From: Pyrobaculum neutrophilum V24Sta
Lineage (GTDB): Archaea > Thermoproteota > Thermoprotei > Thermoproteales > Thermoproteaceae
Length of the DNA: 64,000 nucleotides
Reading direction: 5' to 3'
Assembly (NCBI RefSeq): GCF_000019805.1
Contig: NC_010525.1
Span: forward strand, 992,001 to 1,056,000
Shown: positions 1 through 64,000 of the stretch, piece by piece
Layout: each line of letters opens with the position of its first letter
How positions within the stretch are numbered: position 1 is the first letter of the stretch
Notes under the pieces: model-generated
What the model was told of the DNA's origin: nothing
What the model saw: the letters and a program-made list of their open reading frames with translations, nothing else
The model's database searches: none
Position numbers and translations under genes: made by a program

Positions 1-1169
1 AGGCAGGCCAGCTCCTCCTCGGCGGCTTCTCCGTAGAGGAGCGCCGCTAAGGCGAAGTTGTCCTTCCTCAACTTGTCGTATACGGCCTTGATTGCCGCCT
101 TCATGTGCTGTGCATTTCTCTTTGCCATGTCTTTGTCGCGTGGGTTTGGGGTATAGGCTGTGCCGGGCCTCGGCGCGATCTTCTCTAGCTCCTCTCTGGT
201 GAACCCCAGATTCACCATGGTCGAGGCGATGTAGATAGAGCCGGCGGACGCCCTGTAGAGAAGGTCGCCGTACCTCTCCCTTACCTTTTCGTACTCCCCC
301 TCCGGGAGGTTGGCCCTAAGCAACTTCTCGAACTCCTCAGGCTGGGCGGAGTCCATGAAGATTATATTATCTACGTCGAAGAGGCCCGAGGCGAGGCGCC
401 CGCCCCTTAGCCGGGGGCTTGGGTTAAACAGCGCTTCGTAGACCGCGGCAGGCGGATCCGCACTGCGTGAGAGGATCTCGGCGTATTCGTCATAGTTCAG
501 TCTTACCACGACCACAACGCGGGCCCCCCTTGCCCAGGCATCCTCAGCCACGCCGACGACCTCGTTCTCACGTCCAACTGCACCTGTCACGTCGTCGAAA
601 ACTAAGACGAGTCTGTCGTAGCTAGGCTTCTCGCGGAGCACGCGGACAAGTCCCCACACGGACTTAATCAAGGATACCACCCAGCCGAGACCCGGAACCT
701 CGGCCGCCGCCTCATCCAAGCCGCTCCGCCTCGCCGCGTCCAACACTTTCCGCAACACCGATTCATGCACGCCCAACTTATTGAGAAGGCCCTCTAGAGC
801 CTTGCGACACTCCTCAGACTGGGGGTCTCGGCATCTATCGTAGATGCGGGCGGCCTCGGGGAGGACGGCGGCGGCCACGTCTAGGTACGTGGCCAGCTGC
901 CTCGTCGCCGGGGCGGTCAACTTGAGGACGTAGCGCGGCCTCCCCTCGACGTCGTAGGTCACGTGCAGATCGGCGTCGGGCTCCGCCAGGAGCTGCGGCG
1001 AGATCCACACCACATGCCTCCCCTCCCTAGCCGCCGCCTCCAGCGCAACATAAAGCGCCGACGTCGTCTTCCCCACCCCCGGCAACCCCACCACAGCCAG
1101 CGCCCCCCTTCCCAACAGCGCTTTCAGGGCCCCCTCCTCAAACCCCCTAACCACATACCTAAAACCCAC
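1..1169 (-). CDS. P-loop (STAND/AAA-type) ATPase, cut by the left edge
   Basis: The reading frame enters from 1169 and is still open at base 1, so the C-terminus is missing. Residues about 28-35 read GLPGVGKT (Walker A), and a hydrophobic strand ending LVLVFDD further on is the likely Walker B. The rest resembles archaeal STAND-type ATPases in plan (P-loop, then a helical region), but no partner domain is visible. I chose the GTG at 1169 because a TATA-like AATATAA (1191-1197, minus strand) lies about 25 nt upstream, the leaderless spacing seen throughout this window. Function unknown; such ATPases are frequent in archaeal mobile and defence regions. Confidence 0.75.
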   Translation of the reverse strand, partial: MGFRYVVRGFEEGALKALLGRGALAVVGLPGVGKTTSALYVALEAAAREGRHVVWISPQLLAEPDADLHVTYDVEGRPRYVLKLTAPATRQLATYLDVAAAVLPEAARIYDRCRDPQSEECRKALEGLLNKLGVHESVLRKVLDAARRSGLDEAAAEVPGLGWVVSLIKSVWGLVRVLREKPSYDRLVLVFDDVTGAVGRENEVVGVAEDAWARGARVVVVVRLNYDEYAEILSRSADPPAAVYEALFNPSPRLRGGRLASGLFDVDNIIFMDSAQPEEFEKLLRANLPEGEYEKVRERYGDLLYRASAGSIYIASTMVNLGFTREELEKIAPRPGTAYTPNPRDKDMAKRNAQHMKAAIKAVYDKLRKDNFALAALLYGEAAEEELAC

Positions 1170-1228
1170 CGCGACAATACAACAACGGTATTATATTGCT
1201 AACGCCCCGCAAAAACGCGGCGGGCGCC

Positions 1229-1258
1229 ACCGCCAGGCGGGAGCCTGCGGGCGGCGGT
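1229..1258. other. GC-rich imperfect hairpin
   Basis: ACCGCC at 1229-1234 pairs with GGCGGT at 1253-1258, and AGGC (1235-1238) pairs with GCCT (1243-1246) around a GGGA loop. It lies in the short gap between the left-edge ATPase and the next minus-strand gene, so it could shape the 3' end of the latter. No RNA family recognised. Confidence 0.3.
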
Positions 1259-1384
1259 CTACAAAACTAGCCACATGGGGCAGGTGTGGCCGGCCACGTG
1301 TAGAAGCCGCGCCCTCTTCACGGCGCTTGTGATATGCTGTGTACTTCACCGGAGATTTGGCGGCATACTATCGCTACGAGACGC

Positions 1385-1768
1385 CTAGCCGTCGTCTAGT
1401 ATCTTTTTGGCGGTGCTTGGCCAGTACATCGCCAGCGCAGAGGCGGCGTCTTCGATGGCCATTGCCGCCTCCCAGGCGCGTATCTTCCAGCGGGGGGAGT
1501 CGCGGCAGCGGCTCGCCACGTAGTAGGCCTTTTTGAGGGCGTCGACGAGAGCAGCCACGAGTTGCCTAACGGGGAGGGGCCTTGGGACGAGCCTCCTAAC
1601 CCTCACAGCCACCCCCAACAGGTCGTCCACAGAGCCGAGGTAGACGGTATCACGCGGGCGCCACCCCACCTTCAGATACAGCCGCCTGCCCAAAAGCCAG
1701 AGATAGCCAACGAGAGGCCCAACCCTAACACGGCCAAAGTAGAGATACACACCAACCACAACACCCAC
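1385..1768 (-). CDS. Hypothetical protein with hydrophobic N-terminus
   Basis: A 127-residue frame from a GTG at 1768. The first 30 or so residues are hydrophobic (GVVVGVYLYF, then VGYLWLLG) and could be a membrane anchor. The C-terminal half is helical and Ala-rich, with a stretch resembling HEPN/PaREP-like helical bundles (ALVDALKKAYYVASRCRD), but no catalytic RxxxxH is present. A TATA-like CATATATT (about 1785-1792, minus strand) sits just over 20 nt upstream. Family not recognised; the reading is supported by length and promoter only. Confidence 0.5.
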   Translation of the reverse strand: MGVVVGVYLYFGRVRVGPLVGYLWLLGRRLYLKVGWRPRDTVYLGSVDDLLGVAVRVRRLVPRPLPVRQLVAALVDALKKAYYVASRCRDSPRWKIRAWEAAMAIEDAASALAMYWPSTAKKILDDG

Positions 1769-1819
1769 GCATTAAAACATTCCAATATATGTCAGTAAAG
1801 GATACAATATACTTTAGAC

Positions 1820-2024
1820 AAGGGTTTAGAAAGCCGAAGGCGAAGAATGGCGCTGGGTCGCGCCCTCTATGAGGCGGAGTTATGATGGTAGAGGCGAAGA
1901 ATGGCGCACGCCGTCTCTCAGACAGAGGAATGTGTGAATGTAAAGGGCGGTGGAAAAGCGACCGCCGAGGGAACAAAAAACCACGAAAAAACTTAAAAAC
2001 CCAAAAGATCCGAAAATACAAGCC
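1820..2024 (+). promoter_or_regulatory. CRISPR leader 1
   Basis: AT-rich sequence upstream of array 1. The box ACTTAAAAAC at about 1990-1999 is centred 30 nt before the first repeat and is identical in sequence and near-identical in spacing in leaders 2-4, although array 1 has a different repeat. The 15-mer GGCGAAGAATGGCGC occurs twice in the leader, at about 1839 and 1893. The degenerate repeat at the opposite end of the array confirms that this is the leader side. Confidence 0.75.
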
Positions 2025-3068
2025 CCAGAAATCAAAAGATAGTAGAAACGCAACGACGAGCGGGCGCTGTCGACATTCGCACTGAGACACCAGAAATCAA
2101 AAGATAGTAGAAACCTAAAAAACGCACAACCTTCTCGATTCTCTCTTGTCCGCTCACCAGAAATCAAAAGATAGTAGAAACCAGATGAGATACGCAGACT
2201 GTTTCTGCCTGCAGCAACTACCAGGCCAGAAATCAAAAGATAGTAGAAACTGAGTAGCTCTTGAAGCGTCACCCAACGCGGTAGCTGGGATATGCGCCAG
2301 AAATCAAAAGATAGTAGAAACGACATATGGAAGATCCGCTGGCCCGAGGCGATAAAGTCGCCAGAAATCAAAAGATAGTAGAAACCCGGCCCCTGAGGGG
2401 CCTCTAACTTCGTAAACTCTATTTTTTGACCAGAAATCAAAAGATAGTAGAAACAAGGTGCGCGGTGAGGACGTACTGCCTCTGGATTCGGAGGTGCCAG
2501 AAATCAAAAGATAGTAGAAACCTTGTTGGAGTTGCTCTGGGCTTTGCCGTCGGCGCGTTCTGGCTCACCAGAAATCAAAAGATATGTAGAAACGAGATAC
2601 GCGATGGCGTAGAGACTGCGACGTTGTCTCGCCCAGAAATCAAAAGATAGTAGAAACACGCTTCTTGCAAGACGCGTATAGTCGCGTCGCGGTTGTTGAC
2701 CAGAAATCAAAAGATAGTAGAAACACACCGCTTGGGCTCGAGGCTGAGGAGCTCCTTGAGCCGGCCAGGCCAGAAATCAAAAGATAGTAGAAACAGAGAC
2801 TCGTAGAACAGTAGCCAAGAGTACGCCTTAGACCAAACCAGAAATCAAAAGATAGTAGAAACTCCCTGGTGTCTGCTAAGACGTCCATTACGGCGCCGCC
2901 TTAACCCAGAAATCAAAAGATAGTAGAAACCCACATGGACTATACATGGATGTGGGGCCTGAAGGAGAGGGAGTACCAGAAATCAAAAGATAGTAGAAAC
3001 GGTCTCGCGATCCTGCCCAACACCGCCATGGCGACCATGGCGTCCAGAAATCAAAAAATAGTAGAAAC
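2025..3068 (+). CRISPR. CRISPR array 1, 16 repeats, 25-nt repeat
   Basis: Repeat units begin CCAGAAATCAAAAG and end ATAGTAGAAAC. Starts are at 2025, 2090, 2157, 2226, 2297, 2361, 2430, 2497, 2568, 2633, 2700, 2770, 2838, 2906, 2976 and 3044, giving 15 spacers of about 40-47 nt. The copy at 2568 carries a one-base insertion (GATATGTAGAAAC) and the last copy at 3044 has AAAAAATAG instead of AAAAGATAG, so the leader-distal end is on the right. This repeat family differs from arrays 2-4 and lies 22 kb from the cas genes. It matches my recollection of Pyrobaculum repeats; processing is probably by the Cas6 at 24502. Confidence 0.97.
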
Positions 3069-3508
3069 AACTACACGATGATTCATATGTGCTTGACTTA
3101 CGGTGAGCCGACGAAATTTGTGACTTTTAGAAGTTGGCATGTATAGCTGTATGACTTTATCTTGATTATCAAGTTTCTACTGTGTTTATCGCATGCAGTG
3201 GCTTGGTTTTGCATTGCTTCAGCTTTATGTTTTTCATGGCCCTTTCTCAGGCCGGCGTTCGGTTTCCTACCCATCTTTACGTTTATACAATGCTCTTATG
3301 CGCTCCTAACATGGTGGATCCCCCCGTGTCGGGGGCGTGGACGGCCTTTGACGGCGTTGGCCGGCTGTCGGAGCTGCCCTCACCTGGCCGCGCCTCTGTA
3401 GGGTCTGGTGTGTTGATGGTTGTTCTGGTTCCGTGGTTTGGCGGCTTGTGGGTGGGGGTCTGGTGGGGTGGTTTTGTGGTTGTTTGGGTGTGGCCGTGTG
3501 GTTTGGGC
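3069..3508. other. Gene-free stretch after array 1
   Basis: About 440 nt without a convincing gene. The first 150 nt are AT-rich; the rest becomes G/T-rich on the plus strand towards the 3' end of the next gene. Frames present here are low-complexity (Gly, Val, Trp) and lack a promoter. Confidence 0.5.
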
Positions 3509-4753
3509 TTAAGCTGTGTTTTCTTTTAGTCTTGTGATGATTTGTCGGAGTGCTTGGCTGGTTTTTTCGTCGCGGTGGTTTTGGGAGCTGAGGTAGGAGT
3601 CTAGGGCGGCTAGGTGGGTTTTGTCCAGGCGTCTGAGCTCGGCTGTGGGGATTCTCCTGTCTGTGGGGTCTGCACGTCTTATGATGGCGTCGGCTCTCTG
3701 TGGGTCCATTTCGTAGAATATCTGGCGGAGGGTGTATCCATATATCGCCGCTCTGTCCAGCCCGTAGAATATCTTCCTGCCGGCGAGCTCTTCGGCGGCT
3801 TTGATGGCGTGGTAGATTATGGAGCGGGCGTGGGCGTTGAGGGGGCCCCACCTGCTGTAGCCGGTGTTTTTCGGCTCTCTGAAGTGCTGGCCCATGTCAG
3901 AGAGGGCGCGGTATATGGTTCTGACGGCCTCGGCGTAGAGGTACTCGGGGCGGGAGTAGTTCGCGGCCTGCACCCGGACGAGGGTGCAGTGCCAGCATCC
4001 GTATCTCCCGCCTAGGGAGCCGCCGGCGGCGAGGCCTCTGTAGAGCTCCTCCAGCGGCTGGACGTCGAAGTCCTTCTGCGCCCTCAGAAAGCTCCAGACC
4101 ATGTCATATGTCCAGAACCTGATGGGGGCTATCTTGGGTATGTCGCCGTGGGAGAAGTAGGCGCCTAGGCAGGAGCCGCCTCCGGAGCAGGTGCCGAACC
4201 TCGTCTTCATGCTTTTCGCCCTGGCGCCGCTTTCCTCGTCGCGTGAGCCGACCACCAGCACGTGGTTGGCGTGACGTCTGAGCTCCCGCTCGGTGGGCTC
4301 TATCTTGAGCATGTCTACGCACCACCTGAAGTTGAAGGTGGGGGCGGGGTACCCCCTCACGAGGACTCTCCAGTACCACGTCTCGGTGGGGTGGGGGTAG
4401 GCGTATCTCACGTGTACGTCTGTGCCCAGCTCCCGCATCTTGGCTTTGAACTGCCTGGCGAAGTGGTCTACCCACAGCTCCATCTCCGGTATCTCGGAGA
4501 GGGTGTCGTTGTGGAGGAGGACAACCCTGTTTTTCACGCCGTTGCGCCGCTTGGCCCACTTGTAGAAGAGAATGGCCGCCGCCGTGGAGTCCTTGCCTCC
4601 AGAGAAGGCGATGACGAAGGTTCTATATTTTAAAGCGGCTTCTTCAAAAACCTCGAATGCCTCAGAGAGCAACAGGTCAAGACTCACGGGACGTAGAGGG
4701 TAGAACTCATTTAAGCATTGAGGGCACCGCAAGGTATCATGAATACGACTCAT
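3509..4753 (-). CDS. DndC/PAPS-reductase-like protein
   Basis: A 414-residue protein with an N-terminal CPQC pair (residues 10-13, possible zinc ribbon) and the PP-loop SGGKDS at 51-56, the ATP-pyrophosphatase motif of PAPS reductases and DndC. Further on come NFRWCVDMLKI, a Cys-containing GTCSGGGSC stretch and RYGCWHCTLV. The last resembles the GCWxCT signature I associate with DndC, the sulfur-transfer subunit of phosphorothioate DNA modification. No dndB, dndD or dndE is visible nearby, so a full Dnd system is not supported; a sulfur-transfer or nucleotide-adenylating role is the safe reading. It diverges from a methyltransferase pair starting at 4792. Confidence 0.75.
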   Translation of the reverse strand: MSRIHDTLRCPQCLNEFYPLRPVSLDLLLSEAFEVFEEAALKYRTFVIAFSGGKDSTAAAILFYKWAKRRNGVKNRVVLLHNDTLSEIPEMELWVDHFARQFKAKMRELGTDVHVRYAYPHPTETWYWRVLVRGYPAPTFNFRWCVDMLKIEPTERELRRHANHVLVVGSRDEESGARAKSMKTRFGTCSGGGSCLGAYFSHGDIPKIAPIRFWTYDMVWSFLRAQKDFDVQPLEELYRGLAAGGSLGGRYGCWHCTLVRVQAANYSRPEYLYAEAVRTIYRALSDMGQHFREPKNTGYSRWGPLNAHARSIIYHAIKAAEELAGRKIFYGLDRAAIYGYTLRQIFYEMDPQRADAIIRRADPTDRRIPTAELRRLDKTHLAALDSYLSSQNHRDEKTSQALRQIITRLKENTA

Positions 4754-4791
4754 CTGGTTTTTGGAGTCTTAGTGAGCTCCTTCGGAGGGAT

Positions 4792-5895
4792 GTGTTTCTG
4801 TTTGTGGGGGCTCTTCGGTTTGTTTTTGCGCCGTTTTTCGCCGGGGGGGATGTGGCGACGTGTGGGGTGGTTGGGAGGCTTTGTTGTGGGTCTGGGCGGC
4901 TTGGGGTTAACTACTGGGTTGGTAGGCATGTGGCTGTGGTTAGGGGGGAGCTGGGGAGTTTGAGGAGGTGGTTTATTCCGTGTTCTGTGGATAGGCGGAG
5001 GATGCCTCCTCTTGCTCGGTACGAGAGGGGGGGCTTTGTCAGATTGTTGGGTGGTGGTGTTTGGGTAGATGTGGGGGCTGTGCGTGGGACTGAGGTGGGT
5101 GGGGTGGTGGCGAGGCTTGCGGAGAGGTGGAGGGTGTGTGGGGGGCGCGACGTCTATTCGCTTGCCAGGTGTGTGGGGGTGGCTGTGGGCTCTCTGGTGG
5201 ATGTGGTTGTGCTGTTGCGGGGGCTGTTTCCGAACCTCGTGGAGGTGTACTCGGGCGGGGTGTCCTTCGACGAGTTTCTGAGGGGGTTTGGGGTGGGCGG
5301 GGCGGTGGATGCGGGGGTTCTGTGGGAGGAGGCTAGGAGGTTTGTGAGGGGCGGCGTGGTTGTGCCGAATTTGGGGCTTCTGCCTAGGGGCCGCTATGTC
5401 AGTGTGAGGTCGAGGGCGGCCCGGTACGCCATTCCGCCTATCCTCTCCTACGCCGACTTTAAAAACGCCGTTGTGGCAGACGTGGGCTCGGGCTTCGGGA
5501 CCAAGGGGGCGGCGTCTCTCAGGTGGGGGGCGCGGCACGTCGTCCTCCTGGACGTGGACGAGGCCGTGCTGAGGGAGCGGGGCAGCGGCCTCCTGGTGGA
5601 CCGGGTGGTGGCGGACGCCCACATGCTCCCGCTTAGGGATAGAGCCGCCGACGTGGTGATCTTCTGGAACGTGCTCAACTTCCTCAGCGACCCGGACAGG
5701 GCGGTGGAGGAGGTTGGTAGGGTGGCGAGGCGGGAGGTTGTGTTTTCGGTGTACAACGCCGCCAGCGGGAGGCAGATCAGCTACGGCGAGTTCCTGGAGG
5801 TTCTGTCGAGGTGGGGGGTGCCGAAGGCCGTGAGGAGGCTCGGCAACAGCCAGATGCAGGCCGTGGTGCGGCGTCATGAGGATCCGGGTCCTTAG
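4792..5895 (+). CDS. SAM-dependent methyltransferase with unknown N-terminal domain
   Basis: The C-terminal third is a class I methyltransferase: motif I VVADVGSGFGTKGA, an acidic strand end VVLLDVDE, then ADVVIFWNVLNFL. The first about 200 residues are unassigned, rich in Val and Gly, and encoded by strikingly G/T-rich DNA. I chose the GTG at 4792 because GGAGG lies a few bases upstream; the open frame continues upstream into the divergent gene, so the start is uncertain. The gene overlaps the next methyltransferase by 20 nt. Substrate unknown; proximity to the DndC-like gene hints at nucleic-acid modification. Confidence 0.65.
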   Translation: MFLFVGALRFVFAPFFAGGDVATCGVVGRLCCGSGRLGVNYWVGRHVAVVRGELGSLRRWFIPCSVDRRRMPPLARYERGGFVRLLGGGVWVDVGAVRGTEVGGVVARLAERWRVCGGRDVYSLARCVGVAVGSLVDVVVLLRGLFPNLVEVYSGGVSFDEFLRGFGVGGAVDAGVLWEEARRFVRGGVVVPNLGLLPRGRYVSVRSRAARYAIPPILSYADFKNAVVADVGSGFGTKGAASLRWGARHVVLLDVDEAVLRERGSGLLVDRVVADAHMLPLRDRAADVVIFWNVLNFLSDPDRAVEEVGRVARREVVFSVYNAASGRQISYGEFLEVLSRWGVPKAVRRLGNSQMQAVVRRHEDPGP

Positions 5896-6424
5896 GGAGC
5901 ACTACTGCGCAGACTGCAGGATAGTTAGGAGGAGCCCCAGGAGCACGGGGGTGAAGCTACTCCTCTCGGTGGCAGACGCCGCGGGCATGTCGGTCCTCGA
6001 CTTCGGCTGTAGCAACTGGCGCAACTCGGCGTATCTGGAGTCGCTGGGGGCCCGTGCCGTGCGGATGGACGCCATACCGGACACCCGGCCGGACGTGGTC
6101 GCCTACCCCACACACCTGCCCTTCAGAGACGGTGCCTTCGACGTCGTGTTGTACACCCACGTACTGATGTTCCTAGAGAGGAAGGAGGACTGGCCCGCCG
6201 CGGTTGCCGAGGCCGCCAGGGTGGCAAAGAGGTACCTAGTGCTTGAGACCTACATGGTAAAGCACCCAGGTGCTCTGCGCTATGGGGTAGAAGACCTCTT
6301 TGAACTGGTGAGGGGGTTGTCGGTGGTGAGGAGAAACGTGAGGTTGGATATGCAGAACCTCGTCATCTCGCTACGACCTTCTTCGTCTCCTCCAAGTTCT
6401 CGAACATCTCGGCGGTCTTCATGA
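5876..6424 (+). CDS. SAM-dependent methyltransferase (type 11-like)
   Basis: A 182-residue protein with the class I fold markers VLDFGCSNWRNSAYLE (motif I, around residue 40), an acidic residue after the second strand (RMDAIPDTRPD) and FDVVLYTHVLMFLERKEDW. The N-terminus has a CADC pair. It starts inside the preceding methyltransferase, so the two are translationally coupled and probably act together. Its 3' end overlaps the convergent helicase gene by about 60 nt; the last 20 residues are Ser/Arg-rich and may be read-through. Substrate unknown. Confidence 0.65.
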   Translation: MRIRVLREHYCADCRIVRRSPRSTGVKLLLSVADAAGMSVLDFGCSNWRNSAYLESLGARAVRMDAIPDTRPDVVAYPTHLPFRDGAFDVVLYTHVLMFLERKEDWPAAVAEAARVAKRYLVLETYMVKHPGALRYGVEDLFELVRGLSVVRRNVRLDMQNLVISLRPSSSPPSSRTSRRSS

Positions 6425-7817
6425 GCTTGCGCAGCCCCTCCACCTGCGTCTTCTTTAGCCTTTTAAGTCCCCTTTCGCTTCTTTTAAACAGTGTCTCTGT
6501 TTCTTCCTTCAGCGACGTCATATGGCCTATCACCACGAGGGTTCCCCTCTGGCGGCTAAGCTGCACGTTGAAGATGTAGGGGTCTGAGAAGTAGTAGGTC
6601 CAGAAGGCAATGTCTGTATACTCCTTGGCCGCTGGTGCTATGATGATGTCGTCTTCTCTCCCGAGGAAGCTGGCGACCGTGGAGAACCTTATATCGGCGT
6701 CTCCGGCGAGTATCCTGGCGGCGAAGGCCATTTTGCCGTAGGGCGCAACGACGGCAATCCTCTTCTCATCTTTCTTGAGCTCCACCGCGGCGCGGATGGC
6801 TTTAGCCAAGCAACTGGTGAGTTTTGCGCGCTCGATGTCGTACTGGTCGCCTTTTTCAAACACCTCTGTCTCGATGTAGAGCAGTGGGGTGTTGGAGAGC
6901 TTAGTGAGGGCCTCCTCCACGGCACCTCCGTATCTCTCGCAATCGCCCGCTACCCTCTTCATAACCTCCTTGACCTCGTCGCTTGTGAGGCCCAGCAGGT
7001 ACGGCTTGCCCATGGCTCTTAGGTCTCCGGCGTAGTAGCCCTCCTTGATTGGGGTCTCGGTCTCGGGGGGTAGCCTCATGCTTACGTCAAGCCTCTTTAT
7101 CTCCACGTAGTCGCTCCCCTGTTCCCTCAGCTGGACGGCTTTCTCCAAGAGGAGCCACTCCCTCTCGTCCTCCGAGATGCCTATGGCTTGGTTGGGGTCT
7201 CCGATAACCGCGAAACCCCTTATGAGGTCGTCGGGCTTCCCCTTGGCCAACCCGTCCGCGATGGGGACTAGGAACCTGGCTAGCGTCATGCGGCTGGCCT
7301 CGTCTATCAGGAGGTAGGCCGGCCTGGGCGGGTACATCCGGGCGTATACCCTCTGCCAGTCTGTGGAGATTATTAGGCCGACTCGCTCGTCGGCTCTCTT
7401 GAGGAGTTGGGTGAACTCGCTTGCGGATATCTTCGACCCGTAGATCCGGACGGCTTTTGCGAAATCGCTGCTTCTGCAACCGCCTCGGGCGCTCATGAAG
7501 GCGGCGAATTTCTCGAGGAAGTCCACGAGGAGCTCGTTGGTGGGGGCGATGTAGATGTAGAGGTTCTCCGCGGCCCCCCGGCAGAGGCTGTCCCCCAGCA
7601 GGTTGGACAGGAGGTAGGCGTAGAAGGTGGTCTTCCCCGCCCCCGGGACCCCTGCCACCCCCACCACCCTCAGCTTCTCCGCGACAATATCTTCAACAGC
7701 CTTCCCTATGTCTGAGTAGGGGGGCCCTTTGAAGACTACGTCGACTCTCTGCCGCCGGCTCTGCTCCTGGTCAAGCCTCTTGACGATTCTGTCTACGTTG
7801 TAGAAGCTAGTACTCAT
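6363..7817 (-). CDS. SF1 (Dna2/UPF1-like) helicase
   Basis: A 484-residue helicase with Walker A GVPGAGKTT at 56-64, Walker B YLLIDEAS, motif III VIGDPNQA, motif IV region RIAVVAPYGKMA, motif V-like TVASFLGREDDIII and motif VI NVQLSRQRGTLVVIG. This is an SF1B set, as in Dna2 and UPF1. It overlaps by 11 nt the upstream gene, an Fe-S PD-(D/E)XK nuclease. Together the pair reproduces the nuclease and helicase halves of Dna2 or AddAB as two proteins. A role in end resection or in attack on foreign DNA is inferred from this pairing. Confidence 0.85.
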   Translation of the reverse strand: MSTSFYNVDRIVKRLDQEQSRRQRVDVVFKGPPYSDIGKAVEDIVAEKLRVVGVAGVPGAGKTTFYAYLLSNLLGDSLCRGAAENLYIYIAPTNELLVDFLEKFAAFMSARGGCRSSDFAKAVRIYGSKISASEFTQLLKRADERVGLIISTDWQRVYARMYPPRPAYLLIDEASRMTLARFLVPIADGLAKGKPDDLIRGFAVIGDPNQAIGISEDEREWLLLEKAVQLREQGSDYVEIKRLDVSMRLPPETETPIKEGYYAGDLRAMGKPYLLGLTSDEVKEVMKRVAGDCERYGGAVEEALTKLSNTPLLYIETEVFEKGDQYDIERAKLTSCLAKAIRAAVELKKDEKRIAVVAPYGKMAFAARILAGDADIRFSTVASFLGREDDIIIAPAAKEYTDIAFWTYYFSDPYIFNVQLSRQRGTLVVIGHMTSLKEETETLFKRSERGLKRLKKTQVEGLRKLMKTAEMFENLEETKKVVAR

Positions 7818-9363
7818 CGCTCCCCGCCATGACCATGTTTTTGAGGGTTTCCAGGAACCAGCCCTCCTGGCCGAAGTGCTTCACCAGCGCGTTCTCGGCC
7901 ACCGCCAGCGCCTTCAGCTCTATGTTCATCGGCACCTGGCCGGGGCACACCCTCACCCGTTTCCACACCCTCTCGGCGCCTCTGTACTTATAGAGGAGGT
8001 ACACCGGTATCCACCTAATCGCGAAAGTTGGGGACACCATTCTGACGTATGCCGTCAGCCTCCCGCCGGAGTACTGCACCTCGTCGTCTTCATATCTGCC
8101 AAAGAGCGCAGGCGAAAACACCTTCGGTGCTTCGCCCGCCTCCGGGTAGGGGAGGCCGTCTCGTAGAAAGACATAGACGGTTGTCCTCCCTAGGGAGTAC
8201 CTCATGATGTCTTTGTGTTTCTCCGACCCGCTGAAGTTCTTGACGAGCTTTATAACATTGGGCTCGGCGAACTCCACCTCGTCGAATTCAACGCACTTGT
8301 CCCAGTTAACCAAGTTGGCGTACTCCTCGCTCTTCTTCCTAAGAGCCGTTCTATACAGCTTGTACATCTCCTTTCTAAGCCGAGCCTTCTCCTCGGGCAA
8401 ATCTCTGCTAAATCTATAGACACAGAGCTTTAGGTAGGGACAATATTTACAAGGATATTTATTTTCGCCGTTCCCCCGCGTGGGGTTGTAGGCCTTCAGC
8501 TTGACGCCGCTCTTTACCAACGCGCGGAGGGTGTTTCTGCAGAAGGCCATTGAATAAAGCGCCCCGGCGGCGATCTCCACTAGCTTCTCATCGCACTTGC
8601 CCTTTATTGTCTTGACCTCCTTCAGGTCGGGCGGCTCTTCGTTGATGGATACGACTTTAGTCTCCTTACGTTTCGGCGTTGCGTATATTAGGAAGGCGTG
8701 GGGGTCCACCCCAAGGGCCTCCTTGAGGATTAGCTTGTAGGCTGCCAGCTGGAGGCAGTGCATAGCGTTATTCTGGTTCTCCCTCAGCTTCCAGTCCACG
8801 ATGATGCTGTTCTTCCCGTCCACAAGCAACACGTCGGGCACCCCGATGAGGGGAAGCGACCTCACCTCGTCTCCGGTCTTCACAACCTTGCTTATCAGCT
8901 GTCGCTCCGGGAACACCAGCACGTGCTCTGAGATCAACCCCCTTCTGTGGGCCCAGTCAACAAGGGCGAGGTAGCCCCTCAGCAGAGCCTCCACCCGCTC
9001 CCTTGTTAGCCTGTAGTCGCTTGTGGAGATGTTGGAAAACCTCTCCACGACGTCAGCGTGTCTTCCCCAGATCTCCTCGAGCCTCTCCTCCAGAAACGCC
9101 GAGGGGTCGTACCTTTGCCTCTGCCGGAAGTATTCATACGTGACAGGCACGGCCAGCATGGCGAGGGCGTCGTGGACAGCCGTGCCCTCGCGGCCCAGTC
9201 TCACATCGGTGTGGGCGTTGGGCATGTGGTCAATCATCGCCATGAAGTAGGCCTTCTTTAGGCAGAGGGAGGCCCCAACGGCGGCGACCTTCGCCGGTAT
9301 TAGCAACTGGTTTCGCTGAAACTCCCTATCTAGGCACTCTCTTAGATGTTGGGAAAAGTCCAT
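7807..9363 (-). CDS. Fe-S cluster RecB/Cas4-like nuclease
   Basis: A 518-residue protein with the full RecB-family pattern: H64, D177 (GVPD), D190-K192 (DWK), Q205 and Y209. Four cysteines, C34 and C305/C308/C314 (CKYCPYLKLC), sit where AddB and Cas4 nucleases bind a 4Fe-4S cluster. The protein is far longer than Cas4 and has about 200 extra C-terminal residues of unknown role. I chose the ATG at 9363 because TTAAATA at about 9384-9391 (minus strand) gives leaderless spacing; an ATG at 9375 is too close to it. It forms an operon with the SF1 helicase. Confidence 0.85.
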   Translation of the reverse strand: MDFSQHLRECLDREFQRNQLLIPAKVAAVGASLCLKKAYFMAMIDHMPNAHTDVRLGREGTAVHDALAMLAVPVTYEYFRQRQRYDPSAFLEERLEEIWGRHADVVERFSNISTSDYRLTRERVEALLRGYLALVDWAHRRGLISEHVLVFPERQLISKVVKTGDEVRSLPLIGVPDVLLVDGKNSIIVDWKLRENQNNAMHCLQLAAYKLILKEALGVDPHAFLIYATPKRKETKVVSINEEPPDLKEVKTIKGKCDEKLVEIAAGALYSMAFCRNTLRALVKSGVKLKAYNPTRGNGENKYPCKYCPYLKLCVYRFSRDLPEEKARLRKEMYKLYRTALRKKSEEYANLVNWDKCVEFDEVEFAEPNVIKLVKNFSGSEKHKDIMRYSLGRTTVYVFLRDGLPYPEAGEAPKVFSPALFGRYEDDEVQYSGGRLTAYVRMVSPTFAIRWIPVYLLYKYRGAERVWKRVRVCPGQVPMNIELKALAVAENALVKHFGQEGWFLETLKNMVMAGSDEY

Positions 9364-9375
9364 ATAGCAACGCAC

Positions 9376-9446
9376 AAGCCTCTATTTAACTGTTTAGAAT
9401 AGGCTGTAAAAAGTAAAAGATATAAATGTGATTTTGTGGATATGCA
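9376..9446. promoter_or_regulatory. Divergent leaderless promoters
   Basis: Two TATA-like boxes share this gap. GATATAAAT at about 9418-9426 is 25 nt before the plus-strand ATPase ATG (9447). TTAAATA at about 9384-9391, read on the minus strand, is 25 nt before the nuclease ATG (9363). The nuclease-helicase and ATPase-unknown operons are therefore back to back and may be co-controlled. Confidence 0.7.
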
Positions 9447-10745
9447 ATGGAGATCTGCAGGTCTGTTCTCCGGCTTGGGGAGGGCGAGCATATACTTGAG
9501 ACCCGCGAGGGCATGGCGGCGTATGTATCTCCGGGCGTCAACCTCGTCTTTGTCACGGGTTACTACGGCTACGGGAAAACCTACGGCGTTGGTTACTACG
9601 TGATCTGTCAGGCGTTGGCGCGGGGTGAGCCTTTCCTCTACGTCAACGTTAGGGATCTAGGCCACGTTATTTCAAAGCTCGCGGTAGACGTTGAGGCGGG
9701 CGGCGCCCAGGGGCTTGAGGATCTCCTGTTGATTCTGGCGCAGGTTGCTCGGGGGGACCTCTTGAAGCGGCTAGCGGATGACCGCGTCGTTATCACAAAC
9801 GTTGATCTTGAGAATATCGCCAGTGCCGTCATCGCCAACGCGGGAGACCCCGTTCGGCACTTCGTGAGAGAGTTCGCTAAGGTCTCAGCTCGGAAGAGCG
9901 CATATCTAATTTTGGACGAGGTGGAGAGCGGCATAAGGGATGTGAAATCCTTCATTGAGAGGGTGTGTACAACGGTGAGAAACGAGATTTACGACGCCGG
10001 CTATCGGAACATCAAGTTGATACTGCTGCTCCAGGAGGCTGTGTTGGTTGCGCATGGGGCAGAGCCGCGGTGTTCCACGATAAGGGGGGCCGAGGGGATC
10101 ACGAGGGCTATTAAGCTACGCGGCTACGGGTCCGACGTATACCTCAAGTATATCAAGGACAGAATCGGCGAGGGGGGTGCCGACGAGAGGGAGCTCAAGA
10201 AGATAGCCGAGCTTGTGAGCGAGTTCCCGCCTAGGGTTGCCTTTGATGTGTTGAGGCAGTATATCACATATGGCGAGCTTACCTACACCGCGTTCAAGGA
10301 CTTCCTCTCGGCCATCTTCAAGGACACTAAGGAGAGCTTCCTACTGGAGTTGCCCAAAAGCGGCACTGAGTACTTCATGGTGGTTGGAGAGGTCGTGAAC
10401 GACCTCAGAAACAACAAGATTGAGGCCTCCTTTGAGGAGGTTAAGTCCAAGGTGTACAGGTTGTGGGTGTCTTGTGAGAGGGAGAAAAAGAAGGAGGTCT
10501 ATATGGATCTCAGGGCCTACACAAAGGAGGAGAGGGAGTCGGACGCCGACGTCTCCATCTTCACCAACGGCGAAGACCTGATGATCGCGACCAAGAGCTC
10601 CTCGCCTAGGCCGGTCATGAAGTTCAGACATTTCCTAATGGCCTACTACCCAGGTGAGTCGCACATACAGGGCCTAGGCGAGATGTACAACCAGTTCAGG
10701 CTGGTGTTCAGAGAGGCGCTGAGGCGCGCGGCATGCAAGAGCTGA
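9447..10745 (+). CDS. P-loop ATPase of unknown system
   Basis: A 432-residue protein with Walker A GYYGYGKTY at 38-46 and Walker B YLILDEVES (D157, E158), followed by an arginine-bearing strand LILLLQEA that may be sensor 1. The Y-G-Y-G-K-T form of the P-loop recalls ATPases with large DNA partners such as those in BREX-type systems, but I cannot assign it to one. The last codons overlap the start of the next gene by 13 nt, so the two are coupled. It diverges from the Dna2-like nuclease and helicase, with which it may form one system. Confidence 0.75.
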   Translation: MEICRSVLRLGEGEHILETREGMAAYVSPGVNLVFVTGYYGYGKTYGVGYYVICQALARGEPFLYVNVRDLGHVISKLAVDVEAGGAQGLEDLLLILAQVARGDLLKRLADDRVVITNVDLENIASAVIANAGDPVRHFVREFAKVSARKSAYLILDEVESGIRDVKSFIERVCTTVRNEIYDAGYRNIKLILLLQEAVLVAHGAEPRCSTIRGAEGITRAIKLRGYGSDVYLKYIKDRIGEGGADERELKKIAELVSEFPPRVAFDVLRQYITYGELTYTAFKDFLSAIFKDTKESFLLELPKSGTEYFMVVGEVVNDLRNNKIEASFEEVKSKVYRLWVSCEREKKKEVYMDLRAYTKEERESDADVSIFTNGEDLMIATKSSSPRPVMKFRHFLMAYYPGESHIQGLGEMYNQFRLVFREALRRAACKS

Positions 10746-11806
10746 TACACCTAACGGCCGTTGCACGGGACGTAGTATACCACACCTTAAGAGACGTCAT
10801 CTCCCAGTGGGACCGCTTAAGTAAAAGCCGTAGGCGCGCCGAAGCCCGCGTAAACAAGCTGGCTCTGTCTGACGACGTGGAGGTCCACCGCACGTACGCC
10901 GTGGTGGAGAAGAGGGGGCTCGAGTCGCGCAAGGTGCTCCAGGATCTGCTCTCGGCTCACCCCATCTACGGCGAGCTCTACGAACACGTCGTAAAGGACG
11001 CGCCGTTTCAAGACGACTTAGTGGAACTTCTGGCCCACCAGACCGCTTTGGCGCTAGCTCTGTCGCCGGCGCACCACGTCGCCGAGGGCACGTGCAAGCT
11101 CTGCAACGCCCGGCTACACGACGCCGTGGAGTACAGCATATCCGACCTGCTGGAGGGCCTTATCACCCAGTTCGTCCTCGGGCGGCACACCGTCGCCCAC
11201 CTCTACGTGTACGGCTCCTCTAAATTCCGCCACTGGCTAATAGTGGGACAGCGTCAAGGGGCGGTGGACCCCGAGAAGGTGCACGAGCCTACGGTGATAA
11301 AGGAGCTGGCTCCCCCCATCTACGCCTACCTGGCATCCCTCAACCTTGTGTCTAACGCCATAGACGAGAAGCTGAGGGGATACGACATACTGGGGAAGCT
11401 CGCCCTATCCCGGGGGCAGGAAAAGGTTATCGTGCTGATGGGGCTTGGAAATGCTCTTGCCAAATCTCTCCTGTCCGGGCTCATATACAAGAACCTGGAC
11501 TACCTCAGGGCGCTGTTCGCGTCCATCCTCCTGGCGGACGTCCTCATAGCCAACGTGGCAGACGTCCTAGAGAGGGGAAGCGTCGACGTACGTTCGGTAA
11601 TGGCGCTCGCCCACGAGCGGTACATGCGCTACAGAGAGCCCATCGAGACCGTGCTCAACAAACACTCGCTGAAGAAGGACAAGGCTGTGATTTACGAGGT
11701 CTGGGACGCCGTGAGAGACTCCACAATCAAATACATGATCTACGCAGCCGAGAGACAAGAAGACGAGCTAAAGCTAAGCGACGCCATATCCTTTAGAATC
11801 CCCTAG
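10733..11806 (+). CDS. Unknown protein coupled to the ATPase
   Basis: A 357-residue, largely helical protein without a recognised domain. It has one CxxC pair (CKLC, about residue 121) and a run of Leu/Ala-rich helices in the second half that look soluble, not membrane-spanning. ATG at 10733 overlaps the ATPase stop, so the ratio of the two products is likely fixed. By context it may be the regulatory or structural subunit of the ATPase. Confidence 0.65.
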   Translation: MQELIHLTAVARDVVYHTLRDVISQWDRLSKSRRRAEARVNKLALSDDVEVHRTYAVVEKRGLESRKVLQDLLSAHPIYGELYEHVVKDAPFQDDLVELLAHQTALALALSPAHHVAEGTCKLCNARLHDAVEYSISDLLEGLITQFVLGRHTVAHLYVYGSSKFRHWLIVGQRQGAVDPEKVHEPTVIKELAPPIYAYLASLNLVSNAIDEKLRGYDILGKLALSRGQEKVIVLMGLGNALAKSLLSGLIYKNLDYLRALFASILLADVLIANVADVLERGSVDVRSVMALAHERYMRYREPIETVLNKHSLKKDKAVIYEVWDAVRDSTIKYMIYAAERQEDELKLSDAISFRIP

Positions 11807-11872
11807 CGGATACCCACAAGCGTAATACAAGAAAATTACGTAAAATTTAAATTACAAAAAACAGATCCGCAC

Positions 11873-12259
11873 ATGGAGGAGCTACTGATTACAACAAGAT
11901 TCATCTTGACATTCGTGTCCACGATCACTGCGGTGGTCGGCGCACTTAGTGATACGCCGAACATATACCCCATAGTTAGTCTCCTCTCCATGTCGCTTGC
12001 CTTGACATTAAGATCCATCGCAACCTACATCGTTGATGAGGTTGTCAGCATCGTATATACACTAGCCCTGTCGCTGATTATTTCCATCGTGGGGTCGATA
12101 ATGGTAGGCGAGGCACTCTCGCTGTTTCCTATCTTCGACCCTACGCCTCTGAACACCATTGTAACTTCCCTAGAAGCGGCGTACATCATACTGAACCTGG
12201 TCCTACTAGCCAGCGACTTGATAGAGCTCCTCCGCACGGTGAACTCCCCCATCTTTTAA
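11873..12259 (+). CDS. Small integral membrane protein
   Basis: 128 residues with three or four hydrophobic helices (LTFVSTITAVVGAL, IVSLLSMSLALTL, LALSLIISIVGSIMV, YIILNLVLLA) separated by short loops. A TATA-like AAATTTAAATTA near 11844-11855 lies about 25 nt before the ATG. It follows the ATPase-unknown operon at 67 nt with its own promoter. Small membrane proteins are common end genes of defence cassettes, where they can act as membrane-disrupting effectors; here that is only a possibility. Confidence 0.7.
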   Translation: MEELLITTRFILTFVSTITAVVGALSDTPNIYPIVSLLSMSLALTLRSIATYIVDEVVSIVYTLALSLIISIVGSIMVGEALSLFPIFDPTPLNTIVTSLEAAYIILNLVLLASDLIELLRTVNSPIF

Positions 12260-12486
12260 GGCATACCATTCAGCAACAGGTCCGACTACACCGTCTAAGT
12301 ACTCCTTAACACCTATACCCACATCACCGGCACCGGACAATCTTCAACACAACCCTCCGCTTTAGACAAGTCCCCCCGAAGACGGCAGTCCACCGGGGCC
12401 CACCGACCTTAGCCCGGGGGGCTGAAAGCCGGCGGTCTGGAGATAGCCCCAGGAGAAATGTTTTTTGGGGGTGGTTGGGAGGTGAC

Positions 12487-13746
12487 GTGGCTACCTACTT
12501 CAGCGGGGTTAGGGTCTCTGTATCTAACTTTGGGCCAGTGAGGCGGGCCGAGTTGGTGGCGGGGGATCTCACCGCCGTCATAGGCCCGAACAACGTGGGG
12601 AAGTCGTGGCTGGCCTCCCTCATCTACGCGGTGCACAACCTCGTCTTCTTCCACCTGCCTAATTTTGTCAAGGGCGCCCTGTCTGAGGTGGGTGTGCGGC
12701 TGTGCGCAGGTGCCGGCGCCGAATGTCTCAGGGAGAATCTGCATGAGGTGGAGAAAGTCGCATTGGAGAGATCGAAGGCGTTAGCGGGTGAGGCCTTAAA
12801 GCGGGAGTTGGAGTCCGTGTTGGGGACGAGCGACTTTGTCACATACGGCGAAGAGGAGGCGGCTGTGGAGGCTAGTGCACCATCGCTGGAGGTCTCTTTT
12901 AAGGCGCTTCTTCCCAGGGGAGAAAGGCCTCGCGTTGAGGTAAACATACCCAGTAGTCTCGTAAAACGCGCTGTGGAGGACGTCGAGTGGGTGGCGTTCT
13001 CAGCCCGCGGGGCGACCCTCGGCTTTAAAGGGCTTCTCCCCATGCGGCGCTCCGTCTACATCCCCGCCGAGAGGATCGCTCTCCTCACGGCGTTCTACGG
13101 GGTTGTGGAGGCGTTGGTTAGGCTTTACGGGGTGAGCCAACTGGTTAGGGAGGAGCTTCCCAGGCAGTTTTTCAAGCCTTCTCTGTCGCTTTATGCGGCT
13201 GACGTGATAAACCTCATCAGGAGCGGCGCGGTGGAGAGAGTGGGCGGGCACTTTGGCGACATTGGGGCCGCGCTTCTCGACGGCGATGTGGCCGTGGAGG
13301 GGGGGACTATGGCGGTGGTGTATGAACACGCGAGCGGGCTGAGGCTGCCGGCGGCTCTTGCCTCGTCTGGCGTGGCGCAGGTGGCGGGGCTTCTGCTGGG
13401 CCTCATGGTGAGGAGGGGCGACCTGGCGGTGGTGGAGGAGCCCGAGATCAACCTGCACGCCAATAGGCAGGTCCAGGTGGCCGAGCTTCTGGCCCGGGAG
13501 GCGCGGCGGAGGCCTCTCTTCGTGACAACCCACTCGGACCTAGTGGTGATGAAGCTGGCCCACCTCTACGCGAAGGGGGAGGTGGAGAGCCTGAGGCTGT
13601 ACTACCTACACGACGGCGAGCTGGAGGATCTACCCGTCGACAGAAGCGGGGGCGTGCCCGAGATAAAGTCCATCTCCTCCGTGATAGAGGAGCTGAGCGG
13701 AGAGGCCCTAGAGCTGTATGCCAAACTGCAACGCGGCGTGCGTTAG
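12487..13746 (+). CDS. ABC/OLD-type ATPase
   Basis: A 419-residue SMC/OLD-like ATPase. Walker A GPNNVGKS is at 33-40; the C-terminal half holds a signature-like ALASSGVAQ, Walker B LAVVEEPEINLHA and the H-loop FVTTHSDL. There is no TOPRIM domain, unlike full OLD nucleases. GTG 12487 is chosen because a T-rich box near 12460 gives leaderless spacing; a TTG at 12475 is the alternative. The next gene starts inside its 3' end, forming a two-gene ATPase plus putative nuclease cassette. A sensor-plus-effector defence role is inferred from this layout. Confidence 0.8.
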   Translation: MATYFSGVRVSVSNFGPVRRAELVAGDLTAVIGPNNVGKSWLASLIYAVHNLVFFHLPNFVKGALSEVGVRLCAGAGAECLRENLHEVEKVALERSKALAGEALKRELESVLGTSDFVTYGEEEAAVEASAPSLEVSFKALLPRGERPRVEVNIPSSLVKRAVEDVEWVAFSARGATLGFKGLLPMRRSVYIPAERIALLTAFYGVVEALVRLYGVSQLVREELPRQFFKPSLSLYAADVINLIRSGAVERVGGHFGDIGAALLDGDVAVEGGTMAVVYEHASGLRLPAALASSGVAQVAGLLLGLMVRRGDLAVVEEPEINLHANRQVQVAELLAREARRRPLFVTTHSDLVVMKLAHLYAKGEVESLRLYYLHDGELEDLPVDRSGGVPEIKSISSVIEELSGEALELYAKLQRGVR

Positions 13747-14098
13747 GTCGAGCCCAATCGTCTGTTGCATGAGGTACGAAGGCGCGCTGTCGGATGCCGG
13801 ATGCGACGTCGTATGCATCACGCTACCCATCGGCGCAGTCTACCTAGTGGAGTTGAAAGGAGGCCATTTAACCATCGGCGATGCAAAGGATGCGCTCACG
13901 CAGCTCGAGGCCTGCGAAAAACTCGTGGGGGGCCGGGCACAAAAGATAGTGGCGCACAGCAAAAAAGGCGGAATCGACCAACAAGCCGTAATGACGTTGA
14001 AGGCGGCCGGCGTGGCCCTCCTAAAGCTCTACGACGAGGGCTCCGCGAGGGGGGACGTCGCGCGGGCCTTGCTTAGAGCACTGAGGGCGCTGGCTTAA
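13718..14098 (+). CDS. Small PD-(D/E)XK-like partner of the ATPase
   Basis: 126 residues. The core reads DAGCDVVCITLP, then VYLVELKGGHLTIGDAKDAL, that is Asp, strand, then E-L-K followed by a helix, the arrangement expected of a minimal PD-(D/E)XK nuclease. The N-terminus is Cys-rich (C4, C8, C16, C17). The ATG at 13718 lies 29 nt inside the ATPase gene; another ATG at 13769 would remove the Cys-rich part. The nuclease reading is an inference from the ELK motif; tight overlap with the ATPase makes a functional pair likely. Confidence 0.6.
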   Translation: MPNCNAACVRSSPIVCCMRYEGALSDAGCDVVCITLPIGAVYLVELKGGHLTIGDAKDALTQLEACEKLVGGRAQKIVAHSKKGGIDQQAVMTLKAAGVALLKLYDEGSARGDVARALLRALRALA

Positions 14099-14258
14099 CC
14101 GCCGCAGGCCCGGGGCCGTCCGCCGTACGTAACGCCGACTTGCACCCCGCCGGCGGCCGGGCCCACGGCAACCGCGCTCAGCGCCGGCGCGCCTCGCTCT
14201 GGCCGACCCCCTTGCATGGACGCCTCGGCAGCCGGCGGCTGGGTATTTCGACGGGGGC

Positions 14259-14924
14259 CTACAGCCCCTCCGCGAGCCTGGCGACGTCTTCTAGGCTCCA
14301 GGCGTCTCCGCAGTGGTAGGTGAGGATGACCCTCGTCTCGGGGCCCGTGTTGGCTAGTTCGAGCAGGGCTCTGAGCCCCTTCGGCGGCGTCAGGCGGCAG
14401 AGCTTCTCTGTCAAGTGCAGGTGGAGTACTGCCGTGGTGATTCGTTGGGCCTTCTCTCTGAAGTCGCCGATGTACTGCTCTAGGTTTGCCCAGCTTGCCA
14501 GCCGCTTCACCTCCACTGGGACAGCCCTGTCCTCCTTCACCAGGGCGTAGTCGAAGGGGTCCCCCGCCTCGGTAAGGCCGACGTAGGGCTCGACGGCGAA
14601 GTAGCCGGGGAGCCCCCTTTCGGCGAGGTGGCGGTAGATCGCGAGGGAGAACAGCCAGCTTGAGGAGGTCCACCTAAACACCGCCTTGGCCGACCTCTTG
14701 AGCCCCCGGCGCCGCAGGAGGCGGGCGAGGCGCTCCGCCTCCTTCCTGACCCAGCCCGGCGCCTGCATGCTGGATAGGTCGTACTGCGCCACTGCGAGCA
14801 GATCCCCCACGCTGAGCTCGCCCTCCTCCAGGATGGACACCACAGCCCCAATCTCCTTCTCGTTTTTTTGGCTAGGCCTCACGGCGAAGTCGCCCACGTT
14901 TAACTCCCGGAACAGCAGTTCCAC
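14259..14924 (-). CDS. Putative PD-(D/E)XK-like protein
   Basis: 221 residues from a GTG at 14924; a TATA-like CTTTTTAC at about 14944-14951 (minus strand) is correctly spaced. The middle contains FDYALVKEDRAVPVEVKRL, with an Asp, a beta-strand and E-V-K spaced as in PD-(D/E)XK nucleases. The rest is helical and unassigned. It is the second nuclease-like gene here and stands alone, convergent with the ATPase cassette. The 160 nt between the two genes hold no gene. Confidence 0.5.
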   Translation of the reverse strand: MELLFRELNVGDFAVRPSQKNEKEIGAVVSILEEGELSVGDLLAVAQYDLSSMQAPGWVRKEAERLARLLRRRGLKRSAKAVFRWTSSSWLFSLAIYRHLAERGLPGYFAVEPYVGLTEAGDPFDYALVKEDRAVPVEVKRLASWANLEQYIGDFREKAQRITTAVLHLHLTEKLCRLTPPKGLRALLELANTGPETRVILTYHCGDAWSLEDVARLAEGL

Positions 14925-14954
14925 AGGCCGCCGTATGCGCCCGGGTAAAAAGGG

Positions 14955-15512
14955 TTAATGGGTATTACGCGTTCCGCCGCCTAGCTGGACTATTTCGTCT
15001 ACTCTCTTCCCGAGTGTCTTCCTTTTCTCGACGCCCAGCATCGCCGTCGTGAGGATCTCAAGCTCGTTCGCGGTGTAGCGGCCGAACTTGTCCACCACGG
15101 CGTCTATCCTCGCCCGGAGCTTCTCCTCCACCCTCACGAACCTGGCGCGCCAGGTGGGGCGGTACACGTATATCACCTTGGGCGACTTGTCGTCGTCGTA
15201 GAAGCCCAGCCTCACCACCTCGCCGTCGGCAACCACGCTGTGGTACGAGTCGTATCCGTACACCCTCTCCGAGATGTACCCCTCCTCCACAAGCCACTCC
15301 AAATCCTCATCCACCTGAGGCGAGTAGGGCCCGTAGAGCCACACCACGAACCCGTACCCCGTGAGTCCCAGCGATCTGGACACCCCCCTCCCCCCGTCCC
15401 AGTGCTCCACCAGAAACATCAGCTTCTGCACCTTCTTCTTCCCCCACACCTCCCCCCACCTCCGCCAGTGGGACACCACCAGATACAGGAGGGCCCGCCT
15501 CCCCACCTCCAC
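14955..15512 (-). CDS. DUF4065/Panacea-like protein
   Basis: 185 residues. The first half, KKKVQKLMFLVEHW followed by VVWLYGPYSPQVDEDL and a Gly-Tyr-Ile turn, matches the pattern of DUF4065 (SocA/Panacea) domains, which act as antitoxins or adaptors in several toxin-antitoxin families. A palindromic GTTTTAAAAC at 15533-15542 is centred 25 nt before the GTG at 15512, so I use that start over the GTG at 15521. It follows a HEPN-like gene by 31 nt on the same strand, a plausible toxin-antitoxin-like pair. A paralog with the same domain is at 57078. Confidence 0.6.
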   Translation of the reverse strand: MEVGRRALLYLVVSHWRRWGEVWGKKKVQKLMFLVEHWDGGRGVSRSLGLTGYGFVVWLYGPYSPQVDEDLEWLVEEGYISERVYGYDSYHSVVADGEVVRLGFYDDDKSPKVIYVYRPTWRARFVRVEEKLRARIDAVVDKFGRYTANELEILTTAMLGVEKRKTLGKRVDEIVQLGGGTRNTH

Positions 15513-15542
15513 AACCCCCACACGGCCCCCAGTTTTAAAACA

Positions 15543-15920
15543 TTACCCCCCCCCCCGACCCTTCAAGCGCTGCAACCGGCGCCGAACCTCGTCCAGGATA
15601 TCCTCGACGTCTTTGAGATACTCTCTGACGTACTGCTCGTCGCACATGCCGTCGTAGAAGCAGTCGATGTGGAGAAGCTTCTCCCTAGCCGCAAACCTAT
15701 CCACAAGCTCGGCGAAGCCCAGCCTATACAGCGCGTCCCTCTTCTCTCTGTACGTCTTTGCCTCCACGCCGTACGCCCCCAGCAGCTCCTCGACGGCCTC
15801 CACCACGGCGAGCCAGCCCTTCTCAGCCGCGTCTCTCACAAGCATGGGGTCGCCCGTCTTCCCAAACCGCTCGAGCTCCTCATACGCCGCCTTGAGGGCC
15901 CTCCGTGCCTCCTCCAACAT
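15543..15920 (-). CDS. Small helical, HEPN/PaREP1-like protein
   Basis: 125 residues, nearly all helical, with alternating charged and Ala/Leu residues (LKAAYEELERFGKTGDP, then AAEKGWLAVVEAVEELL). The organisation resembles the HEPN-type four-helix bundle of PaREP1 and related archaeal proteins. A canonical RNase RxxxxH motif is not evident, so it may be a non-catalytic binding protein. TATA-like CTTATTCT at about 15937-15946 (minus strand) is at leaderless distance from the ATG. Confidence 0.55.
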   Translation of the reverse strand: MLEEARRALKAAYEELERFGKTGDPMLVRDAAEKGWLAVVEAVEELLGAYGVEAKTYREKRDALYRLGFAELVDRFAAREKLLHIDCFYDGMCDEQYVREYLKDVEDILDEVRRRLQRLKGRGGG

Positions 15921-15928
15921 GCTAAAGT

Positions 15929-18325
15929 CTACCGATAGAATAAGTCATTGATCAGCCACCTCATAAACCTCCTTCTTAGGCTTCGGGAATATCTCACCCC
16001 GTCGTCATGCAACCCGGCCACCCTCAGATATATCCAAAACGCCGCAAGCCAAACAGCCACATCCTCCGCATACCGCCTATCACGCTTCTTACCGTACCCC
16101 CTAACCGCCTTCTCAAGCCGATAGGCTAGCGTATCCGCCGTCGGATCCGCCAAGTATAGACCCGAGAGCCGCCGCGCCGCCTCCTCCACCTTGCCGTCTG
16201 CCAACAGGCGGGCCACCTCGACAACGAGACCCTCCAGCCCACCCACCGAGGCCGTTGAGGCGACTCTACACCCCCCGAAGTCCGACACGCCCAACCCCCG
16301 CAACCTGCTAAAGGCGCACAAGAGGGCGGCGGCCGCCCCCCTCAACCCCCCATCCCCCATCACCTCCCACACAGGAGCCACCTGCCCGCCGATCCCCCTT
16401 GCCTTCAACACGGCAGAAGCCACAACCGCAACGGCGTGCCCCAGTGGGTCCACCCCCCTCTCCACAGCCCTCCGCATGTAGGCAAAGACAGAAGCCTCGC
16501 CACCGCCCAAGAGGGCCTCCGCTACCTTCTTCTCCTCCAGCTCAATCCCAAACATTGCCACCTGGTCAAGCAAAACCGTCCTCCCAGACACGACGACGTA
16601 ATCCTCTCCAACGACCTCAAGACGGCCCTCCACAACCTCTCCATTGGACAAAACCACCGAGCTCCGCACAACAGAAGCCCTATTCTCATCGATCCACCGC
16701 CTTGCAAAAAACTCGAAGATGTTTAGATCAGGGAACAAAATACGCCAACCGTCGTAAGTATTTAAAGATAAAAATAGTATGATGACTAGAAAAGTAACAG
16801 CTATCAATATATTTGTTACATAAATATAGTGATTGTAATTAATCAAAAGCCATGTGTATAAAAAAGGTGTAAATGTAATAAACAATAATAAAATATTGAG
16901 TGAGTTTATAATATAGAGCATTATGGCATTCAAAAGCCACCTATCGAGCCTAGAGATGTCACTTGATGCCTTTATTAAAATAGTAAAAAATATTACGAGA
17001 AAAAATCCATAAATTAAAATAGTTGTATATTCATATGTATGCAATATCATAGAAAGAGGTATGACATAAAAAAGTGTAATGCCTAAAACTGAGATGATGA
17101 ACACTACCATATACATCCCCAACGCCACAATTAATGACATCACATAGTTTTTTGCAAATCTTCCTCCAATCCAACTTATATAAAATATAAGAATAAAATT
17201 ATAACTAAAAATCAAAATTTTATTTATAATATCAGCAATTTTCATATTATTGAAAATATTTGAAATAAGATAGAAAATCATAAAAATTACAAATATGTTC
17301 AAGAAGAAAATAGGCGTTAAATAATATATCATTATCTTAAAAAAATTTAATGGTAATCTTATTATTTTTATAAGGTCTGTGCCTAGGGCTTGAGAGAGGG
17401 CTGTTATGTAGAACTTCCGGCGTGTTGTTGTGAGCAGAGTTCCGACGTAGGCGCTTATCACACCCAGTATGTTAATCAACACGGCCCCCAGCGGGTTGGC
17501 GTATTCCAGCCCTATCTTTACGTCGGCACCTGGGTATACTGAGTATCGCTCGGATCCGTCTGACGTAAGGACCACCCCCCTGGTGAGGAGCCAGAGGAAG
17601 CTGTAGTTAACGTTGCGCAACGCCGAGATGTTGACCGCCGCGTGGGGCCCCACGTTGCACAGCTGGAGCCTGACCCTCTGTGCGGCGAGATCTGGGAGGT
17701 AGACGGCGGCGCGTCCCCCCGCCCCCTCCACGTAGAGGGGGGACCCCGAGACGAGCCCCGACAGGCGGTAGAGGTTCTCCACCTCCACCGTGGCGTTGCC
17801 CGGGCCGCCGCGGAGATCCACGTCGCAGGGGTACTCCCGCCAGGTCCGCAGCACCACCGCCCCCTCCCCCAGGGGGAAGTACCGCGGGGCCAGGGGCCAC
17901 TCCACGTAAGCCGACACGGCCGCCCCCACCGACATGTTGACCCCCCTCACGAGCCTAATCCCCACCGCCGGCCTCCCCGAGGCGAGGTCCACCAGGTAGA
18001 GAACCCCCGGCGCCTCCGCCACCACCGCCACCGGCCCACCCCTCAAGTCGACGACGGGCACCCCCCGGAGCCTAGCCCCCACCTCCCCAGCCGGCACAAT
18101 AAAACACCTAAACGACCCCGACGGCAAAACGGCGTAGGGGTAGCCCACCGCCTCCGCCGCCCCGCTACAGTTCCCCAGCCCCCGCCACACGTCAGTCACC
18201 ACAAACACATAACCCCCAGGAGCCGCCTTGACGACGCCCCCCAAATCCACATACTCACCCACAACCGCCAGCCCCCCACCCGCCCAGCCAAACGCCGCCA
18301 ACAACACAAGAAACACAACAACCAT
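15929..18325 (-). CDS. Large cell-surface/membrane protein A
   Basis: 798 residues in four parts: a signal-like N-terminus (VVVFLVLLAAFG), a roughly 300-residue extracellular domain, six or more closely packed membrane helices, and a GC-rich cytoplasmic C-terminus of about 230 residues. It shares REYPCDVDLRGGPGNATVEV with the divergent gene at 19248, so the two are paralogs. The membrane part (about 16740-17370) is encoded by extremely AT-rich DNA, the rest by GC-rich DNA. I chose the ATG at 18325 because GTTTTATAT at about 18343-18352 (minus strand) gives leaderless spacing. Function unknown. Confidence 0.75.
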   Translation of the reverse strand: MVVVFLVLLAAFGWAGGGLAVVGEYVDLGGVVKAAPGGYVFVVTDVWRGLGNCSGAAEAVGYPYAVLPSGSFRCFIVPAGEVGARLRGVPVVDLRGGPVAVVAEAPGVLYLVDLASGRPAVGIRLVRGVNMSVGAAVSAYVEWPLAPRYFPLGEGAVVLRTWREYPCDVDLRGGPGNATVEVENLYRLSGLVSGSPLYVEGAGGRAAVYLPDLAAQRVRLQLCNVGPHAAVNISALRNVNYSFLWLLTRGVVLTSDGSERYSVYPGADVKIGLEYANPLGAVLINILGVISAYVGTLLTTTRRKFYITALSQALGTDLIKIIRLPLNFFKIMIYYLTPIFFLNIFVIFMIFYLISNIFNNMKIADIINKILIFSYNFILIFYISWIGGRFAKNYVMSLIVALGMYMVVFIISVLGITLFYVIPLSMILHTYEYTTILIYGFFLVIFFTILIKASSDISRLDRWLLNAIMLYIINSLNILLLFITFTPFLYTWLLINYNHYIYVTNILIAVTFLVIILFLSLNTYDGWRILFPDLNIFEFFARRWIDENRASVVRSSVVLSNGEVVEGRLEVVGEDYVVVSGRTVLLDQVAMFGIELEEKKVAEALLGGGEASVFAYMRRAVERGVDPLGHAVAVVASAVLKARGIGGQVAPVWEVMGDGGLRGAAAALLCAFSRLRGLGVSDFGGCRVASTASVGGLEGLVVEVARLLADGKVEEAARRLSGLYLADPTADTLAYRLEKAVRGYGKKRDRRYAEDVAVWLAAFWIYLRVAGLHDDGVRYSRSLRRRFMRWLINDLFYR

Positions 18326-18484
18326 AAACACCCCAGAGAAGCCATATAAAACCCTTACCACAACCTAACCCCCAAGCCGAGAGACTCTCAACAGCAACAT
18401 TAAACGAGCCGCACAAGACCCAGCCCCCCGCCACGCCAAAGACCCAACCCCCCAAACCCCCCACGAGCCCCCACGGCACACCGC

Positions 18485-19029
18485 CTAGCCACCACAAGCC
18501 GGCACCGCACCACCCACCCCAAACCCGCCAAACACCCCCACTAGGAGAGCATCACCCCCCGCCGCGCGGCTCTTCACAAACTCGACGAGCCACCTGGCCG
18601 GGGGCAGAGCCGCCTTCACGTCCCTAACGTCGTATTTAGCCTCGTGGAAGCCCCACACGTGTATATCATAGGCGTCTTTCCACGCCAGCCTAAATCTGTC
18701 CTCCCCCAGCCTCTCAGCCCCCCGCCGCCCTCCCCAGAAGCCAAGTATCCCACCGGCCCCTCCGCCTGACCTCCCCAAGCGCCTCGACCCCCAGCGCCTC
18801 CGCCAGCGCCTCGACGCACTCCTCCACAGCTTTGTAGAGCTTCTCGCTGGCCTGCACCGCGTCCCCCCTCTCGACGTACTGCTCAGCCTCGGCGAGAAAC
18901 CTCTCCGCCACACGCGCGGCGGCTACATCGGCCGGATCCAGCCCCAGCCAGGGCCTCCAGCGCCACCTCCCCCACGTCAATACCCCTCCGCTCCCCCTCC
19001 CTAAGCCTCTCGGGCAACACAACCGACAC
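18485..19029 (-). pseudogene. PaREP1-family gene with two frameshifts
   Basis: Pieces of one PaREP1 protein lie in order in shifted frames. From the GTG at 19029: LPERLREGERRGIDVGEVAL. Then, after a shift near 18935-18945: AEQYVERGDAVQASEKLYKA to RRRGRWDTWLLGRAAG. Then, after a shift at the C6 run 18718-18723: AERLGEDRFRLAWKDAYDIH with the family's VWGFHEAKYDV ending. The family motifs (GDAVQASEKLYKA, GFHEAK) are unmistakable. With two independent shifts it is probably inactive. It lies between the two surface-protein paralogs. Confidence 0.75.
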
Positions 19030-19247
19030 GCCAAGACAACACCACCATAAAAACCTTCAACCACACACCGGCGGCGTCGCGCTGGCCCCAGCCGCCTCCC
19101 AACCCCCCGTCGCCCCCCCGGCCCCCCGTGGCTACTCGGGGCCCCGCTGTTCCCAGCTCCGGCCCTCGGTCGGAGGCGCCGGCCGGAGGGCGGCCCCGCG
19201 GTGCGCCCAACAGCGCAAGACTTAAAAACGCCACGTTGCGGCTGGAT

Positions 19248-21776
19248 ATGCGCTTTCTCCTTTTCGCCGCCCTACTCGCCGCCGTCGCGCTGGCCGCCCC
19301 AACCATAATAATCACCCAGTACATCTACAACAACAACCACTACTACAACTCCTCCACCCTAGGCGCCGGCTACTACTTCATCGTCACCGACCTAGACAAG
19401 CTCCCACTCCAGCACTGCGACGTAGTACAGCAACCAATCGAAGGCGCGCCCCCACCATACGCCATAAACATCGAGCCGGGGAACGCCGCCATGAGGCAAT
19501 ACTACTGCTACGTCGCATGTCCCAGCCAGATCAACGAAATACTCAGCCAGTTCAGAACCGCCACAGTCCTAGACTTCAGAAGAGGCCGCATCAACGTCAC
19601 ATCGGCACATCCAGACAACCCAGTCTTCATCCTCATCATAAACACCACCAACGGCAACCCCATAGCGGACGTCTATCTCCTGAGAGGCTTCACGCTAGAG
19701 GCAAGAGGAAACCTCTCCGCGTACATATACGGAGCGGCACCCGGCGGCTACGGACTATTCCCCAGCTACTTCCCACTGATACCGGGTAGGACGGCCCTGC
19801 TTAGGTACTGGCACGAGTACCCATGCGACGTCGACATGCTGGCTCAGACGGGCAACGCCACGATACAAATCGAGGGAATAAGCCAACTCGGCTTCGTCAA
19901 AAACAGAACCCTCTTCACCATCTCGGTAAGCAACCACACAGTAGCCGCGTTCTTCCCCACCGTCGCCACAATAAAGCTACCACAATTCAGGATATGCAAC
20001 ATGGGCCCCCAGGCACAAATCTCACTACACCCACTAATCGAGTTAATATTCCAGTACGATCTAGCAGAAATAATTAAAGGAATAGTTATACCGAAAAACA
20101 GAGAATACACTATATATCTAAAGCCAAACCAAGTATATACGATAATTCTTGAAAGACTACAATTAGCGAGCCTATCCGCTTTGGGTACCATTTTGATACC
20201 TATAATAATCAACTACTATATACAAAAAACTAAAAATAAAATATATACAGTATTAATGAATCATATAAAATATTCAAAATATATTGAAAATTTTATAAAT
20301 TATCTTAATTTTTTGTCAGTTCCAGTAATTATATTATTTCTTTTAGTTCCTCTATTTAATATTAAGCCACTTAGTTTACCATATGTCATTCAAAGTATAA
20401 TTTTCATTAATATTACATTATCAGTATGTTACTTGATAATTGATTTACTTTTTAGACGCGGTATGACAAACGTCTTCTGGAAAGCATGGATATTTTGCAC
20501 ATTTTTTGTTATAATAATTTATTTATTCATTATCAAAATTAGTATTATATTTTTAATCATAATTTTATCACCTATATATTTACTATATAAACATTTGATA
20601 ACTAACAGATTACTATGGTTTTTAATACCACTACCATATATTCTTATAGTTTCTTTAAATTTATTTTTAATATTTCTTTTATTATTAATTACATATTTTT
20701 ATATATTATTTTTTATCGCAATAGAGCCAACTATTCCACTCATTATAAATATCGTTCCATATCTAGTTTCATCATATATATCATCAATATTTTTTCTTGT
20801 TGCTTTTATAATAGTTGCGATAGTTATTATTATAGTCCGAACAGATGAAGGTTGGAGACTTATTTTGCCCGATTTCACGTTTTTTAACTACCTTGCGTTC
20901 AACTGGATTCGCCTGCACACTCGCAAGTTTACATATATCCGTATATGGACCCGCGGCGGCCACACCTACAAGGGAGTTCCTTTGAAATTTGAGTATGACC
21001 GCATTACCTTGAGGGACCGCGCATACGGCGAAGTGGTTGTGCCGGTTGAGGATATTGAGGACGTCGGGTTGCAAGCCTCTTATGGCTTGCATCTAGCTGA
21101 TGCACTTCTAGATAACGATAAGGAGAGGTTTGTAAGCGTCCTCAGGAGGATCGTGGACGATCGGAGCGATGAGTCAGCGAGGGGCAATGCCAGGCGGGCC
21201 GCGGCGTCTGCGCTCCTAGCGTTATTGGGAGAGGAAAAGCACCAAATAGCGCCTAACTGGAATCTCTTGAGGCGGGAGGACCCGGCTCTGGCGGAGGGGC
21301 TGGCGGCGCTTCTGAAGACCCTTAGGACGCTAGGCGAAGCGGCAGAGAAGAAAGTGGTGGACTTCGGCGCCGACAGGGTCTTAACGACCTCCTCCTATGG
21401 GAAGTGTGCCTACGTTGAAGATGGAGACGCGAGAAGGAGGTTTACCATGTTCCTTCGCTGTCTGGCAGACAACCAAGAAGAGACACAGATTCAACTAGAG
21501 GAATTGAAGTGTAATAGGTGGTCACGTGATAAAATCTTGTGGCTCTTTGGGTTGAAATTCTGTAGGGACTACGATCCTATACTCGCCGGTGTAATTGATA
21601 AAATAAATACTTTTACTAATATATACTACCTGAAAAGTGAAATCAAATTACCAAGATTAACTAGGTGGAGCGCTAAGATTTATGCTTGTGCGTGGAGGAT
21701 AAAAGACAGGGGGACTGCGGCAAAGGAGTTGGCTATGGCTCTTGTTGTTGGTTGGTTTTGGGTTTTTGACCTGTGA
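19248..21776 (+). CDS. Large cell-surface/membrane protein B
   Basis: 842 residues. A signal peptide (MRFLLFAALLAAVALAAP) precedes an Asn/Thr-rich extracellular domain with several N-glycosylation sequons, then about eight membrane helices and a cytoplasmic C-terminal domain of about 280 residues. HEYPCDVDMLAQTGNAT matches the paralog at 15929-18325. The membrane part (about 20040-20900) is very AT-rich, while both flanks are GC-rich. The ATG at 19248 is fixed by CTTAAAAAC at about 19221-19229, 23-25 nt upstream; the frame is open further upstream but GC-rich and Pro-rich there. Function unknown. Confidence 0.75.
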   Translation: MRFLLFAALLAAVALAAPTIIITQYIYNNNHYYNSSTLGAGYYFIVTDLDKLPLQHCDVVQQPIEGAPPPYAINIEPGNAAMRQYYCYVACPSQINEILSQFRTATVLDFRRGRINVTSAHPDNPVFILIINTTNGNPIADVYLLRGFTLEARGNLSAYIYGAAPGGYGLFPSYFPLIPGRTALLRYWHEYPCDVDMLAQTGNATIQIEGISQLGFVKNRTLFTISVSNHTVAAFFPTVATIKLPQFRICNMGPQAQISLHPLIELIFQYDLAEIIKGIVIPKNREYTIYLKPNQVYTIILERLQLASLSALGTILIPIIINYYIQKTKNKIYTVLMNHIKYSKYIENFINYLNFLSVPVIILFLLVPLFNIKPLSLPYVIQSIIFINITLSVCYLIIDLLFRRGMTNVFWKAWIFCTFFVIIIYLFIIKISIIFLIIILSPIYLLYKHLITNRLLWFLIPLPYILIVSLNLFLIFLLLLITYFYILFFIAIEPTIPLIINIVPYLVSSYISSIFFLVAFIIVAIVIIIVRTDEGWRLILPDFTFFNYLAFNWIRLHTRKFTYIRIWTRGGHTYKGVPLKFEYDRITLRDRAYGEVVVPVEDIEDVGLQASYGLHLADALLDNDKERFVSVLRRIVDDRSDESARGNARRAAASALLALLGEEKHQIAPNWNLLRREDPALAEGLAALLKTLRTLGEAAEKKVVDFGADRVLTTSSYGKCAYVEDGDARRRFTMFLRCLADNQEETQIQLEELKCNRWSRDKILWLFGLKFCRDYDPILAGVIDKINTFTNIYYLKSEIKLPRLTRWSAKIYACAWRIKDRGTAAKELAMALVVGWFWVFDL

Positions 21777-22505
21777 GAAGGTTGTTTTCGGGGGCTGGTT
21801 GGGAGCTTCTATAGGGCGTGTGGCTGGAGTAGGTGTTTTTGTGTGTGGGGGGCCTGTGGGTGGTGGGTTGTGGCGGGGTTGGGCTTGGTGGGGCTGTTGT
21901 GAGGGGTTGCGCTGGGCTTTAGGCGGTGGGCGTGGGGGTTTTTGTTTGGGTGGGGGGTTTTGGCCGGGTGTGGTGAGGTTTTTTCTTGTGAGGTGGGTTT
22001 GGATGGGGGTGTTGCGGTTGGGTGTGCCGTGGGGGTTGGCTGCCGCTGGGCTTGTGGGGCCGGTGGGGGGGATGTGTCGTGCTGTCTTGGGGTGTGGCTT
22101 CTGGCCTTGGGGCTCTGGTGGGGGGTGAGGGTTTGCCGCCTCTGCTGTGGTTTTGTTGTGTTGTGGGTGGCGGCTGGCTGGGGGGCGCATTTGGGTGGGG
22201 GGTGTTTCCTGACTGCTGGGGGGCCCGTGGCTGTTGGAGGAGGGCGGTGGTGGGGGGCGCTTTGACTCGCGGGGCCTTGGAGCCTCCCTTCTGCTGGCCT
22301 GGGGGATGGTGTTTGGTGACGTGTGTTGTGGATTGTATAGGTTCTGTCCTCCGGCGGTGGGGCGGCGGGGCCGGTTGCTGTCTCACGTCTGGCGCGCCGG
22401 GATGGGGTTGCGGCGGTGATGGTGAGTGGGCGGATCTGGGGGGTCTGCTGGGGCTTCCGTGGGGGGTTGGGCGTGTGTGTTTTATATGTCTGTTTTGTCT
22501 TGTGT
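21777..22505. other. Long G/T-rich gene-free stretch
   Basis: About 730 nt almost lacking A on the plus strand, with many runs of four to seven G. Open frames exist but translate to Gly/Trp/Val-rich or Pro/His-rich low complexity. TTTTATAT at 22481-22488 is the promoter of the next gene. The stretch could be a degraded gene or a quadruplex-prone region. Confidence 0.5.
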
Positions 22506-24020
22506 ATGGACGCTGTTTCTTCCCTTGAGATGTATGTGGTGGATAGGAACGCGGAGTGGCTTGGGGTGCCGCGGCTTGTGTTGATGGAGAACGCGGGGGC
22601 GGCCGTTGCGAGGAACGTGGTTGGTAGGTTTCCGGGGGCGAGGAGGGTTTTGGTGGTGTGTGGGACGGGGGATAACGGGGGGGATGGCTACGTGGCGGCT
22701 AGGCACCTCCACGGGGCGGGGCTGTGGGTGAGGGTGGTGGGGCTTGGGGAGCCTAGGGAGGGGGCGGCTAGGGCGAATTTCGAGGCTGTGAGGAGGCTGT
22801 GGGGGGTGGAGCTGGCGCTGGCGGCGACTCCCCTGGAGCTTCTCGCTCTTCAGGACTGGTTCCTCTGGGCGGACGTGGTTGTGGACGCGGTGTTGGGGAC
22901 CGGAGTGAGGGGGGCGCTTAGGGAGCCGCACGCCACCGCGGTGGACCTCATGAACGCGGCCCCCGCGCCGAAGGTGGCGGTGGACGTCCCCAGCGGGCTG
23001 GACCCGGACACGGGGGAGGTGCGGGACAGGGCTGTGAGGGCGGCCCTCACCGTCACCTTCCACAGGCCGAAGAGGGGGCTCCTGGCGGAGGGGGCGCGGA
23101 GGTACGTGGGTGATCTTGTGGTGGAGCCAATCGGCATCCCGCCGGAGGCCGAGGTGGTTGTGGGGCCGGGGGACTTCGCCTATCTGGACTTCTCCCGGAG
23201 GGCCGACGCGAAGAAGGGGGACCACGGCCGGGTGCTGGTGGTGGGTGGGTCCCTGGAGTACTCGGGGGCGCCTATGTACGTGGCGCTGGCCGCGCTGAGG
23301 TCCGGCGTGGATCTGGCGGCCGTCGCGGCGCCTGAGCCGGCGGCGCAGGCGGCTAAGGCCTACAGCCCGGACCTAATCGCCGTCCCGCTGGAGGGGCCCA
23401 GGCTCTCCCTACGCCACGTGGAGAAGGTGCTGAGGCTGGCGGAGAGGTTCGACGTGGTGGCCATCGGCCCGGGGCTGGGGCTGGAGGGCGAGACCCCCGA
23501 CGCCGTTAGGGAAATAGCCGCGCGGGTCAAGAAGCCGCTTGTCGTCGACGCCGACGCCATAAAGGCCCTCGGGGGATCGCCGGTGGGGGGGCCCCAGGTG
23601 GTGTATACCCCACACGCGGGGGAGTTCAAGGCGCTGACGGGGGTGGAGCCGCCGAGGGGGCTCAGGGAGAGGGCCGAGGCGGTGAGGGAGTGGGCGGGGA
23701 GGATCGGCGCCGTTATACTGCTCAAGGGGAGGTACGACGTGGTGTCGGACGGGAGGCGGGTGAAGATTAACGCCACCGGCACCCCCGCCATGACCGTCGG
23801 GGGGACAGGCGACGTGCTCACCGGCGTCGCCGCCGCGTTTATGACCAAGACCCGCGACCCCCTGGAGGCCGCGGCCGTGGCGGCCTTCGTCAACGGGCTA
23901 GCCGGCGAGGAGGCCGCCGCCCAGCTGGGCTTCCACATCACCGCCAGCGACCTCATAGAGAAGATCCCAGCCGTCGTAAGGAGATACGCCCGAGAGGACA
24001 TAACCAGCCCCCGGCCGTAG
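22506..24020 (+). CDS. nnr: Bifunctional NAD(P)H-hydrate epimerase/dehydratase
   Basis: 504 residues carrying both halves of the metabolite-repair enzyme. The N-terminal YjeF epimerase domain has MENAGAAVARNV, VCGTGDNGGDGYVAARHL and VPSGLDPDTGEV. The C-terminal ADP/ATP-dependent dehydratase domain has KGDHGRVLVVGGS, YTPHAGEFKALTG and ATPAMTVGGTGDVLTG-like (NATGTPAMTVGGTGDVLTG). It restores damaged NADHX and NADPHX to NAD(P)H in the cytoplasm. Heat accelerates this damage, so it is a housekeeping gene in thermophiles. The ATG at 22506 is 25 nt after TTTTATAT. Coding DNA shifts from G/T-rich at the 5' end to C/A-rich at the 3' end. Confidence 0.95.
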   Translation: MDAVSSLEMYVVDRNAEWLGVPRLVLMENAGAAVARNVVGRFPGARRVLVVCGTGDNGGDGYVAARHLHGAGLWVRVVGLGEPREGAARANFEAVRRLWGVELALAATPLELLALQDWFLWADVVVDAVLGTGVRGALREPHATAVDLMNAAPAPKVAVDVPSGLDPDTGEVRDRAVRAALTVTFHRPKRGLLAEGARRYVGDLVVEPIGIPPEAEVVVGPGDFAYLDFSRRADAKKGDHGRVLVVGGSLEYSGAPMYVALAALRSGVDLAAVAAPEPAAQAAKAYSPDLIAVPLEGPRLSLRHVEKVLRLAERFDVVAIGPGLGLEGETPDAVREIAARVKKPLVVDADAIKALGGSPVGGPQVVYTPHAGEFKALTGVEPPRGLRERAEAVREWAGRIGAVILLKGRYDVVSDGRRVKINATGTPAMTVGGTGDVLTGVAAAFMTKTRDPLEAAAVAAFVNGLAGEEAAAQLGFHITASDLIEKIPAVVRRYAREDITSPRP

Positions 24021-24079
24021 CCCCCCCAAGCGCAGCGGGGGGCCGCTAGGTTTATTAAGAGGAATGCTAGTTGATATAT

Positions 24080-24475
24080 ATGGAGTGGCTCAGCCCGGCG
24101 ACCGTTATTATCCTAGTGGTTGCCGCCGCAGTCCTCGCCGCCGTCCTCGTGGTCCGCCGGTTGCAGAGGCGTGTTGTCTGCCCCGGCGACCTCTCGGCTC
24201 TCCGGGACGCCTTCGCCGTGATTGGGGCGGAGGCGGCGTGGGTGGGGCCCTACCTCGCCGTTAGGAAGAGGTACGGCCTTATCCCCGTCGAGGTGAGGGT
24301 GGACTGCCGGAGGGGCGCCGTCTCGACCCGCGGCCCGTGGCCCCTCGCCCTGGTCCTCCTCTTTGTGCCGAACTTCGCCTTCGCCGCCATCATCCTACTC
24401 CTGTGGATAGCCAGCGAGATGGACGCCTTTGAGAAGGAGGTGAAGGACCTGTTGAAGGCCGCCGCGGGCCAGTAG
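24080..24475 (+). CDS. Small membrane protein
   Basis: 131 residues with an N-terminal helix (VIILVVAAAVLAAVLVV), a short soluble part containing two cysteines, and a second hydrophobic segment (LALVLLFVPNFAFAAIILLL) before a charged tail. The ATG at 24080 is about 25 nt after TTTATTAA (24051-24058). No family recognised. It precedes cas6 by 26 nt with its own promoter and is not evidently CRISPR-related. Confidence 0.7.
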   Translation: MEWLSPATVIILVVAAAVLAAVLVVRRLQRRVVCPGDLSALRDAFAVIGAEAAWVGPYLAVRKRYGLIPVEVRVDCRRGAVSTRGPWPLALVLLFVPNFAFAAIILLLWIASEMDAFEKEVKDLLKAAAGQ

Positions 24476-24501
24476 TTATTTACCCCCACCTTTTCCTAGG
24501 C

Positions 24502-25302
24502 ATGAGGATAGTCGCCGTCAGAGCCAGGGCGGGGTCGGCCTTCGCCGTTTCGGGCTTCTCCGGCACCGTCGTGGAGTCCCTCGTCCTCAAGACCCTGGGC
24601 AGGCCCGACCTACACGACGCCAGGGTGAAGCCCTTCTCCGTGTGGCCCCTCCTACACAGGGGGAGGCCGGTCCTCTGGGGAGCCGCCGTGGCCCCCGGAG
24701 ACCCCGTCGAGGTGAGGGTGGGCTTCGCCGACGACGACATGGCCAGCCAGTTCGCCGCGGCCGCCGCCGGCGGCGGCCTGCAGCTCTTCGGCGCCAGGCT
24801 AGACCCCGAGGCCGTGGAGATGCGCGACGCCCACCACGACCTCCCCCAGGAGCAGTGCTTCAAGCTGGAGTTCCTCAGCCCCCTGAGGTTCGCCACCCCG
24901 CCCCTCTACAGGAGGAGCAAACCCATCTACGAGTTCTTCCCCCGCCCCCTCTCCCTCTTCAAATCCGCCGTAAAACACGGCAGAGCCCTAGGCGTCACCA
25001 AGCTAGGCGCCCCCTTCCTCCGCTGGGTCTACACCTACGTCGCCCTCACCGACTTCGGCTGCCACAGCCGCTGCGTAGCAACGGTAAAGCTCCCCGGCGG
25101 CGGAATAGCAAGAGGATTCCTCGGCTGGGCCCTATACCGCGCCTACGGAAAGAGAAGAATCACAGACCTCTGGAAAACCATAAGACTAATGGAAACCCTC
25201 AACGTAGGCACAGGACGATCCATGGGCCTCGGAGCCGTCAAAGCAACCCCCCTAAAATGCCCCAACCAACAACCCACAGAAAAACCTACATACCCTATAT
25301 AG
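24502..25302 (+). CDS. cas6: Cas6 CRISPR RNA endonuclease
   Basis: 266 residues. The C-terminal glycine-rich loop NVGTGRSMGLGAVKATPL is the Cas6 signature, and FLSPLRFATPPLYRR with the central HHD and H/R residues fits the double ferredoxin fold. Cas6 cuts the precursor transcript within repeats to release crRNAs for both effector complexes. It is the only Cas6 seen here, although four arrays and two repeat families are present. The stop codon abuts leader 2, and the last roughly 50 nt of the gene recur beside leader 3. The 3' end is C/A-rich. Confidence 0.85.
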   Translation: MRIVAVRARAGSAFAVSGFSGTVVESLVLKTLGRPDLHDARVKPFSVWPLLHRGRPVLWGAAVAPGDPVEVRVGFADDDMASQFAAAAAGGGLQLFGARLDPEAVEMRDAHHDLPQEQCFKLEFLSPLRFATPPLYRRSKPIYEFFPRPLSLFKSAVKHGRALGVTKLGAPFLRWVYTYVALTDFGCHSRCVATVKLPGGGIARGFLGWALYRAYGKRRITDLWKTIRLMETLNVGTGRSMGLGAVKATPLKCPNQQPTEKPTYPI

Positions 25303-25597
25303 ATCACGGCGTTTATAAATCGTCGTGCAACAAGCCCTTTCTTTTTGTAAAATCGTTCTACTCCTCCGCCGTTGTACCTTTGTCAAGCGGAGATCCAGTT
25401 TAAAAAACGGCGGGCAGAACAACGGCGGACGGCGCCGCCGACCTCCAGCCACACGCTTTCAACTGCGGGACGCACGGGGTTAGCTCTAGAAAAACCAACA
25501 ACCCAGAAAGAGCAGTCTCAAGAACACGCCGAAATCAACACAAAACCCACCAGAGAAAAACTTAAAAACCAACAAAAACCAAAACCCAGAAACCCCA
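25303..25597 (+). promoter_or_regulatory. CRISPR leader 2
   Basis: About 295 nt, nearly identical to leaders 3 and 4. It opens with CTATATAGATCACGGCG, then GTTTATAAAT (25311-25320), and ends CAGAAACCCCAGAATC at the first repeat. The array-proximal box ACTTAAAAAC (25560-25569) is centred about 33 nt before array 2 and is the likely array promoter. Type-2 markers used to compare leaders are GATCAC near the far end and TCAAGCGGAGATCC in the middle. Confidence 0.9.
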
Positions 25598-27142
25598 GAA
25601 TCTCAAGTTGAGGATTGAAAGGGAGATGGCGATACTGCGGGCGTTCTGGGGGGCATGCTGAGAATCTCAAGTTGAGGATTGAAAGCAGCGCCTCCACGGT
25701 GTACGAGCTGGGCAGAGTGAGGGTGGTGGAATCTCAAGTTGAGGATTGAAAGCAACTCCTAAACCACCCCGTTTTTTCTCTCCTTAAGACGTGAATCTCA
25801 AGTTGAGGATTGAAAGCGTCAACTTGATCCATTGTACACTCACGCCCGAAACAGACATTGGAATCTCAAGTTGAGGATTGAAAGCTTTGGCGCGACAGAG
25901 TGGGTTCTGGCGTGACAGTTCCTTGGAATCTCAAGTTGAGGATTGAAAGATATTCCGGGCCCAGGGCATCTACGGTGCCCGGTGGGTAGGCTAGAATCTC
26001 AAGTTGAGGATTGAAAGGTTTCGAGTGCCATTCACTGTACGGCTCGAGCTCATATATTTTCGAATCTCAAGTTGAGGATTGAAAGGTTTCGAGTGCCATT
26101 CACTGTACGGCTCGAGCTCATATATTTTCGAATCTCAAGTTGAGGATTGAAAGTGAACTCGCCTACCTTGACGTAGCAGGTGTTCCACACCACCAGGTGA
26201 ATCTCAAGTTGAGGATTGAAAGGGTCATCCCCGTCCACGACGCGTAACCTCCCCATTTTTGAATCTCAAGTTGAGGATTGAAAGTCGATAGCTTTCTCAG
26301 CCGTAGCGGTGTCCATCATGGCGACGAATCTCAAGTTGAGGATTGAAAGGGCGGCGGTCTCTGCAACTGTTGCTGTGGCTTAGGCGGAGGTGAATCTCAA
26401 GTTGAGGATTGAAAGTGTCTAGATAGCGCTGTATCATCATGGCCTTGGGATAGTAGAGAATCTCAAGTTGAGGATTGAAAGCAGCGAGTGTGGCGGCAGG
26501 CAGACGCCCAACAGCTCCTCACTCTGAATCTCAAGTTGAGGATTGAAAGACTCTCTACTCCTACGTACACATCATCGCCTACACGTCTCAGAATCTCAAG
26601 TTGAGGATTGAAAGTCACTTGACGTCCCTACCGCCATACTCACTTCACGGTTGTAGAATCTCAAGTTGAGGATTGAAAGCTACTGCCTCGTAGACGTGGA
26701 GGAGGGAAGGGCCGTGTGCGGAATCTCAAGTTGAGGATTGAAAGAATGGGTTGCGACAGCCACCGAAGCTACCGTGCCACATCGACTCGAATCTCAAGTT
26801 GAGGATTGAAAGTATGCAATCTGCTCAGCCAAACTAACGTCGTCCAGCCTCGTAATGGAATCTCAAGTTGAGGATTGAAAGCGGCCGGCGACGGCGACGG
26901 TGAGGTCGCAGGCGCAGTTGCGGGGAATCTCAAGTTGAGGATTGAAAGGCGGTGACAGGCGAGTAGTTGTATGCGACGTCTAGGGCATCATGAATCTCAA
27001 GTTGAGGATTGAAAGAGCTGTTGTTGCTGTAGCTGTCTCATTACCTCCTCGCGAATCTCAAATTGAGGATTGAAAGCACAGCTGTGTACTCGGCGAGCGC
27101 CATGTCGACGAGCTACTGGAATCTCAAGTTGAGGATTGAAAG
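25598..27142 (+). CRISPR. CRISPR array 2, 24 repeats, 24-nt repeat
   Basis: Repeats run GAATCTCAAGTTGAGG then ATTGAAAG. Starts are at 25598, 25662, 25729, 25793, 25861, 25926, 25994, 26062, 26130, 26199, 26261, 26326, 26392, 26458, 26526, 26591, 26656, 26721, 26789, 26858, 26925, 26992, 27053 and 27119, giving 23 spacers. The copy at 27053 has AAATTGAGG, a decay near the leader-distal end. Two adjacent spacers (26018 and 26086) are identical. The array points towards the type I-A genes. Confidence 0.98.
26018..26129 (+). repeat. Tandem duplication of one spacer-repeat unit in array 2
   Basis: The 44-nt spacer starting GTTTCGAGTGCCATTCACTG occurs at 26018-26061 and again at 26086-26129 with one repeat between, so 112 nt comprise spacer, repeat, spacer. 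Unequal crossover or replication slippage explains it better than two identical acquisitions. Confidence 0.95.
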
Positions 27143-27233
27143 ATAGGGCAGGTTGCTGTGGAAGAGGGGTTGGTGCCGCGTCGGCGGTGGGGAGTGCGTT
27201 GGTATGTATAATAACTTCTGTGTTGTGGGGGGT

Positions 27234-28262
27234 ATGAGGGTTGTTGTTGAGAATTTTGGCGTTATTAGGGAGCTCAATGTGGAGCTTCCTGAGGTTTTTC
27301 TGCTTTTTGGGCCGAATGGGGTGGGGAAGACCACGATATATGCCGCGATTACGGCGTTTGGCTATTTGGAGTGGGGGAGGGGGCTGTACCTGGGGAGGCA
27401 CGTCAGCGCTTGGAGGAGGACGCCTCGGGGTCGTGTAAGCGTGTCTGTGGAGGGCTTGCCGTTTCCTAGGTCGAAGTGCTACGGCGTGCCGTTTCCCCAC
27501 GACTTGGTGGAGGAGCTTCGGAAGGTTTCTGCGGATCACGCCAACAGGCTGGCCCAGTGCGACTATGGGAGGGTGTCCTACAGCTTTGTTGCTGTGGCTG
27601 GCGACGAGCCCCACGTCTTAGACTTCTCGGTCGAGCTGGACCGGGAGCTGGCGGCGTCTCCGGAGGGGTTGAGCGTTGAGGGCGAGCTTGAGCGGGGGAC
27701 GGAGGAGGTTGCCCGCAAGCTAGCCCTCTACGTGGCGAGGCTTCTGAGACCTGAGCCCGGCCCTGCCGAGCCTTTTGAGGAGCGGATTGGCGGCTATGTG
27801 ATTTCGCCGGGTGGGGCATATGACGAGGTTGTGGGCCTTAAGCTCAGCCCGGAGGAGGCGGGGAGGGGGGTGGAGGCTATCTATAGTGTTTTGCATAGGG
27901 CCTACACGGCTTGGGACGCTCCGCTCCACATCGATCTGTCTGAGGTGTCTCTTTACGAGCCGGTTAGGCTGAGGCTCGTGGAGAGGATGCTGGCGAGGAG
28001 GAGGGGGGTCACTGTGTTCGAGAGCAACTACGTGGACGACGTGTTGATCGCGTTGAAGAGGGGGGTGCCCGCCTATCTTGTCTACAAGACGGGGGGCGGG
28101 GCCTCGCTCTTGAGGATCTCAAGCCCCAGCGACCTCGCTAAGCTGCCGCCTGAGGCGGAGCATTCTCTGAAGTCGATGGGGTTGAGCCCTGATTTGTTGA
28201 CAAGCAGAGTTAAGCAACTGGCCTCAATCCTCTACGAAGGTCGGCCGCTTGGCGTTTCGTAA
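27234..28262 (+). CDS. SMC/ABC-like ATPase beside array 2
   Basis: 342 residues, beginning RVVVENFGVIRELNVELPE and Walker A FGPNGVGKTT (26-33 region), the start typical of RecF/SMC-like ATPases. The Walker B position reads PLHIDLSEVSL, where the usual two acidic residues are altered, and no clear H-loop is seen, so ATP hydrolysis may be weak. The ATG at 27234 is 25 nt after ATGTATAATA (27203-27212). The gene begins 90 nt past the end of array 2 and is convergent with the type I-A operon tail. It may be a CRISPR-linked accessory, but its role is unknown. Confidence 0.7.
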   Translation: MRVVVENFGVIRELNVELPEVFLLFGPNGVGKTTIYAAITAFGYLEWGRGLYLGRHVSAWRRTPRGRVSVSVEGLPFPRSKCYGVPFPHDLVEELRKVSADHANRLAQCDYGRVSYSFVAVAGDEPHVLDFSVELDRELAASPEGLSVEGELERGTEEVARKLALYVARLLRPEPGPAEPFEERIGGYVISPGGAYDEVVGLKLSPEEAGRGVEAIYSVLHRAYTAWDAPLHIDLSEVSLYEPVRLRLVERMLARRRGVTVFESNYVDDVLIALKRGVPAYLVYKTGGGASLLRISSPSDLAKLPPEAEHSLKSMGLSPDLLTSRVKQLASILYEGRPLGVS

Positions 28263-28307
28263 GCTGGCCGTGTAGGCGGGACTGAGCTGTTCGGGCACTT
28301 GGCGCGT

Positions 28308-28745
28308 TTAAATGAACACGATTACTATCTCGTACTTAAGCAGGAGGTGGGGGAGTTCGGCGCAGTCTCTGTGGCTTCGGCAAGTGAGTATTCCCGTCTT
28401 CACTCGGATTTCTGGGGCGTTTTTGGCCGGCAACACTATGACCGCTCTGCAGCGGGAGGTGTCGCATTGCTGGCCGTCGATTGTCTTGGTCTTTATGTGG
28501 CTCGTGTCGAGTTTTGTGGTGAACTCAACGCCGATTTTCTGGCCGCTGTCGTCGAGGAAGTAGCAGTCTACGGCGTTGTCTCTGTGGCGTAGGCAGTCGT
28601 CGGAGATGCTGTCGTCTAGGACATGGCTGAGGTATCTGTGGACTTCGTTGGGGTCGTGGCTCTGCATCTTGGAGATGCGTAGGTACTTCGTGACGTGTTT
28701 GCTGCCGTCTGGTATGTGGAGTCTGGCGACGCAGGGGCAGCTCAT
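28308..28745 (-). CDS. Unknown 145-residue protein, last gene of the type I-A operon
   Basis: The ATG (28745) overlaps the TGA of the preceding ATPase as ATGA, so translation is coupled. The central part, AVDCYFLDDSGQKIGVEFTT, has an Asp-strand-Glu pattern reminiscent of PD-(D/E)XK nucleases, but Thr follows where E-x-K is expected, so this is weak. Several cysteines and a CRSHRDC stretch lie near the C-terminus. It forms an ATPase plus small-protein pair appended to the cas operon, like the pair at 46668-48113. Function unknown. Confidence 0.65.
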   Translation of the reverse strand: MSCPCVARLHIPDGSKHVTKYLRISKMQSHDPNEVHRYLSHVLDDSISDDCLRHRDNAVDCYFLDDSGQKIGVEFTTKLDTSHIKTKTIDGQQCDTSRCRAVIVLPAKNAPEIRVKTGILTCRSHRDCAELPHLLLKYEIVIVFI

Positions 28746-29539
28746 CGGTAGATCTTGCTGTATATCTCCATGAGGACTCTGCCGTAGGGGGTTAGGTTGT
28801 AGTCGGCGGGGGCTATCTCCCCCGCGTGGAAGATCCAGCCGGCCGTCTCCACGCGTAGCTTCTCCTTTCCTAGGTACTCCGCCACTGCGTCTAGGTTGTT
28901 GAATAGGTCGTAGATGAGGGGGAGGTGGGTGGCCACCACGGCTCTTGCGCCTCGGGAGGCCGCCTGGGCTATCCGGTAGGCGATGTAGGCGGCGTCGTCT
29001 GGGTAGAGGCCGTCTAGGGTGCCGTCGAGGAGGAGCATCTCGCCTTCTGACGCGTAGCCGGCGAGGCGCTCGAGCACGCCGATGAGGACGACAGCATTGG
29101 AGGAGTGCCTTATGGGCAGGTGCTTGCCGTCTACCTCCTCCCACAGCTCTCCGCCGCGTACCACCACCGGGTACCTCTCGCCCACTTTCTTCATCACGGC
29201 CTTTTCTATGTACGCCAGCACCTCCCCCCTCTCGTCGGGGGGTGCGCAGTGTCTGTACCTCAGGGTGTACTCCAGGCCCTCGTATAGGAGGTAGGCCATG
29301 AACTGGCCCCTGGCGTCTGCGGCGCATGAGACCCCGTCGGCCGTGCTTTCGCATCTGACGACGCCGTCCTCTGTCTCAAGAGCGATGTGGCCCTCGGCGC
29401 CGAGGTAGCTCTCTGCCAGCTCCCGCAGGAAGCCGGGAATTCTGCCCTGTCTGGAGTAGTAGGACAGGCCGTAGAGGAGGGCGAGGAATAGGGATTTCCC
29501 GGCCCTCGGAGGGCCCATTATCACTGTGACGTCCGCCAT
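28742..29539 (-). CDS. P-loop ATPase at the tail of the type I-A operon
   Basis: 265 residues from the ATG at 29539, which is preceded by a G-rich purine tract (GGGGAGGGGGGAA). A GTG at 29599 would add 20 residues. Walker A GPPRAGKS is at residues 9-16 and a Walker B-like MLLLDGTLDGL lies in the middle, followed by ARAVVATHLPLIYD with a His resembling an H-loop. The small size and THLP motif suggest an ABC-type or MutS-like ATPase. It follows cas8a2 and precedes a coupled unknown gene, so it is probably co-transcribed with cas genes. No known Cas family recognised. Confidence 0.7.
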   Translation of the reverse strand: MADVTVIMGPPRAGKSLFLALLYGLSYYSRQGRIPGFLRELAESYLGAEGHIALETEDGVVRCESTADGVSCAADARGQFMAYLLYEGLEYTLRYRHCAPPDERGEVLAYIEKAVMKKVGERYPVVVRGGELWEEVDGKHLPIRHSSNAVVLIGVLERLAGYASEGEMLLLDGTLDGLYPDDAAYIAYRIAQAASRGARAVVATHLPLIYDLFNNLDAVAEYLGKEKLRVETAGWIFHAGEIAPADYNLTPYGRVLMEIYSKIYR

Positions 29540-29608
29540 TTCCCCCCTCCCCCTGGTGAGGCAACGCGACCGCGTGGGGCAGAACTCGAATTTGAACACG
29601 GGTCTGTT

Positions 29609-30694
29609 CTAGCCTATCTTTTTAAGGGCTTCCGCGAGGCCCTCCAGCTCGGCCAGCTTGCCCCCCTTCCTCCCCAAGTCGGCCATCACCGACCTAATGA
29701 CGTGGTACACGTCGCCGCCGAAGGCGAGGTACTCGCCTAGGACGTTTAGGGAGCTACCGAGCTGCCTCGCTATCTTGGGCCACCTGGGGGCTCTGTACTT
29801 GATCTGGGCGATGGCCTCCAGCAGTCTGTCGCCTCTGAATATGTTGACCCCGACGGTCCTCTGGAAGTAGTTGCCGGCCCTCTGGGTGATCCAGACGAGG
29901 ATGTCCACGCTCTCTCTCACCGCGTATATGGTCTCGCCGACCGACAGCATGTACACCACCGCCCCCAGCTCGTTTAGATCCCCCGGCCGCATCTCTACGA
30001 GCCCAGCCATCCTCTGGAGCGTCATGAGGGTCCTCAGCGACGTCCTCCCCCTTGGGATAAACGTGAGGTTGAAGACGTCGTGTCCCCCGCCGGATGAGGA
30101 CCTCCGCTCCACCCGCGCCTTTACGGTGCCGTAGATGTAGCCCAGGGTGCTGAGGGCGAAGCACGTGGCGCAGACCGCGTACTGGGACTGCCTTATGCCG
30201 TAGTTCTCCACGACGTATTTGCCGTAGACCCCCGAGAGAGGGAGGTAAAGCGTGTAGTACCCGCGTTTCTTTGGGCGGGCGCGGCCCTCCCCCCTCTTCT
30301 CCCTGTGCTCCTCGGAGAGGTCGAAGTCCGACTTGAGCGCATACAGCGCCTCTCTCAAGTCGGAGATCCAGCTGGGGAAGTTCCCCCGATCCACTGTGGA
30401 TCTGTAGAGGTCGTACACCAGGCCAAAGTAGGGCACCTGCTCCTCCTCTGACTCCTCCCCCTTGCCCTTCGCCTTGGCCTCAGCGGCGATCTCGAGGAGC
30501 TCCATGGGCTCCCACTGGTCTATCCAGTTCAGCTCAGGCCTGTCGGCGCATACGGCGAATCTCTCGCCTCGCCGCTCTGCCCACCCCTCCATCTTCCCCT
30601 CGATGTGGAGGATCTTGATGAGGCCGTGCATGATGAGGGCGTCGGCTATAATGCCGTGGCCCGGCGTGATCATCTCCCGTGGGCACTGGGTCAT
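29609..30694 (-). CDS. cas8a2: Type I-A Cascade large subunit Cas8a2
   Basis: 361 residues. The N-terminus MITPGHGIIADALIMHGL is the usual opening of Csa4/Cas8a2. The protein occupies the place of the large subunit after cas3'' in an order (csa5, cas7, cas5, cas3', cas3'', cas8a2) that matches what I recall for the Thermoproteus tenax type I-A cassette. Its role is PAM recognition and recruitment of the Cas3 pair within the archaeal Cascade. The ATG overlaps the cas3'' stop (ATGA). Confidence 0.85.
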   Translation of the reverse strand: MTQCPREMITPGHGIIADALIMHGLIKILHIEGKMEGWAERRGERFAVCADRPELNWIDQWEPMELLEIAAEAKAKGKGEESEEEQVPYFGLVYDLYRSTVDRGNFPSWISDLREALYALKSDFDLSEEHREKRGEGRARPKKRGYYTLYLPLSGVYGKYVVENYGIRQSQYAVCATCFALSTLGYIYGTVKARVERRSSSGGGHDVFNLTFIPRGRTSLRTLMTLQRMAGLVEMRPGDLNELGAVVYMLSVGETIYAVRESVDILVWITQRAGNYFQRTVGVNIFRGDRLLEAIAQIKYRAPRWPKIARQLGSSLNVLGEYLAFGGDVYHVIRSVMADLGRKGGKLAELEGLAEALKKIG

Positions 30695-31371
30695 AGCCCC
30701 AGCTCGCTCGCCGCCATGTATCTGCTAATGAAGGTTCCCTCTCCTGGGCGGCCCCTCGCTCCCCAGTTGTCGCATACGGTCAGCACGTGTAGTAGCCCGG
30801 CCACCCTCAGCCGTTTGACCCTCACCTCCTGGGGGGCGCCGCCGCTAAGATACACGGCGAGCTCCTGGAAGGCGTCGGCCACGTCGTCGGCGGTGGGCGG
30901 TCTGCTTGCCCACTCCCTCAGCGCCGCGGCTACCTCAGGCCTGTAGCTGTAGTTGGGGGTGCAACCGAGGCTCAGGTCGGAGTCCTTCAGCATGGCCCTC
31001 AGCGTGGAGACGTGGATGGCCCTCTCGCCGAGCTCGCCGGCGTAGGCGGCGAGGATCATGGGCTCGTGGTGGAGCGCGACCGCCGCCGCCACGTAGTACC
31101 TTGCCTCCGTCTGTACACTCCTCAACGCGAAGTAGGCCCCCAGCACCTCGTGCCTATACCTGGCGCGGTTGCCGGCTGTGTAAGCCCTGGCGAGCTTGCC
31201 TAGGTCGTGGAACTCCACGGCTAGGGCGGCGGCGTCGGCGGTCCCAAATGCCTTCTCCATCCAGCGGCCGTAGTAGGGCCTCAGCCTTTCACACGCCTCC
31301 AGAGCCTGCGTGATGTGGTCTTCGTAGGTCTGGAGGCAGTCCCTCCCCCGGAAGTAGGCGCAGCAGCTCAT
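30691..31371 (-). CDS. cas3'': Cas3'' HD nuclease subunit
   Basis: 226 residues. The HD signature is EFHDLGKLAR (H55, D56), with further histidines at residue 19 and in ALHHEP to complete a metal site. In type I-A systems the Cas3 nuclease and helicase are separate proteins, as here. It degrades the displaced DNA strand after target binding. The start overlaps the helicase stop (ATGA), so expression is coupled. Confidence 0.9.
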   Translation of the reverse strand: MSCCAYFRGRDCLQTYEDHITQALEACERLRPYYGRWMEKAFGTADAAALAVEFHDLGKLARAYTAGNRARYRHEVLGAYFALRSVQTEARYYVAAAVALHHEPMILAAYAGELGERAIHVSTLRAMLKDSDLSLGCTPNYSYRPEVAAALREWASRPPTADDVADAFQELAVYLSGGAPQEVRVKRLRVAGLLHVLTVCDNWGARGRPGEGTFISRYMAASELGL

Positions 31372-33068
31372 CGCCTCCTCCGCCCCCTCCCCCTCCTCTT
31401 CTGGCCTCCGCCGCTGAGCTGCGCCACGTCGAGCCCCGCCTCGTCGTACAGCTCCTCCACGTCCCTCCTGTCCACCACAACCACCTCAACCCCATCCCAG
31501 CCCCCCCGGAGCTCGCTTAGGTAGTAGAGAGTCTCGTCCTTCGCCGTGGCGATCCCCCTCACCGTATATGCGGTGGATACCTTCTGGAGCAGGGCGTTAA
31601 TCCTGGGGTCCTCTCTGGAGGTGTAGCTCATCTTCATCGCGCCTCTCTCCACGTCCTCCTCCGTGATGTAGCGCCCCTTATCCCCATCCTGCTTCACGTC
31701 GGCAATAACAAGCGTGATGTAGCTGGAGGGCCTTATCCTCACCTCTCCTCTGGGCGGGTAGGAGAAGAGGGACAGCTCCTGCAGGTAGCCGAGCGCTTGG
31801 CCGTACCACGCCAGCCCCCTCGTCATGAGCTCCTCCACGGCCTTCTCGTTGTACACTCTGTCCACGGCCCTCTGTGCGTCTTCCCAAGACGTCAGCGCGG
31901 CGCCTCCCCGTAGCTCCTCCTCAAGGGCTTCGCGCGTGGCCTGCATGAGGGTCTGCGGGTAGGGGGCATCTCCCTCGGCCTCGTAGATGTAGGCCTCCGC
32001 CTTACCCCCGTCTCTCCCCACCCTCCCAATGCGCTGTATCAGCGCGTCTACGGGGGCCGTCTCGGTGTAGAGCGCCCTTAGGTTGGAGAAGTCGAGCCCC
32101 ACCTCAAGCGCCTGGGTCCCAATCAGCACCGCGTCCTCGGCCACCTTTCCGTCCGCCAGCACCCTGCTCAGCTGCCTCTCCCTGTCCTCCCTCCTCATCA
32201 ACGAGTGCACCACGGCCTTCTTCCCGCACCTCACCTGTTTGTAGATGCGCCGGGCCCTCTCTATCGTGTTCACAATGACGATGGTGGGCCTGCCGCATTC
32301 GATTTCCTCCGCCTTGAGGACCCCCTTCCTCCTCTCCACCTCCACGTTTCTTCTGACAGTGCCGGACCCAAGCGTCAGCCTCCCGCCGAGACACGGGATG
32401 TGCTTGAGGAAGGTCTCGGGGACCGTGGCGGTGGATATGACGACCTTGGCGCCGGCGGAGGCCAGGTCGCAGACTATCTTCCCCAGCACCCTGGGGCCTA
32501 GGTAGGCCTCGTCCTGTATGAGGTGGGCCTCGTCTAGGACAATGTAGGCGCTTGCGAGTAGGCCCGCGGGCATGCTGTACCTCCCCCTCTCCACGCCCTC
32601 CTCCCGCCACCTCTGCACCCGCCTCGCGAGGTAGCCGTAGGCCAGCGAGTCGACCGTGGTGAGGACTATGTGCCCCCCATATAGGAAGAGGGGCTTCGCC
32701 ACCTCGCCGTGGTCCTCAGCGACGTTCAGCCTCGGGAGCCCCAGGCCTTGGACGGCCTGGGCGTAGACCTCCATCCTCCTCTTCATCTGCCTAAGGAGGG
32801 CGTGCATGGGCTCGACGACGTACAACCTGGGCGCGAACCACTCCCCCCTAAGCCACTGGGCGAAAAACGGCGCTGTCCAGATCTCGGTCTTTCCGAAGCC
32901 CGTCGGCGCCTTGAGGAGGATCACGCCGTCTGACCTCTCGATCCCCTCAGCCGCCTTGGCCTGCTCCGCGAGGACCTCCTCCCTCACGGCGCAGCTGGGC
33001 TCCCCCTTCGACCTACACCACGCCAGGCTCAGCTCCCTCACCAGCGTGTCAAGCCCTCTACCAGTCAT
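31368..33068 (-). CDS. cas3': Cas3' SF2 helicase subunit
   Basis: 566 residues. Walker A KAPTGFGKTE is at 54-62, the DExH box is IVLDEAHLIQDEA, motif III is VISTATVPE and motif VI is ALIQRIGRVGRDGG. These are the SF2 motifs of the Cas3 helicase. The C-terminus is Arg-rich. It unwinds target DNA for the Cas3'' nuclease encoded next. The ATG lies 11 nt inside the 3' end of cas5. Confidence 0.93.
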   Translation of the reverse strand: MTGRGLDTLVRELSLAWCRSKGEPSCAVREEVLAEQAKAAEGIERSDGVILLKAPTGFGKTEIWTAPFFAQWLRGEWFAPRLYVVEPMHALLRQMKRRMEVYAQAVQGLGLPRLNVAEDHGEVAKPLFLYGGHIVLTTVDSLAYGYLARRVQRWREEGVERGRYSMPAGLLASAYIVLDEAHLIQDEAYLGPRVLGKIVCDLASAGAKVVISTATVPETFLKHIPCLGGRLTLGSGTVRRNVEVERRKGVLKAEEIECGRPTIVIVNTIERARRIYKQVRCGKKAVVHSLMRREDRERQLSRVLADGKVAEDAVLIGTQALEVGLDFSNLRALYTETAPVDALIQRIGRVGRDGGKAEAYIYEAEGDAPYPQTLMQATREALEEELRGGAALTSWEDAQRAVDRVYNEKAVEELMTRGLAWYGQALGYLQELSLFSYPPRGEVRIRPSSYITLVIADVKQDGDKGRYITEEDVERGAMKMSYTSREDPRINALLQKVSTAYTVRGIATAKDETLYYLSELRGGWDGVEVVVVDRRDVEELYDEAGLDVAQLSGGGQKRRGRGRRRR

Positions 33069-33738
33069 CTCCCTCCGGAAACACAGCCTCGCCTAAGCAG
33101 AGCACCTTAGAACCAACCTCCACGCCGCCGCGCCTGTAGACCCCGCCCTCCTCCACCAAGGGGTATGCGAAGAGCTCCCGGTTCCCCCTCTCGTCTAAGG
33201 CGCGGTAGAGCGTGTAGCTACCTCTCCTCGCCTTCGCCGCCCTCACGGCGACGTTGACAAGCCCCCCGCACTCCCTCGGCTTCCCCTCCAGGACGTCGAC
33301 GACCGACACGTAGGACTCGCTGTCGCCGAGCCTCGCCACAAGCCTAATCACGTGTTGCGGCACTCTCTCCCTGGTGACCAGCAGTATCTTGACGGCGTGG
33401 GCGTAGACGTACTCCCTAACCATAGCGTCCCGGGCGCCCGCGTAGTCCTCAAGGCCCGCCGGGAGGGACTTGTCCTCGAGCACCCCCCGCGTCCTCCACA
33501 ACACCGCGGGGAACTTGGCCAGCTCCCCCACAGCCGCCGGCCTAGCCGCCACGACCAGCCCCTCCGCCTCCTTCATACACCGCGAACCCCGGCACATGCC
33601 GGCGTGGGCCATGGCCGCCCCCAGCGCCCCCACGACGGCGTGCGGCGTGGGAAGCGGATATGCGGAGGCCACCTGATAGACGTCCACCACCTTCACCGAG
33701 TACAGAGGCGCCCTGGCCTCGATCAGGTAGTAGTGCAT
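33058..33738 (-). CDS. cas5: Cas5a, Cascade subunit
   Basis: 226 residues. The N-terminal RAMP strand YYLIEARAPLYSVK followed by YPLPTPHAVVGALGAAM is characteristic of Cas5a, which caps the 5' handle of the crRNA. The ATG at 33738 shares its A with the cas7 TGA; a GTG one codon upstream is also possible. Its position between cas7 and cas3' supports the assignment. Confidence 0.85.
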   Translation of the reverse strand: MHYYLIEARAPLYSVKVVDVYQVASAYPLPTPHAVVGALGAAMAHAGMCRGSRCMKEAEGLVVAARPAAVGELAKFPAVLWRTRGVLEDKSLPAGLEDYAGARDAMVREYVYAHAVKILLVTRERVPQHVIRLVARLGDSESYVSVVDVLEGKPRECGGLVNVAVRAAKARRGSYTLYRALDERGNRELFAYPLVEEGGVYRRGGVEVGSKVLCLGEAVFPEGDDW

Positions 33739-34727
33739 CACCTCCTAGCGGGTTGCCCCCCTGGCAGAGCCCTCCCAAGGACCTCTTGAAATAGGGCGTC
33801 CAGCGTGTCGGCCTTTTTACACTCAAGGACGTCGTTGCTCCGCGGGCAGTCGACGCCGTAGCACAGCACGACCCCCTTCTTCCCCACAGCCCTTAAATAC
33901 GCCGTCAGGAGCTCCGCCGACCTTGCGACGTAGTCTGGATACGCGCCGTGTACGAGGTTGGGGATGGGCGAGTCCGATATTGCGATCACCAGCTCCCTAA
34001 GCCTCGCGATGGGGAGAGCGCGCGCCTGCTTAGAGCCAACTCCGTTGAACAGCCGTAGCAGAGCCACAAGCGCCGACTTTATCCTCAGCTCCCTCTCCTT
34101 ATCGTCTACATCGCTTTTTCCCTCCTGGTAGAGCGGCACCCCGGAGAGCCCGAGGTCCATGGCCACCGCGAAGCCGTAGACCGCCGATGAGTACTCCTGC
34201 TTGAAGACCATCATCTCCGTCCCCTCCTGCTCCTCCTTGGACTTCACCTGCTGCGTCCTCTTGAAGGGGTCCACCCTGTTGTGTACCACGGCGAACTTGC
34301 TCGCCGCCTCGAGGTTCTTCTCCTCCAGCACCGGCACAGCGAAGGACACCCTCACGAGGCTGTCGCGCTTGATCTGCTTGTCAGGGAGGAGGAAGCCGTG
34401 GAGGTCGTTGCAGAGGTCTTTTATGGCCTCGGCCTCGCTGGAGGCGTCATCGCCGCCCAAGTTCTTCCCCCTCAGCCCCACCCCCTTCATGCAGAATTCG
34501 TTCAGTTGCTTCCCCCCGAGGTCTTGGTACACCTCGGCCAGATACACCGAGTGCCAGTGCTTCAGAGCGTTCCCAGTCAACACGGGCACTTCGTAGGCTT
34601 TCCCGCCGTGAACCACCTTGGCCACGGCGTGCATGTTGTAGTTGCCCATGTTGCCGGCGCCGGTCAAGACCGACAGCTGCGCCTCGAAGCGGCCCGCGGC
34701 CCTAACGTAGGGGGGAGCCACCCTCAT
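33738..34727 (-). CDS. cas7: Cas7 (Csa2), Cascade backbone
   Basis: 329 residues. RVAPPYVRAAGRFEAQLSVL, then GAGNMGNYNMHAVAK and VPVLTGNALKHWH, are typical of Csa2/Cas7 in archaeal type I-A complexes. Several copies form the crRNA-binding filament. The ATG overlaps the csa5 stop as ATGA. Confidence 0.9.
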   Translation of the reverse strand: MRVAPPYVRAAGRFEAQLSVLTGAGNMGNYNMHAVAKVVHGGKAYEVPVLTGNALKHWHSVYLAEVYQDLGGKQLNEFCMKGVGLRGKNLGGDDASSEAEAIKDLCNDLHGFLLPDKQIKRDSLVRVSFAVPVLEEKNLEAASKFAVVHNRVDPFKRTQQVKSKEEQEGTEMMVFKQEYSSAVYGFAVAMDLGLSGVPLYQEGKSDVDDKERELRIKSALVALLRLFNGVGSKQARALPIARLRELVIAISDSPIPNLVHGAYPDYVARSAELLTAYLRAVGKKGVVLCYGVDCPRSNDVLECKKADTLDALFQEVLGRALPGGQPARR

Positions 34728-35167
34728 GGCCCCTTAAGCAACTTCTTCAGCTCTACAGTCAGCTTGTCGGGAGCTAGGGCCATGGCGCAGAAGAGCCTCA
34801 CCATCCGGGCCCTCTCTCTGTCGTCCGCCTCCTCAAGGCGCTTGGCGAGCTCGGCCACGTATCTGCCCCAAGCCGCCAGCCTATTCCTGGCCCTCTGTAA
34901 AGCCGCCAGCCTATCCTTGACCTTCTGTGATTCCTTACTCTGGGGGTTGTGCTTGAGCTCCTCCTCTATATCGTTCAGCTTCTCCTCTACGTCGTTCAGT
35001 ACCTTCACAACGATCCTCGAGAGCTTCGCCAGCTGCTCCGGGTACTTCTCAGGGGATCTGGAGAGCTCGTCCAACACGTCGTAGGCCATCTCCAGATGCA
35101 CAGCCGGCCTCACGGAGCGGGCCGCCCTCTCCACTAGCTCTTCCCTCTTGATCTGTACAGACTCCAT
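34724..35167 (-). CDS. csa5: Csa5, Cascade small subunit
   Basis: 147 residues, strongly charged and helical (VLNDVEEKLNDIEEELK, then RDRLAALQRARN-like stretches), as expected for the small subunit (Cas11-type) of type I-A. It is the first gene of the interference operon. The ATG at 35167 is about 23 nt after CTTAATAATT (minus strand), so the operon message is probably leaderless. Confidence 0.75.
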   Translation of the reverse strand: MESVQIKREELVERAARSVRPAVHLEMAYDVLDELSRSPEKYPEQLAKLSRIVVKVLNDVEEKLNDIEEELKHNPQSKESQKVKDRLAALQRARNRLAAWGRYVAELAKRLEEADDRERARMVRLFCAMALAPDKLTVELKKLLKGP

Positions 35168-35183
35168 AGGGGAGGGAATACAA

Positions 35184-35194
35184 TAATTATTAAG
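35184..35194 (-). promoter_or_regulatory. Promoter of the type I-A interference operon
   Basis: CTTAATAAT on the minus strand, centred about 23 nt before the csa5 ATG. It lies directly after the csa3 stop codon (35204), leaving little room for other signals. Confidence 0.6.
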
Positions 35195-35203
35195 AGTTTC
35201 TCT

Positions 35204-35818
35204 CTACAAAGACCCGGCTCTGTTTTGCATAAGACGAGCAACTGTGGTGAGGAGCGGGTCGACGAAGTACTCCCTCCTCCTGCCGCCGAGGGACTTCACA
35301 ACCCCCGCCTCGCTCAGGTCCTTGAGGTACCTCGCAACAGTCGTCGAGTCCCGGCCCACCAACTGCGCCACGTCGTCTATCCCCACTCTCCCGCTTACCG
35401 AAGCCACTACGCCCAGCTTCGCCGGGCTGAGCCTGCAGAGGTCGCAGAACGCGGTGAGGGGGGTCAAATCCAGGGGCTCCGCCGAGTACTCCGGGAGGAC
35501 GTACACCTCGGACCTCCGGAGGAGGGATGCCAGCAGGGCGAGGAGCACCAGCAACCTAGGACCGCCCGCCAGCACGACCCTCTCCAGCCCCAGGCCGTAG
35601 ATCTGCTCCAGCGCCTCGCCGGGCTTGGTCAGATCCACCCTAAACCCGGTCCCCCTCCCGAAAGCGGCTATCAGCTCCCTCACGGTGCTCTCCGACCTCG
35701 AGTCCTCCCCCCTGCCGGTGTAGGCGTAGAGAAAGATGTACTCGTCAGCCGGCCCCAGCTTGGCGAGAGCCCGCACCGCGAACCTGTGCTCAAACCCCAC
35801 CGTGATGCCCATCCTCAT
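35204..35818 (-). CDS. csa3: Csa3, CARF-wHTH transcription regulator
   Basis: 204 residues. The N-terminal CARF fold shows GITVGFEHRFAVRAL, IFLYAYTGR and RVVLAGGPRLLVLLALLASL. The C-terminus is a winged helix (LGVVASVSGRVGIDDVAQLV, then TVARYLKDLSEAGVVK). Csa3 proteins sense cyclic oligoadenylate and control type I-A adaptation and interference genes. The ATG at 35818 fits GTTTATATC at about 35840-35848 (minus strand). It sits between the two divergent operons it would control, and cyclic oligoadenylate could come from the Cas10 at 51300. Confidence 0.85.
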   Translation of the reverse strand: MRMGITVGFEHRFAVRALAKLGPADEYIFLYAYTGRGEDSRSESTVRELIAAFGRGTGFRVDLTKPGEALEQIYGLGLERVVLAGGPRLLVLLALLASLLRRSEVYVLPEYSAEPLDLTPLTAFCDLCRLSPAKLGVVASVSGRVGIDDVAQLVGRDSTTVARYLKDLSEAGVVKSLGGRRREYFVDPLLTTVARLMQNRAGSL

Positions 35819-35891
35819 TGCAAGCCACCTGCAACCCGAGATATAAACCTTGTAGACGAAAAAGGTTTTCACCACACCTCATCAAAACTTC

Positions 35892-36728
35892 GTGTTGACA
35901 CTCCTGGAGATCGCCCGCCTACTGAGGAGGGCCAAGGTCACCCAGGGCCCCGCCGAGGTTTCGCCGGAGCTGAGGGGCTGGGCCTACGACAGGCAGCCGG
36001 TCAAGCCCCCCGCCTACCTCGGCCTCGCCCTCTCCGACTTCGCCTACGGCTACTGCCCCACTGGGAGGAGCCTTTACCTCAAGTACGTGCTGGGGGAGAG
36101 GCCCCAGCCCACCAAGCCCCTCGCCGAGGGGCAGGCCCTACACGCCGTCCTCTTCAAGGCGCTGGAGGACTTCAGGAGGTACGTCTACTCGGGCACCCCC
36201 ATGTCCCCCCCGGGCGAGGGCATGCCGGAGGACCTCAGAGCTAAGGCCGAGGCGCTGTATAGATACATCGCCGTTAGGCTCACCGGCGAGTACCAGCACG
36301 TCCTGGCCTCCCGCCTGGCCAGAAGCCGCGACGCCGCCGCCTTCTACGCCGCCCCCATAGCCGCCCAGATAGCCGTAGACGGCGCCCCCCTCGGCCTCAG
36401 CTACGTCGTGGCGGACGGCGTGGCGCTGGGGGCCGTGGTGGAGTTCAAGTTCGGCCCCAGCCAGAACGTCGACGTAGCGCTGGCCGGCTACGCCATGGCC
36501 ATAGAGGCGGAGTACGGCGTCCCCATAGACTACGGCATACACGTCCAGATATCTATAGACGGGCAGGTGGAGTACAGAGCCACCGCCTACCACCTCGGCG
36601 ACGCCCCCCGCGCCAAGTTCCTCGAGGCCAGAGACGAGGCCATCGACGTCGTCGCCTCCGCCAGAGACCCAGGCCCCGCCCCCCAGTGCCCCAAGACTTG
36701 CCCCTACTACAGCGTATGCAGGTCGTAG
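35892..36728 (+). CDS. csa1: Csa1 (Cas4-like adaptation nuclease)
   Basis: 278 residues from a GTG at 35892. It contains YGYCPTGRSLYLKYVLGE, the RecB-type LAEGQALHAVLFKALEDF, VVEFKFGPSQNVDVALAGYA (E-F-K and Tyr), and the C-terminal cysteines CPKTCPYYSVC. These mark a Cas4-family Fe-S nuclease of the Csa1 type. It works with Cas1, Cas2 and Cas4 in making and orienting spacer precursors. It diverges from csa3 and overlaps cas1 by 13 nt. Confidence 0.85.
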   Translation: MLTLLEIARLLRRAKVTQGPAEVSPELRGWAYDRQPVKPPAYLGLALSDFAYGYCPTGRSLYLKYVLGERPQPTKPLAEGQALHAVLFKALEDFRRYVYSGTPMSPPGEGMPEDLRAKAEALYRYIAVRLTGEYQHVLASRLARSRDAAAFYAAPIAAQIAVDGAPLGLSYVVADGVALGAVVEFKFGPSQNVDVALAGYAMAIEAEYGVPIDYGIHVQISIDGQVEYRATAYHLGDAPRAKFLEARDEAIDVVASARDPGPAPQCPKTCPYYSVCRS

Positions 36729-37600
36729 TGGCCGCATACGGCGCCAGGATAAGGGCTAGGAAGGGCCTCCTCCTCGTGGAGACAAAGGAGGGCGCCAGGG
36801 AGTACCCCCTACACGAGGTAGACGAGGTCCTCCTACTCACCGGCGGCATATCCATAACGACGAGGGCGCTCAGGGCCCTCCTCGCCGCCGGGGCCACAGT
36901 CGCCGTCTTCAGCCCCCGCGGGGAGCCCCTGGGCATATTCATGAAGCCCATCGGAGACGCCACGGGGGCCAAGAGGAGGTGCCAGTACAAGGCGGCGGAG
37001 GACGGCAGAGGGCTACAGTACGCCAAGAGCTGGGTCTTCAAGAAGATGCTGGGCCAGAGAGACAACATCAAGGCCTGGCGCCGCCGCCTAAGAGGCTACA
37101 GCCAATACGCCGAGTCCCTAGCCAAGGCCCTACAGGCGCTGAGAGACGCCGCCTCCCCCCACGCTGTCTTGGAGGCCGAGGCGGCGGCCGCCGAGGCCTA
37201 CTGGGCCGCCTACAGGGAGGTCACGGGGTTCCCCGGCAGAGACCAGGAGGGGAGAGACCCCGTCAACGCCGGCCTAAACTACGGCTACGGGATCTTGAAG
37301 GCCCTGGTCTACAAATCCCTGATCCTCGCCGGGCTGGACCCATACGTCGGCTTCCTCCACGTAGACAAATCCGGGAGGCCCTCCCTAGCGCTGGACTTCA
37401 TGGAGCAGTGGAGGCCCCGCGTCGACGCCGTCGTGGCCAAGATGGCGGACAAGCTGGAGTCCGAGGGCGGCCTACTCACCCGCCGGTCCCGCCTGGAGCT
37501 GGCCGCCGCCGTCCTGGAGGAGCTCCACGCCGCCAAGAGGCCCCTCTCCGCCGAGATCCACAGAGAGGCCAGAGCTCTGGCGCGCTCCATATGTACATAA
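36716..37600 (+). CDS. cas1: Cas1 integrase
   Basis: 294 residues from the ATG at 36716. The metal-binding residues are recognisable: Glu in EAEAAAAEAYW, His in YVGFLHVDKSGRPSLALDF (H of GFLH) and Asp of the same stretch (ALDF). Cas1 integrates new spacers at the leader-repeat junction. In T. tenax, as I recall, Cas1 and Cas2 are fused; here they are separate genes overlapping by 10 nt. Confidence 0.95.
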   Translation: MQVVVAAYGARIRARKGLLLVETKEGAREYPLHEVDEVLLLTGGISITTRALRALLAAGATVAVFSPRGEPLGIFMKPIGDATGAKRRCQYKAAEDGRGLQYAKSWVFKKMLGQRDNIKAWRRRLRGYSQYAESLAKALQALRDAASPHAVLEAEAAAAEAYWAAYREVTGFPGRDQEGRDPVNAGLNYGYGILKALVYKSLILAGLDPYVGFLHVDKSGRPSLALDFMEQWRPRVDAVVAKMADKLESEGGLLTRRSRLELAAAVLEELHAAKRPLSAEIHREARALARSICT

Positions 37601-37863
37601 TAGTGGTGTACGACATAACGGAAAACGACGTCAGAGCCAAGGTGGCCGACATCCTAAGGGCCTACGGCCTAGCCCGCATCCAGCGCTCCGCCTACGTCGG
37701 CAGGCTCCCGCCGGCCCTCGTCAAGGAGCTCGCCGAGAGGCTCGCCAGAGCCGTAAAGGGGGCAAACGCCGACATAGCCATATTCAAGGTAGACAAGAGG
37801 GCCATAGAGACCGCACTGAGGATACCCCCCAGGCCCCCCGCGGGACATGCAGCCCTGCATTAA
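37591..37863 (+). CDS. cas2: Cas2
   Basis: 90 residues beginning MYIIVVYDITENDVRAKVAD, the standard Cas2 first strand with the conserved Asp after VVYD, then RIQRSAYVGRL. The length is normal. It is the structural partner of Cas1 in spacer integration. Both flanking genes overlap it, cas1 by 10 nt and cas4 by 17 nt. Confidence 0.95.
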   Translation: MYIIVVYDITENDVRAKVADILRAYGLARIQRSAYVGRLPPALVKELAERLARAVKGANADIAIFKVDKRAIETALRIPPRPPAGHAALH

Positions 37864-38419
37864 CCCAAGCCTAATACGGCAGTACCTCTACTGCCCCATG
37901 GCCGCCTACTACACCGCCACAGGCGCCCCGGAGCCCCCCACCCTCAGGATGCAGAAGGGCAGAGAGCTCCAGCAGGAGGCCGCACAAGCCGCCGCCAAGG
38001 CCCTAGGCGCCCAGAAGGCCGAATACGCCGTCCACATAGCCGCCCCGCCCCTCTGCGGCACGGTAGACGCCGTCCTCTGGATCAACGGAAGGCCAAGCCC
38101 CCTCGAGGTGAAGGCCGCGGCGAGGCCCCGCCGCATCCCCATACACCACAAGGCACAAGCCGCCGCCTACACCGCCATGGTGCAGAAACGATACGGAAAA
38201 GCCGTCACCACAGCCTACATATACTACGCCGAGAGCGGCCACATAGCCCACATCCACATCACCAAAGACCTACAAGAGCTGTTGAACTACGCCGTCTCGA
38301 GACTACAGCAGATACTCCAGGGAAAGCCGCCGGTCCTAAACCCAAATCCGGCGAAATGCCAAAACTGCTGGTACAGAAAATGGTGCAGCCACCTGCCAAC
38401 AACAGTGGAAAAAATCTAG
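37847..38419 (+). CDS. cas4: Cas4 Fe-S nuclease
   Basis: 190 residues. PSLIRQYLYCPMAAYY has the first cysteine; CGTVDAVLW and PLEVKAAARPRR hold the catalytic Asp and E-V-K; HKAQAAAYTAMVQKRYGK has the Q and Y; and CQNCWYRKWC closes the 4Fe-4S site. It trims spacer precursors and helps PAM selection. Last gene of the adaptation operon; its 3' end is C/A-rich and about 140 nt from array 3. Confidence 0.93.
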   Translation: MQPCINPSLIRQYLYCPMAAYYTATGAPEPPTLRMQKGRELQQEAAQAAAKALGAQKAEYAVHIAAPPLCGTVDAVLWINGRPSPLEVKAAARPRRIPIHHKAQAAAYTAMVQKRYGKAVTTAYIYYAESGHIAHIHITKDLQELLNYAVSRLQQILQGKPPVLNPNPAKCQNCWYRKWCSHLPTTVEKI

Positions 38420-38504
38420 CCCCACACAACGCCGGCCCAACCCCCCTTCAACACCCCCGCCCTCCAATAGACCAACCTACGTTGGAACACAAGCGCCGCC
38501 ACCG

Positions 38505-38530
38505 GCGTTCAACAACCTCGCTTTGAGACC
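38505..38530 (-). repeat. Decayed CRISPR repeat beyond array 3
   Basis: GTTCAACAACCTCGCTTTGA followed by GACC resembles the array 3 repeat with substitutions and a small insertion. It sits about 29 nt outside the last good repeat at the leader-distal end, as expected for an old, eroding terminal unit. Confidence 0.45.
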
Positions 38531-38558
38531 CAGTATAAAGTTTGGCCTGTAGTCGGGC

Positions 38559-40170
38559 CTTTCAATCCTCTCTTTGAGATTCGCTAGTCGTGTACGCCAG
38601 GGCGCGCAACTGCACCGTGGTGCTTTCAATCCTCTCTTTGAGATTCCGGCGATGGATATGTCTATGTCAACGGCGTTAGGAGGGCTACTTTCAATCCTCT
38701 CTTTGAGATTCATCCGTACTACTGGCAGAAGAACGCGTATGCGTTTGAGACTTTCAATCCTCTCTTTGAGATTCACAGGGGCTTCTCTGCGCCCAGCTCA
38801 AGGGGAGTCTTCTTTCAATCCTCTCTTTGAGATTCGCGTCGATGTCTGTATATGCATATATTTGTGCTGTAATACACTTTCAATCCTCTCTTTGAGATTC
38901 GTATGGCCGCCCCGCCAGCACTGATCCTGCCGCCCCCAGGCTCCTTTCAATCCTCTCTTTGAGATTCGGCTCATGAGGAGTGCGTAGAGCGTGCCAAGAC
39001 GTGCTACATTACTTTCAATCCTCTCTTTGAGATTCGTGGATGGGGCCCTTAACAATTATTGCCCGATCTAGGTTGGTCACTTTCAATCCTCTCTTTGAGA
39101 TTCTTACTGCAGAGGGCCAGCCAGGCCTACAGAACATACATCCGCCGTCTTTCAATCCTCTCTTTGAGATTCGGCCCTACTAATAGCCGGGGCCCTGGCG
39201 GCATCTGGCGCCGGGGCCCTTTCAATCCTCTCTTTGAGATTCAGGGAGCTTGCGCAGTTGGTTGACAAGCTCGAGAATCTGAGACGTCCTTTCAATCCTC
39301 TCTTTGAGATTCAGATGGCGATAGTATAGTCGTGAAGCAGTTGCCAGACTTTCAATCCTCTCTTTGAGATTCCGGCATCTGCCACTGTATCAACCACCCC
39401 ACTATCAAGTATACAGACCTTTCAATCCTCTCTTTGAGATTCTACTATCACGCTCCACGCGATTCGTGGTTCTGGTATCCGTCTTTCAATCCTCTCTTTG
39501 AGATTCAGCATGGTAGCGACAGCGCCAAGGTGGTGATGGAGACGTACGACTTTCAATCCTCTCTTTGAGATTCGCGTGGCTAACAGTAAGATTAGCGACT
39601 GGATTCACTTTTTTGCCTTTCAATCCTCTCTTTGAGATTCTGAGGATGATCTGATTTGGGTTGGCGAGAAGTTCGGTCTGAAGCTTTCAATCCTCTCTTT
39701 GAGATTCCGCACCGGCGTCGGCAACAAGTCGCTCCTGGTGAGGAGGGCCCTCGCTTTCAATCCTCTCTTTGAGATTCGACGAACTACTACGGGCTTAGGG
39801 CCGCAGATGCGGTGGTACTGCCTTTCAATCCTCTCTTTGAGATTCGTTAGCGAGGAGGAGGTGGAGGACGAACTCTACGAGATTGTCTTTCAATCCTCTC
39901 TTTGAGATTCGGACGGGGCCGGCCGTGGCGTGGATACGGGTGTGGTCTGCTTTCAATCCTCTCTTTGAGATTCGTCGTTAGTGTCTATGACCGCAGTGGT
40001 ACCGCTGTGTTGCAAGTGCTTTCAATCCTCTCTTTGAGATTCCGATGTCCACCAACACAATGTCGTCGTCATCAACCGCCACCTTTCAATCCTCTCTTTG
40101 AGATTCACATTTAAAGCCGTAGTTGCTGTAGGACAGGCGGGGGAGACTTTCAATCCTCTCTTTGAGATTC
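38559..40170 (-). CRISPR. CRISPR array 3, 25 repeats, 24-nt repeat
   Basis: On the plus strand repeats begin CTTTCAATCC and end TCTTTGAGATTC; in the transcribed direction (minus) they read GAATCTCAAAGAGAGG then ATTGAAAG. Starts are at 38559, 38623, 38688, 38751, 38812, 38877, 38944, 39012, 39080, 39149, 39219, 39289, 39349, 39419, 39483, 39550, 39617, 39684, 39754, 39822, 39887, 39950, 40019, 40083 and 40147, giving 24 spacers. The leader is on the right. The repeat differs from array 2 at the central GAG/TTG positions only. Its distal end faces cas4. Confidence 0.98.
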
Positions 40171-40475
40171 TGGGCCTTCTGGGTTTTGGTTTTTGGTGGT
40201 TTTTAAGTTTTTCTCTGGTGGGTTTTGTGTTGATTTCGGGGTGTTCTTGTGATAGCTCTTTCTGGGTTGTTGGTTTTTCTAGAGCTGGCCTTGTGCGTCC
40301 CGTAGTTGAAAGCGTGTGGCTGGAGGTCGGCGGCGCCGTCCGCCGTTGTTCTGCCCGCCGTTTTTTAAACTGGATCACCGCTTTACAAAGGTACAACGGC
40401 GGAGGAGTAGAACGATTTTACAAAAAGAAAGGGCTTGCTGCACGACGATTTATAAACGCCGCTGTCTATATAGGG
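40171..40475 (-). promoter_or_regulatory. CRISPR leader 3 (inverted copy)
   Basis: Reverse complement of the leader 2/4 type. On the minus strand it begins CTATATAGACAGCGGCG, then GTTTATAAAT (40448-40457), and ends AACCCAGAAGGCCCAGAATC. ACTTAAAAAC precedes the first repeat by about 30 nt. Homology with the leader 2 region continues about 50 nt past the leader into sequence matching the 3' end of cas6 (ACCTACATACCCTATATAG). Type-3 markers are GACAGC at the far end and GTAAAGCGGTGATCC. Confidence 0.9.
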
Positions 40476-40526
40476 TATGTAGGTTGTGTCTGTGGGTTGT
40501 TTTTATATGGGGGTTTGGTTTGTGTT

Positions 40527-43640
<3,114 letters not shown>

Positions 43641-43683
43641 ACCACCACACAAAGAACAATTAATAAAGCCTAAACATAAATAT

Positions 43684-43987
43684 TCTATATAGATCACGGC
43701 GTTTATAAATCGTCGTGCAACGTGCCCTTTCTTTTTGTAAAATCGTTCTACTCCTCCGCCGTTGTACCTTTGTAAAGCGGTGATCCAGTTTAAAAAACGG
43801 CGGGCAGAACAACGGCGGACGGCGCCGCCGACCTCCAGCCACACGCTTTCAACTACGGGACGCACAAGGCCAGCTCTAGAAAAACCAACAACCCAGAAAG
43901 AGCTATCACAAGAACACCCCGAAATCAACACAAAACCCACCAGAGAAAAACTTAAAAACCACCAAAAACCAAAACCCAGAAGGCCCA
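43684..43987 (+). promoter_or_regulatory. CRISPR leader 4 (hybrid)
   Basis: Same about 300-nt leader family. The far part is leader-2 type (GATCACGGCG at 43693-43702, GTGCAAC up to 43721). From 43774 (GTAAAGCGGTGATCC) to the first repeat it is leader-3 type, including ACTACGGGACGCACAAGGCC and CAGAAGGCCCAGAATC. ACTTAAAAAC lies at about 43950-43959. Divergent from the herA promoter. Confidence 0.9.
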
Positions 43988-46486
43988 GAATCTCAAAGAG
44001 AGGATTGAAAGTTGTCTCTGTCGCTTGCGCCGTCTCACGCCGTCTTCCCCCCTGAATCTCAAAGAGAGGATTGAAAGCTCACCGTAGAGAGGCCGGCGTG
44101 GTGGGGGGCGCCGGCGCTGGAATCTCAAAGAGAGGATTGAAAGCTGTCCTCTGCACGGCGCCCTCGAACTTAACGCCGTCTTTCCGAATCTCAAGTTGAG
44201 GATTGAAAGGTAGCATGCTGTCTCAGTTGCTGGCTGAACTGAGTGGCATCTAGCACGAATCTCAAGTTGAGGATTGAAAGAGAGTCTCGTACGACACTCT
44301 CCTCCCGCAGAGGTCGCACCTGAATCTCAAGTTGAGGATTGAAAGAGAGTCTCGTACGACACTCTCCTCCCGCAGAGGTCGCACCTGAATCTCAAGTTGA
44401 GGATTGAAAGCGGAAAGTTCTGTCGCACTGTCTGTTGGAAGTAGTCCAACCCACCGAATCTCAAGTTGAGGATTGAAAGTCGATTCCATCCGTTATGAGC
44501 GCTATGACGGCGTTGCGACGCGAATCTCAAGTTGAGGATTGAAAGCTGTACAGATATCTCGAGTAAGGAATGGGTGTTAGTTCGACTGAATCTCAAGTTG
44601 AGGATTGAAAGCAACGAAGGCGACCAGGTCACCGTTGTGGTGCGCAACGTGAAGTGAATCTCAAGTTGAGGATTGAAAGGTCTTCTCTTGGATCTGCTTG
44701 GCGAGCGCGTCCACAGCTGCGCGGAATCTCAAGTTGAGGATTGAAAGTCGTGAAGAAGAAGAGCGCAGGAGACGTGAGGAAGAGGAGAATCTCAAGTTGA
44801 GGATTGAAAGATAAACCAAGTGGCGGCGTTCTGCGTAACCGGCGTCCAGTTGATCGAATCTCAAGTTGAGGATTGAAAGCAACAGGTCACGTCCTTCCTT
44901 GCCGGCCTCACTGACCCCTTCGGAATCTCAAGTTGAGGATTGAAAGCGAGGACAGCTCTAACGCTACTCGCTGATTCAGAGTAATTAAGAATCTCAAGTT
45001 GAGGATTGAAAGATTAAGTTCGCGTATCTGCTGAATGAGTACAGGCGCAGACTGAATCTCAAGTTGAGGATTGAAAGTGTATCTGGTACGGCCACCTGGT
45101 GTAGTCCACGCCGCAGAGGAATCTCAAGTTGAGGATTGAAAGCGAGTAGATCTCCAGCGTCGTGGATGTCTTCGCGTGGCCGAGCCAGTGAATCTCAAGT
45201 TGAGGATTGAAAGTCTCTATCCTTTTGTCGAAGTCTTCGTTGCGATAGTACTGGGAATCTCAAGTTGAGGATTGAAAGGCTGTACGACGCCGGCGCAGAA
45301 CTCCAGGGTGTGGACGATGGCGGAATCTCAAGTTGAGGATTGAAAGCAGTACCGTGTCGTATAGTGGATGCAGAGCTTGACGGCCCTTACTGAATCTCAA
45401 GTTGAGGATTGAAAGCGGGGGCATCCCGTCCCCCGAGAACGAGTATCTGATTAGGAGCCGAATCTCAAGTTGAGGATTGAAAGGGGTGCCCAACGGACGT
45501 AGTCCCTAGTCTCTGTGTAACTTCCGAATCTCAAGTTGAGGATTGAAAGTTTCGATCCCTGCATCATGACAAATGCGTCCCGCAATTCATCAGAATCTCA
45601 AGTTGAGGATTGAAAGGAGATCCAGCAAATCATCTGCATATTCTCGCGTAGAGCGCTGAATCTCAAGTTGAGGATTGAAAGCTCCATCGGGATTGGCCTC
45701 CCACCTATAAAATCTAGAGGAGAACTGAATCTCAAGTTGAGGATTGAAAGCTCTTATCAACGCTTTTTCAAGTATACTATTGTGCTCTGTGAATCTCAAG
45801 TTGAGGATTGAAAGCACACTTCAGCGCCAGCTTCAGCCCCTTATACACCACGACGTCGTGGGGGCGGAATCTCAAGTTGAGGATTGAAAGCGGCACTTCC
45901 ATGTTCATGTACGACCTTCTCCACGCCTCTCTGAATCTCAAGTTGAGGATTGAAAGTGCGACACAATTCCGCGCTTCTTCGGCGCCGCCGCCGAGGAGCC
46001 GAATCTCAAGTTGAGGATTGAAAGACGTTAAAATACAATACATCGCCGCCTCTCACGGCGACGATGAATCTCAAGTTGAGGATTGAAAGTATGAGCAGGA
46101 CTGGTGGAGGAGGGCGTTGGCGAACTCCGTGAATCTCAAGTTGAGGATTGAAAGCACCCGGCGTGAACTTCAGCGTCGTGCCAACGCCGACCGGATGTGA
46201 ATCTCAAGTTGAGGATTGAAAGGTCATTCGACACCGCCGCATTCAAGATGGCAGTTGACAGGAGGAATCTCAAGTTGAGGATTGAAAGTTTACCATACCG
46301 CTTATGTGGTGCATAGAAGTTCTAAGCGATGAATCTCAAGTTGAGGATTGAAAGGAGTGACGGAATGCACTGCGGCCGGCGGCACATGTGTTGCTGAATC
46401 TCAAGTTGAGGATTGAAAGTTGACCTTAAGGCCCGTAAAGAATATGCTGAACAAATATGCAATGAATCTCAAAAGAGGATTGAAAG
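43988..46486 (+). CRISPR. CRISPR array 4, 38 repeats, two repeat types
   Basis: The first three repeats (43988, 44054, 44120) are array-3 type (CTCAAAGAGAGGATTG). The next 34, from 44186 to 46396, are array-2 type (CTCAAGTTGAGGATTG). The last, 46464-46486, is a degenerate 23-mer with CTCAAAAGAGGATTG. There are 37 spacers of about 38-45 nt. Neighbouring spacers at 44281 and 44346 are identical. The distal end lies against a truncated ATPase gene. Confidence 0.98.
44281..44386 (+). repeat. Tandem duplication of one spacer-repeat unit in array 4
   Basis: The 41-nt spacer starting AGAGTCTCGTACGACACTCT is present at 44281-44321 and 44346-44386, separated by one repeat. Confidence 0.95.
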
Positions 46487-46623
46487 CAGTGGTTCAACCA
46501 GCCGCGGTTCTTGCCGGAGAGGTTGGGGCCTATCAGCGCCACGGCGCCCTTCGCCTCTATCTCTATATCGAGAGCGAGATCCACGTTTCCATACTTCAGC
46601 GTGCCGCCTAGATAGACTTTCAT
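46487..46623 (-). pseudogene. N-terminal stub of an ATPase cut by array 4
   Basis: From the ATG at 46623: MKVYLGGTLKYGNVDLALDI and AVALIGPNLSGKN. This aligns with the start of the intact ATPase at 48113 (LKVILKSDGLTYGDTKLKVD, ATALIGPNMAGKS). The gene breaks a few residues after the P-loop, where the last CRISPR repeat begins, and the P-loop Ser is already Asn. The rest of the gene is absent. It is a relic of a second copy of the ATPase that formerly extended into the array region. Confidence 0.75.
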
Positions 46624-46667
46624 GCAGTGTGTTGAAGAGCGCCTTTGTATGGTTTAAGCGCCTCGGC

Positions 46668-47102
46668 TTACTTTTTACAGGAGAGGTGGCAGAAGCAGCG
46701 CATTGGCTTTTGGCAGTCGGCTACGTTGGCGCCCTCTTGGAAGACGGCCCCCTCGCCGTAGGTGCAGTTGCACTGCGCTATTATGAACTCTTCGCCTGGG
46801 TCGCACTGGCAGAGTGCTGTGTAGAGCTCGTGTTTGTTGACGCACACGTGGTCGCAGTTCACATGCTTAACACACCATATGCAGTTTACCGCCAGCCCGG
46901 CTCCCGCGAGGAACACGAGGACCGCCATGGCTTTCCTGTCGGTGCAGCCGCCTCTGCATTTCGACGTCGTTTTGTCTCCGTCTGCTAGAAGCCCGATCTT
47001 CAATCCGCCACTGTTTTCGTATATGTACTTGATTAACATCATCGCACCATTTGGGTTTGCGTTGAGCAGGTAGTAGAGACCGGCGGAGTCTATCCACAGC
47101 AT
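46668..47102 (-). CDS. Cys-rich protein coupled to the ATPase
   Basis: 144 residues with about 15 cysteines, most in the second half (KCRGGC, CIWCVKHVNCDHVC, CQCDPG, CNC, CFCHLSC), enough for two or three metal sites. The first half, ending LKIGLLADGDKTT, has a D-G-D after a hydrophobic strand that could be a TOPRIM-type acidic pair, a weak hint. It starts three bases after the ATPase stop. Intact frame and spacing argue for a real gene, but no family is recognised. Confidence 0.65.
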   Translation of the reverse strand: MLWIDSAGLYYLLNANPNGAMMLIKYIYENSGGLKIGLLADGDKTTSKCRGGCTDRKAMAVLVFLAGAGLAVNCIWCVKHVNCDHVCVNKHELYTALCQCDPGEEFIIAQCNCTYGEGAVFQEGANVADCQKPMRCFCHLSCKK

Positions 47103-47105
47103 GTC

Positions 47106-48113
47106 CTACACTCCGCCGAAGAGCTGGTATATGGCTGGGTCTGAGAAGCCGGGGACGTAGGCCTCTCCTTTCCACTCCCCGGCCACGTAGATGCCTCTCT
47201 CGCGGCTCCTCCGGAGGACGTAAGTCCTCCCCCCTAGGCCGCGGACGAAGTCTAGGCTGTGGGTGGCGGCTACTACGTTGAAGCGGCCTCCCGACCTCTC
47301 CACAAGCCTCCTCAGGTAGCGGCCGAGGAAGAAGGCGTATAGGGGGTGCGCGTGTGCCTCGGGCTCCTCCACGAGGAGGTAGGCGGCTTCACCCAGGGCG
47401 TATGTGTAGGCGGCGTAGAGCGCGACTAGGGCTGGGGCGAAGACGGACGAGAGCTGGCCTAGCCTCCGCCCTCTGGCCCCCATCGCTAGATCCTCCCAGA
47501 CGAAGCCCTCCTCGACGGCGCTTAACAGGAGGGGGGCGTAGTCGGTGAAGACCTCCCTCACCTCCTCCCTCAGCCGCTCTGAGGCTTTCTCGAACTCCAC
47601 CACGAGATCTCTAAACACCTGGCCTGCCTCCCAGAGGAGGGTGTCGCGGGCGCGTAGCTTTAGCTCTTTTGCCACTAGGTGGTCGCCCCCCGCGGCCTTG
47701 GAGATATCCACGACGCGTTCGCCGATGCTGTAGCCAGCTGCCCTGATCCTCTCGTCGGAGTAATTCTTCAGCTCTTCGGCCTCTGAGCTGATGTACCCCA
47801 GCGGTTTTTCCAACAGCTTTTCGTAGGCCTGCGCCATCACTCTATAGGCGTCTACGAGGACTGCGTAGTAGTCTAGATCCGGCTCTACGCGGCAGTCGAG
47901 CTCCGGCGGCAACTCCGGCATGGCTCTCGCGTAGAGGCGTCTGCTACGTGCCGCGATGCAGTGCAGTGCCAGCGATTTGCCGGCCATGTTGGGGCCTATG
48001 AGGGCGGTGGCGCCTCCGACGTCCAGCTCTATGTCTACTTTCAGCTTTGTGTCTCCGTAGGTCAGCCCGTCGGATTTGAGGATGACCTTGAGGTGGGGTT
48101 GGGCGTTGTCCAT
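47106..48113 (-). CDS. ABC/OLD-type ATPase beside the type III-A operon
   Basis: 335 residues. Walker A GPNMAGKS is at 40-47; the C-terminal part has RRLGQLSSVFAPAL (signature-like), YLLVEEPEAHAHP (Walker B) and VVAATHSLDFV (H-loop). It is related in design to the ATPase at 12487. The ATG at 48113 is set by the palindromic TATA box at 48131-48142. It diverges from csm2 and is followed by the Cys-rich gene, so it may be an ancillary effector pair of the type III system. A truncated copy lies at 46487-46623. Confidence 0.8.
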   Translation of the reverse strand: MDNAQPHLKVILKSDGLTYGDTKLKVDIELDVGGATALIGPNMAGKSLALHCIAARSRRLYARAMPELPPELDCRVEPDLDYYAVLVDAYRVMAQAYEKLLEKPLGYISSEAEELKNYSDERIRAAGYSIGERVVDISKAAGGDHLVAKELKLRARDTLLWEAGQVFRDLVVEFEKASERLREEVREVFTDYAPLLLSAVEEGFVWEDLAMGARGRRLGQLSSVFAPALVALYAAYTYALGEAAYLLVEEPEAHAHPLYAFFLGRYLRRLVERSGGRFNVVAATHSLDFVRGLGGRTYVLRRSRERGIYVAGEWKGEAYVPGFSDPAIYQLFGGV

Positions 48114-48130
48114 ATGCTTCGTGGACGGAA

Positions 48131-48142
48131 TGTTTATAAACA
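48131..48142. promoter_or_regulatory. Palindromic TATA box shared by csm operon and ATPase pair
   Basis: TGTTTATAAACA is a perfect 12-bp palindrome. Its centre (48136.5) is 23.5 nt from the first base of the csm2 ATG at 48160 and 23.5 nt from that of the ATPase ATG at 48113. Both transcripts would be leaderless and share one box. Confidence 0.8.
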
Positions 48143-48159
48143 TGGCTTGTGTCATGTAT

Positions 48160-48585
48160 ATGCCGAGGTCGTACTTCTACGAGATCTATAGGGCGTTTAA
48201 GGAGGATCGGTACGAGGACGGCCTCAACTCGGCGTCTCGATACAGGACCTACGTCACGGCGGCGGCCTTCCGCAAGATCTACAACAGCATAGTCAAGCCG
48301 CTGGAGCATATAGCCGCTGGGAGGTTCACCGACCCAATCCCCATCGCGGCTGGGTTGGCTAGGCTGGACGTTATTATTGAGTATCAGAAGAACAGGGGTC
48401 TGCTTCAGCAGGACCTCGCCGAGGGGATCAAGGCCGCTTTGGCCGAGATTAGGCAGGACGTGGTTAGGAGGAATCTGCAAAGCGCTAAGAAGGAGGCAGA
48501 GGCGCTTAAGTTGGCGCTCGACGCTGTGCTGGCCTACCAGATAGTGGGCGGGAGGAGGAGGGAGGAAGAGGAGGAGTGGCTATGA
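48160..48585 (+). CDS. csm2: Type III-A small subunit Csm2
   Basis: 141 residues, all-helical (AAAFRKIYNSIVKPLEHIAA, LLQQDLAEGIKAALAEI), as expected of the Csm2/Cas11 small subunit. It is the first gene of the operon; its stop overlaps the csm3 start (ATGA). The ATG at 48160 is chosen by symmetry with the TATA box; an ATG at 48154 is also in frame. Identification rests mostly on position and fold, since small subunits diverge rapidly. Confidence 0.7.
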   Translation: MPRSYFYEIYRAFKEDRYEDGLNSASRYRTYVTAAAFRKIYNSIVKPLEHIAAGRFTDPIPIAAGLARLDVIIEYQKNRGLLQQDLAEGIKAALAEIRQDVVRRNLQSAKKEAEALKLALDAVLAYQIVGGRRREEEEEWL

Positions 48586-49505
48586 GCGAGCAGTACCCGC
48601 AGGCTCGGCTGAAGCTGTCCAACCTGGTTAAGATTAACTTCAAGCTCAGGGCGTCCGGCCTCTTGATTAGGAGTGGGAAGACGAAGGAGGTGCTGGGGGC
48701 CGCCGACATACAGCCCATGTCGATACAGCGGGTTTACAGGCTCAACAACGCCGAGCATCCCCTGACGGTTCCGTATATCCCCGCCTCCTCTCTCAAGGGG
48801 AGGGCTAGGTCTCTGCTGGAGGCGGCGCTGGGCCTGCCTCTGCACACCACCGACGGGAAGATCTACCTACACATGAGGATTGTCCAGAAGAACATCATGG
48901 ACGAGGACCCGTTCTGCCCCGTGGATAACATCTTCGGGACGCCCTCAATCGCCTTTAGGGAGCTGGACGAGAGGTACCGCTACCTCTTCGAGTGCTGGGC
49001 GCCTAGCCGCGCAATATTTCGCGACCTCTTCCCCTCCGAGGGTTATGTGAAGAGTCTGTGCGACGCGAAGGGTGGCTGCGCCTACGTGTCGCTTGAGGAC
49101 TTCCTTGAGGAGAAGAACGAGAACAGGATCGACAGGGTCACGAGCACAGCCGACCCCCGCGAGATCTTGAGGCTGAGGCCTGGGGTGGAGTTCGACGGGT
49201 CTATCACCGTGTTGGTGTACGACATCGACCTGAAGCCGAAGGAGGATTGTGTTAAGTATACCAAGGTAGACGAGATTAAGAGGGGGACGCCGCCTGTTAA
49301 GTACTACCTCGACATGTTGATCAAGTCGCTGCGTCTTGTGGAGGAGACCTACCTGGGGGCCTCGGGCACCAGGGGCTACGGCCAGGTGGAGTTCACCAAC
49401 CTCGAGGCCAAGCTGCTGGACGCCTTGACCTTCAGCGAGCTGAGGAGGGCTGAGGCGCCCTCTCTGGCCAAGCTGGGCGAGGAGGTGTCTCAGTGGTGGC
49501 AATGA
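48582..49505 (+). CDS. csm3: Csm3 (Cas7-family) backbone ribonuclease
   Basis: 307 residues. RASGLLIRSGKTKEVLGAAD puts an Asp at residue 42, the position of the Csm3 target-RNA cleavage residue. VPYIPASSLKGRARSLLE and the glycine-rich LGASGTRGYGQVEF are the RAMP motifs. Several copies bind crRNA and cut target RNA at 6-nt intervals. The start overlaps csm2 and the stop overlaps csm4, both as ATGA. Confidence 0.88.
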   Translation: MSEQYPQARLKLSNLVKINFKLRASGLLIRSGKTKEVLGAADIQPMSIQRVYRLNNAEHPLTVPYIPASSLKGRARSLLEAALGLPLHTTDGKIYLHMRIVQKNIMDEDPFCPVDNIFGTPSIAFRELDERYRYLFECWAPSRAIFRDLFPSEGYVKSLCDAKGGCAYVSLEDFLEEKNENRIDRVTSTADPREILRLRPGVEFDGSITVLVYDIDLKPKEDCVKYTKVDEIKRGTPPVKYYLDMLIKSLRLVEETYLGASGTRGYGQVEFTNLEAKLLDALTFSELRRAEAPSLAKLGEEVSQWWQ

Positions 49506-50320
49506 GGGTTGGCTATGCCGTTCTGCGCTTTGTGACTCCCATCCACGTGGGGAGGTGGACTCTCTACGACTCTTGGGACTACGTGCCGTCGGACGCGATA
49601 TATTCGGCGCTGTACGCTCTGGGGGTCCGTGGGGGGTTTCGCGTCTCGTCGGCGTATCCCATGGTGGCCGACGCCTCGGACCGCCTCCACCTCCCGGCTC
49701 CTCTGCCCGCCACGTGGAGGCTCCAGCTTCTGAGGGGGGCGGCGCCGGAGGAGGCGAAGGCGGTCAAGAGGCTTAGGTATATTCCCCTGGAGTGCCTCAA
49801 GGGGGGCGATGTGCCTAAGCGGAGGGGGGATCGGTGGACGTGCGGCGGGCTGGAGCTCAAGGACAGGCCGTACGGGGAGAGGCTGGCCGTGGCGAGGAAC
49901 GCCCTTTCCCGCGTCAACCAGATGGCCGAGCCCTACCGCATCGCCGTCTTTAACCCCCTGGTCCCCTACGTGGTTTACTACCAGGGGCTGGACGTGAGCT
50001 ACCTCAAGCTGTTGGGCGAGGTGGGCGTAGGCGGCAAGAGGTCCTCGGGCCTGGGGAAGTTCGAGGTGGTTGAGGTCGGCGAAGTGGACGTGGGCGACTC
50101 CGGCTCCGCGGCCCTCCTCATGGGTGTGGGGAGGCCGGTTGGCTACGAGAGAGCTCTGGGGGAGTGGGCGGTGAGGAGCTGGTCCTGCACCTGGGGGGCG
50201 GTGGGGCCCGCCTCTGTGCTAATGGACGGGGGTGTGGTGTGGGGGAGCTTCGACTTCGAGGATCTGGGGGGCGGCGGCTGCGTCAAAATACTGAGGCCTC
50301 TGTGGCTGTGGATCTCGTGA
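49502..50320 (+). CDS. csm4: Csm4 (Cas5-family) subunit
   Basis: 272 residues. VGYAVLRFVTPIHVGRWTLY at the start and VGVGGKRSSGLGKFEVVEV (glycine-rich loop) near residue 180 are the two ends of a Csm4 fold. It holds the crRNA 5' tag and contacts Cas10. The ATG at 49502 overlaps the csm3 stop; the long frame also has a GTG at 49493. Confidence 0.85.
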   Translation: MRVGYAVLRFVTPIHVGRWTLYDSWDYVPSDAIYSALYALGVRGGFRVSSAYPMVADASDRLHLPAPLPATWRLQLLRGAAPEEAKAVKRLRYIPLECLKGGDVPKRRGDRWTCGGLELKDRPYGERLAVARNALSRVNQMAEPYRIAVFNPLVPYVVYYQGLDVSYLKLLGEVGVGGKRSSGLGKFEVVEVGEVDVGDSGSAALLMGVGRPVGYERALGEWAVRSWSCTWGAVGPASVLMDGGVVWGSFDFEDLGGGGCVKILRPLWLWIS

Positions 50321-50323
50321 GCC

Positions 50324-51299
50324 ATGTCTAGGCTGTCTGCGGCAGGTGGGCCCCTCGCCGGCTGGGAGACCGCCGTTTTGAGGCTTAGGGCTGAGACTCC
50401 GGTCTTTGTGCTGTCGGGGAGGGCGGCGGTGGTGGGCCTGGACGCCCTGTGGTCCGGGGGGCGGCTCCACGTCCTCGACTTGGAGCACCCGGCGCTGCTC
50501 CGGCTAATCGAGGCGCAGGTGAGGGCGGGGAGGGCGCCCTCTCTGGCGGATGTGGTGGCCGCGGCTAGGGCGGACCCCGCGCGGTACTCCCGCCTCTCTC
50601 TGCCGTCGCCCCAGCTCCCCGACAAGGCGGAGGTAAAGTTGGGGATCCCGCCTCCGGCCTCCACGGTCAAGGGGATGTTGCGGACGGCGTATCTCCACTG
50701 GGTTCTCAAGAGGGATGGGGAGGCTAGGGGGAGGTTCCTCAGCGCGGTGGCTCAAGCCCTGGAGGAGCGGGTCCACCCGAAGTTCCTGGCGGCTAGGGGC
50801 GAGGCGGCCGTCTTCAAGGTGGTGGTGGGGAAGAGGGTCTGGGACGTCTTCAACGCTGTTTTGGTGAGGGAGGGGCCCGCCGGCGCGAGGTTTGAGGTGT
50901 ACAAAATCGACGTGGTGAAGGGGAGCAACGTCATAGCTTCGGCGTATGCGGTGGGCGCGTCCCCGGGCTCCGCCTTCGAATACAGGGTGGTCGTTAGGCC
51001 GAGGCCTAGGGAGGACGGCGGGGGCGACGCGGTCCTCGCCCTGGACGACTTGAAAAAAGCTCTGGACGACTTCGCCCGCGAGGCGGGGGAGAGGGAGGGT
51101 TGGAGGCCCCGGTGCCCCGCCGCGGTGAGGATCGGCTTTGGGGCGGGGAGGAGGTGGAAGACCGTGTTGAACCTGGTGGAGCGGCACGACCCAGCCCTCT
51201 ACCGGAGGATACAGGAGTACATGACCCAGCGGCTTAAGAGGTTCTGGGGGGACGTGACAAAGAAGACGGTTGAGGGGATGCCGGTGGGCTGGGCCTGCT

Positions 51300-51313
<14 letters not shown>
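50324..51313 (+). CDS. csm5: Csm5 (Cas7-family) subunit
   Basis: 329 residues. LRAETPVFVLSGRAAVVGLD begins the RAMP core, and IPPASTVKGMLRTAYLHW is the conserved S-x-K-G helix. It is expected to cap the 3' end of the crRNA filament. It follows csm4 after three bases and overlaps cas10 by 14 nt. Confidence 0.82.
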
Positions 51314-53944
<2,631 letters not shown>

Positions 53945-54037
53945 ACCGCCCCCACGCTCCCCCCTCCCCCTCCGGCAGCCCCCTCGGCTGGCCGTCGGCT
54001 GTGTTTGGGGCGCGGCTGGGGTGGGTTCGGCGGGGGT

Positions 54038-55459
54038 TTAGTCTGGAGATCGGCGTGAGGCGCGTTTGGCCATGTGCTCCACGAGCCTTTTGACGGTTGG
54101 CCCGTCGTAGACTATTCCCACGATGCGGCCCCCTTCGACTTTGAACCTCTTGATGGCGGTGGGGGAGAGGCCGGCGTGGGCGAGGAAGTTGCGGACGTAG
54201 CGCTCTATGTCTTTTTCGAGGCGCTCCCTTTCCTGCTGGAGCTCCCTCCTCGCTTCCTCGATGCGGTGGTCTATGAGCTTTTTTATGCCGCCGCTCTTCA
54301 GAGCCTCCCTCACCTCCCTCTTGTGCCTTGAGACTAGGTGCCACAGCTCCGGCCCCACTTCGCCTGGCGAGGTTGCCTCTGCGACCTTCTGGAGCAGGCC
54401 CACCTCCTTTGAGGTCACGCGGGCGATGGAGGAGAGGTAGATGTGGCCGTGTTTTTCGTATCTGTTGGCTAGGGCGCTGAGGTATTCGGGGAGTGTCCTC
54501 TTGTCGAAGACGTCTCTCTTCAGCTCTGTCCAGATCTGGTGGAGGACGGTCTCCGCCGCCGTTTGGAGGTCGGCGTGTTCGTACCTCACGGCGCCGTTTT
54601 CAACCCGCGGCCTCGACTCTGTCAGCTGCGGCGGCTTCTCCTCCTTTGGGGGGCCGAAGTCGGGGTCCCAGCCTTCGAAGGCCGCACCTGTGAAGCCCAG
54701 GGCGGCGGCGCCGTTGGATATGAGCCATATGAGCTTGCCCAGGCGCGTCTCCCTTGTCCGTCCCACCGCCCTGAGCGACCTGAGCGCGGCGAGCTCCCTC
54801 ACGCTTCTCAGCACCTCCTGTAGGCTGGAGACGTCCAGCACCCGTAGCTCGGGCACCTCCCTCCGCCTCTCCCCGCGCTGCGGCTGTATGCAGAAGTCGC
54901 TCTCCACGTCGTTGGGGTACGGCTCCGAGTTCACCAGGATGAGCCTGTCCTCTTTGCCCCGCCCCACAGCGGCCGCCACGGCGGCGTAGAGGGCGGAGAT
55001 GGTGACGAAGTTTATGCCGTGGGTGATGTCCACCACGATGAAGGACGCGTCCTCAGACCTCTCCCAAACCGCCTTGAAGACGTCCATGAAGATGGCCTCG
55101 GGGCTCCCCTCGAACCTCCAGCCGAAGTACGTGCCGACGGCCGGCACAGACACCACCTCGAAGGGCAGGCCGCCCATGAGCTCCCGCCCCCACCTCTGGT
55201 ACAGCTCCCTAGCGCGGGCCCTCAAGTCGCCGGCCGCCGCGCCGGGGTTCACCACCGAGTCCGAGCCCACGACGAGTACGGAGACCTCCGACGGCCTCCC
55301 GAGGCCCCTCAGCACGTCGACCAGCGCGCCCTCAGACGTACATCCCTCGAACCTGCCGGCGCTCCCCTTGAAGGGCTTCCTATCCACCTCAGCTGTGTAC
55401 CGAGCCCTCCTCCAGCTCGGCGGAAAGCCCCACACCCCCACGAGGAGTACCTTAGCCAT
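54038..55459 (-). CDS. csx1: Csx1, CARF-HEPN ribonuclease
   Basis: 473 residues. The N-terminal CARF domain opens KVLLVGVWGFPPSWRRARY and has FIVVDITHGINFVTISAL. A long charged helical linker leads to a HEPN domain with RNFLAH (R423, H428), the catalytic RxxxxH. It should be an RNase activated by cyclic oligoadenylate from Cas10. The ATG at 55459 is 24 nt after TATATATACC (about 55478-55487). It is convergent with the csm operon and has its own promoter. Confidence 0.9.
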   Translation of the reverse strand: MAKVLLVGVWGFPPSWRRARYTAEVDRKPFKGSAGRFEGCTSEGALVDVLRGLGRPSEVSVLVVGSDSVVNPGAAAGDLRARARELYQRWGRELMGGLPFEVVSVPAVGTYFGWRFEGSPEAIFMDVFKAVWERSEDASFIVVDITHGINFVTISALYAAVAAAVGRGKEDRLILVNSEPYPNDVESDFCIQPQRGERRREVPELRVLDVSSLQEVLRSVRELAALRSLRAVGRTRETRLGKLIWLISNGAAALGFTGAAFEGWDPDFGPPKEEKPPQLTESRPRVENGAVRYEHADLQTAAETVLHQIWTELKRDVFDKRTLPEYLSALANRYEKHGHIYLSSIARVTSKEVGLLQKVAEATSPGEVGPELWHLVSRHKREVREALKSGGIKKLIDHRIEEARRELQQERERLEKDIERYVRNFLAHAGLSPTAIKRFKVEGGRIVGIVYDGPTVKRLVEHMAKRASRRSPD

Positions 55460-55577
55460 GAAATAGCGGCGGCGCCCCTATATATACCTAGGCGCCGCGG
55501 GGGGCCGGCCTCGCTCCGTGATCGATCTGAGTATTGACTGCGCAGTACATATTTAAACTGCAACTGGGACATATACC

Positions 55578-55664
55578 GTGAGGAGGGCAGTGCTGTTGCC
55601 TGATCTGGGGGTCGGCGCGTTGAAGCTGTTGCTTGAGCTTATATCTGAAAACCTCGCCCTTTAG
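55578..55664 (+). pseudogene. Truncated leaderless gene, 28 codons
   Basis: ATTTAAAC (about 55551-55558) is 25 nt before a GTG that opens RRAVLLPDLGVGALKLLLEL, then stops in the hairpin marking the left side of the tnpB element. A good promoter and start followed by a premature end suggest a gene interrupted by insertion. The continuation is not clear. Confidence 0.4.
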
Positions 55665-57005
55665 GGCGGGGATGGCACTATGCGGCGTTAAGCTTTTAGG
55701 TTGACCGTTGAACTCGATCTATGAGGGGATGTTCCCCTATGACCTCGGTCGTTCTCACGGTTGTTGGAAAGGTGATTGAGCCTAACAAGGGCAAGACCCT
55801 TGAGCTCAACAGAGCTCTTGAAGAGTACCTCAAGTTGGTTAGATGGTATGTGGGCTTCGGCATCACGTCGAAGACGAAGCTTCACGAGCTAACGTATGAG
55901 GAAGCCAAAAAGAGGTTTAGCCTAAACACTGCGCTGATACAGACTGCGAGGGACAAGGCCGTTGAAATTCTCAAGAGCTTTAATAAACATAAGGCAAAGG
56001 GCAGAGCCAAGGCTGATAGGCCAACGGTTAAGAGGGTATCTATTCGTCTAGATAGGAGGGCGTTCAAGCTCGATAAGTCCAGCACTAATGCTAACTCCTT
56101 ACTGGCTTGTCGTTAGCTTGAGAAGAGGTGTTAGGATAGCGCTACCACTAGCTTTCGGCAACAGACAGAAACAGTTCATTGAGGAGACCCTGCAGGGGCT
56201 GTGGGAACTCGACAGTGTGGAGCTGGTTAAGAGAGACGGCGTTTGGTTCGCTCACTTCAAGATTAAGAAGAACGTTGTCACCTACGGTGCTGAGGAGGCG
56301 AAGACGCTCATAGGCGTAGACCTCGGCGAGTGGAACGCAGTTGCGGCCGTGGCCATATCGAGGGACAGCCCGAGCAAGCCAATGAGGGGGCAGTTCTGGG
56401 GTGGACAAAGGATTAGGTTTGTGCGCGGCAAATACGCTCACATTAGGCGTAGCCTGCAGAGAAAGAATAGACTTGACCTGGTTAAGAGGATTGGCAGTAA
56501 GGAGGGCAGAACAGTCAATCAGATGCTCCACGAAATAGCTAAGGGGGTTGTTGAGTATGCCAAGCAGTTCCCCAAACCAGTCATCGTCATGGAGGACTTA
56601 GAGGGGATTAGAGATAGGATTAGTGGAAGCAACAAACTACTGAATAGGAGGTTGCACTCGTGGAGCTTTAGGAAGCTCCAGAAGTACATTGAGTACAAAG
56701 CGCTCCTCAGCGGAATACCGATTGTGTACGTAAAGCCGAAGAACACCAGTAGAACATGCCATAGGTGCAGATTCGCAGCTGATGAAGTGAAAGGTAGAGG
56801 TTTCAAACCCGGATAATCGGGATTGGTCATGAAGGCGCTGGCGTTTAACACGGACCTGGACGCCTACCTTAAAATTTAGGAGGTTAAGAGAGGTTGTGTC
56901 TAGCGATGAGTACCTAGACGAGGAGGAGCTCTTTGATGATGGACGGTAGCTGTGTAGTAGGCTCGGCGGGTGTGAGGGGCGTTACATAACCCCGCCCCAT
57001 CCCGG
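55648..57005 (+). mobile_element. Decayed IS200/IS605-family element (tnpB only)
   Basis: A left-side hairpin CTCGCCCTTTAGGGCGGGG (about 55653) and a right-side hairpin GGGGCG-loop-CGCCCC (about 56978-57000) bracket a broken tnpB. No tnpA is present. Boundaries are estimates, since IS605 elements lack inverted repeats. Between the tnpB relic and the right hairpin is a short acidic tail (EYLDEEELFDDGR) in another frame. Confidence 0.6.
55739..56879 (+). pseudogene. tnpB: tnpB pseudogene
   Basis: The N-terminal part (TSVVLTVVGKVIEPNKGKTL to RRAFKLDKSSTNA) is in one frame; from about 56100 the rest is in another (TPYWLVVSLRRGVRIALPLA). The RuvC residues D (IGVDLGEWNAVAAVAI) and E (VIVMEDLEGIRDR) and the first zinc pair (CHRC) remain. 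An in-frame stop at 56814-56816 interrupts the second zinc pair; beyond it, SGLVMKALAFNTDLDAYLKI still resembles the TnpB end with the third Asp. Frameshift, stop and lost cysteines make activity unlikely. Confidence 0.85.
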
Positions 57006-57077
57006 GAGGCAAGCGCCACAAGTGAGCTGTAGGTAGGCCGAGGAAACGTTTAAATCTTGGCAAGACAGTTTTATATT

Positions 57078-57830
57078 ATGAGCGACGTGTCGCTTAGGGA
57101 TCTGGTGCTGTATGTGGTGTCGAGGTTCCCAAAGGGGGTAGGGCGCACCAGGCTGATGAAGATGCTCTTTCTTGTGGATATGTACGCGGGGGAGGGGCTG
57201 GGGAGGTCTCTTACCGGCGTAGATTGGTTCCGCTGGAAATTTGGGCCTTTTTCTAGAGAGGTGCTTGACGTTCTTGACGAGCTGGAGAAGGAGGGGCTCG
57301 TGGCGGTGGATCTGGGCCCCGAGAGGAGGTACATCGCCCTTGCCGAGCCCGAGGCCCTTCCCGACGACGTCCGTCGGGTTGTCGACCGCGTAGTTGCGGA
57401 GTACGGCTTTAAGCCGCTGAGGGAGCTACTTGCCGAGGTCTACGAGAGGTTTAAAATCAACGAGAGAGAGCTGGGCGAGAGAATCGCCGCGGGGGACGGG
57501 AAGCTGGAAAGATTGGTTAGGCTGGCTGAGGCGGCCGGGGGAGACGAGGGGGCCTATGTGGAGCTTATGGGTAGGCTCTACGAGGAGTATGAGGATGTGT
57601 TGGACGCGGTTCCGCCGGATATGCTTTCGCTGTATGGGCTGGCTGTGTTGGCGCTGCAGAGGAGCGGGAAGGGGGGTGAGGTTGAAAAGGTGACGAGGGA
57701 GCTCGTGGAGGTTCTGGACGAGGTGGGAAAGGTGTTGCGTAGCGAGCCGAACAAACCGCTTCCTCGCCCCATTAGGGAGAGAGTGAGCAGGCTGTATAGC
57801 GAGCTTTTAGACGCCGCGACTGGCGGCTGA
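57078..57830 (+). CDS. DUF4065/Panacea-like protein
   Basis: 250 residues. GVGRTRLMKMLFLVDMYAGE, then FRWKFGPFSREVLDVLDELE and a Gly-Leu-Val turn, repeat the pattern of the protein at 14955-15512. A long charged helical C-terminus follows (ELGERI to the end), absent from the shorter paralog. The ATG at 57078 is 25 nt after GTTTAAAT. It is followed after five bases by a Cys-motif protein, probably its partner in a toxin-antitoxin-like pair. Confidence 0.6.
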   Translation: MSDVSLRDLVLYVVSRFPKGVGRTRLMKMLFLVDMYAGEGLGRSLTGVDWFRWKFGPFSREVLDVLDELEKEGLVAVDLGPERRYIALAEPEALPDDVRRVVDRVVAEYGFKPLRELLAEVYERFKINERELGERIAAGDGKLERLVRLAEAAGGDEGAYVELMGRLYEEYEDVLDAVPPDMLSLYGLAVLALQRSGKGGEVEKVTRELVEVLDEVGKVLRSEPNKPLPRPIRERVSRLYSELLDAATGG

Positions 57831-57835
57831 GGGGC

Positions 57836-58669
57836 GTGCGGTTGCTATATCTTGACGCGTTTTACTACTACGCGCCAGTGAGGCGGGTTCTGGATCTTAG
57901 GGCTGTCTTGAGAGAGAGGGGGCTGGTGATTGATAGATTGCTTCATACGAGGTTTTCTTCTGCCACATTACTAAGAGACCAGATCAACTCTGTATTACGA
58001 AGTGATAAAATTGGTGAAATCTTAACGAAACTTTTTAGCGTTGTTTTGAGTGGCAAGAAAAGAAAAACGATTTTAGACACAGAAAATTTAGCAGTCGTCT
58101 TAGATGATGAAAAAACGCATCTTATTGAGTTTCTAATATTCATCGCTAAATACATCGATCTAGAGAGGCAGAATCTAAATATAGACGAGCTAAGTGATAC
58201 ATTAAATAGGCAGGTGTGTCCAGAGGGAACAGCTATTTCAGTTGATAAAGAGAGCGCTATGGTCATTAGAATGTTGCGTGAACCTAAATATCAAGTGTTG
58301 TTTAACACGGTGATCGGCAGGTATCTTGAGAAGATTTATGATTCCTTCGCTATCTACACGACCTGTAGAGTATGTAAGTTGCTAGGGCTCAACCCACCTG
58401 ACTGTCTCACATACGCTGAGACCTTTAGAGAAGACCCCGCCATAGGAGGGCTGAGGTGGGAGGCGTGGTGTCCTCAATGCCGGAACCACCTTGATGACGT
58501 TGCAAAAGCCGAAATACTCCAACAATATGCTATTAGTAATAGAGGCGACAAGATCTATGTAGCGACTGTTGGGACGATAAAGCCGAGCAGAAGCGGCGAA
58601 TGCTTTACATGTCTAGTTAACCACCTGAGTTCTCTGGTTAATAATATCGAGCACATAACTCACGGTTAG
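57836..58669 (+). CDS. Unknown protein with three CxxC pairs
   Basis: 277 residues from a GTG. The C-terminal half has CRVC, CPQC and CFTC, likely one or two zinc sites; the N-terminal half is helical and charged. The DNA between about 57960 and 58360 is AT-rich compared with its neighbours, hinting at transfer. It is coupled to the DUF4065-like gene and may be the toxin or effector of that pair, which is inference from position only. Confidence 0.6.
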   Translation: MRLLYLDAFYYYAPVRRVLDLRAVLRERGLVIDRLLHTRFSSATLLRDQINSVLRSDKIGEILTKLFSVVLSGKKRKTILDTENLAVVLDDEKTHLIEFLIFIAKYIDLERQNLNIDELSDTLNRQVCPEGTAISVDKESAMVIRMLREPKYQVLFNTVIGRYLEKIYDSFAIYTTCRVCKLLGLNPPDCLTYAETFREDPAIGGLRWEAWCPQCRNHLDDVAKAEILQQYAISNRGDKIYVATVGTIKPSRSGECFTCLVNHLSSLVNNIEHITHG

Positions 58670-58746
58670 TCCCTCGGCCTGGCTTGTGCCGCATGTCTGG
58701 GGGTGGGGTGACCGCAATGTTTATATTGTTGTGTTGCGGGTGGGGG

Positions 58747-59001
58747 GTGCGGCGGGTGGTGCTGTTGGCGTTGGGGGCTTTTGCGCTGCTTGCGGCTGTG
58801 TCGTTTACGAATGTTGCTGTGTTTTCTGTGAACGCCTCTCTGCCTCCTGGGATGAAGTATGCGGGTGCTGACGCCTGTAGGGCGTTGGCCCCGTCGGGGC
58901 ACAAGGTGGGGTTTTATGTCAATACGTCGTCTCTGTATCAGGGGAACGCCGTGTGGCTTAAGAAGCGGCATTTAATGGCCTTAAAAAGGAAACACATTTA
59001 A
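58747..59001 (+). pseudogene. N-terminal piece of a secreted protein
   Basis: A GTG at 58747, 26 nt after TGTTTATATT, opens a signal peptide (VVLLALGAFALLAAVSF) and a short exported part (ASLPPGMKYAGADACRALAP, FYVNTSSLYQGNAVW) that ends abruptly after 84 residues as the DNA turns AT-rich. It looks like the front of a longer surface protein whose possible remaining tail is at 60310-60520. Confidence 0.5.
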
Positions 59002-59022
59002 TACGGTAATTGAAGAAATACT

Positions 59023-60024
59023 ATGAAATTAGCGTTGAAATGGAAAACAGGAGTTGGCTATATAAAACACCTTCAATGGAATCCAAAGGGAGGTATCCTC
59101 GCCGTTGTTTATCGACCACTAGAAATGTCAAAAGATAAAAACAGCAAAGATTTATTGGTATTTTTCCATACTTCAGGTATAAGTTTGTGGCGTTTAAAGT
59201 CTACTTCGTTTGATGCTCTTGCGTTTTCACCTGATGGCTCTCTCATAGCTGTTGCCGCATATAATTATGAGAAATCTACTGTAACAATAAGAGATATCGA
59301 AGGTAGAGAGAAAAAACTAAGAGACTATGAAGAAGAAGAATATAAATTAGAAGTTTATACAATTACAGAAAAGTCGCTTCAAAGAAAGAATACCTTTAAA
59401 ATTGCTTCAAACATACGCTCTATAGCGTTGTCAAGTGATTATATTATGGCAATAGTAACAGAAGACAACGTTGTATCGTTTTGGAATATTAAAAAGAACT
59501 TTGCAGAAGAACTCTGGCGTTGGAGAGTTGATACACAAGCTTCTATTACTAATCAGGGGACTCCTTTGGTGAGGTTCAACCCAGTCAATGCCAACCTAGT
59601 AGCTGTGAGTACTAGTAATGGTGAGATTATCTTCGTGGATCTAAACAGTAGGACTATTCACAGACATGTCTCAGCGACAAAATTTGTCGAGTGGAGTCCT
59701 GATGGTAAATTACTTCTGGTTAGCGGTAATGGAATACTAAGGGTATATGATGATCAAGCTAGGCTCCTCGATTCTGTCCCTGCCGATGGAGAATCTGCGA
59801 CGTGGATCTCAAATGACACAATCCTAGTTGCCGGTTCCACCATTTCTACATATTCTATAAAAGAAGGCAAGTTGAAACCTTTAGACCAAGAATTAGATAC
59901 GTTAAAGTGTGAATGTTTTGATGGCATTATGCATATGAGCTACAGCGCGCCGGATAATATGCTAGCGTTAGTATTTAAGCTAGGTAATGTTTCTAGACTT
60001 TGCACATATAATATTATTATTTAA
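59023..60024 (+). CDS. WD40-like beta-propeller protein
   Basis: 333 residues with repeated blades: FDALAFSPDGSLIAVAAYNY, ALSSDYIMAIVTEDNVVSFW, VRFNPVNANLVAVSTSNGEI, VEWSPDGKLLLVSGNGILRV. No signal peptide, so probably cytoplasmic. TTTAATACGG about 25 nt upstream gives a leaderless start. The gene is distinctly AT-rich compared with its surroundings, suggesting recent arrival. WD40-like proteins serve as scaffolds and some act as sensors in defence systems; no specific role can be assigned. Confidence 0.75.
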   Translation: MKLALKWKTGVGYIKHLQWNPKGGILAVVYRPLEMSKDKNSKDLLVFFHTSGISLWRLKSTSFDALAFSPDGSLIAVAAYNYEKSTVTIRDIEGREKKLRDYEEEEYKLEVYTITEKSLQRKNTFKIASNIRSIALSSDYIMAIVTEDNVVSFWNIKKNFAEELWRWRVDTQASITNQGTPLVRFNPVNANLVAVSTSNGEIIFVDLNSRTIHRHVSATKFVEWSPDGKLLLVSGNGILRVYDDQARLLDSVPADGESATWISNDTILVAGSTISTYSIKEGKLKPLDQELDTLKCECFDGIMHMSYSAPDNMLALVFKLGNVSRLCTYNIII

Positions 60025-60085
60025 TATCGATCATAGAAATGGTCCTCAGGGAAATGTTTTTTAAGGCGTTTCCAGTGATAGGCTC

Positions 60086-60289
60086 ATGTCTTTGAAAAAC
60101 CATGATATAACGGAGGGTAAAGAAAAGAAAACACAACACATAATGAGGATGTCCTATGAGACATACCTAAGAGGGGTGATAGAGGGATTAATACAAGCAT
60201 ATAAAGTATCTGATGGTAAGACAAGCGAGATAGAAATAATCGACTGGATAACCGGGCAGAAAGTGATAATAAGCGTTAAGAGAACCTAG
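60086..60289 (+). CDS. Small protein after the WD40-like gene
   Basis: 67 residues: a helix (YETYLRGVIEGLIQAYK) then two short strands (EIEIIDWITGQKVIISVKR). A TTTTTTAAGG box is about 25-30 nt upstream. It has the same AT-rich composition as the WD40-like gene, so the two probably moved together. Function unknown. Confidence 0.5.
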   Translation: MSLKNHDITEGKEKKTQHIMRMSYETYLRGVIEGLIQAYKVSDGKTSEIEIIDWITGQKVIISVKRT

Positions 60290-60309
60290 TAAATTTCTAA
60301 CAAATGTAG

Positions 60310-60520
60310 TACGTGAGGAGCACCAGGGTGTACCTTGGCGGGGAGTACATGGAGTTTTCCGGCTCCTCCGTGGTGAAGGGGGCGACTGGGTGGCTGGCGG
60401 TTGGGGCGGACCAGTGGGGATCCGCCGGCTGAGGTGGTGGTCTCACCTGACCTCCCGCCTCAGTACTACGGGCGGGAGGTGGCGCGGTACCAGGTCAACG
60501 TGGAGTTTGCATCGGGCTAA
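60310..60520 (+). pseudogene. C-terminal piece of a secreted protein, frameshifted
   Basis: One frame gives YVRSTRVYLGGEYMEFSGSS and GWLAVGADQWG; after a shift near 60430 another gives PAEVVVSPDLPPQYYGREVA and YQVNVEFASG before a stop. There is no start codon or promoter. The GC-rich composition and beta-rich sequence fit the tail of the surface protein whose front may be at 58747-59001. Confidence 0.45.
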
Positions 60521-60553
60521 GTAAAGCTTAAAAATAATTGTTTTACTGTATAT

Positions 60554-62554
60554 ATGCGGGTTTTGGTGGCGCTTCTCTTTCTGGGGGCTACGGCCTACGC
60601 GGCGCAGTATGTGGGGAACGCGTCTGTTTATATGGCGTGCGGCGCCTGGGTTGTGGACTTCGGCCACTGCTATGGCGACTGTATGGGGTATATCTTCATA
60701 CCTGGCTACGGGGCTAGGGACGTGGTTAGGGTGTACGTGGGGGGTAGGGAGGTCCCTGTGAATTTGACCTCTATCCCCGTGGACGACTTCTATAGGCCGT
60801 ACTTCATCGTTGGGTCTTTTAGGGCTAGGGCGGTGGGGCCCGTGAGGGTGGAGTCGGGCTACGGGGTGGAGGCCTACATCTTGGTGAACTTCGGCGTTGG
60901 GCCTTCGGGGTTCCACCAGCTGTATGTGACTCCCTTCATAGCTGGCCGGGGCTACACGAGGGAGGTGGTTCTGAACTTCACGCGGCCTGGGAGGTTCTGG
61001 GTCTGCACCGTGGGGAAGTACGCGGGGGAGGCATACGCCTTGGCCAACGGGACTTGGGTTAGGGCTTCGGTCGAGAGGGGCTACTACAAGGGGTTTGTGC
61101 AGGGTTTGGGCGAGGCGGTGCGCTTGTTGTGGGCGTATGTGCCGGAGTCCGCCGTGAAGGTGGCCTACGTCTACGTCTACACGCCTCCGCCTCCCGTGCC
61201 GCCGAAGAGGACCTACTTCGTGGGGCTCGACGGGGCGCCGGTGCCGGCTTGGGTTTTGTCGAGGCTCGTGGTGGGGGCGGACAAGGTGGGGGATGGCTAC
61301 GTGGAGTTCTACAGGTCGGCCTACCTGAACCAGAGCGGGGCGCCGGTGCCTCTCGAGGCCAACAAGACCTACGTGGTTAACGGGAGGCACTGCCGGCTGG
61401 TGGCTAGGACCGACAGGGGGGACGCACTGCCCATGGAGGTGTATCTGGGCGGGGAGAGGGTGGCCAGCGGGGTGGGGGAGGTTAGGACCTACTGCCTGCC
61501 AGAGACGCGGGTGAGGTACAGCTACGTGAGGCGGACCAACGCCACGTACGTGGCGTACAGCGGCGTGTCTCAGGGCAACGTCACCCTGCCTCTGTTGCCC
61601 GTGGCGTTGGTGTACCAGAGCGTGTTGGGGTTGCCGGTGGCTAGGGAGGTGACCTACGCCCCGCCTGGGTCCGAGGTGTCTATAGACACCAGGAGGCTGG
61701 GCTACAGCTATGTGTCTAGGGTTAGGGTGGAGGCGCCGCTGGAGATCGCAGTGGCGCCTCTCCCCCCGGTGGGGGCCTTGGGGGCGGCGGTGGCGGCGGC
61801 TCTTGCGGTCATGGCGGCTCTGAGGAGGCACGCCCTTGTTGGCTCGGCGGTGGCGTCTGTGGTGGTCATATCTGCGGCGCTGGCCGCCGTGGGGAGCGCT
61901 CTGGGCGGGATGATGCCGGGGGAGCTGGCGGCGGCTATCGTGGGGAACACGCCGCTTTCTGGCGACATGCTCCAGCTCTGGGCTTTGCTCCTGGGGCCGC
62001 CCATAATCTCGTGGCTGTGGAGCGCCCTTGACGCGGCTAGGCGGATGGTTAGGCCTCACATGGTGTTTCACGCGGGGGCCTCCACGGCCTCCTCGGCGAT
62101 TCTCTACCTAAGCCACGCCTCTCTTAAGCCGGCTGCCGCGGTGGTGGCCTTCTCCACAGCGGCGGCGGCGCTTCTGGTCTCCCTGGCTGTGTATACAAGG
62201 CTGGAGAGGTCCGTAGGCGGTTGCAGGGGGCCGTGCACGCCGCGGGTGGACCCCGCCGAGCTGGCGAGGGAGGTGGCGAGGTACGTCCACGAGGCTAGGC
62301 CCGAGGCCCGGCTACAAGCGCTGAGGGACATAGCGGCGAAGTACCTCCAGCTTGCCTTGAGGTCCTGCGGTCTCGAGCCCAGGGGCGACTTCGAACAGCA
62401 GCTGGCCTGCGCGGTTTCGGCGGGGGCTTTGACGAGGGAGGAGGCGGAGAGGCTTAGGAGGGTGTATCAGGGCAGGGGCGCTCCCGGGGAGCTCTGCCAC
62501 GAGCTCTCCAAGGTGGTTCCACTGGGGGAGGGGGTATGCGTAGAGATCCCATAA
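60554..62554 (+). CDS. Large surface protein with signal peptide and membrane domain
   Basis: 666 residues. A signal peptide (VLVALLFLGATAYA) leads to an about 380-residue exported domain with N-glycosylation sequons and a Pro-rich hinge (YTPPPPVPPKRTY), then four or more membrane helices (about 400-560) and a charged cytoplasmic tail with five cysteines. The plan is the same as in the paralogs at 15929 and 19248, but sequence similarity is not evident and its membrane part is GC-rich. The ATG is 25 nt after CTTAAAAATA. It overlaps the next gene by 19 nt. Confidence 0.75.
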   Translation: MRVLVALLFLGATAYAAQYVGNASVYMACGAWVVDFGHCYGDCMGYIFIPGYGARDVVRVYVGGREVPVNLTSIPVDDFYRPYFIVGSFRARAVGPVRVESGYGVEAYILVNFGVGPSGFHQLYVTPFIAGRGYTREVVLNFTRPGRFWVCTVGKYAGEAYALANGTWVRASVERGYYKGFVQGLGEAVRLLWAYVPESAVKVAYVYVYTPPPPVPPKRTYFVGLDGAPVPAWVLSRLVVGADKVGDGYVEFYRSAYLNQSGAPVPLEANKTYVVNGRHCRLVARTDRGDALPMEVYLGGERVASGVGEVRTYCLPETRVRYSYVRRTNATYVAYSGVSQGNVTLPLLPVALVYQSVLGLPVAREVTYAPPGSEVSIDTRRLGYSYVSRVRVEAPLEIAVAPLPPVGALGAAVAAALAVMAALRRHALVGSAVASVVVISAALAAVGSALGGMMPGELAAAIVGNTPLSGDMLQLWALLLGPPIISWLWSALDAARRMVRPHMVFHAGASTASSAILYLSHASLKPAAAVVAFSTAAAALLVSLAVYTRLERSVGGCRGPCTPRVDPAELAREVARYVHEARPEARLQALRDIAAKYLQLALRSCGLEPRGDFEQQLACAVSAGALTREEAERLRRVYQGRGAPGELCHELSKVVPLGEGVCVEIP

Positions 62555-63213
62555 CCGACCTACTCCAGCGGGCGCAGGCCGAGGCGGTGCGGAGCCAGAT
62601 AGCCAACGTGTTGCTGTATATGCTCCAGGAGGGGAGGAGGATGCTCGACGCGCCGGTGGAGGGGAGGCCGGTGTCTATCGTCCGGCAGAGTTTAAACTGC
62701 GAGGGGCGGGAGGCTGTGTTCGCCGTCAACGCCGGCGGGGCGCCTCTGACGGCCGTGGTGAGGTGGATCGCGGCGCCTGGCGCGGCGGAGGTCTTCTTCA
62801 GCGACGGCGTTAGGTTCGAGGGCAACCTGCTTAGGGACCCCTGCCGCGGCTTGGAGCTGGACCTCGCCCCCCAGCTGAGCTTCGTGGCTCTGTTTCTGCT
62901 GGCGTTTATATTCGGCGCGCCTTCTCTACCCCCGCTGGCGCTGGGCGTCCTGCTCGCGGTGTTGGCGTCGGTGATAAAGGCGGTCTACGCCGTGGCGGCT
63001 CAGGGGAGGAGCACGCCGGCTGGCTGGGCGCTGACCCTCGTCTTGTCCTTCATAGCGGGCTTCGCGGCGGGCCTCGTCTACGTCTTCGCTGTGCCTAAGC
63101 CGCTTGCTGATGTGTTTCCCAAGCTCGACCCGGCGGCCGCCGCTGTTTTGCTCAGCCTTCTTGCCGCCGTCTACTACCTCCCCCACGTGGCGTGGAGGAA
63201 GCTGAGGCGCTAG
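62536..63213 (+). CDS. Membrane protein in the surface-protein operon
   Basis: 225 residues. A soluble N-terminal part of about 115 residues is followed by four helices (LSFVALFLLAFIFG, LALGVLLAVLASVI, WALTLVLSFIAGFAAGLVYV, AAVLLSLLAAVYYL). It starts inside the preceding gene and so is translated with it, probably as a partner in the membrane. Function unknown. Confidence 0.7.
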   Translation: MRRDPITDLLQRAQAEAVRSQIANVLLYMLQEGRRMLDAPVEGRPVSIVRQSLNCEGREAVFAVNAGGAPLTAVVRWIAAPGAAEVFFSDGVRFEGNLLRDPCRGLELDLAPQLSFVALFLLAFIFGAPSLPPLALGVLLAVLASVIKAVYAVAAQGRSTPAGWALTLVLSFIAGFAAGLVYVFAVPKPLADVFPKLDPAAAAVLLSLLAAVYYLPHVAWRKLRR

Positions 63214-63385
63214 CGAGGATGTCCCACTCAAGTACGTAGTCGCGGGCGTCGGCGATAAATCTCGCGTGTCTTTTCGCCGAGTCGGCGGATCTGTGCACCC
63301 CCGCCAACCTCCAGCTGGGGTCCGCAATCCGCTCTCTAGTTATCAACACCCTCTGCTTTCTCTTGTTAACGTATACGTAGAACAC
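63152..63385 (-). CDS. Small hypothetical protein
   Basis: 77 residues from a GTG; GATATATAAC at about 63402-63411 (minus strand) gives a promoter at leaderless distance. The N-terminal FYVYVNKRKQRVLITRER and a helix with SADSAKRHARFIADARDYV look protein-like. The Ser/Gly/Arg-rich tail overlaps the end of the convergent membrane-protein gene. Confidence 0.5.
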   Translation of the reverse strand: MFYVYVNKRKQRVLITRERIADPSWRLAGVHRSADSAKRHARFIADARDYVLEWDILASASASSTPRGGGSRRRQEG

Positions 63386-63473
63386 AGGTCAAGAGAAGCC
63401 CCCAGTTATATATCCATCAGGTAAAACCGACGCCGCTACGGAGGGTTTTTTAAAGTGGATGTGTGCGGCGTTC

Positions 63474-63647
63474 GTGGTGGCGGTGGTCCACGTGTTGGGG
63501 GTTCACGCGTATACGCTCGCGAGATACGGCGTAGACCCCAACGACGACGTGGAAACAGCCGTGAAGAAGCTGGAGGCCAAGGCGCCCCACCTAGCCCGGC
63601 TTCTGAGGGAGGTCGCGTCTGGCTCTCCACTCCTCTTCCACGTCTAG
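63474..63647 (+). CDS. Small hypothetical protein with N-terminal helix
   Basis: 57 residues if the GTG at 63474 is used, about 23 nt after TTTTTTAAA (63447-63455); an ATG at 63459 is too close to that box. The start is hydrophobic (VVAVVHVLGVHAYTLA), followed by DDVETAVKKLEAKAPHLARL. It overlaps the 3' end of the radical-SAM gene. Confidence 0.4.
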   Translation: MVAVVHVLGVHAYTLARYGVDPNDDVETAVKKLEAKAPHLARLLREVASGSPLLFHV

Positions 63648-64000
63648 GCACCTCGCCCCGGCCTCTCTACAGAGCTCTTCTATTGTTTTCTTTACCTGTG
63701 TCCACCACTGTCTGCCGGCTTCTTGTCTGTAGGCGGGGGGTAGCCTCGCGTGGGCTCTGGGCTTGGGCCTGTATCTGTCGTATATGAGCTCGGCGCCTAT
63801 GGAGGCGGCGAGTTTTACAACCTCTGCGATGTCCTGCCGGCTGTCGTTGTAGCCCGGCACCACTGGGCCTAGGTATATCCACACCTTTACCCCCTCCTCG
63901 GCGAGCCTCGCGGCGGCTCTTGCCCTGGCTGTGGGGTGCGGGGCGGCGGGCTCCAACTCCAGGGCTTTGTCTCCCATGGCGGTGATGGTGATGCCCACGT
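63591..64000 (-). CDS. Radical-SAM family protein, cut by the right edge
   Basis: The C-terminal about 135 residues are present. Only the later part of the domain is seen: KALELEPAAPHP, then VKVWIYLGPVVPGYNDSRQD and ELIYDRYRPKPRA. The order resembles the Rv2578c/spore-photoproduct-lyase-like group of radical-SAM proteins (LEP-AP, then PxxPGxND). The CxxxCxxC cluster motif would lie beyond the window. Reaction unknown. Confidence 0.7.
   Translation of the reverse strand, partial: VGITITAMGDKALELEPAAPHPTARARAAARLAEEGVKVWIYLGPVVPGYNDSRQDIAEVVKLAASIGAELIYDRYRPKPRAHARLPPAYRQEAGRQWWTQVKKTIEELCREAGARCLDVEEEWRARRDLPQKPG

What the first reader, a model, noticed from the sequence alone, without database searches (positions are those of the whole stretch)
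6363..11806. Divergent module: split Dna2-like nuclease and helicase opposite a P-loop ATPase and an unknown protein
An Fe-S RecB-type nuclease (518 residues, all catalytic and cluster residues present) and an SF1 helicase overlap as an operon. Facing away from a 70-nt double promoter is an ATPase (GYYGYGKTY) coupled to a 357-residue protein of no known family. Methyltransferases and a DndC-like gene lie on one side, a small membrane protein and an ATPase-nuclease pair on the other. Four conserved-looking genes with nuclease, helicase and switch-like ATPase functions fit an unnamed defence system.
Basis: inference. Interest (0 to 1): 0.75.

Follow-up and report, generated by a model that had tools for sequence, protein, structure and literature searches.

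The report
Archaeal sulfur-mark-type restriction system

Summary
Nuclease and helicase overlap in one operon; the ATPase and unknown gene run the other way from a short gap with two back-to-back TATA boxes. Catalytic and iron-sulfur residues are present and conserved in relatives.

Among 398 Thermoproteota genomes this helicase family occurs in only 14, every time beside a modification module: 8 with the same DndC-like subfamily, 6 with DNA methyltransferases (5 in DUF499/DUF1156 'BREX-related' loci). A same-family nuclease is adjacent in 13; the 14th is a contig fragment. In one contig the DndC+methyltransferase module is 63-76% identical to a Pyrobaculum relative's while nuclease and helicase are only 20-24% identical, so marking and cutting modules were probably exchanged. 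Canonical Dnd, SSP and BREX-4 definitions are not met.

Best reading: a restriction-modification-like defence with a DndC-type (probably phosphorothioate-like) mark, an ORC/STAND-type ATPase and a split Cas4/Dna2-like effector. No published description was found. Chemistry, target and antiviral activity are untested. New variant of a known kind.

The parts
3509..4753 (-). DndC-like PAPS-reductase/PP-loop protein, 414 aa (putative sulfur-transfer modification enzyme)
   Evidence: Pfam PAPS_reduct 6e-18; PADLOC DndC 1.8e-34; SGGKDST and C145, C253, C256 invariant in 10/10 incl. two annotated bacterial DndC; the DndC-specific Cys dyad is missing
4774..5895 (+). MT1: ~220-aa N-terminal domain + class I SAM methyltransferase, 373 aa (ORF may start at 4657)
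   Evidence: Methyltransf_11 1.9e-11; full length only in cassette loci, clear score gap in 398 genomes
5876..6424 (+). MT2: small class I SAM methyltransferase with conserved N-terminal CxxC, 182 aa; overlaps MT1 by 20 nt
   Evidence: Methyltransf_11 9e-11; orthologues adjacent to MT1 in all intact loci that have MT1
6363..7817 (-). SF1 (Upf1/Dna2-like) helicase, 484 aa; converges on MT2 with 62-nt overlap
   Evidence: AAA_12 1.1e-7; motifs conserved; family in 14/398 genomes
7807..9363 (-). Fe-S RecB/Cas4-type nuclease, 518 aa; overlaps helicase by 11 nt
   Evidence: PDDEXK_1 3.1e-14; H-E-D-K-QxxxY and 4 Cys invariant
9364..9446 (.). divergent intergenic region with two back-to-back TATA boxes
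   Evidence: sequence
9447..10745 (+). P-loop ATPase (GYYGYGKTY), 432 aa; possible STAND/ORC-Cdc6-type core plus C-terminal ferredoxin-like domain
   Evidence: homologues in 4 other cassette loci; low-confidence model: STAND/ORC/BrxC matches Z 7-8.5
10733..11806 (+). unknown helical protein, 357 aa; overlaps the ATPase gene by 13 nt
   Evidence: homologues in two Pyrobaculum relatives; positional counterpart in three more loci with the ATPase

Best explanation
A restriction-modification-like innate defence. SHOWN: conserved, repeatedly rearranged linkage of a DndC-like enzyme with a Fe-S nuclease and an SF1 helicase, with intact catalytic residues; the same nuclease-helicase family is linked to DNA methyltransferases elsewhere. 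INFERRED: (1) the DndC-like enzyme, taking sulfur from a desulfurase encoded elsewhere, puts a sulfur mark, most likely phosphorothioate-like, on host DNA at specific sites; (2) MT1 and MT2, which travel with DndC, finish, tailor or direct that mark in the Thermoproteales version; (3) the ATPase, with the unknown protein as probable DNA-binding or specificity partner, scans DNA or loads the effector, as SspC/BrxC-type ATPases are proposed to do; (4) where the mark is missing, the helicase unwinds and the nuclease degrades invading DNA. Some loci run without the ATPase pair and without the methyltransferases, so steps 2 and 3 are elaborations.
For: Linkage: DndC+nuclease+helicase adjacent in 8 genomes (window, G005, G009, G031, G067, G218, G221, G271), with gene order and strand changed between them. 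Specificity: helicase family in 14/398 genomes; the 8 best all carry cassette DndC, the other 6 sit next to methyltransferases, 5 of them in DUF499+DUF1156 loci. Genomes with other DndC-like genes (G126, G131, G209, G224, G234, G258, G371, G374) have no such helicase at E 1e-15. Module exchange: L031 vs L007 DndC 76%, MT1 63%, MT2 69% but nuclease 20%, helicase 24%; window vs L007 56/50/67 and 47/48. Distances: nuclease-helicase r 0.84, DndC-nuclease r 0.34. Patchiness and decay: intact in 3 of 11 Pyrobaculum genomes; broken copies in G041, G012 and G002. Defence surroundings: CRISPR array at 2020-3072; a restriction enzyme and m5C methyltransferase beside G009's locus. PF00266 (desulfurase-fold) genes exist in the genome. 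The ATPase core resembles STAND/ORC proteins and BrxC (9zll) at Z 7-8.5.
Against: No experiment. I found no report of a sulfur mark in this genus. The DndC-like enzyme lacks the DndC-specific Cys dyad, so its product may differ from phosphorothioate or lie in RNA. No DndD/DndE or SspB-like partner was recognised in the locus. ATPase and unknown models are poor (pLDDT 52 and 50); the ATPase is not alignable to DUF499. Counts of related genomes are not independent events.
Confidence: 0.66

Rival explanations
1. Defence system whose helicase-nuclease is triggered by a virus or replication signal (direct attack or cell suicide), where the DndC-like and methyltransferase genes make a small molecule or modify RNA rather than mark DNA.
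For: MT1 and MT2 resemble small-molecule/protein/RNA class I methyltransferases rather than DPPY/NPPY DNA methylases; DndC-specific Cys dyad absent.
Against: The same nuclease-helicase family is paired with DNA methyltransferases and DUF499/DUF1156 elsewhere, which fits a DNA-mark logic.
Confidence: 0.15
2. Two independent defence systems side by side: a DndC-MT1-MT2 modification system and a separate nuclease-helicase-ATPase-unknown system.
For: Module exchange in L031; partly different histories.
Against: The nuclease-helicase of this subfamily was not found without DndC (8/8), and the DndC subfamily lacks it only in decayed or fused copies. The two halves of one R-M system could look the same.
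Confidence: 0.1
3. Genes of a mobile element (plasmid or virus replication or anti-defence module) rather than host defence.
For: Patchy distribution and module exchange.
Against: No helicase match in 72,556 plasmid or 50,697 phage records, nor in the viral contigs by pattern scan.
Confidence: 0.06
4. Housekeeping DNA repair or end-resection enzymes (a split Dna2) with chance neighbours.
For: Dna2/AddB-like architecture: Fe-S RecB nuclease plus SF1 helicase.
Against: Present in 14/398 genomes, absent from most Pyrobaculum, always beside a modification module, and cassette remnants occur.
Confidence: 0.03

Closest known systems
Dnd phosphorothioation systems (DndABCDE with DndFGH or PbeABCD)
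   Same: DndC-type PP-loop/PAPS-reductase enzyme with the three cysteines shared with APS reductase; modification and restriction modules decouple (PMC10853773)
   Different: DndC-specific Cys dyad missing; no DndD or DndE recognised in the locus; effector is a Cas4/RecB-type nuclease plus SF1 helicase, not DndFGH or Pbe
SSP systems (SspABCD-SspE) and BREX type 4
   Same: PAPS-reductase-type modifier with an ORC/Cdc6-type AAA+ ATPase instead of DndD (PMC10853773, PMC12839542); BrxP also lacks the DndC Cys dyad
   Different: no PglZ, BrxL, DUF4007/SspB or SspE recognised; small ATPase with no sequence match to SspC or BrxC
DUF499-centred BREX-related (BR) systems (PMC12839542)
   Same: the same nuclease-helicase family occurs in DUF499+DUF1156 loci of five relatives here; ATPase + modifier + helicase-nuclease layout
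   Different: described BR effectors are SF2 helicases, usually with a fused nuclease; here the modifier is DndC-like and the ATPase is short and not alignable to DUF499
Cas4-like pfam12705 nucleases linked to UvrD (PMC5704561)
   Same: Cas4-like nuclease linked to an SF1 helicase in defence contexts
   Different: published cases are mainly UvrD fusions in Mod/Res or Dcm/Vsr contexts; here a separate Upf1/Dna2-type helicase with DndC

Membership tests
Canonical Dnd (DndABCDE) | DndC-type sulfurtransferase | tested here: met
   PADLOC DndC E 1.8e-34; TIGR03183 E 2.5e-30 but only 106 bits against a 290-bit equivalog cut-off, so DndC-like, not DndC proper
Canonical Dnd (DndABCDE) | DndC-specific cysteine dyad (Cys262/Cys273 of E. 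coli B7A, PMC12193691) | tested here: not met
   alignment with two annotated bacterial DndC: GGEC...GCG present there, absent in all 8 cassette members
Canonical Dnd (DndABCDE) | linked DndD/CxC ATPase and DndE | tested here: not met
   no PADLOC match among ten window proteins around the locus; a genome-wide DndE search was uninformative because its control stayed silent
SSP | SspB, SspC, SspD, SspE | tested here: not met
   DndC-like protein matches SspD only at 6e-8, far below DndC; helicase matches SspC at 0.037 only; no SspB/SspE match
BREX type 4 | PglZ, BrxL and BrxC with BrxP | tested here: not met
   no PglZ or BrxL match among the ten window proteins; BrxP 2e-10 only on the DndC-like protein
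BREX-related (BR) systems | DUF499 ATPase and DUF1156 methyltransferase | tested here: not met
   no match to profiles built from DUF499/DUF1156 relatives anywhere in the window; ATPase vs DUF499 profile E 0.25
STAND/ORC-Cdc6 AAA+ ATPases (ATPase protein only) | STAND/ORC-type P-loop core | tested here: inconclusive
   VIA Z 7.0-8.5 to 2qen, BrxC 9zll, ORC2, Cdc6 on a model of pLDDT 52; AAA_16/AAA_22/nSTAND5 matches at 0.005-0.05
RecB/Cas4 Fe-S nucleases (nuclease protein only) | H, GxxD, (D/E)xK, QxxxY and four cluster cysteines | tested here: met
   invariant in 14/14
Restriction-modification-like systems | a DNA mark that protects and an effector that cuts unmarked DNA | not testable with these tools
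   needs mass spectrometry and cleavage assays

The most novel reading that the evidence does not exclude
The DndC-like enzyme together with MT1 and MT2 makes a DNA mark combining sulfur transfer and methylation (for example an S-methylated or otherwise capped sulfur linkage, or a thiolated and methylated base) not known in any organism, read by a split Cas4/Dna2-type restriction complex.
Probability: 0.22. Interest if true: 0.9.

Novelty: new variant of a known kind. Interest (0 to 1): 0.72.

Why it matters
Thermoproteota show low prevalence of catalogued defence systems other than R-M, CRISPR and argonautes (PMC12988326), perhaps because models are missing. This locus names such a candidate system with testable chemistry: a DndC-type enzyme working without recognisable DndD/E or SspB, joined in one lineage by two dedicated methyltransferases. 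It also shows one helicase-nuclease effector family shared between sulfur-type and methyl-type modification modules, which bears on how restriction effectors and marks are swapped.

Tried and rejected
Structure of the unknown protein: AlphaFold2 with 5 sequences gave pLDDT 50; Foldseek's best E was 0.07, so its fold stays open. Homology between the window's unknown protein and the counterparts in G009/G031/G271 is not established: hhalign E 0.0085 with probability 5%, and the counterpart profile does not find the window protein. ATPase as DUF499/BrxC by sequence: no match. DndE absence genome-wide: uninformative. The membrane protein 11873-12259 and AAA_15 gene 12484-13746 were considered and left out, as no cassette relative shows them beside it. 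Paper searches for DndC with Cas4 or Thermoproteales, phosphorothioate with Pyrobaculum, and PAPS reductase with RecB helicase in archaea found no description of this arrangement; subscription papers and preprints were not searched.

Full report
WHAT IS THERE. The window is 992001-1056000 of a single 1,769,823-base contig, a size that from memory matches Pyrobaculum neutrophilum V24Sta. Domain scans give a PD-(D/E)XK nuclease, an SF1-type helicase, an unassigned P-loop ATPase and an unassigned protein. The 83-nt gap between the divergent start codons holds one TATA box for each side at 26-27 nt.

THE TRUE BOUNDARY. In G005 one locus carries homologues of all four plus MT2, MT1 and the DndC-like gene. 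In G009 (by length and gene content Pyrobaculum sp. WP30) and G031 (Vulcanisaeta MAG) the set recurs with order and strand changed. In G009 the order is MT2, MT1, DndC, nuclease, helicase, unknown-like, ATPase. In G031 it is ATPase, nuclease, helicase, MT2, MT1, DndC, unknown-like. A profile of MT1 finds full-length relatives only in such loci, with a wide score gap to ordinary methyltransferases, and a contig scan adds a MAG labelled Bathyarchaeota carrying DndC, MT1, MT2, nuclease, helicase. Binning of that contig cannot be verified here.

THE CORE. A profile of the ATPase adds G271, where ATPase, an unknown-like gene, nuclease, helicase, DndC and a second PAPS reductase closest to SspD lie together without MT1/MT2. 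A profile of the DndC-like protein adds G218, G221 and G067, each with just DndC, nuclease and helicase. So DndC-like + nuclease + helicase is the constant part; ATPase + unknown-type gene is present in five loci; MT1 + MT2 in the Thermoproteales and the MAG contig. G041, G012 and G002 hold broken remains, and G014 has the DndC-like domain at the end of a 1122-aa ORF.

SPECIFICITY. The helicase profile was run over 398 Thermoproteota genomes. Fourteen match at E <= 1e-15. The eight highest are exactly the eight with the cassette DndC beside it. The other six form a lower-scoring subfamily; in five the neighbours are a nuclease of the same family, a DUF1156 methyltransferase, a DUF499 ATPase and a third methyltransferase, and in the sixth a short contig shows the helicase beside that third methyltransferase. 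Eight genomes with more distant DndC-like genes have no such helicase. A hypergeometric figure of 6e-16 for the overlap ignores shared ancestry and is quoted only as scale; the changed gene order is the better evidence.

MODULES SWAP. Between L031 and L007, DndC, MT1 and MT2 are 76, 63 and 69% identical while nuclease and helicase are 20 and 24%. Between the window and L007 all five are 47-67%. Nuclease and helicase distances agree with each other (r 0.84) better than with DndC (r 0.34 and 0.66). This is what exchange between a marking module and a cutting module would give; the L031 DndC is a 262-aa fragment cut by the contig end.

THE PROTEINS. Nuclease: RecB/Cas4 motifs and four cysteines invariant in 14 of 14. 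Helicase: SF1 motifs conserved. DndC-like: PP-loop SGGKDST and the three cysteines shared with APS reductase are invariant, but the two extra cysteines of true DndC are missing in all eight members, as reported for BrxP (PMC12193691, PMC12839542). ATPase: the low-confidence model (pLDDT 52) best matches STAND/ORC proteins and the BrxC N-terminus at Z 7-8.5 and shows a ferredoxin-like C-terminal fold. This fits the ORC/Cdc6-type ATPases of SSP and BREX (PMC10853773, PMC12839542) but does not prove it, since unrelated models often reach Z 7-8. Unknown protein: helical, no known relative.

MECHANISM. The parsimonious reading is restriction-modification: DndC-like (with MT1/MT2 where present) marks; nuclease-helicase destroys unmarked DNA; ATPase and unknown protein scan, recognise or load. 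The sulfur source would be a desulfurase elsewhere in the genome, where PF00266 members exist; substitution of DndA by housekeeping enzymes is documented (PMC10853773). Everything beyond gene content, conservation and linkage is inference.

STATUS. Not Dnd, SSP, BREX-4 or BR by their defining parts, but assembled from the same kinds of parts; no description was found in the open-access library. New variant of a known kind, with a possible new DNA mark as the open prize.

Noticed in passing
window 2020-3072: CRISPR array of 16 repeats (CCAGAAATCAAAAGATAGTAGAAAC, spacing 64-71) about 440 bp from the DndC-like gene
   Followed up: partly
L007 12213-13022: A gene with a weak proteasome match (PF00227 E 0.001) lies between ATPase and nuclease in G005, overlapping the ATPase gene; seen in no other cassette
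   Followed up: no
L115-L119: DUF499+DUF1156 loci carrying this split nuclease-helicase pair and an extra methyltransferase with a TSPPFANN motif: a possible BR variant with a Cas4/SF1 effector in place of the SF2 fusion
   Followed up: partly
L097 2232-5600: DndC-like domain at the C-terminus of a 1122-aa ORF whose N-terminal part has no Pfam match, next to a 2091-aa ORF
   Followed up: no
L008 9425-18812: A lone intact homologue of the unknown protein with an MT2 remnant, beside a cytosine-5 methylase, an EndoIII-like gene, a HExxH-type protein also found in L007, and a 1095-aa DEAD helicase
   Followed up: no
L073 11478-12284 and 17634-19058: G271 cassette contains a second PAPS reductase closest to SspD and a second ATPase-like gene; two DUF1156 methyltransferases lie in the stretch that follows (L074)
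   Followed up: partly
window 15929-18361 and 19128-21776: Two large similarly built membrane proteins (810 and 882 aa, N-terminal secreted-looking part, many TM helices) in opposite orientation
   Followed up: no

Follow-up and report, generated by a model that had tools for sequence, protein, structure and literature searches.

A mosaic leader and a repeat-type switch in a type I-A CRISPR array of Pyrobaculum neutrophilum, probably produced by gene conversion of the leader and first repeat

The window, a 64,000-nucleotide stretch of the genome of the hot-spring archaeon Pyrobaculum neutrophilum V24Sta (positions 992001 to 1056000 of 1,769,823 bp, one contig), contains CRISPR arrays 2, 3 and 4 (Table 1), which correspond by their coordinates to crispr8, crispr9 and crispr10 of Bernick et al. 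2012 (PMC3396285). Arrays 3 and 4 point outward, back to back, from an intervening block that is named nurA-csm6-herA (Tneu_1143-1145) in that paper. The 24-nt repeats (GAATCTC-core-GAGGATTGAAAG) and the spacers of ~35 to 54 nt are those of repeat family I, type I-A arrays, and the leaders carry the promoter-like box AACTTAAAAAC, as in Pyrobaculum type I-A arrays of this repeat family. The adaptation genes cas1, cas2 and cas4 are nearby (36686-38419), and the signature gene cas8a2 is given as Tneu_1132 in PMC3396285. According to the coordinates of Bernick et al. 2012 (PMC3396285), crispr5 (856227) and crispr6 (883097) are both located beyond the window.

Table 1. Features of the array 2 to array 4 region, in window positions.
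Feature	Position	Strand	Remark
Leader 2	25283..25597	+	comparison
Array 2	25598..27142	+	24 repeats, GTTG core (one ATTG)
Array 3	38559..40170	-	25 repeats, AGAG core in 25/25
Leader 3	40171..40485	-	putative donor, inverted relative to leader 4
Block between inverted leaders 3 and 4	40486..43672	.	3.2 kb; HerA-like ATPase detected, minus strand
Leader 4, distal part	43673..43723	+	apparently unconverted
Interval with upstream end of putative conversion tract	43721..43773	+	
Leader 4, proximal part	43774..43987	+	
Array 4	43988..46487	+	3 AGAG-core and 34 GTTG-core repeats, degenerate terminal repeat
AGAG-core (array-3-type) repeats of array 4	43988..44143	+	three, at 43988, 44054 and 44120
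Array 4 spacer 1	44012..44053	+	putative gain after conversion
Array 4 spacer 2	44078..44119	+	putative gain after conversion
GTTG-core repeats of array 4	44186..46419	+	34, starts 44186 to 46396; read as body predating conversion
Array 4 terminal repeat	46464..46486	+	GAATCTCAAAAGAGGATTGAAAG, 23 nt, degenerate, A-rich core

Array 4 changes its repeat type close to the leader, and the repeat positions confirm a preliminary description in which the first three repeats were of the array-3 type and the next 34, from 44186 on, of the array-2 type. Leaders 3 and 4 together form a 340-nt inverted repeat that is 97% complementary. Base-by-base alignment of the leaders, the check proposed in that description, revealed a clean switch: all 10 differences between leaders 3 and 4 fall within 43676-43723, i.e., in the distal 51 of 339 nt (hypergeometric p=2.6e-9), and there is not one mismatch in the 288 nt from 43724 to 44011, which run through the first repeat. 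Leaders 2 and 5 (the latter from the array at 856 kb discussed below) both differ from leaders 3 and 4 inside 43724-44011; leader 2 does so at 17 positions of leader 4 within 43774-43999 (14 belong to the proximal leader, 3 to the repeat), so that the identity of leaders 3 and 4 there does not reflect a general constraint. The leader-3 character claimed from 43774 to the first repeat holds throughout, since leader 4 agrees with leader 3 and not with leader 2 at every two-state site in 43774-43999 at which leaders 2 to 5 divide two against two.

At the far end, leader 4 matches leader 2 and not leader 3 at 43694-43696 and 43720. The leader-2 markers described there are real in that GATCAC and GCAAC are shared, but only these four bases are diagnostic; the diagnostic A of the GTGCAAC marker, which had been followed up to 43721, is at 43720. 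Further, at least six bases are private to leader 4 (43676, 43679, 43683, 43684, 43722 and 43723), which argues that leader 4 has a far end of its own and did not take it from leader 2. Leaders 2, 3 and 4 have no distinguishing marker in 43724-43773, and the upstream switch, originally put at about 43722-43773, is placed within 43721-43773. The proximal markers outnumber and outweigh the far ones (four bases in two places), as the triplet in GATCAC (43694-43696) is fast-evolving across leaders.

A fourth close leader, leader 5 (genome positions 855913-856250), heads the array at 856 kb (crispr5; position 856227, L061), which reads, from newest to oldest, GTTG (11 repeats), AAAG (two), AGAG, AAAG, AGAG (two), an AGAG variant and a GTTG-like terminal repeat. 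This array is an independent replicate whose switch, from old AGAG/AAAG to new GTTG, is opposite to that of array 4. Leader 5 is leader-3-like at the far markers and leader-2-like at the proximal two-against-two markers, and its proximal part departs from leader 2 at eight sites. Terminal repeats aside, the far part of the leader tracks the old repeats in four of four arrays (GTTG with leaders 2 and 4, AGAG/AAAG with leaders 3 and 5), and the proximal part tracks the newest repeats, again in all four (GTTG with leaders 2 and 5, AGAG with leaders 3 and 4). Leaders 2 to 5 have 17 two-state sites with a two-against-two division, four far and thirteen proximal (three of the latter in the repeat); all four far sites pair leader 2 with 4 and leader 3 with 5, all thirteen proximal sites pair leader 3 with 4 and leader 2 with 5, and the third pairing is found at none of the 17. 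This perfect far/proximal separation has a permutation p=0.0008, or 0.044 with neighbouring sites merged, the latter value marking the far side as the weaker half of the evidence. With base polarity set by leader 6 and two other species, derived proximal bases are common to leaders 2 and 5 (e.g., 43774, 43867 and 43905) and to leaders 3 and 4 (e.g., 43781), and a derived G at 43720 is common to leaders 3 and 5. Two conversions in opposite directions would explain the linkage across the four arrays.

We consider it probable that array 4 received its proximal leader and first repeat from array 3 by ectopic gene conversion without crossover, and that this was mirrored at 856 kb. In the order of events that we infer from the mosaic, array 4 would at first have possessed its own leader and GTTG repeats. 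Homologous recombination of the non-crossover kind with the inverted leader 3, 3.2 kb away, would have copied ~226 to 288 nt, comprising the proximal leader with the repeat that adjoins it, into array 4 (minimum tract 43774-43999, 226 nt; maximum 43724-44011) and left its far leader and all older repeats unaltered. As spacer integration duplicates the leader-adjacent repeat, each later acquisition would have carried the AGAG core, and the three AGAG repeats imply at least two acquisitions after the conversion. The presumed copy direction, from array 3 to array 4, follows from the AGAG type of array 3 throughout and the GTTG type of the old part of array 4. At 856 kb, a similar event in the reverse direction would have occurred earlier, given the at least 10 acquisitions since then and the eight proximal differences from leader 2.

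The hallmarks of ectopic conversion are seen at array 4: there are 0 differences from the paralogous donor over 288 nt, the recipient flanks (far leader and 34 older repeats) keep their own identity, and the donor is unchanged (a non-reciprocal transfer), with array 3 entirely AGAG and the far end of leader 3 unlike that of leader 4. The preliminary account, in which leader and first repeat were converted from the inverted leader 3 and two spacers were gained thereafter, is thus supported as the most economical one by the mirror-image array, by the far ends, which are not swapped, and by the restriction of spacers 1 and 2 to array 4 among the type I arrays. Among relatives in the genus and family (one genome per species, the nearest leaders ~70% identical), we found no strain with an unconverted allele.

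An alternative is that an array-3 allele, in another cell or in the same genome before it lost spacers 1 and 2, supplied the leader, three repeats and two spacers in one step, so that these spacers were not gained at array 4. Such a block transfer would give an identical leader and repeat pattern, and recombination between CRISPR loci is described in Sulfolobus (PMC4390879), but we regard it as unlikely: neither array 3 nor any other type I array of the genome contains spacer 1 or 2, and this reading needs one more donor or one more loss. Moreover, no spacer is common to any two of the genome's five type I arrays, which have tandem duplications only, and this argues against the transfer of repeat-spacer blocks. 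A search of phage records gave no protospacers for array 4, and no exact match to the core of spacer 1 or 2 turned up in viral contigs.

The second possibility raised by Bernick et al. 2012, in which adaptation takes the leader-proximal repeat from a different array and leaves the leader untouched, is very improbable here. That paper (PMC3396285) proposes it for the 856-kb array, and it suits P. oguniense crispr1, in which repeats alternate without a leader co-switch; in array 4, however, the entire proximal leader switched together with the repeat, and the 856-kb proximal leader also pairs with the new repeat type. Even less probable is that the inverted leaders 3 and 4 crossed over and flipped the nurA-csm6-herA block. 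Their long inverted repeat (97%, 3.2 kb apart) would lend itself to such an event, but a crossover would swap the far ends and not move the proximal leader or the repeats off their array; the observed far ends go with the old repeat types, and it is the proximal end that changed. We rejected an inversion or crossover of leaders 3 and 4 since the far ends are unswapped. Chance convergence, selection or an assembly artefact, for which we found no supporting point, is the least credible, given three adjacent repeat substitutions and ten leader sites all of the leader-3 type, the variability of the same stretch in leaders 2 and 5, and a genome in one contig.

Bernick et al. 2012 (PMC3396285) reported mixed repeats in two arrays only, crispr5 of P. 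neutrophilum and crispr1 of P. oguniense, and left homologous recombination and copying of the leader-proximal repeat open as causes. Their mixed arrays are like array 4 in the clustering of repeat types within one array, and crispr5 belongs to the same genome; we found neither mixing in crispr10 (array 4) named nor a leader comparison in the available part of that paper. The paper also proposes gene conversion or purifying selection for the invariant CRISPR promoter, the former likewise between leaders, but its available part offered us no tract or example, whereas for array 4 a tract with mapped limits is accompanied by a linked repeat switch. The exchange described in Sulfolobus (PMC4390879) is likewise between arrays of one cell; there, however, spacer-repeat units move, as inferred via repeats, whereas in array 4 leader and first repeat would have been overwritten and no spacers are shared. 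The literature that we searched, which was outside subscription, yielded no report of a conversion tract comprising leader plus repeat.

If array 4 was indeed overwritten by conversion, the event would have changed the repeat sequence of every virus memory added later, and the array would be evidence from natural sequence that the repeat next to the leader serves as template for new ones. Recombination is then favored over repeat copying as the cause of mixing in this genome, a question open since 2012. The switch would also set a relative time mark inside the array, dividing spacers gained before the recombination from those gained after it, and would illustrate a route by which several arrays in one cell stay alike.

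Judging from the sequences compared, leader conversion has support at array 4 and at 856 kb but cannot be generalized to all mixed arrays. The repeat type of P. oguniense crispr1 (L079, 937975-938897) switches at least three times in 14 units, and the leader retains its own bases beside the first repeat without a matching switch, so another route is needed there, e.g., repeat-only conversion or repeat copying. A further mixed array (G010, L074:9765-11106), located at a contig end, has 4 older AAAGA-core repeats and 17 newer AAGAA-core repeats, and the stretches of G010 examined contained no second array of the newer type. Among the type III arrays of the P. neutrophilum genome, repeats vary only by single bases or in the terminal unit, and none of these arrays switches type. 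Twenty type I leaders of the genus, placed in a tree, group by species, with one mixed cluster (near relatives G003 and G009). Two leaders of G006, at 216870 and 228506 (L069), are separated by 11.6 kb and share 99% identity over 333 nt; 3 of their 4 differences are at the far end. The grouping by species and the G006 pair suggest concerted evolution; recent array duplication would look similar. Array positions beside the nurA cluster recur across species (PMC3396285). We tentatively propose, as possible rather than probable, that conversion of leader and first repeat is recurrent in Pyrobaculum, keeping the type I leaders of a cell alike through concerted evolution and resetting the repeat type that is written. 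If true, like leaders would stay serviceable by shared adaptation genes.

Several minor features of these arrays were also observed. One repeat-spacer unit of array 4 is exactly duplicated in tandem (44257-44386, spacers 5 and 6), and spacers 7 and 8 of array 2 are near-identical, likewise a tandem duplication. The terminal repeat of array 4 has a core like the AAAAA/AAAGA types, beneath 34 GTTG repeats, and that of the 856-kb array is GTTG-like, beneath AGAG/AAAG repeats; these opposite-type terminal repeats may record still older switches. Finally, the array at genome positions 883097-885730 (L062:4100-6720) has a rather different repeat, GATTCTCAGATAGAGATTTGAAGG, and a leader ~80% identical to leaders 2 to 5, and its first two repeats end in T, not G.
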